Below are positions 1 through 23,412 of a stretch of DNA of 23,412 nucleotides, piece by piece (the first letter of the stretch is position 1; each line of letters starts with the position of its first letter). This DNA comes from Saccoglossus kowalevskii. Lineage: Eukaryota > Hemichordata > Enteropneusta > Harrimaniidae. Under the pieces are notes generated by a model, which had not been told where the DNA came from, made no database searches, and worked only from the letters and a program-made list of their open reading frames with translations. A program made the translations under genes and the position numbers. The DNA lies in assembly GCF_000003605.2 (NCBI RefSeq), contig NW_003108092.1, forward strand, positions 151,813 to 175,224, in the 5' to 3' direction.

Positions 1-582
1 TATATGGTGGAGTAGAGCTCATAGGTTGACTGGACCTGTCGTCTGTCTGTCATACATAGTGTGTCGTCTATCGTTCAACTTGTTTTCAAGAGACTTCTTC
101 TCCCAAACCATAAGCTAGATCACCTTACTATTTATAACACACCTACCTGGGGTGGTCCTCTGTCAGATTTGTTCATTTCATGACATCACATCCAAATCTC
201 TAATTTTTCAACAATTCCCTGTCAGATTGCATTTGAATTTTGGCATGAATGTTCTTGACATGGACTAGACGTTGACTTACTAATAAAATGAGACCATATG
301 CATGTCTATTTTTTGTAAATATTGTTTGTGCTCATTTTCTTCAAAACCGCCTGCCAGATTGCTTTGAGATTCATAATGTAGACATTTCATAATGGACGAA
401 TCTTCTTTCAAATTTGGTGAATATATATCTATTTTTGTAAAAGAAAATGAATTTTCCATGGTATTTTCAGTACACATTGTGTGTGTGTGGGTTCTGAACT
501 ACCTGGGCCAATGTTTTAAAAAAATGTTGAATTTCAATTCGGGGTCATTTCAATGTTTCTAAGTTTGCTGCTATTAACAATG
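1..582. other. Upstream DNA, nothing recognised
   Basis: AT-rich sequence with short T and A runs and a brief GT stretch near 478-490. I see no exon-like ORF with flanking splice sites, no RNA gene and no clear repeat. The only sizeable open frame here, on the minus strand, shows no domain or motif and looks like chance. Confidence 0.5.
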
Positions 583-1018
583 TCAGCAGAGTACTTTTGG
601 CCACAAAGTCGCTTGTTTTCTGTTTCCTGGAGAATAATCGGTGGAGCACCCCTGTGCAATTATTCCATTCTTAGAAGGTAAATTAACCTTAGCACAAGAG
701 GCACCATCCAATAGATCACTTCCTACTTTACCTCCAGCTGGAGGTGGGTGCTGAACCTGCTGAAAAAAAAACACTGGTTTCTTTTGGAGGTTCTCGCTCC
801 TGATTGACACTAGGTCAGTACTGACAGTGTAGTCTTGGGTTGGTGACTGCATACAACTGGGAAAGGTCAGCAGGTCTTCTCGTTGCTTTCAGTGATGAAT
901 TTGTGGCAGAAATGAAATTCGCGCAGGCATTGTCCGTAATCAAATCCATTGAAATGCCCACCACCAACTTGCCTTTCTTGCCCCCCTGCTGACCAAATTC
1001 ATCTTCCCCCCCCCTCAT
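583..1018 (-). other. Unassigned overlapping minus-strand open frames, possibly transposon debris
   Basis: Two overlapping minus-strand open frames (852 to 583 and 1018 to 815) lie in DNA that is less AT-rich than its surroundings and includes a C-rich tract near 1000-1015. Neither translation shows a domain I recognise. They lie just downstream, in the minus direction, of the retroelement-like fragment at 1168-1497 and may be decayed pieces of the same insertion. They could also be remnants of a host gene. The frames break in several places, so an intact gene is unlikely. Confidence 0.25.
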
Positions 1019-1167
1019 TAAAAAAACATCGCATTTTCAGTTATTGATAGCACACGGCCGCCCACATTTAGCAGATGTTATTTCCCCCAATGCGTTTTTT
1101 TATTATACCCTGCCCTAAAGGCTGTTTTTCCCACCCTGCGATATTTGTTTATGCCTACTGGGCGTAC

Positions 1168-1497
1168 TCATATTTCCCGACCCCTACAAAAATAGCAAAA
1201 ATCTCCTGCCCTCAACAAAAATCCCTTGGAACAGCTTTTCCGATGAACAGCTCCATTGGCTGCACCTGCGTAAATAAGTGCTGACCTAAGCAGTTTTTCT
1301 ACCTGATGTCGAGAACCCGCCATAGCAGACTTATAATTGGCAACATGGGCTGGTTGGGATCTACTTTCTGGTGAAACGATATGAAACCCATCACGAATCC
1401 CCTCCATCAAGAATTCTTTGTCTGGGTCATTCTTAAGCTTAGATTCCCATTTCGAAAATGTTAAGGCAGATGAAAAGGCAGGGGGAGATATTGACAC
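1168..1497 (-). pseudogene. Decayed retroelement polymerase fragment (DIRS/YR-type-like N-terminal RT region)
   Basis: The minus-strand translation begins with a Trp, then Leu, then an Asp-Pro-Asp-Lys-Glu-Phe run, a Gly-Ile-Arg-Asp-Gly-Phe-His-Ile run and, later, Asn-Tyr-Lys-Ser-Ala. That spacing (W...L..hPD..F...I..GI..GF.I......N..SA) is characteristic of the region just before reverse transcriptase in tyrosine-recombinase retroelements such as DIRS and Ngaro, and in related polyproteins. After about 70 residues the resemblance fades and the frame ends. I find no RT catalytic motif, RNase H or recombinase, so this is a short relic. The family name comes from remembered consensus, not a search. 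Confidence 0.45.
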
Positions 1498-1539
1498 AGG
1501 ACTATCTAGTTTCTATGCAAATATGAGAGTACATTTCAA

Positions 1540-1940
1540 TTAAAGAACTGAAGATATCATTAGAGAATGAACAATATGAAAATTATCAAAGCAATCGGAC
1601 TTTCTGTTTTTAACAAGAATTCGAAAATATCACTTTATACCAAAAATTACAAAAATATTCACTAAAATTAGAGAATTAAAGATATAATGAAATGAACAAA
1701 TCTGAGAGAGGTCCACATGTAGTATCAAAGCAATTGGACTTGCGATTTTTAACAAGAAGTCGAAAATATCACTTTTTACCAACAATTACAAAAATATTCA
1801 CTAAAATTAGAGATATCATCACGAAATTAACAAATTTGAGAGAGGTTCACATGTAGTATCTATATATGTAATATCAAAGCAATTGAACTTGTGTTTTTTA
1901 ACAAGAAGTCGAAAATATCACTTTTTACCAAAATTACAAC
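1540..1940. repeat. Tandem array of ~140 bp units, about three copies
   Basis: The phrase TATCAAAGCAAT recurs at about 1584, 1723 and 1872, each followed by a matching stretch containing TTTTTAACAAGAA, TCGAAAATATCACTTT, an ACCA...ATTACAA segment and, in the first two copies, AAAATATTCACTAAAATTAGAGA. Periods are about 139 and 149 bp. The longer spacing is explained by an extra TATATATGTA-like insert before copy 3. A degraded part-copy lies just before copy 1. Units differ by scattered substitutions, so the array is not recent. No coding potential. Confidence 0.85.
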
Positions 1941-2234
1941 GGGAAGGTGAATTTGAAACAAAATCAGACGATTACATAAATTAAGACTGAATAGAGCGTC
2001 GAGAAACTAAAACATGTCTGTTATGTGAATGTTCATTTCAAACACGTATTACCAACACCCGTGATAATATTAATATCTCTGATATAAAAAAAAACAATCT
2101 TCGTCAGAGAGGGCTAAGCATTTGTTAATCCCCAGAGCTATATTCCAATATAGATTAGAAATTTGAAATTTGAAACATGAATAACTACTTCTCAGCATTG
2201 AAATAAATATATCTATACAATAGTTAATACTTAC
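1941..2234. other. AT-rich spacer, nothing recognised
   Basis: AT-rich sequence between the tandem array and the possible minus-strand exon. If that exon is real, this is the start of its intron. Confidence 0.4.
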
Positions 2235-2478
2235 TTATTAGTGTATATACAAAATGCGACCAAGAAAACGTCAGAATAGTAAAAAGAAAAAGATAAAAGT
2301 CAATTGCATAGAAATGAGCACTAATTACTATCCCAGTCATGAGCGATTTAATTGATATTTCCATCCATTTGCTTAGCCCTCGAAAAGTCAATATTGTCAA
2401 GTTCGATAGTGTGTCTTTACGTACGGCGACGTGAATATTATTGATTACAAACAAAGACGTGTTGAACAAGAAGTCCAT
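2235..2478 (-). CDS. Possible first exon of a minus-strand membrane protein (unrecognised)
   Basis: A minus-strand open frame starts with ATG at 2478 and runs 81 codons plus one base to a textbook donor, GTAAGT, at 2234-2229, so it could be a first coding exon ending in phase 1. The translation holds two hydrophobic stretches: residues about 45-60 (SLMTGIVISAHFYAI) and 61-80, rich in Phe, Leu and Ile, as in a multi-pass membrane protein. I do not recognise the family. Another ATG lies 16 bases upstream in a different frame and would give only a short peptide. No partner exon is evident at lower coordinates. AT-rich DNA easily makes hydrophobic ORFs, so chance remains likely. Confidence 0.25.
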
Positions 2479-2899
2479 TTTGGACTAGCGCCATTGTAAA
2501 ATTCTGGAGGAAAGGGGAATATTTATACAAGAGACGTTCCAGTAAGGAATTGTTCGATTGGCATATCAAAATCCTTTATTTGAACAGAGCATATTCTATA
2601 TATTCACAAAACATCAAGAATAAAACAAAAACAATTTTCGCCCAGCGGTGTGATAAGACATTTTTTATTTACGGGCGCCCGGGGAACAAAAGTTTGGGAC
2701 GTGAATCACTTTGAAGAAATCGGTAATGATAGTAACCAAAAAGATGCGGAACTTTTTACTCGGCGATAGCTACAGTAATTGCTACCAAGTCGATATTAGC
2801 AAGATTCCGGCAATGAGGCCCTGAACGCCACAAACCTTTACGAATTTCACTTTACGAATTACGAATGTAATGAAGGACATTAATTCAGTTTTATTACAG
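2479..2899. other. Intergenic sequence, nothing recognised
   Basis: Mixed-composition DNA with a short GC-rich patch near 2672-2686. No ORF, repeat or RNA gene that I can support. Confidence 0.4.
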
Positions 2900-2949
2900 A
2901 CTCAAGAGAAACAAATATTCGTGATGGAATTAACTCTGGCGAGGGAATA
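2900..2949 (+). pseudogene. Degenerate copy of the exon-like unit at 3199
   Basis: Preceded by TTTTATTACAG, this 50-base stretch aligns without gaps to 3199-3248. The shared frame reads (D)SRETNIRDGINSGEGI against (D)SQRTNISAVIHSGGGM. About 36 of 51 aligned bases match, and several differences fall at third positions. This copy soon meets a TAG stop and lacks the splice donor that ends the other copy, so if it was once an exon it is now broken. Function unknown. Confidence 0.35.
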
Positions 2950-3198
2950 ATCTAGGATAATAAATAAACATGTCGACAACAATGCACAATTTTATTTCCC
3001 GTCTTTGCTAGTTTTCGGACCAACTCATGCTAGTGAAATCGTATTGTTTTTCCTATCTATACATTACTTATTTCGTTGAAAAAATACATAGACAGAACAT
3101 TGGGAAACTTCCTTAGAGGACATAAATAAATGTTTTGTAAATCTAAAGTTACAGCGAAAATAAATGCAGTTTGAATATTTTGTCTTATTTAATTACAG

Positions 3199-3258
3199 AT
3201 TCCCAGAGAACAAATATTAGTGCTGTAATTCACTCTGGTGGAGGAATGGTTGACAAAG
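3199..3258 (+). CDS. Candidate 60-nt orphan exon, phase 1-1 (unrecognised)
   Basis: An acceptor (TTAATTACAG) at 3198 and a donor (AAAG then GTAAAA) after 3258 enclose exactly 60 bases. Read with one base carried in, it gives SQRTNISAVIHSGGGMVDK after the split codon. Both flanking phases would be 1, matching the module exons further downstream. The related copy at 2900-2949 supports this unit as something more than random sequence. It belongs to no gene model I can build. It could be an exon of an upstream gene, a relic, or part of a non-coding repeat. Confidence 0.25.
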
Positions 3259-3279
3259 GTAAAAAAAACAAATTTGATG

Positions 3280-3441
3280 GACTCCAAAAAACAAACACAA
3301 TTAATGCACGTGAATTTTACGACGAACGTTTCGACAAACATTTCAATGTCCTGGTTATCTCTGGTGCGTCTTTGAAAGCAACTTGAGGGACTCTAAAAAT
3401 GCAATTTAATATACGTGAATTTCCTGACGAACGTTTCAATG
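3280..3441. repeat. Imperfect direct repeat
   Basis: The stretch 3280-3349 (GACTCCAAAAA...ACGTGAATTTTACGACGAACG...TTTCAATGT) recurs in shorter form at 3389-3441 (GACTCTAAAAA...ACGTGAATTTCCTGACGAACG...TTTCAATGTT). The second copy lacks some internal bases. A local duplication of about 110 bp period. No coding role evident. Confidence 0.65.
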
Positions 3442-3449
3442 TTAAATAA

Positions 3450-6400
3450 AAATGGCGACAAAGTAAAACATTGGTATGCTAGTTGTTTTCGGCGTTTCGA
3501 CTGTTTCGGGTTTGAACCATTGTTTACCCGTGCTGGAAACGGGAATTACTCCCTTTTGAGGGTATCATAATAAGCGAGGATGAAACCTTGTTTATGCTAT
3601 GAAAATGTGAAGATTTTTAACGTACTTTATGTACTTTAGTTCGAAGTAATTTTTTGTTTGATTGCCCAACGCTTTTAGGTTTATGTGCTTTAAGTAAGAG
3701 TGCACATACCTAAGCGGCCGTCCCTCTGCAAATGATTTAGCTCAGCCATTTTCCGTGACAAAATCGCGAAACTATCCGTTTTTACGCAATTTAGGGAATC
3801 CGAATTACTAAACGAAGTACAGGACGACGAGGCTGAAATATCCAATACTCAACACATACTAACAATTATATCTCAAAAGTAAATATTCGTGGTATATTTT
3901 AAATATAACCGGACCGGAAGTGGGAATTTGTTATTTGTTGAGTCATAGTTGACTGGCTGATTTGACTGGTTTGGGACAAGTTACCATGTTTATTATATGA
4001 AGTCTTGGCCAAGTGTCAACGTTCCCAACATAAATGAGTTTTAGATTGTGACGATAGATCTTGAAAACTGTTATTTGTGTACCCAATATTATACGTCTGC
4101 AATGCACCTAATTTCAATTTAGTTATCACTTATTTCGTATGCTAATAATAGTTTTATTGTTAGATTAATGTAACATTGTTTTTATTGAGCTGTATCGACC
4201 ACTCATTAGTACATAGCATTTTTGGTTTTGATCGGCTTTATTTAGTCTTGCGTAGTCGAATTACGATTTGGACTGCGTTACGCAAGAGAATGGAATTTGT
4301 ATTTTTGTGTATTGTTGATAATACAAGAAATAAACAATTGGTTCGTTGCATTTAATTGTATGTAATCGCACGACTGAGGATTGAGTAGCAGGACGAACGT
4401 ATTTTAGAAGGAGCCTGGTGACATTGGATTTTATGGCTGTTGCAACTAATAAACCCATAAAACATCTCATCTAACACATTTATGCAAATTAAGATACGCT
4501 AATAACATTCCTGATGTACACACTCGCATGCAGATGTGTCCCATATGTTTTCAAATTGGTAAACTATAGCTTAATTAATAGAAATTGACAATAAATAAAT
4601 ATTGATATACTGAAATGTATTCGTACAAGAGGACTCGAATGCAAAGTGCAAAGTGAACAGTATATATATATATATGCCATGAAAACACTCGTCTCCGATA
4701 TAATGGTTCCCCAGCCGTACATCACGCCGATTGGTTACGAGGGCTGTTCAAGCTGAGAATAAAATAATATTTGTAATTATTCTGGTATTAGTTCGACAAT
4801 TTCCTCAATTCTTTGAGAATTCTCTCAAACATGAGATGCAAGCTTTCACGATGCAAAGACGATGCGAGGTACTCCGTGGTATTCAAATGTGAACCTCAAT
4901 TTGGAATTGCGTGTATTTTTTCTAGATTAAAAATACTAAGGACATACACATACACATGTTGTTTTAGTGATCTGAGAGGTACTGGCAGGTTAGCTATTAT
5001 GTACTCTCAGACCCAAGGATTTAGATTTCAGTTATACACTAAAGACACGTTCACAGATAGTAGACAGTATTTTAAACATGTGTTTTGTTTGCTTTGTTTG
5101 CACTTAATTGTAGAATCATTGTTTTTAAATATCTAAAATCAGATTCTTTTTTTTTCCATTCAAAAGAACTGTACTTAAACAGTAGTTGCAGACTTTTATT
5201 TTCAGTGTAACCATAAACATGAAAGGAAGATCACCCCTGATTGCTGCAACCGTTAAATAAAAACAAACATTTACATTCAAATTTATTGAAAATAATCCTG
5301 GCTTATATAAACGAATATTTGATTAGAATTAAATTTCGAAAAACAAATGTACGGAAAATAAAATACCTACTTCCAAAAGTTTCTTGTTCATGGAAACGGA
5401 CAATTTGGGCAAAATAAAACAGTCTAAAACTTGCCGGGCTTAATTTGTTTCTGTGTACGGCTTTTTGTAACGCATGGATTATGACAGACATACTCTAATC
5501 GATTATTAGTCATACAGTGTCAAGTAGTAATGAAATGATAACATTTGAGCAAAAGCAGTATTTTCATTATGCCAGGCAAACCCAAACAAGTGGTCAATCG
5601 AAATGAAAACCAAACATCAATAGCTCGGATTCAATGTGAATACCACGCAGATATTTTATCACATACCATTCCGATTGATTCCTAAAATTTCTCGATGAAT
5701 ATTCATAGGTAGTGAAGTAAATAGAGTGTAGCGTTTCCTCTATGATTAATACCATCAAAATCTTGTTTACAGGGCGATATGTATCTGATCCGATGTAGTA
5801 TTGGGTAACGTCAAAGTACAGGCCGTGTACCTTGAATGAATTGTTATATATATCGTGATACTGTACTGGTTAAACTATATTGCCCGTAATGGATATGGAG
5901 ACTGAATAAAACAATAATTTTTCATGCAGTAAAGAAGTAGATACTGTGGGGAATACACTAAATAATTAGTTTTTAATTATATTATTCCCGATAGATTAAT
6001 AAACATTTAACTATAGCGTTGCGTATATTGCAAGAAACTCGGGTGTAGGATTTTACTAATGACTTGGAATAAATTTATCATGGAACAAACCAAACCCTAC
6101 AAGAAACATTTGTTTTCATGATTGGATGCTTTGCTGACAGCTGTGTCATTCTGTCTTACTTCCATATTTGCAAGATAATACTTTACGAAACATCATATCA
6201 TGTATTAGTATAATAGTTCAGCAATTAACTAAATACGCCCTCATTTGCTCAAGATCTTATAAAATTATAGCGATGTTGGTACTGTGAGATGAATGAACGA
6301 CCAGAAAGGACTTTAAACGCATAGCCCCTCCGATAGTAGAAACATTACTAAAGTTACATGATTAATACATTTTTTATTACCAGTATGTTATGAGTTATAA

Positions 6401-6670
6401 CAGACAGAAATAAATAAGACGTACATATGCTCTCAAGAGCAGTATAAATATTTTGTATTATGTATCCGACTCAAATTCATGATTAGTACTACTAAAGGTT
6501 AACCATTCTCCATAACTCTGTGGGGGAGATGGGAGATTGTAGACCCTGATAAAAAAATCTACATTTCTAAACAAAAACATTACAAGAACATAATCTTGAT
6601 AAAAAACATTGTCTTAAGAATAAATAAAATAAAACATTAATTTGCACAATCATATCGTCTCTCCCCCTAG
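3450..6670. other. Long intergenic region upstream of the channel gene
   Basis: About 3.2 kb of AT-rich DNA. It contains a (TA)7 microsatellite at 4661-4675. The open frames at 4813-5136 (+), 4261-4470 (-) and 5303-5491 (-) have no recognisable domain, no convincing splice context and low-complexity composition, and I treat them as chance. Any promoter and 5' UTR exon of the channel gene should lie here, but TATA-like words are too common in such AT-rich sequence to single one out. Confidence 0.5.
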
Positions 6671-6744
6671 TCTCAAATGGTCGACTCCTAATAATAGTGG
6701 AAGTGAAAGCTACTTCGGCACTTGTGTGAACATCACTGAGACCA
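6661..6744 (+). promoter_or_regulatory. Probable 5' UTR splice acceptor and 5' UTR
   Basis: A strong pyrimidine tract ending in CTCCCCCTAG (AG at 6669-6670) precedes the first coding exon. This suggests that the start codon lies in a second exon and that a non-coding first exon sits further upstream. The leader from 6671 contains an in-frame TGA at 6727-6729, which makes ATG 6745 the first usable start in this frame. The start context is GAGACCAATGG. Confidence 0.55.
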
Positions 6745-7198
6745 ATGGAGCTGAGTGAGAGTTCTGCTTATTACGGCGATGGACGTCCTCCCAGAAGCAT
6801 TTCTACGTCACCCTTTGATCCGCGTGACAGTATGCAAGATGATAACGTTCACGTTGACACGTGTTGTTCGATATTGTTGAAGTTCGCTGACACGACAACA
6901 GCGCACGGAGTAAGCAGAGTCACTAATGCTAGCTCCATTGTTGCCAGGGTTTTTTGGACCATTATTTTGTTGACAGTATCAGTAGTGTATATATGGCAAG
7001 CTATTGAATTAATTCAACTGTATTTCGAGTACCCAACAAGTATATCAACCGCTATCGTCGAATCAAAAGCACAACGTTTTCCGGCTGTTACGATCTGCAA
7101 TACTAATAAGGTACGATGGAGTGCGATAGACGCCAGTGGGTATGGAAAACTCACGGAAATGCTAAATGAGGAGGTGTTTCTACGTAACACATATACAG
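6745..7198 (+). CDS. Exon 1: N-terminus, HG motif, TM1, post-TM1 motif
   Basis: Encodes residues 1-151 plus one base. The start is fixed by the upstream in-frame stop. Residues 42-58 ([19 protein letters not shown] region) hold His54-Gly55, the conserved DEG/ENaC gating pair. TM1 is about residues 68-90 ([19 protein letters not shown]). Residues 112-119 read FPAVTICN, the family motif just outside TM1. The N-terminal tail has a Ser/Pro-rich stretch ([14 protein letters not shown]) that could be phosphorylated, which is inference. The exon ends CAG then GTAGGA, phase 1. It is the only exon in the window with a membrane segment. Confidence 0.96.
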
Positions 7199-10100
7199 GT
7201 AGGAACACAGAGTAATGAATGTAGTTGTGTGTTATTACTATTCGTTTTAATAATTACATTTAATACAACAACTTATTGTTAATATTATAAGAACAACATT
7301 TGAATACAATGGTGCCAACATAAGATTTGAACAAACGTGTTACAACCAGCCTGAAAAACACAGCGAATCGGAACAACATAAGTGATTTGTCAAACATGTT
7401 TTTTATAATAACACTTATTGTATAATTAATGTTTTGGATTGGATTGATGAAAGCAGCTATCACCATTAGGGGGTAGAGAAAGTGTTGTAAAAAAACCATC
7501 GCAGATAATATATTATATTAATTACATTTATGTGGCACACACAGGTAACATCACCACTCAGCTGCTTAACATCCTTGTTAAAACACTGTATTATGATTAT
7601 GCTATTTACTAACCGGACACACAATTATTATTTAATCATTCATGGCGCTTTAATAGTACAATACTTTAAATGAGTGAACACTGCTCTGGTTGAGTAAGTT
7701 CTGATTGTGGTAATTGTGTATCCCCGATATCAGCCTATTGTTTGTGGCGTCATTGAAAATAAATGTCGACTTCAAATCATGTATATATATAAATCTTTTC
7801 AATGAATTTAAAATTTCTCAAAATAAAAAAAAGATCAAGTACCGTATATATGACTAAACTAAATTAGAACAAACATAATCCATACATAACATGAAGCCTT
7901 AATAGAAGTGTAACATACGAAACATTTACATTTTGCCATGCGTATATTGTATTTATTTACATGTGTGTATATATATCGAACACCGCCTCAATGGGCTTAT
8001 ATTTATATGTAAGAAAATTAGTTTATTTTATACATATTAAATAGTGACTCTCAAACGAGTGTAGTTTGACAGTTTGTGTCTTTGGGCGAGCTATTTGATT
8101 TTTTTCTTCCTTACTGTTCATATAAACGAACGAATGATTTCGGGAAAACAATGCAATCATCCATTTTTCTAAGAAAATTAAAATTTTGTTCCATATTTAA
8201 AAATATCGATCTGGTAGATTAGAAATAAAGGTTTATTTCAGTCATATGACTAACCAGAGAAATAAAAGTAAGCATAGAGTCATACAGTGAGGTCACTTTA
8301 ATCTAGAAAGTTAACGAAGTGTTAGTAAAAGACTGAACATATCCTGCTCCACGTGTAGCACATCCTTCTACGGCACAATTAAAATCAGAAGCAGCAAAAT
8401 CTTTAAATTGTAACTGAGTATCTTTTCTAAAAATGCGCGAATGCACTATGTACCTAATTTTGACAATCGTTATTAAATCTGATTTGAGGAAGGTTTTGGG
8501 TAAACATTAAGCTGTTGATGTTTCTTGTAATATAAGTCACAGACAGTTATTGGATAGAATGCCATTATAGTGACAATATAGGATAATTACAAATTTAATT
8601 ATGTATTAACATTTTAGAAACGGAAATAATTAGAATTTTACATCTGAATTTCAAAGAAATGTGTGTCATTAAATTATTGATTACCAGCCGTACTCTTATG
8701 GCTGCTTGAAAGCGTGAATGTTTAATAATTAACCTGATTATAGTGAAATGTCTTGCTCCTCAACAAATATAAATATTTTAGAGTTATGGACACTTCACCT
8801 CTATATTGTACATGAATCGCGGTATAGAGGTTTTTGTAGTTGTTTTCAAAGTAATTTATATTTAAATAGCGTTATACTACGACAGTAGCGAAGAATACAT
8901 TTATCAGTGTCACATTCATGCAATGAAAATGTTCTCGAACAAACCATGACCGCATATTATCTATTAATTGAGGTATTCTAATATGTTTTATTGACGTTTT
9001 ATTCCATTGAATTATAGTCATTCGTTTCCATAATGTTTGTTTGTATGAACACTAGAATGTCTAAATTGATTTCTTTTTAGCTCCATGTGCTGATGGTGAT
9101 TATCAATGCAGATATATGGATTTGTGCTTAAAACCGTCCCATATATGCGATGGTATAATCCATTGTTTTGATGGTGTCGGTGAAGACGAATTTAACTGTG
9201 AACTTCGAAGTGAGACATTATTTTCTTTGAATTATTTAGCATATTTCAAAACACGTCTTCTTTAAACCACATAGTTAAGCATCATTACCAATAGTACTCA
9301 ATGAAGTTTTATTTTAATTGGTACTGATTTATGCTAAGAGTATTTAATAAATTCGACTCGGTTCTAGCAGATATATCGTTATATAAATGTCAACCAGACA
9401 TAGAGTCGTCACCTGCGCATGCGTCAGATGGCCATAGCGTATCATTGTTTACAAACATGCCTTTGGGTTTTTAGTGTGCTTGGGACTCAATTCCGTTCAT
9501 GCGCAGGTGACGACCCTCCCGCTTTAAAGCGCCAGTGCTCACAATGCGACATATATAACGCGTGAATGTGAACAAACGCTGCGTGATGACTGGTACGCTG
9601 TAATTACGCTACATATGCGGTCTTTGTAAACATATTTAAACAACGTTTTTTGCCAATAATCGGAGAAAAGATTTATTTACATTTGGAATGTCTCACATAT
9701 GTTACTCAAAGTATCAGCTGCTGAACAAAATACCTACAAATTTGTAGTAAAACATGTTGACTAAAATAGGTAGATAAATCCTTTTATTTTGTCCATAGTA
9801 CAATGCAATGAGAATGAGTTCACTTGCAAAATGCCTGGCAAGTACGGGAAGTGTTTATCCGAATCCTTAATGTGTGATGGTGTGCCTCATTGTAGAAGTG
9901 GAGAAGATGAATTCGACTGTGGGAGCCGTAAGTACGAATTAATGACAACACTACAATATATGTAAATGACCGCCGAGATCTCGTTGAGTGCGAGAGCTGA
10001 GAGACTAGCTTTTGGCATAAATTAGTGTTCCATTCTCTCCTACCATAAATTAGTCTACTGTTTTTTTTAGATCGCGTCCACTGTTTTACTGACATGCGTA

Positions 10101-13100
10101 GCTAAGGTATTTTGAACAACAGTCCATACACAATTGTCCAATAACAATCTGTTATATAAGCGAATTATATAGCTATACCATTAAAGTCAGTGTCGTAATA
10201 ATATAAAGTTTTAAACTTAGGCTTTCCAACATTAAATTACAATATTCCCATATTGAGTTCGTAGATAGTACACGGTGGGGGGGGGGGGGGCTCACCACCT
10301 TAAATGACGAACACAAGAAGTGTATGTAATATAAATGCATCATACACTCAATGATAAATTACTAATAATATATAATAATTGGCATATTTTTTATTAACGC
10401 TGCGGTTACACTTTATTTTAGTGACTTGTCTGTGTTGTCTTAATGCCTGTTGTTTATTTATTTGCAGAATGCAATGGAGATCGTACTTTGTGTGTCATGT
10501 GACTCCCGATGGTCATGCGAGAGATTGGTGTCTTCGCAATGACATGGTATGCGACACTGTCGTAGACTGTGTCGACCCCTTTGACGAAGCTGATTGTTGT
10601 ATGTACAAATATTAAACTATAAGCCTCGTTCTTCGCCTCAACTAATTGCAGTTCGTTATACCATGACTTAAAGTACGACAATGCCGACCCCCCCAAAAAT
10701 ACCCAAATTGATATGATTAAAGTATGAACTGTCTAGAAAATGTCGTTTACCAGATCAAATTTGGGCCATTTTCGAAAACGGCTAAAAACTCTAATCTAAT
10801 TTGCTTTGTTATCTAATGTCACTGTTATGTTTTGTCATAAAATGTACATTTCTTAATCTGCAAATATGTGGCAACTAATCATACTTCGTACATTTCATAA
10901 ATCTTCCATGTGCAACCAATCACTGTATCGAGTTTTCTCATCAACGCTACTGACATTTCAGCATACACCACTGCGATAAAGACTTTTCGTTTCGACATTG
11001 TGAAATTCTTTCATTTCATGCAGAAAATACAGTATTGTTCGTGCATGAGTTGGTTTGGAATTTCATTCATCTTCTATTAGTCATAATTCAAGACAAATAA
11101 ATGGCATCGAGAATATAGCAAATTATCTTTTTTCTGTAATATTCTTGTGTAATTATGGAAATTATTTATGGATGCATAGGGAATACATTCCATTACGAGT
11201 TATTCTTAATAAATTTCTGAATTATCTTGTCTTGTTTATTTCAGGATTTTTTCTCCCCCAAAAACGAAAGAATTTCACGATGTCGAAAACGGGAAGTCTT
11301 TATCGTAGAGTTATACTCCTAAATGATGTATATTTGTTTTTTATGGCAGACGATAAACAACCAGGGTTATATGACGAATATTCAAATTCGGGATTTCTAC
11401 TTGAAGAAGGACAGGTCGTCAGTAATCTTACAGTAAATAACTTAGCGGAATGCAAAATGAGTTGTGACGTCACTCGTGAATGTTTTACTGCCGTCTTCCA
11501 CGATATCTCACGGCAATGCGTAATGTTACATTACCCGGGGTATTACTGGACTGACGAAATAAATTCTACCGTGATTTCTGCATTTACAAAACGTAAGAAC
11601 AATATGAATCTATGCACGTGCATTGCTACTAGCTGGTATTATATTTAATATCATAATAATTCTCGTCACGGTTTTCCCTGATTGGAGAATGTTTTGATTT
11701 AAGGTAGAGATGCAGTTTACCTGACAGATATTTTAATTAGTTACTAGGAAACTAAGATGACCTCCCTTGTCCACAAAACTATATATTTTCGGAAAGCTTA
11801 TTGTATGAATTTAAAAATTTTGTTAGTATTTTTTGTGCACACTGTAGTTTGAAATATGCACAAAAATGTGCTTTTTTGGTCAAAAGTGATTTAAAACAAA
11901 TTTGCTTCTAAACCATGCTTCTGTTTCCTGTCAAAATTGGTTTATGGGTACATCTGTTTACTATGAAGAAAGTGCCGTCTTGAAAACTGTCTACCAGTTG
12001 TCAATTTTGCAGGGCAGTAGCTCAAATTTCACTACTTTATGCATAAATTAACACCCAGGCTAGTTGTCTGTACGATTGTTGTAACACTGTTCAACCAAAA
12101 ACAATGCCCCGACGGCGTTTTAAAGATAAACACATTGTTAATCATTTATGAAAGTTTCAAAACAAAAGGTCAAAGCGTCTAGGAGCTATTTTTTTAAAGT
12201 TCTGGGATGTGCACTAAAAAGAAGCTGAGATAATTGCTAATTTGCATAACAATTCACTCAGTAAGAAGTTTGCTAATGCTCATAATTAAAATGGCTGTTA
12301 CAGTTCCAAATTTAAATGTATTATAGTTTTGTTAAAAGTTAAATATAGTGCATAATATGGAAATCCCGTCATTTCTTTTTTTCACCATGTTACTTTTTTA
12401 TTATTTATGTAAAGCCTTGCTAAATCTTGCTAAGCATTCAAAAGAGAGAATGTTTGCACCTGTTATGTATATTTTAAAATCGTTTTTTGAGTATGTTCCA
12501 CTATTCACAATTCTACAAAATTTTAACAGTCTATAGCCAAGACTGTTTGGATGATAAAAAGCAAAAAGAAAATTATGTTAACTTCATGACATAACACTGA
12601 AACATAATATATGTTGTTATTATTGTATTTTATAGCTTTGTGTAATGGGTTTGAATGTCATAATGCCTCGGAAGGTAAATTCTGTTTTCCAAGAAAGTAT
12701 GTTTGTGATCACGATGCTGACTGTTCGGACGGATCGGATGAATTTTTCTGTGATTACAGTGAGTTTGTCATCGTAATATCTATATATATAATATACTACA
12801 AATTGGATAATCACGTGACACCAAATATGCACACGACATCAAAAAAGTTATCTATTCGTCCTGCAATTAGGTGTTTTACCGAATAGCTTTTCACTAATGA
12901 ACACCATCATTACCTGTACCATCTACCCCCGCTCCCTTCAATAATGATATATAATCTTCATTTAAAGGTCAATTGAGTTCTTTAACCTGTACCTGAACAT
13001 CTCGTGGTAGTTGGCTTGAAATGCAAAGTGACTCTATACGACAGTATATAAAACAACACTGATTTTAATGTCTGGCTTATATACCATTATCCTGCGTATT

Positions 13101-16100
13101 GTACGAATGAATGTAACTATTTTATTGGTTGAATTATCAATGAGTTCCAATCACACGAGGTGACAGTTGGTATTCGAAAGATCGAGCCTGTTATTGTAGT
13201 GTAACGTACCCCATTTAGGTAGATTTGGGTCCAGCCACAACGCTCGACATTATCTGAATATTTATTTCAAAGGAGACTTATATAATTTAATATATTCAGT
13301 TGCGAAAAACAAATTCTTGGTGGGGGTTGTATCAAATCAGAACACGTGAAGAAGTATCCTGCATAAAATAACGTTGGCCTTTATTTCAAATACAGCAAAC
13401 TATTCTATACCTGTGTTGTTATCATCCGCATCTGCTGGTCGATGTGTACTTTTTTTGAATGTTTGAATTTTGAACACGCCTTCAAAATGTACCCATGGTA
13501 ACCGGCCGAGGTCCTTTAAAAAATCTAATCGAATTTTCTCTCAAAATATAAACGATTGGTTCTTTTGTCTGGAGCAGTCTAATAACTTTTATTTTTATTT
13601 GTGGGCTAAAATAGATAAAGAGATAACCGTAGTAGATATTTTCAAATCAACGATAAGTTGTAACATGTTTTTCGTTTGAAACTCGGTATGTCTCATTTTG
13701 GCATTTATATGGTTTAATACAGATGTATGACCTTATATGACAACAAGGTCCAGATGTAATTGTGTCAACCCATTCTAAAATGTCATGCACAGTTGTCCAC
13801 AATTAATAGCACAATGCCATAATTATACAAATCCGATGAAACTTGAACCAGATATGGATCGATGAACTTGTGTGTGTTAGTTAATTCAAAAATATAAAAA
13901 ATATAACGCTCCCAGATAAAAGAGCTCTACAAATGCAGGAGAATGGGATTTTCATTTTTATAACTATTCCACAGTATATGTAACCACCTTCTTGATTCTT
14001 TAGCAATGAATCATAGCATCTGTTATGACAAAATTGTTGAAATTATTAACAATAACTTCTAAAGCAGGATTTCAAATTGACTGAAAGTTTAGAAAATAAT
14101 GGCATACTGGTGACAACTATACATATAAATAGTTATCATGACAACAAAAATAAAAATAAAAATATTAATTTTTAAAATTGTTTACCAAATTATTCATATA
14201 TTTTATATACTTCATCGATTAGAGTAGCTCATACAGATTTTTTTATTCAACATTCTTATTTTCATTTTAAGTATATACACACAGTAATATTCACACTGAA
14301 AATATGAACTAATTAGCAAAAAAATTCTGAAGTTATGAAATAAATCATTCTCTCATATTTGTTTGTACCAGATATTGTAATTCCATAATTTGCCCACAAT
14401 CCCTAGCTAGAAAATCAAAATGGCGGACTACTTAGATAGTTTGATAGTTATAGAACGAAAAGCTGTTAATTGCATTCCATGCATTTGTGGAGCTCTCTCA
14501 TCTGAGATAATATGCTGTTAGTCTAGACAATTTTGTTATCTATTTAATATGGCCAACTCATAGAAATTTGTTTATACTTTTTTGCAACAATTTTTTGGTG
14601 ATTTTTTGGACCGATTTAAAATTTGTGCACAATGCTATTTAAAAAAAAAATGATTCAAGATCACATTCAAATCACCAGCCAATTTACTGTGTATCATTTT
14701 AACAGACATACAATGATCAAATATGTTTATATACCGTTTTTGGTTTTGTAACCTGGACGAATTTGGCTGACTTAGCCATTTAGCTATTAAAAATCTTAAA
14801 TTATCTTGTAGATGGCCTACTGGGCGCCATTATGTTGTTTTTTTTCAAATATATTTTGTATCAAACTCATATCCCGAAATCTTTATTTTCGTTTAATATC
14901 AAGTGATTTTATATAATACAAATTATTGTGTTGAGGAGTAAATGCTTTGCTTTTGAAGTTATTGTGACTGCAATAAGAAAATTGCATTGTTATGGACAAG
15001 ACTGCGAAATGAACAACACTATTGTAATCAGAACCCTAAAGACGATACAATGAAAATCCCATTACGGTGAAGTTACATGTGCACATAAATCAAATTACTG
15101 GCTAATATCAAAAGAGAACGCAATAGACGCTTTACAAATTGTTATTAATATTGGTATCACTGTATCGACAAAGGAAAAACAAGTCACAAAATTTGCATAC
15201 CCTTATCTTAAAAGTCTTTGGTATTATGTATTTTAGGAGATTGTTTTGACAATGAATTTGAATGTGATGACAAAAGGTGTATCAGTGAGTATGACGTGTG
15301 TAATGGTGAAATGGATTGTTATGATTCGACAGATGAAGAAAACTGTACAGGTATATACTTATATATAATTTATGCTACATTGTGTAGTATATTTCACATA
15401 TACTTCTATTCATATATTCATGTATAAGATGTTGTGCAACTAGTGTAATATGCGGTGAAGTCAGACAAAAAGAAAATCGTAGATCTCAAGCTGTTTTTGC
15501 ATCCGTTCTCGCAAAACGTTTATTACGTTATATTATATATTTTTCTTTTTGAATACCTCGCTCATTTAATGGCGTTCACTGTATTTTGTACATACCCATA
15601 TATGCAATGCTATATGCTATGATCCTGTTAACTGTCTCAAAGAGTGTAATTCTGATATATGTCAAACTTATGATATGATCTTGATATAATATAATATGAA
15701 CGCGAGTTTATTTTTAAAATGATCACAAACTTGGAAATTGAATAAGTAAGTAGTGTTAAACTTTAATTGTTTTTTTTCAGAAGTGACAACGCTTTTACAG
15801 AGATTCCAAAATAACTATTATTCGATTCATGAGAGAAGTTACGTCAACCTCTCCAGAATTATCTCTAATCGCACTTTATTGACAGATTTCCAATCAAATT
15901 ACTTAAGAGACAATGGTTTTCAATATGTTCGTTCAGAAGATCCTCCAGACTGGAGAAACTTTTTTTCGTTTAGCTCTTCCAGAATGGAAATGCGGCGGGT
16001 TTTAAAATTGAAGAGGAATGAAGTTCAATATTTTGGACATCAATTAAATGACCTAGTTCTCGAGTGTTCGTTTAGTGAAAATGAATGTAACAACAGGTAC

Positions 16101-19100
16101 AACTGACATTTATATACATTTTGCGTGTGAACATCAGTCTGGAGAATATCATTTTCACATATTATCTATCCCTGATCAATTGAACTGGATCGAATTTTCA
16201 CTTTTGTTTTCACTGACACGGCTTACTGATATGTCTGCTTCGTCATTGCCATTTAATGGCACCATTAAACTCAGGTAGTTTTTCACTGGGGCGAAAATGG
16301 TGGCCATTTAACTACACATTTAGAAAAAAATTACATGCAATGTGGAGAGGAATGCCAAACCATAACACTTGCATGACAAATTTATTTTTCTTAACATTAT
16401 TTAAAAGTTTAAAATGACAACGTTTCCCGGCATTCTGTTCAGTCTTGTATTTTGCGTTTAGTACATTATTAAATTCTGCTTCATTTTCACATGGCTTTGA
16501 CAGTATTTTCCTGTTTCCCGACAAATCTTATAATTTGGTTTTAAAATGTAATTATATTAATTTCAGCGATTTCTACCAATTTCAACATGATAACTATGGC
16601 AACTGTTATACGTTCAATAATGGTATCAATCAGACAGACTTGATGACATCTACAAGAACTGGCTTTAACTATGGTGAGTCAAAACTAAAAATAAGAAAAT
16701 AAGTACAATATGCGATGACGTTGTTTTAATAAAGTTAAAGAAGCACGTGTAAATTGGATCTTAAACATCTATAGTTGTTAATGTTTATATGTGATGTTAT
16801 TATATTTAATATGCTCCATCAGAGTGCATAGATGCATAGGCTTACCTCTACCTTACTAGAATGAGCATAAATAACTGATGTCATACCTTCAGTGTGAATG
16901 TAGTTCTATATTTGTAGCAGTAATAATATAAACATATTTCACTGTTATTTTACCCCATGTGGAGCAAAAACTAGTAATAGTATAATTGCAATTATTTTAC
17001 CAGTAACTAAGATGTAACTAAGCTAATATATGTTTCCATAAAGCTGATATACAGGAGGATATGATCAACCATTTTTCGTGTCAGTATTAATACGATTAAG
17101 CTACGGGTAAATTTGTGCATCATTAGCTTGAAAAATGTCATGTTTAACAATCACTATAGTTACTAATACGTTTTCGTAAAATGCCTTTTTTTCATATTTG
17201 ACTGTAAATAAACGGCTAATTTATTGTTCAATGTATTCCATAGCGGTTATACCATATACATGTACACGTATCTGATCTACAATGAATGTTATTTTGTAAA
17301 AAAAATTGGAGACTAACAAACTAAAAAAATTTATCGACAGATAATGCTAACTTGAACATCGACAGATAACAAACAAGTATTGGCAAAACACAAAACAAAT
17401 TGTAACAAGGGGTGGAAAGAGTTCTTTTGTATCTCACCCCTTATCCTAAAAAAATCGTAAACTTTCATGAAAAATAATTACATCTCAAATAATATTTCTC
17501 CTGTTTATAATTAGCACATGGCCAACAGACCTCGACCAATCAGCGTCACGAGAAAGTGTGGTTCTATTTCAATGTAACATAATGTACTAAAATGTTATTT
17601 CACAAGTTTGATTGCTGTCAAAATGTCATCATTTGATTGGCTAATATGAATCTTTCTCAGGCTGATTGACCAGTGCTAAGTCGGTTAGATCACGCCCCTC
17701 GGTGACTGTGAGAATTAGGACGAGGGCCGTGAACTAACCTATATTTATAATGTCTAATTAAAATATCATTCATGCCATTCATTTGATCACACGATAATTT
17801 TTTGAGTAGGTTTAACATGTTCTGTACAAACAATCCTGACAATTGCGTCATACATTTTAATGAAAACAAATAATGAAAAAAAAAACTTTATATATTTCGA
17901 TGAACTACGCCGTCTGCGCTGGTTCGCTCGCGCGATCAACACATTTTCAAAAATAATCAAAGACACGCAAAATTAACATTGAAATAATATGAAAGCAATG
18001 ATACTGTCGAAGGCGGTTATACCACAAGATGTTCACTTCATATATGCTCTCCCCTGCGGCTCGTTTACATGTCGTAAATTGTGCTATATCTCGCCTTTGG
18101 CGGGAGGGGGAGTATTGAATAAAAATATCACATAATCGGATTTTTGCCCCATTTTCCACATAATATGATTGAATAATGTGTTCTTGTTTTTCATTTTTCC
18201 GATAGGTTTGAAACTGTTATTGTTTTTGGAACAGGGTGAATATATTGATCTATATGGCCAAACTGTTGGAGTTCGGGTTTTGATTCATCCACAGGAAGAG
18301 ACGCCATTGCCGGAGGATAATGGCATCACTATTAGACCAGGGGTAGCAACATCCATTGGCATTCAAAAGGTAATTCCATTATAGTCAGTTTAGGATTCTG
18401 TCGACGTCTTACTCCTCTATCATGATTTTTAAGGAAATATTTTGTTGCCTATAGGCAAGTGTGACAAGTACATTTTGATTAAACATTAAGATGGCTAATC
18501 AGAAATAACAAAACATTGAATCTATTTCCGATTGGTAGAAGGTTTGCATTTTTTTAAACACTATGTCAATAAATAATTATTATTCGGGTTATTTAACAAT
18601 GAAATCTGTATTGTCAACATTCTTTTCATTGTCACAGTATTCCAGCTTGCCGAACCTGTCCACACTTGCCTTTTCAACATTTTACATTTCTATATCAAAT
18701 AAAATGGTATACATTTTTCAGAGTCTGGCCAATTGAATAATAAATGTAAAATTATGTACAGACGAGTTTATTACTGATTTTTTTCAGAATGTGTCTACAT
18801 TATTATTATAGCAGAGATCACGTCCGTCATAATTTCTGTTTTCTATTGCTCAGGTTCAAAGAGAAATTCTTGGTGGAAAATATGGAAATTGTACAGAAAG
18901 AACTAACTTTAATGAAGCTAATATGTATGGAGAATATTATCAATATTCCTCTCTGGTCAGTATCAACCAATTTGAAGTAGCAATAGGGGTAGCAATAGGG
19001 GTAGCGGGTAGCAATAGGGGTAGCAATAGGGGTAGCGGGTAGCAATAGGGGTAGCAATAGGGGTAGCAATAGGGGTAGCGGGTAGCAATAGGGGTAGCGG

Positions 19101-22100
19101 GTAGCAATAGGGGTAGCAATAGGGGTAGCGGGTAGCAATAGGGGTAGCGGGTAGCAATAGGGGTAGCAATAGGGGTAGCAATAGGGGTAGCGGGTAACAA
19201 TAGGGGTAGCAATAGGGGTAGCAATAGGAGTAAAATGTGTTAAAAACTGAACCATGATTCAGACATTTTCTAAAAGTTACTGATCGTGCTAATATAACTT
19301 ATACTTCACCTGAAAGCTTAGATATAGGCGAATATGGTAGCGCATATGCCATACCAATGTTTGTAGGGATAAACTGTCAGCCAATTGCGCCATTATGCTA
19401 TTTTATTATACTAACAAATGAAAAGACCGTTTTATAACCCTTTTGTAACACTGTAGGCTAGATAAAAGCCTTCGTTTTCTAGCAACAACCAAATAACTAC
19501 AGACAACAGATTGTTGGTAGCATGTCTGTAGCTATTTGTTCGTAGATATTTGACAAGATTTTGCTTTCAAACGTATAAACGTATTTCACCAACACTTTAT
19601 TATTATACACATATCTGAACGCGCCATAAGCCTTCACATTGTTTATCATTATTAGTGGAACGAATTTCAAGTGAGAGAATAACATTTGACATGTTATTTA
19701 GCTACTGTGAATATCATGAATAAGTGTTGTATCGGCTACTCTATAGCCACGATGGGACGAATCCGAACCTGAGTAACGGCAATGCCCACTGGTGTTTGTA
19801 GTGAAAAAACACTAATCCTATATTGTGTAAAACCATCAACATCTTTTAGATATTTCGATACTCAACCATGATGTTAAAAGTTCAATCAGCTTTCATGGAC
19901 CAATCACATTGCCAGGATTTGTTATAACACAGTTACTGTATTGAGATATAGAAAATTATTGCATTGTATTTCTTCTTATCACTTGGAAAAAATATGCACA
20001 TATCTGCTTCAGTGAAGAGGTTTATTCTTTGGCAGAATTTAATCAACTGTAAATTGAAAATGATTGCGTGTAATAATAGAATTCAAGGCAATGTCGATTA
20101 GTGATTTTTAAAGGTATTGGGTATTTAATTCCGTGTAACGGATTAGAGGGATTTTACTCTGATTTGTCATTAATACAAATGATAATAAGTGATACCACAT
20201 GGTAATTCTTTGACGTAACCGATTCGTGGTAGATATAACAGCAAGTAGTTGTGGTTATTCGGTGTCGCACAAACTACAATGATATGTTTTGAGATTACAG
20301 GCCTGTCAGAAGACTTGTTTACAACTCAATATGCTAAGTCATTGTGGATGTGTTGATTCACTAGTTGTGGATGCGCCCCAATGCGAGCTGCTAAACAAAA
20401 CACAAGGTATGTGCATACTAGTAATTTCCTCCATGGTGGTTAAATACATGTGTGTGGTCAATTTTAAGTGCAGAGTTGAATACGTAAACGTTTACCATAA
20501 CAACCAACTGAAATGACGTAATATACAATCCACGTAGTTTACAAAAATTGTATTTTCACTGGGATTTTGTCAAATGTGCGTGTTGTTTATTATATCACTT
20601 ACATTGTATTCCTCTCCAAAGGATACAATTACATTTACTTGTTTGTGGTGTCCGAGATATTATGTTCGGTTACGTAAGCTACATTCAGGCTCATTCGAAG
20701 GTACTTCACAATGCTTATCTAAATTTAAAACAAATTTCGCATGTCTTCGTTGTTCACGATTCTTTAGATGCATGCAGGCAGTTGATGTATTATTTTTACC
20801 TGAAAAACCTTCTACCATGTTCCTGTCCCCGCCGCTGTAGGTAAGCCTTACATTTGTTAGGAATACAAAACTAGTGGCCACAAATTTGAAGTAAATTATG
20901 CAGTTAGCTCTACAATGTAAAACTGTATAAACAGTTTCGTTTGGAAAAATTCAATAGGAAACTTACATTCAGAAAATTCAATTATGTATATAATATGGTA
21001 CATTGTAATATGTAATATAATATGTACACGAATCGAACAACGCGTAATTCTGCATATGTTGCCAAATGTATATTTCATTATTTGTAGGACAACAAAGTAT
21101 ACATCAAAGCTATCACAAGCCACGTGGCCTTCCGGTAAATCACTGGTAGGTACACATCCACTCTCCCTTGCAGAGTCTTCTTGGCCTAGGGAGCCACAGA
21201 GAGCTGCAACTCGTGGGACGTTCCCTGGCGACTACCTAGCTTAGTGATAAAAGACCCATAGTCTCTGCGACGGAGAATGGTACACATCCAGACTTGTCAT
21301 ACTACATTTCGTAGTGTCAGTGTTGGTCAATTATAAGCAGTTATAAAAGCTTTACCTCGGAAATAACATCACGTAAACGTAAATCATTTAACGAGTTTAA
21401 AAGCTTTTTATTCCTGTACATCAGTTTCCACCACAAGCGTTAACATACTGTTGATTGTAAGAAAAATGCAACAACATCGAATGATATTAACTGCAATTAT
21501 TTTAGAGATTTTTAAGGATAAATCGCGCCACATCGAAAATGTATAAATACAGTATACTCTTTAAGAAAGTGAATTCAAAGTAATGCACTTCATACTCAAT
21601 CTGGTAGCCATAGTAACATCGGTTCTGTATAACAATGCAAGACAAATATATCGTTCGCTCCTTTGTGTGCATGCAATATGAATTGATGTTATGTACAAAT
21701 AACTGAAAGCGCATGCGCATTTATGTAAATCAAATGAATACTATTATTTCTGCATTTATTTGTTTGACCCTCATTTAACACGTCTTAAACAATCATAATA
21801 TCATCAGGAATACTTTTTAAAAGTCAGCAACACGATAGGTCCAGCTCGATGGTCGTATGCTAGTAGGGCGGTGGCTCTTTACAATGATCGATACATTCTA
21901 AAGTCTCTGACACGAACCCCGCTTTTTGAATCGCACAAGACAATTACATATTCTTAACATTAAAATAATTATAGACACTATTGAAATTATTATTAGCATA
22001 TGATGTCACCACTGGGTTTGTCATTCTAAATGGTCTATGAACTTGTTATTGAGATATTACTCAGGATTTCAAATAACTCATGAAATATCATCTCTTAGTA

Positions 22101-22888
22101 CCGTTTGACTCGATTTGAGGCGTGTCCATAGCAACCGTTGTTGTTGTCAACTCGCGCTATGATTGCAATTATTTATGACTATCCATATAATCCGTAGCAC
22201 ATTATTCTTTCTAATATAGTGGTCATTGCTGCATGGATTGCATCATTCGAATAGAAAGACAAGGACGATCACGGACTTGAACGCAGCAAGGTAATTATTA
22301 GAATGTTTATTTGACACGTAATAAATACATTTTCATAAAGTAAACGTTAACAAAACAAAAATGAAAACAAGACCTCAAACACTTGAATAAAACAAGTGAA
22401 ATAAAGTAATATTAATGTAACCATGAATAATATACTGCCAATACGCTGTGGGCAAATATGGAACCTGTTACAAACGTGATTTCAGGCACCCTCACTTGTT
22501 TCACAATTCTCCAGAAATTGCTGATAATATGCATATTTGTAGGGCATCGCATGTGTAGCGTGACGTAAACACTATTTTCAGATCACATGACAACACTTTT
22601 TTGTATTTTTGCATACTGGAATTGTGGACTCAAATACCACTTGACATTTTTTCGTTTATCAGTAATACGCACATTTTGCTAGTGGTGGCCAGTCTGTGCG
22701 CATTCACGTATTTTGCAAAGTATAAGATTAATAAATAAACTCTGTAATAAATGTTTCACATGTCACTGAATAGATCGTGATGGCTTAGAGATAAAATGTG
22801 TTGTTCTTTCAGAGACAACTTTGCGTTATTGGAGATTTATTTTGAAGATTTTGATTATGAAAACATAGTAGAATCGCCATCGTATGAG
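6745..22888 (+). CDS. DEG/ENaC channel subunit with LDL-A and PAN module insert (3'-partial, 16 exons)
   Basis: Whole-gene span. Joining 6745-7198, 9081-9209, 9799-9927, 10468-10598, 11350-11592, 12636-12758, 15237-15350, 15781-16096, 16567-16673, 18206-18369, 18854-18955, 20301-20406, 20768-20840, 21088-21145, 22220-22290 and 22813-22888 gives about 799 residues, with one frame problem in exon 4. Family members are trimeric, amiloride-sensitive, Na+-selective plasma-membrane channels gated by protons, peptides or mechanical force. Visible hallmarks are the HG gating motif, TM1, [27 protein letters not shown] and the Cys-rich thumb. Usual length is 500-650 residues; this one is longer because of six extracellular modules after TM1. 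TM2 and the C-terminus lie beyond the window. Ligand and ion selectivity cannot be read from this sequence. Confidence 0.95.
7199..9080 (+). other. Intron 1
   Basis: A 1.9 kb AT-rich intron with donor GTAGGA and acceptor TTTCTTTTTAG. The ORFs inside it on either strand show no domain. I looked for further LDL-A codon patterns (Cys-Asp-Gly ... Asp-Glu ... Cys) and saw none. No mobile element recognised. Confidence 0.8.
9081..9209 (+). CDS. Exon 2: LDL-receptor class A module 1
   Basis: 129 bases, phase 1 at both ends (donor GTGAGA). Residues about 152-194, with six cysteines: PCADGDYQC, then MDLC, then ICDGIIHC and ending EDEFNC. LDL-A modules are disulfide-bonded folds of about 40 residues that bind ligands through a calcium-organised acidic surface. 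The first Asp (CDG) and the final Asp-Glu are present, but the Asp before Cys5 is His, and the Cys5-Cys6 loop is longer than the usual DGSDE spacing. Calcium binding may therefore be weak, which is inference. Same length as exon 3, suggesting a tandem exon duplication. Confidence 0.93.
9210..9798 (+). other. Intron 2 with an internal foldback sequence
   Basis: A 589 bp intron, donor GTGAGA, acceptor TTTTGTCCATAG. It contains the 17 bp perfect inverted repeat described separately (9405-9514), within a patch richer in GC than the rest of the intron. Confidence 0.85.
9405..9514. repeat. Foldback element with perfect 17 bp inverted repeats
   Basis: GTCGTCACCTGCGCATG at 9405-9421 is repeated exactly in inverse orientation at 9498-9514, with 76 bases between the arms. 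In the intron transcript this would form a strong hairpin. The span could be a short non-autonomous foldback or MITE-like insertion, but no target-site duplication is apparent and no coding sequence is present. Confidence 0.75.
9799..9927 (+). CDS. Exon 3: LDL-receptor class A module 2
   Basis: 129 bases, phase 1-1, acceptor CATAG, donor GTAAGT. Residues about 195-237 show the six-cysteine pattern QCNENEFTC, then [13 protein letters not shown], and ending GEDEFDC. As in module 1, the Asp normally found just before Cys5 is His, while CDG and the terminal Asp-Glu are kept. The shared length and shared His link exons 2 and 3 as recent sister modules. Because both ends are phase 1, the exon could be skipped without disturbing the frame. 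Confidence 0.94.
9928..10467 (+). other. Intron 3, with a 14-base G run
   Basis: A 540 bp intron ending TTTATTTATTTGCAG. It contains an uninterrupted run of 14 G at 10277-10290, flanked by short complementary words (GGTG and CACC). An alternative acceptor, CTTTATTTTAG, ends at 10421 and would retain the frame of exon 4. Confidence 0.75.
10468..10598 (+). CDS. Exon 4: LDL-receptor class A module 3, with a frame discrepancy
   Basis: The strong acceptor at 10467 and the donor GTATGT at 10599 enclose 131 bases, one short of a phase 1-1 exon. From exon 3 the reading begins QCNGDRT, the expected first-cysteine segment, but then reaches TGA at 10500-10502. The other frame supplies the rest of the module: YFVC, then DWC, MVC, VVDC and DEADC. 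The two halves fit one LDL-A module if a base is missing near 10480-10495, within a TTTGTGTGT stretch. The alternative acceptor at 10421 gives an in-frame 177-base exon with an odd Cys-rich prefix. This could be a base-call error, an allelic frameshift or a genuine splice variant. Calcium ligands (D, D, DE) look complete. Confidence 0.75.
10599..11349 (+). other. Intron 4
   Basis: A 751 bp intron, donor GTATGT, acceptor TTTGTTTTTTATGGCAG. A second acceptor-like site, TTGTTTATTTCAG, ends at 11244, but joining exon 4 there creates a TGA at the junction. No repeat or RNA gene recognised. Confidence 0.75.
11350..11592 (+). CDS. Exon 5: PAN/Apple-type module
   Basis: 243 bases, phase 1-1, donor GTAAGA. 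Residues about 282-362. The order is a Gly-rich lead, an ECKMSC pair, a second ECFTAVFHD strand, a QCVMLHY strand, and a hydrophobic close with two possible N-glycosylation sites (NLT, NST). This spacing of Cys-x3-Cys, then Cys, then Cys within about 80 residues, with Phe/Tyr-rich strands, fits the PAN/Apple fold, a protein- or carbohydrate-binding module of blood coagulation factors and many invertebrate receptors. It interrupts the LDL-A series three modules in. The assignment rests on Cys pattern and strand layout, not a search. Confidence 0.8.
11593..12635 (+). other. Intron 5
   Basis: A 1.04 kb AT-rich intron, donor GTAAGA, acceptor TTGTATTTTATAG. It includes a + strand ORF at 12348-12536 of low complexity that I judge spurious. 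No element recognised. Confidence 0.75.
12636..12758 (+). CDS. Exon 6: LDL-receptor class A module 4
   Basis: 123 bases, phase 1-1, donor GTGAGT. Residues about 363-403: LCNGFEC, then [14 protein letters not shown] and SDGSDEFFC. This is the most canonical module of the five. The Asp residues after Cys4 and before Cys5 and the closing Asp-Glu match the calcium-cage positions of LDL-receptor repeats, and the DGSDE signature is intact. It is the module most likely to fold around calcium in the usual way. Confidence 0.96.
12759..15236 (+). other. Intron 6, the largest
   Basis: 2.48 kb, AT-rich with A and T runs, donor GTGAGT, acceptor TTATGTATTTTAG. I saw no additional LDL-A exon, no coding mobile element and no RNA gene. 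The ORF at 13470-13679 shows no domain or splice context. Confidence 0.7.
15237..15350 (+). CDS. Exon 7: LDL-receptor class A module 5
   Basis: 114 bases, phase 1-1, donor GTATAT. Residues about 404-441: DCFDNEFEC, then [23 protein letters not shown]. Six cysteines at LDL-A spacing, with the first calcium-ligand Asp replaced by Asn (CNG) and the other acidic positions kept. It is the shortest module and the last before the channel's own extracellular domain resumes in exon 8. Confidence 0.95.
15351..15780 (+). other. Intron 7
   Basis: 430 bp AT-rich intron, donor GTATAT, acceptor AATTGTTTTTTTTCAG with an excellent pyrimidine tract. Nothing else recognised. Confidence 0.85.
15781..16096 (+). 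CDS. Exon 8: start of the DEG/ENaC extracellular domain after the insert
   Basis: 316 bases, phase 1 in, phase 2 out (CAACAG then GTACAA). Residues about 442-546. Helical, Asn- and Leu-rich sequence leads to PPDWRNFF, then an Arg/Lys-rich stretch with NEVQYFGHQ, and [12 protein letters not shown]. The GH...DLVLECSF..C layout is the finger/palm segment found in ASIC and FMRFamide-gated relatives (GH....ILxCxFxGxxC). Three NxS/T sites are visible near NLS and NRT. This exon brings the chain back to the ordinary channel fold after the modules. Confidence 0.9.
16097..16566 (+). other. Intron 8
   Basis: 470 bp, donor GTACAA, acceptor AATTATATTAATTTCAG. Open frames run through it on both strands, but the ENaC homology stops cleanly at the donor and resumes at the acceptor. 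Confidence 0.8.
16567..16673 (+). CDS. Exon 9: GNCYTFN box
   Basis: 107 bases, phase 2 in, phase 1 out (TATG then GTGAGT). Residues about 547-582: [20 protein letters not shown], then a Thr-rich linker. YGNCYTFN is the most recognisable extracellular motif of the DEG/ENaC superfamily, at the beta-ball/palm junction, and its Cys pairs with others in the domain. One NQT glycosylation site follows. Confidence 0.96.
16674..18205 (+). other. Intron 9
   Basis: 1.53 kb, donor GTGAGT, acceptor TTTTTCCGATAG. A stretch near 17531-17678 carries CAATCAGC words in opposite orientation at its two ends (see findings), and 18030-18115 has GC-rich, partly self-complementary words. Otherwise AT-rich with nothing recognised. 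Confidence 0.7.
17531..17678. repeat. Possible MITE-like unit with imperfect terminal inverted repeats
   Basis: GACCAATCAGCGTCACGAG near 17533 and the inverse of CTCAGGCTGATTGACC near 17658 share CAATCAGC with partial flanking agreement, giving a unit of about 150 bp. Short interspersed elements of this size are common in invertebrate introns. I see no clear target-site duplication, so this is tentative. Confidence 0.3.
18206..18369 (+). CDS. Exon 10: GVRVLIHP palm region
   Basis: 164 bases, phase 1 in, phase 0 out (CAAAAG then GTAATT). Residues about 583-637: [20 protein letters not shown], then [19 protein letters not shown], then [12 protein letters not shown]. This is the highly conserved segment of ASIC, FaNaC and pickpocket channels (GLxLxLxLE...Y......GVRVxIHxP...P.P...G....PG..T.I.I.K), lining the palm near the acidic pocket in ASIC1. 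No departures from the pattern stand out. Confidence 0.97.
18370..18853 (+). other. Intron 10
   Basis: 484 bp AT-rich intron, donor GTAATT, acceptor TTTCTATTGCTCAG. Nothing else recognised. Confidence 0.85.
18854..18955 (+). CDS. Exon 11: YGNC box
   Basis: 102 bases, phase 0-0. Residues about 638-671: [17 protein letters not shown], then an Asn/Tyr-rich stretch ending YYQYSSL. YGNC followed by YSS and, in the next exon, ACQKTC matches the thumb region of DEG/ENaC channels, as in ASIC (YSITAC...C). The donor GTCAGT is non-optimal, and the G-rich minisatellite starts 21 bases into the following intron. If the intron is retained, the frame meets a stop within the second repeat block. Confidence 0.92.
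18956..20300 (+). other. Intron 11, carrying a minisatellite
   Basis: 1.35 kb, donor GTCAGT, acceptor TTTTGAGATTACAG. Apart from the repeat at 18977-19229 it is AT-rich. The minus-strand open frames over the repeat are artefacts of a stop-free periodic sequence. Confidence 0.8.
18977..19229 (+). repeat. Two-unit G-rich minisatellite
   Basis: 253 bp made only of unit A, GTAGCAATAGGG (12 bp), and unit B, GTAGCGG (7 bp). The order is AAB AAB AAAB AB AAB AB AAAB AAA: 17 A and 7 B. Only the last block varies, with one G to A change in its first A (GTAACAATAGGG) and a final A ending GGA. The G3-G4 runs on the coding strand are spaced to permit four-stranded G structures in DNA or RNA. The near-perfect units imply recent expansion, so copy number is likely to vary between individuals. 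Confidence 0.96.
20301..20406 (+). CDS. Exon 12: Cys-rich thumb, first half
   Basis: 106 bases, phase 0 in, phase 1 out (ACAAG then GTATGT). Residues about 672-706: [17 protein letters not shown], then [13 protein letters not shown]. Matches the ASIC ACRxxC.....C.C...PxxAPYC pattern that forms the disulfide ladder of the thumb. One NKT site. Confidence 0.95.
20407..20767 (+). other. Intron 12
   Basis: 361 bp. Open frames cross it in two + strand frames, but homology begins only after the acceptor GTTCACGATTCTTTAG. The phase (one base carried in) selects this acceptor over the nearby CATGCAG. Confidence 0.8.
20768..20840 (+). CDS. Exon 13: Cys-rich thumb, second half
   Basis: 73 bases, phase 1 in, phase 2 out (TGTAG then GTAAGC). 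Residues about 707-730: [14 protein letters not shown], then [10 protein letters not shown]. The C.C..pC trio corresponds to the CxCxxPC cluster at the base of the thumb in DEG/ENaC proteins, and completes the disulfide set begun in exon 12. Confidence 0.92.
20841..21087 (+). other. Intron 13
   Basis: 247 bp, the shortest intron, donor GTAAGC, acceptor TTTCATTATTTGTAG. Nothing else recognised. Confidence 0.85.
21088..21145 (+). CDS. Exon 14: WPS segment
   Basis: 58 bases, phase 2 in, phase 0 out. Residues about 731-750: [20 protein letters not shown]. The Y.S.LS...WPS pattern is typical of invertebrate DEG/ENaC channels just after the Cys cluster. Two donors are possible: GTAAAT after 21134 and GTAGGT after 21145. 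The second is chosen because only it joins exon 15 in frame. This donor sits against the 12 bp repeat flanking the insertion at 21161-21278. Confidence 0.85.
21149..21290. mobile_element. 118 bp short insertion with 12 bp direct flanking repeats
   Basis: GGTACACATCCA occurs at 21149-21160 and again at 21279-21290, flanking 118 bases (21161-21278) that are clearly more GC-rich than the intron. The insert's ends are imperfectly inverted: CTCTCCCTTGCAGAGTCT at the left against TTCTCCGTCGCAGAGACT from the right, 13 of 18 matching. This fits a non-autonomous transposon or foldback element with a target-site duplication. Twelve base pairs is long for most DNA-transposon families, so the class is open. 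The left repeat begins inside the exon 14 donor (GTAGGT), which remains intact. Confidence 0.65.
21291..22219 (+). other. Remainder of intron 14
   Basis: Intron 14 spans 21146-22219. This part is AT-rich with a few GC-rich words (GCGCATGCGCAT near 21710) and ends at the acceptor TTCTTTCTAATATAG. A short exon-like stretch at 21506-21540 fits the phases, but is rejected in favour of exon 15. Confidence 0.7.
22220..22290 (+). CDS. Exon 15: linker between WPS and the pre-TM2 strand
   Basis: 71 bases, phase 0 in, phase 2 out, with a strong donor (CAAG then GTAATT). Residues about 751-773: [23 protein letters not shown], then a split Arg. The Leu-Leu-x-x-Leu-His ... I-x-D-L-x-x-A-R pattern ahead of N-F-x-L-L-E-I-Y-F resembles the lower-palm linker of invertebrate channels. 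No open frame of this length stands out by itself. The exon was found from phase, splice sites and residue pattern together. Confidence 0.85.
22291..22812 (+). other. Intron 15
   Basis: 522 bp, donor GTAATT, acceptor GTGTTGTTCTTTCAG. Nothing else recognised. Confidence 0.85.
22813..22888 (+). CDS. Exon 16: strand leading to TM2
   Basis: 76 bases, phase 2 in, phase 0 out (TATGAG then GTAACT). Residues about 774-799: [19 protein letters not shown] and VESPSYE. Matches the ASIC ENILVLDIFFE.LNYETI....YE segment, the last extracellular strand before the pre-TM2 helix. The next exon should encode the Gly-Gly ... Gly-Leu ... Gly-x-Ser stretch of TM2 with the selectivity filter. It is not in the window. 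Confidence 0.95.
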
Positions 22889-23412
22889 GTAACTATGCGA
22901 ATAATGATCAAAAAATCAGTTATAATCAGAGGGAGATTTATTATATGTAATATTGCTTTCAATTACCCCCACAGAAGCTATTAAAAACATTATATATGCA
23001 AGGGACAAAATATGTATGTACCATTTATTATCTTTTTTTGACATGGTACTAATGACGTAATTTCAGAAAGGTATGTCGTGTATCTGTCAAAACATGTTAC
23101 TGTGAAACGTCATTCGGAGTTTTAGTTATTATTTATTTAATTATACCCCTTGTCACCTTTTTGTGCTTTAAAGGTATTACATTATTGAACGTGCGACCAG
23201 GGTAATGAATAGGATATTATTATTTAAAGAACACATCATTAAATACACATGTGTAACACGTGGTTGGACCCAGGTTAATATGGATAATTTTATAACAAAA
23301 CTATTTAAAGCGCGGGTAGTCGTCGCGCTGCGCATGGTGCGAAAGATAATATGGGTCTCATATACCAAAGATATGGCGACTTTGACTGTTGCGCAGATCA
23401 ACGAGATGAACT
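22889..23412 (+). other. Start of intron 16; gene continues beyond the window
   Basis: 524 bases from donor GTAACT to the right edge. No frame encodes the Gly-Gly-x-x-Gly-Leu motif expected at TM2. The last 140 bases include a GC-rich patch (about 23309-23337), purpose unknown. Confidence 0.75.

Follow-up and report, generated by a model that had tools for sequence, protein, structure and literature searches.

A predicted DEG/ENaC channel subunit with LDL-A and probable PAN modules between finger helices in the hemichordate Saccoglossus kowalevskii

Can a DEG/ENaC channel subunit carry an array of LDL-A modules in its extracellular domain, and where in the channel would such an array lie? The question is raised by a stretch of 23,412 nucleotides from Saccoglossus kowalevskii (the window: GCF_000003605.2, NW_003108092.1, 151,813 to 175,224, forward strand). 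An initial annotation proposed that this DNA encodes a channel with three LDL-A modules, a PAN module and two further LDL-A modules directly after TM1, in a feature ending at position 15350. Acid, peptides, proteases or force open DEG/ENaC channels, and several of these responses involve the finger's outer corner.

Joining exons 1-3 and 5-15 (14 exons, exon 4 omitted; Table 1) produced one open frame of 732 codons, free of stops, from 6745 to 22888. All 14 joined exons have canonical GT/AG ends; at two of them, exons 14 and 15, the phase was picked to fit. The gene reaches at least 22888, beyond the end first proposed for it. A Pfam scan of the joined protein recovered the DEG/ENaC family (ASC, PF00858; 1.5e-64) and LDL-A (8.8e-17) in the same protein, bearing out those parts of the proposed architecture, while PAN was not reported at E <= 1. 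The ASC match covers residues 445-731, and its alignment starts within exon 8. Exon 1 supplies TM1, the HG motif and FPAVTxCN, with HG and FPAV aligned to ENaC, ASIC and FaNaC1. The palm, beta-ball and cysteine-rich thumb are present, as seen in the ASC match and in alignments with ENaC subunits, and the core matches ENaC-alpha, ASIC1 and FaNaC1. No TM2 exon with the GxS filter was found in the window, and the assembly past it reads N. With TM2 missing from the query, the protein scored below the cut-offs of both the ENaC subfamily (TIGR00859, 238.6 vs 428 bits) and the degenerin subfamily (TIGR00867, 195.6 vs 598 bits). Pfam detected no EGF family in the joined protein, which sets it apart from the EGAS class, defined by an EGF module together with ASC. 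Scans for tRNA and Rfam families gave no match. Neither the joined protein searched against viral contigs nor exon 8 searched against phage records had relatives, and a PDB search with exon 8 returned a single Fab chain (E 0.79).

Table 1 Exons of the window gene, with positions counted from the first nucleotide of the window.
Feature	Positions	Strand	Evidence
Exon 1: N-terminus with HG motif, TM1, FPAVTICN, finger helix alpha1; phase-1 end	6745..7198	+	Pfam ASC 4.6e-21; PDB FaNaC1, ASIC, ENaC
Exon 2: LDL-A module 1, phase 1-1	9081..9209	+	Six cysteines; Pfam 20.0 bits, below cut-off 24.1
Exon 3: LDL-A module 2, phase 1-1	9799..9927	+	Pfam 8.2e-8, above cut-off
Exon 4: LDL-A module 3, frame broken; alternative acceptor 10422	10468..10598	+	131 nt; Pfam 20.3 bits for second half (below cut-off)
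Exon 5: probable PAN module, phase 1-1	11350..11592	+	PAN_1 20.5 bits vs cut-off 21.4; not reported in joined-protein scan
Exon 6: LDL-A module 4, phase 1-1	12636..12758	+	Pfam 2.1e-8; aligns with LRP2, LDLR LDL-A
Exon 7: LDL-A module 5, phase 1-1	15237..15350	+	Pfam 1.2e-8; aligns with LRP2, LDLR LDL-A
Exon 8: remaining finger and beginning of next palm strand	15781..16096	+	No family alone; ASC alignment starts within; tblastn matches in two relatives
Exon 9: channel core	16567..16673	+	Joined protein vs ENaC, ASIC
Exon 10: channel core	18206..18369	+	Pfam ASC 2.3e-8
Exon 11: channel core	18854..18955	+	Joined frame; PDB alignment
Exon 12: cysteine-rich thumb region	20301..20406	+	ASC 0.0047 alone, below cut-off; PDB alignment
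Exon 13: thumb region	20768..20840	+	Joined frame; PDB alignment
Exon 14: SQATWPS region; alternative donor 21134	21088..21149	+	Joined frame; PDB alignment
Exon 15: final palm strand ahead of TM2	22815..22888	+	Joined frame; PDB alignment

Exons 2, 3, 6 and 7 each encode an intact six-cysteine LDL-A module (PF00057), and exons 3, 6 and 7 exceed the Pfam cut-off when scanned alone. Together with exon 5, these four exons have phase 1-1 and lengths divisible by three. A six-cysteine pattern with DE near the last cysteine has five matches in the window, including a reading of exon 4 that begins upstream of the exon 4 acceptor. None of 100 Markov-random windows contained this pattern, and 6 of the 100 contained a looser one lacking DE. 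Since the DE pattern was absent from the random windows and no antisense module occurred in the 169,349 readable bases at related loci, a chance origin of the LDL-A patterns was ruled out. No sixth LDL-A module was found in the window by cysteine pattern. The third of the five modules first described is interrupted: from acceptor 10468, exon 4 meets a stop after 11 residues, and cysteines 3-6 lie in another frame. Acceptor 10422 would give an open 177-nt exon of phase 1-1, but with five extra cysteines, and the frame is also kept when exon 4 is skipped. Exon 4 is not read through at its obvious splice sites, and the gene thus has four intact LDL-A modules rather than five. The order of three LDL-A modules, PAN and two LDL-A modules would hold only if the third module is made, which the assembly does not show.

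The remaining module, exon 5, scored under the Pfam cut-off for PAN (PF00024) when scanned alone. Folded as a single sequence, it gave a failed fold (pLDDT 40.7), and a PDB search with it returned only three near-identical chains named 'Kelch domain-containing protein' (E 0.055). A genome search with this exon yielded no match but itself below E 1; that search was insensitive, as it missed PAN modules at a related locus, L022, that Pfam sees. On sequence grounds, the PAN identity of exon 5 is probable but weak.

The array does not follow TM1 directly, as had been proposed. In the alignments, it lies about 60 residues beyond TM1, between helices alpha1 and alpha2 of the finger. The alpha1-alpha2 loop is a more informative site than a placement right after TM1. 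In the available portions of the sources, the GRIP domain of ENaC sits between finger helices alpha1 and alpha2 (PMC6197857), and the finger corner is linked to gating, with the ligand pocket of FaNaC1 built by finger helices (PMC11026163).

The layout recurs within the same genome. LDL-A exons lie downstream of 16 of the 20 other TM1 exons examined (32 were counted), with 79 modules in sense and none in antisense across the 169,349 readable bases; looser LDL-A patterns gave one antisense match, in L028. The premise that DEG/ENaC subunits are without LDL-A or PAN modules fails in this genome. Two of the four loci without LDL-A are more than half N (L014 and L023), and the other two (L012 and L030) have core exons but no LDL-A in the stretch read, so that module-free members exist. 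Phase 1 predominates (70 of 75 acceptors, 66 of 70 donors). In two relatives, a join using the nearest splice sites of the required phase was stop-free and encodes five LDL-A modules, a ShK module and another LDL-A module, seven in all, followed by the channel core. The array site in both is the same as in the window gene, and these relatives strengthen the claim, already well supported, that LDL-A modules are inserted in the extracellular part of a DEG/ENaC channel. A TM2 with GVS as the GxS filter is present in one of them, L013. Further module types occur at other relatives (PAN, CUB or TSP1), and L022 has four PAN modules above the Pfam cut-off. The modules of the relatives show purifying selection, as judged by pN below pS in 36 of 36 and 21 of 21 module pairs.

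We consider it likely that the window gene encodes a DEG/ENaC subunit in which the alpha1-alpha2 finger loop holds a mosaic of LDL-A, probably PAN and again LDL-A modules, and that it is one of a large mosaic group in this animal. In the channel genes of this group, arrays of phase 1-1 exons would fill a single phase-1 intron, a pattern expected of exon shuffling. That the window gene is known here from genomic DNA alone would fit another arrangement, in which two unrelated genes or a misassembly leave an LDL-A/PAN gene inside a channel-gene intron. However, every junction in the joined frame falls in phase 1, and same-strand arrays follow TM1 exons at those 16 other places, never in antisense. 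We rejected this highly improbable arrangement because a similar layout is found at many loci.

A different concern is that the mosaic architecture is true of the family while the gene in the window, being a pseudogene or a damaged allele, yields no complete channel. The broken frame of exon 4 and the missing TM2 point in this direction, as does the single occurrence of exon 4 DNA in the assembly, which means that no intact second copy was seen. However, the other 14 exons form one long open frame with canonical ends, and the lone break is also what would result from a cassette exon, use of the 10422 acceptor or an error in the assembly. We regard inactivation of this copy as unlikely. The array might also serve something other than gating, as an adhesive or localising tether or in trafficking or clustering, while the channel leaks constitutively or opens in response to some other stimulus. 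The module types LDL-A, PAN, CUB, TSP1 and ShK often occur in adhesive and matrix proteins, and MEC-4 of C. elegans needs matrix components for its proper localisation, according to the available part of PMC10148893. Against this stand the location of the array in the finger region linked to gating of ENaC and FaNaC1 (PMC6197857 and PMC11026163, as far as available) and the site common to the two joined relatives. A tether of this kind is possible, although we lean against it.

For the mosaic subunit, similar arrays beside many related channel genes suggest that these channels may be steered by ligands of the modules. It is quite plausible, if short of probable, that the array binds an extracellular partner, which could be a secreted protein, matrix, a lipoprotein or a glycan. 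Binding or tension at the array would then shift alpha1 and alpha2, and through them the thumb and the gate. The site of action would be the region on which ENaC proteolysis and FMRFamide act in related channels. More tentatively, the alpha1-alpha2 loop might be a general docking site in this lineage, into which at least five module classes (LDL-A, PAN, ShK, CUB, TSP1) were shuffled via one phase-1 intron. The outcome could be a set of receptor-channels, probably over a dozen, that differ in their ectodomains and each turn binding or tension at their own array directly into ion current. If so, natural receptor-array channels would be ready test pieces for how an outside ligand or pull opens DEG/ENaC channels, and an ion-channel family would be seen diversifying through exon shuffling.

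Among the matches listed in a literature search, no title or abstract beginning mentioned DEG/ENaC channels with LDL-A or PAN modules. By term count, words starting with 'LDL' had 0 occurrences in the main texts of PMC10507113, PMC9822975, PMC10148893, PMC9234716, PMC10424705, PMC9949801 and PMC11750451. Unremarked predictions of LDL-A/PAN-bearing DEG/ENaC architecture may well exist in animal protein databases. Exons 6-7 align with LDL-A pairs of LRP2, VLDLR and LDLR. In the LDLR/LRP family, these modules belong to endocytic receptors and not to an ion channel. The EGAS group of C. elegans, named EGF plus ASC domain ion channels, resembles the window protein in combining a DEG/ENaC channel with added extracellular modules, and its currents were not above control (PMC10424705, available portion). 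The EGAS modules are EGF, whereas the window protein and its relatives have LDL-A, PAN, ShK, CUB or TSP1. The FMRFamide-gated channel FaNaC1 (PDB 8on7), which scored highest in the PDB search with exon 1 (57.8 bits), has a short-peptide ligand and, unlike the window protein, no module array mentioned in the available text of PMC11026163. The top PDB match of the window channel core was ENaC-alpha (160.5 bits; ENaC, PDB 6wth and 6bqn). Compared by position alone, ENaC and the window protein share an insert between alpha1 and alpha2, which in ENaC is GRIP (PMC6197857, as far as available). GRIP is built of beta-strands and contains protease sites, cleavage by furin or prostasin being characteristic of the ENaC subfamily, whereas the insert of the window protein consists of LDL-A and probable PAN modules.

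Splice sites locate exon 1 and all of the array exons of the DEG/ENaC gene, confirming that the exons proposed in the initial annotation are real. Eight further exons lie downstream of exon 7, up to 22888. With exon 4 omitted, the joined exons constitute one reading frame of 732 codons with zero stops, for which the sites of exons 14 and 15 were picked among near alternatives so as to preserve the frame; other sites tried there gave two stops. A 31-nt minisatellite of about 8 copies (18977-19232) begins 22 nt past the exon 11 donor. Upstream of the gene are three overlapping minus-strand ORFs of 73-114 aa without a Pfam match (586-1512), and 91-nt direct repeats (1584-1962).

Exon 1 and the array exons of the window gene, placed by splice sites
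Exon	Position	Strand	Phase and length
1	6745-7198	+	ends in phase 1
2	9081-9209	+	phase 1-1, multiple of three
3	9799-9927	+	phase 1-1, multiple of three
4	10468-10598	+	131 nt, no multiple of three
5	11350-11592	+	phase 1-1, multiple of three
6	12636-12758	+	phase 1-1, multiple of three
7	15237-15350	+	phase 1-1, multiple of three

A Pfam scan of the joined protein at E <= 1, again without exon 4, returned the ASC channel family (1.5e-64) and LDL-A (8.8e-17, four stretches), and reported no PAN module. The channel is DEG/ENaC by profile and scores under the ENaC and degenerin subfamily cut-offs. Five LDL-A modules and one PAN module had been read from cysteine spacing. When each exon was scanned alone, the LDL-A assignment held above the Pfam cut-off in exons 3, 6 and 7, while two others, exon 2 with 20.0 and the latter half of exon 4 with 20.3 bits, fell below the cut-off of 24.1, and exon 5 was slightly below that of PAN_1 (20.5 bits vs 21.4).

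When entered via acceptor 10468, exon 4 covers the first two cysteines in the incoming frame and reaches a stop after 11 residues; the remainder of its LDL-A module is in a different reading frame. This DNA occurs once in the assembly. Use of acceptor 10468 with a frame interruption in this assembly or allele is favored, though not decisively, because in the third module of L015 (sense position 5404), a relative at another locus, the first cysteine sits 6 nt from the acceptor, as in many modules here. Two alternatives remain. Exon 4 may be a cassette exon that is skipped, as its omission keeps the frame, or acceptor 10422 may be used, which adds 10422-10467 and yields an open, cysteine-rich 177-nt exon of phase 1-1, but one with five cysteines beyond the LDL-A count and an unusual first spacing.

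The array had been described as directly following TM1, which needs correction: FPAVTICN and about 30 further native residues precede the junction. The pre-junction residues (query 133-146) align with ASIC1 AGELLALLNNRYEI, which we take to be finger helix alpha1. The human ENaC-alpha alignment extends up to residue 171 and resumes from 275, with the junction, where its confidence is only moderate, opposite about residue 165. Noreng et al. (PMC6197857) describe the segments linking alpha1 and alpha2 as found in ENaC alone and call them the GRIP domain. Judged by alignment, the array occupies the GRIP position, since its junction falls near that ENaC-alpha residue and GRIP lies between these two helices. 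Excerpts of the paper on the structure of the FMRFamide-gated channel FaNaC1 (PMC11026163) describe the outer finger corner as important in gating across the superfamily, cite ENaC modulatory ion and protease sites and proposed matrix-tethering sites for it, and place FaNaC1's own peptide pocket there as well.

The window (G000:C262:151813-175224) belongs to a 572-Mb assembly, in which an ASC profile search, with 93 of 217 candidates scored, revealed at least 33 TM1 exons (matches starting at profile position 1-5), one being the window's. For the best 20 of the 32 others, we took 6.9-10 kb downstream. Sense-strand LDL-A patterns were found in 16 of these 20 loci, with one antisense hit in the same scan; one uniform pattern applied to all 20 gave 79 modules in sense and 0 in antisense over 169,349 readable bases. 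The same pattern gave none in the ASC loci L001-L008, at the end of L010 where it could be read, or anywhere in the window apart from the array. The LDL-A-negative loci were L012 (1077 N), L014 (5117 of 9990 N), L023 (6690 of 9996 N) and L030 (924 N). L012 and L030 have core-exon matches without LDL-A, so module-free members exist. A phase 1-1 exon fits 83 of 84 modules, including the window's, in a search restricted to that phase. An any-phase tally over the 20 loci gave phase 1 for 70/75 acceptors and 66/70 donors, 4 of the 79 modules having no acceptor and 9 no donor that passed the filter.

Five ASC matches lie within about 86 kb on contig C3473 (L002-L006; L003 with two stops). Each is one stretch, from about profile positions 15-21 to 217-233, and therefore without a module insert there. 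L016 and L017, on different contigs, have near-alike LDL-A modules (one identical, one with one residue changed) and are either recent duplicates or two haplotypes; so read, they would reduce the gene count. Of the 14 control genomes, one, that of Thermotoga maritima, scored above the cut-off in the ASC family search, which is unexpected for an animal channel family and probably due to chance. Elsewhere, L038 (contig C4830) encodes mitochondrial COX1 in a 529-codon frame lacking AGA/AGG codons. At its conserved sites ATA stands for Met and AAA for Lys, readings that speak against an echinoderm.

Two loci on contig C4507, one of them L013, resemble the window in that exon 1 ends in phase 1 shortly past the alpha1-matching region. 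When the closest splice sites of fitting phase are chosen from the TM1 exon through the exon-10-like exon, both join LDL-A x5, ShK and LDL-A to exons resembling window exons 8, 9 and 10 without a stop (642 and 652 residues). ShK scores 38.8 and 36.0 bits (cut-off 20.9), five of the six LDL-A modules of L013 exceed the Pfam cut-off, and L013 has TM2. The join into core exons is predicted for these two loci; at L015, L022 and the other LDL-A-positive loci, module exons lie downstream of a TM1 exon. L022 has LDL-A exons, four PAN modules above cut-off and again LDL-A exons. Besides LDL-A exons, L015 contains CUB and ADAMTS-type TSP1 modules (5655-8905): CUB halves of 28.5 (first) and 20.1 (second) bits vs 21.4, TSP1 of 34.3 vs 23.8, and a further CUB half of 34.0. 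At L029, LDL-A exons are followed by exon-9- and exon-10-like matches, all inside one 10-kb stretch.

The modules are under constraint in the relatives. By the Nei-Gojobori method, pN was below pS in 36/36 pairs at one shared module position (nine relatives, median pN/pS 0.31) and in 21/21 at another (seven relatives, median 0.15); the pairs are not independent, and the comparison covers relatives other than the window, L013 and L021.

The LDL-A fold is organized around calcium, and modules of this type have proteins or lipoproteins as ligands; those of PAN modules are proteins or glycans. We tentatively propose, with somewhat less than even confidence, that the array controls gating, by ligand or force. 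An extracellular partner would bind the array, and binding would act via alpha1/alpha2 on the thumb and gate; a tethered, force-gated version ranks level with the ligand-bound one. The array may instead merely anchor, sort or cluster the channel, a possible role to which we give somewhat less credence. A literature search with the words LDL-A, PAN, CUB and EGF found, among the matches listed, no paper on DEG/ENaC channels that carry LDL-A, PAN, ShK, CUB or TSP1 modules. Control of gating is our preferred reading, and the window channel, as predicted from sequence, would work like a receptor-channel. The EGAS group of C. elegans provides a precedent for DEG/ENaC channels with added modules. Whereas ENaC has GRIP at alpha1-alpha2, the window channel would carry a module array as the regulatory insert at the same place.
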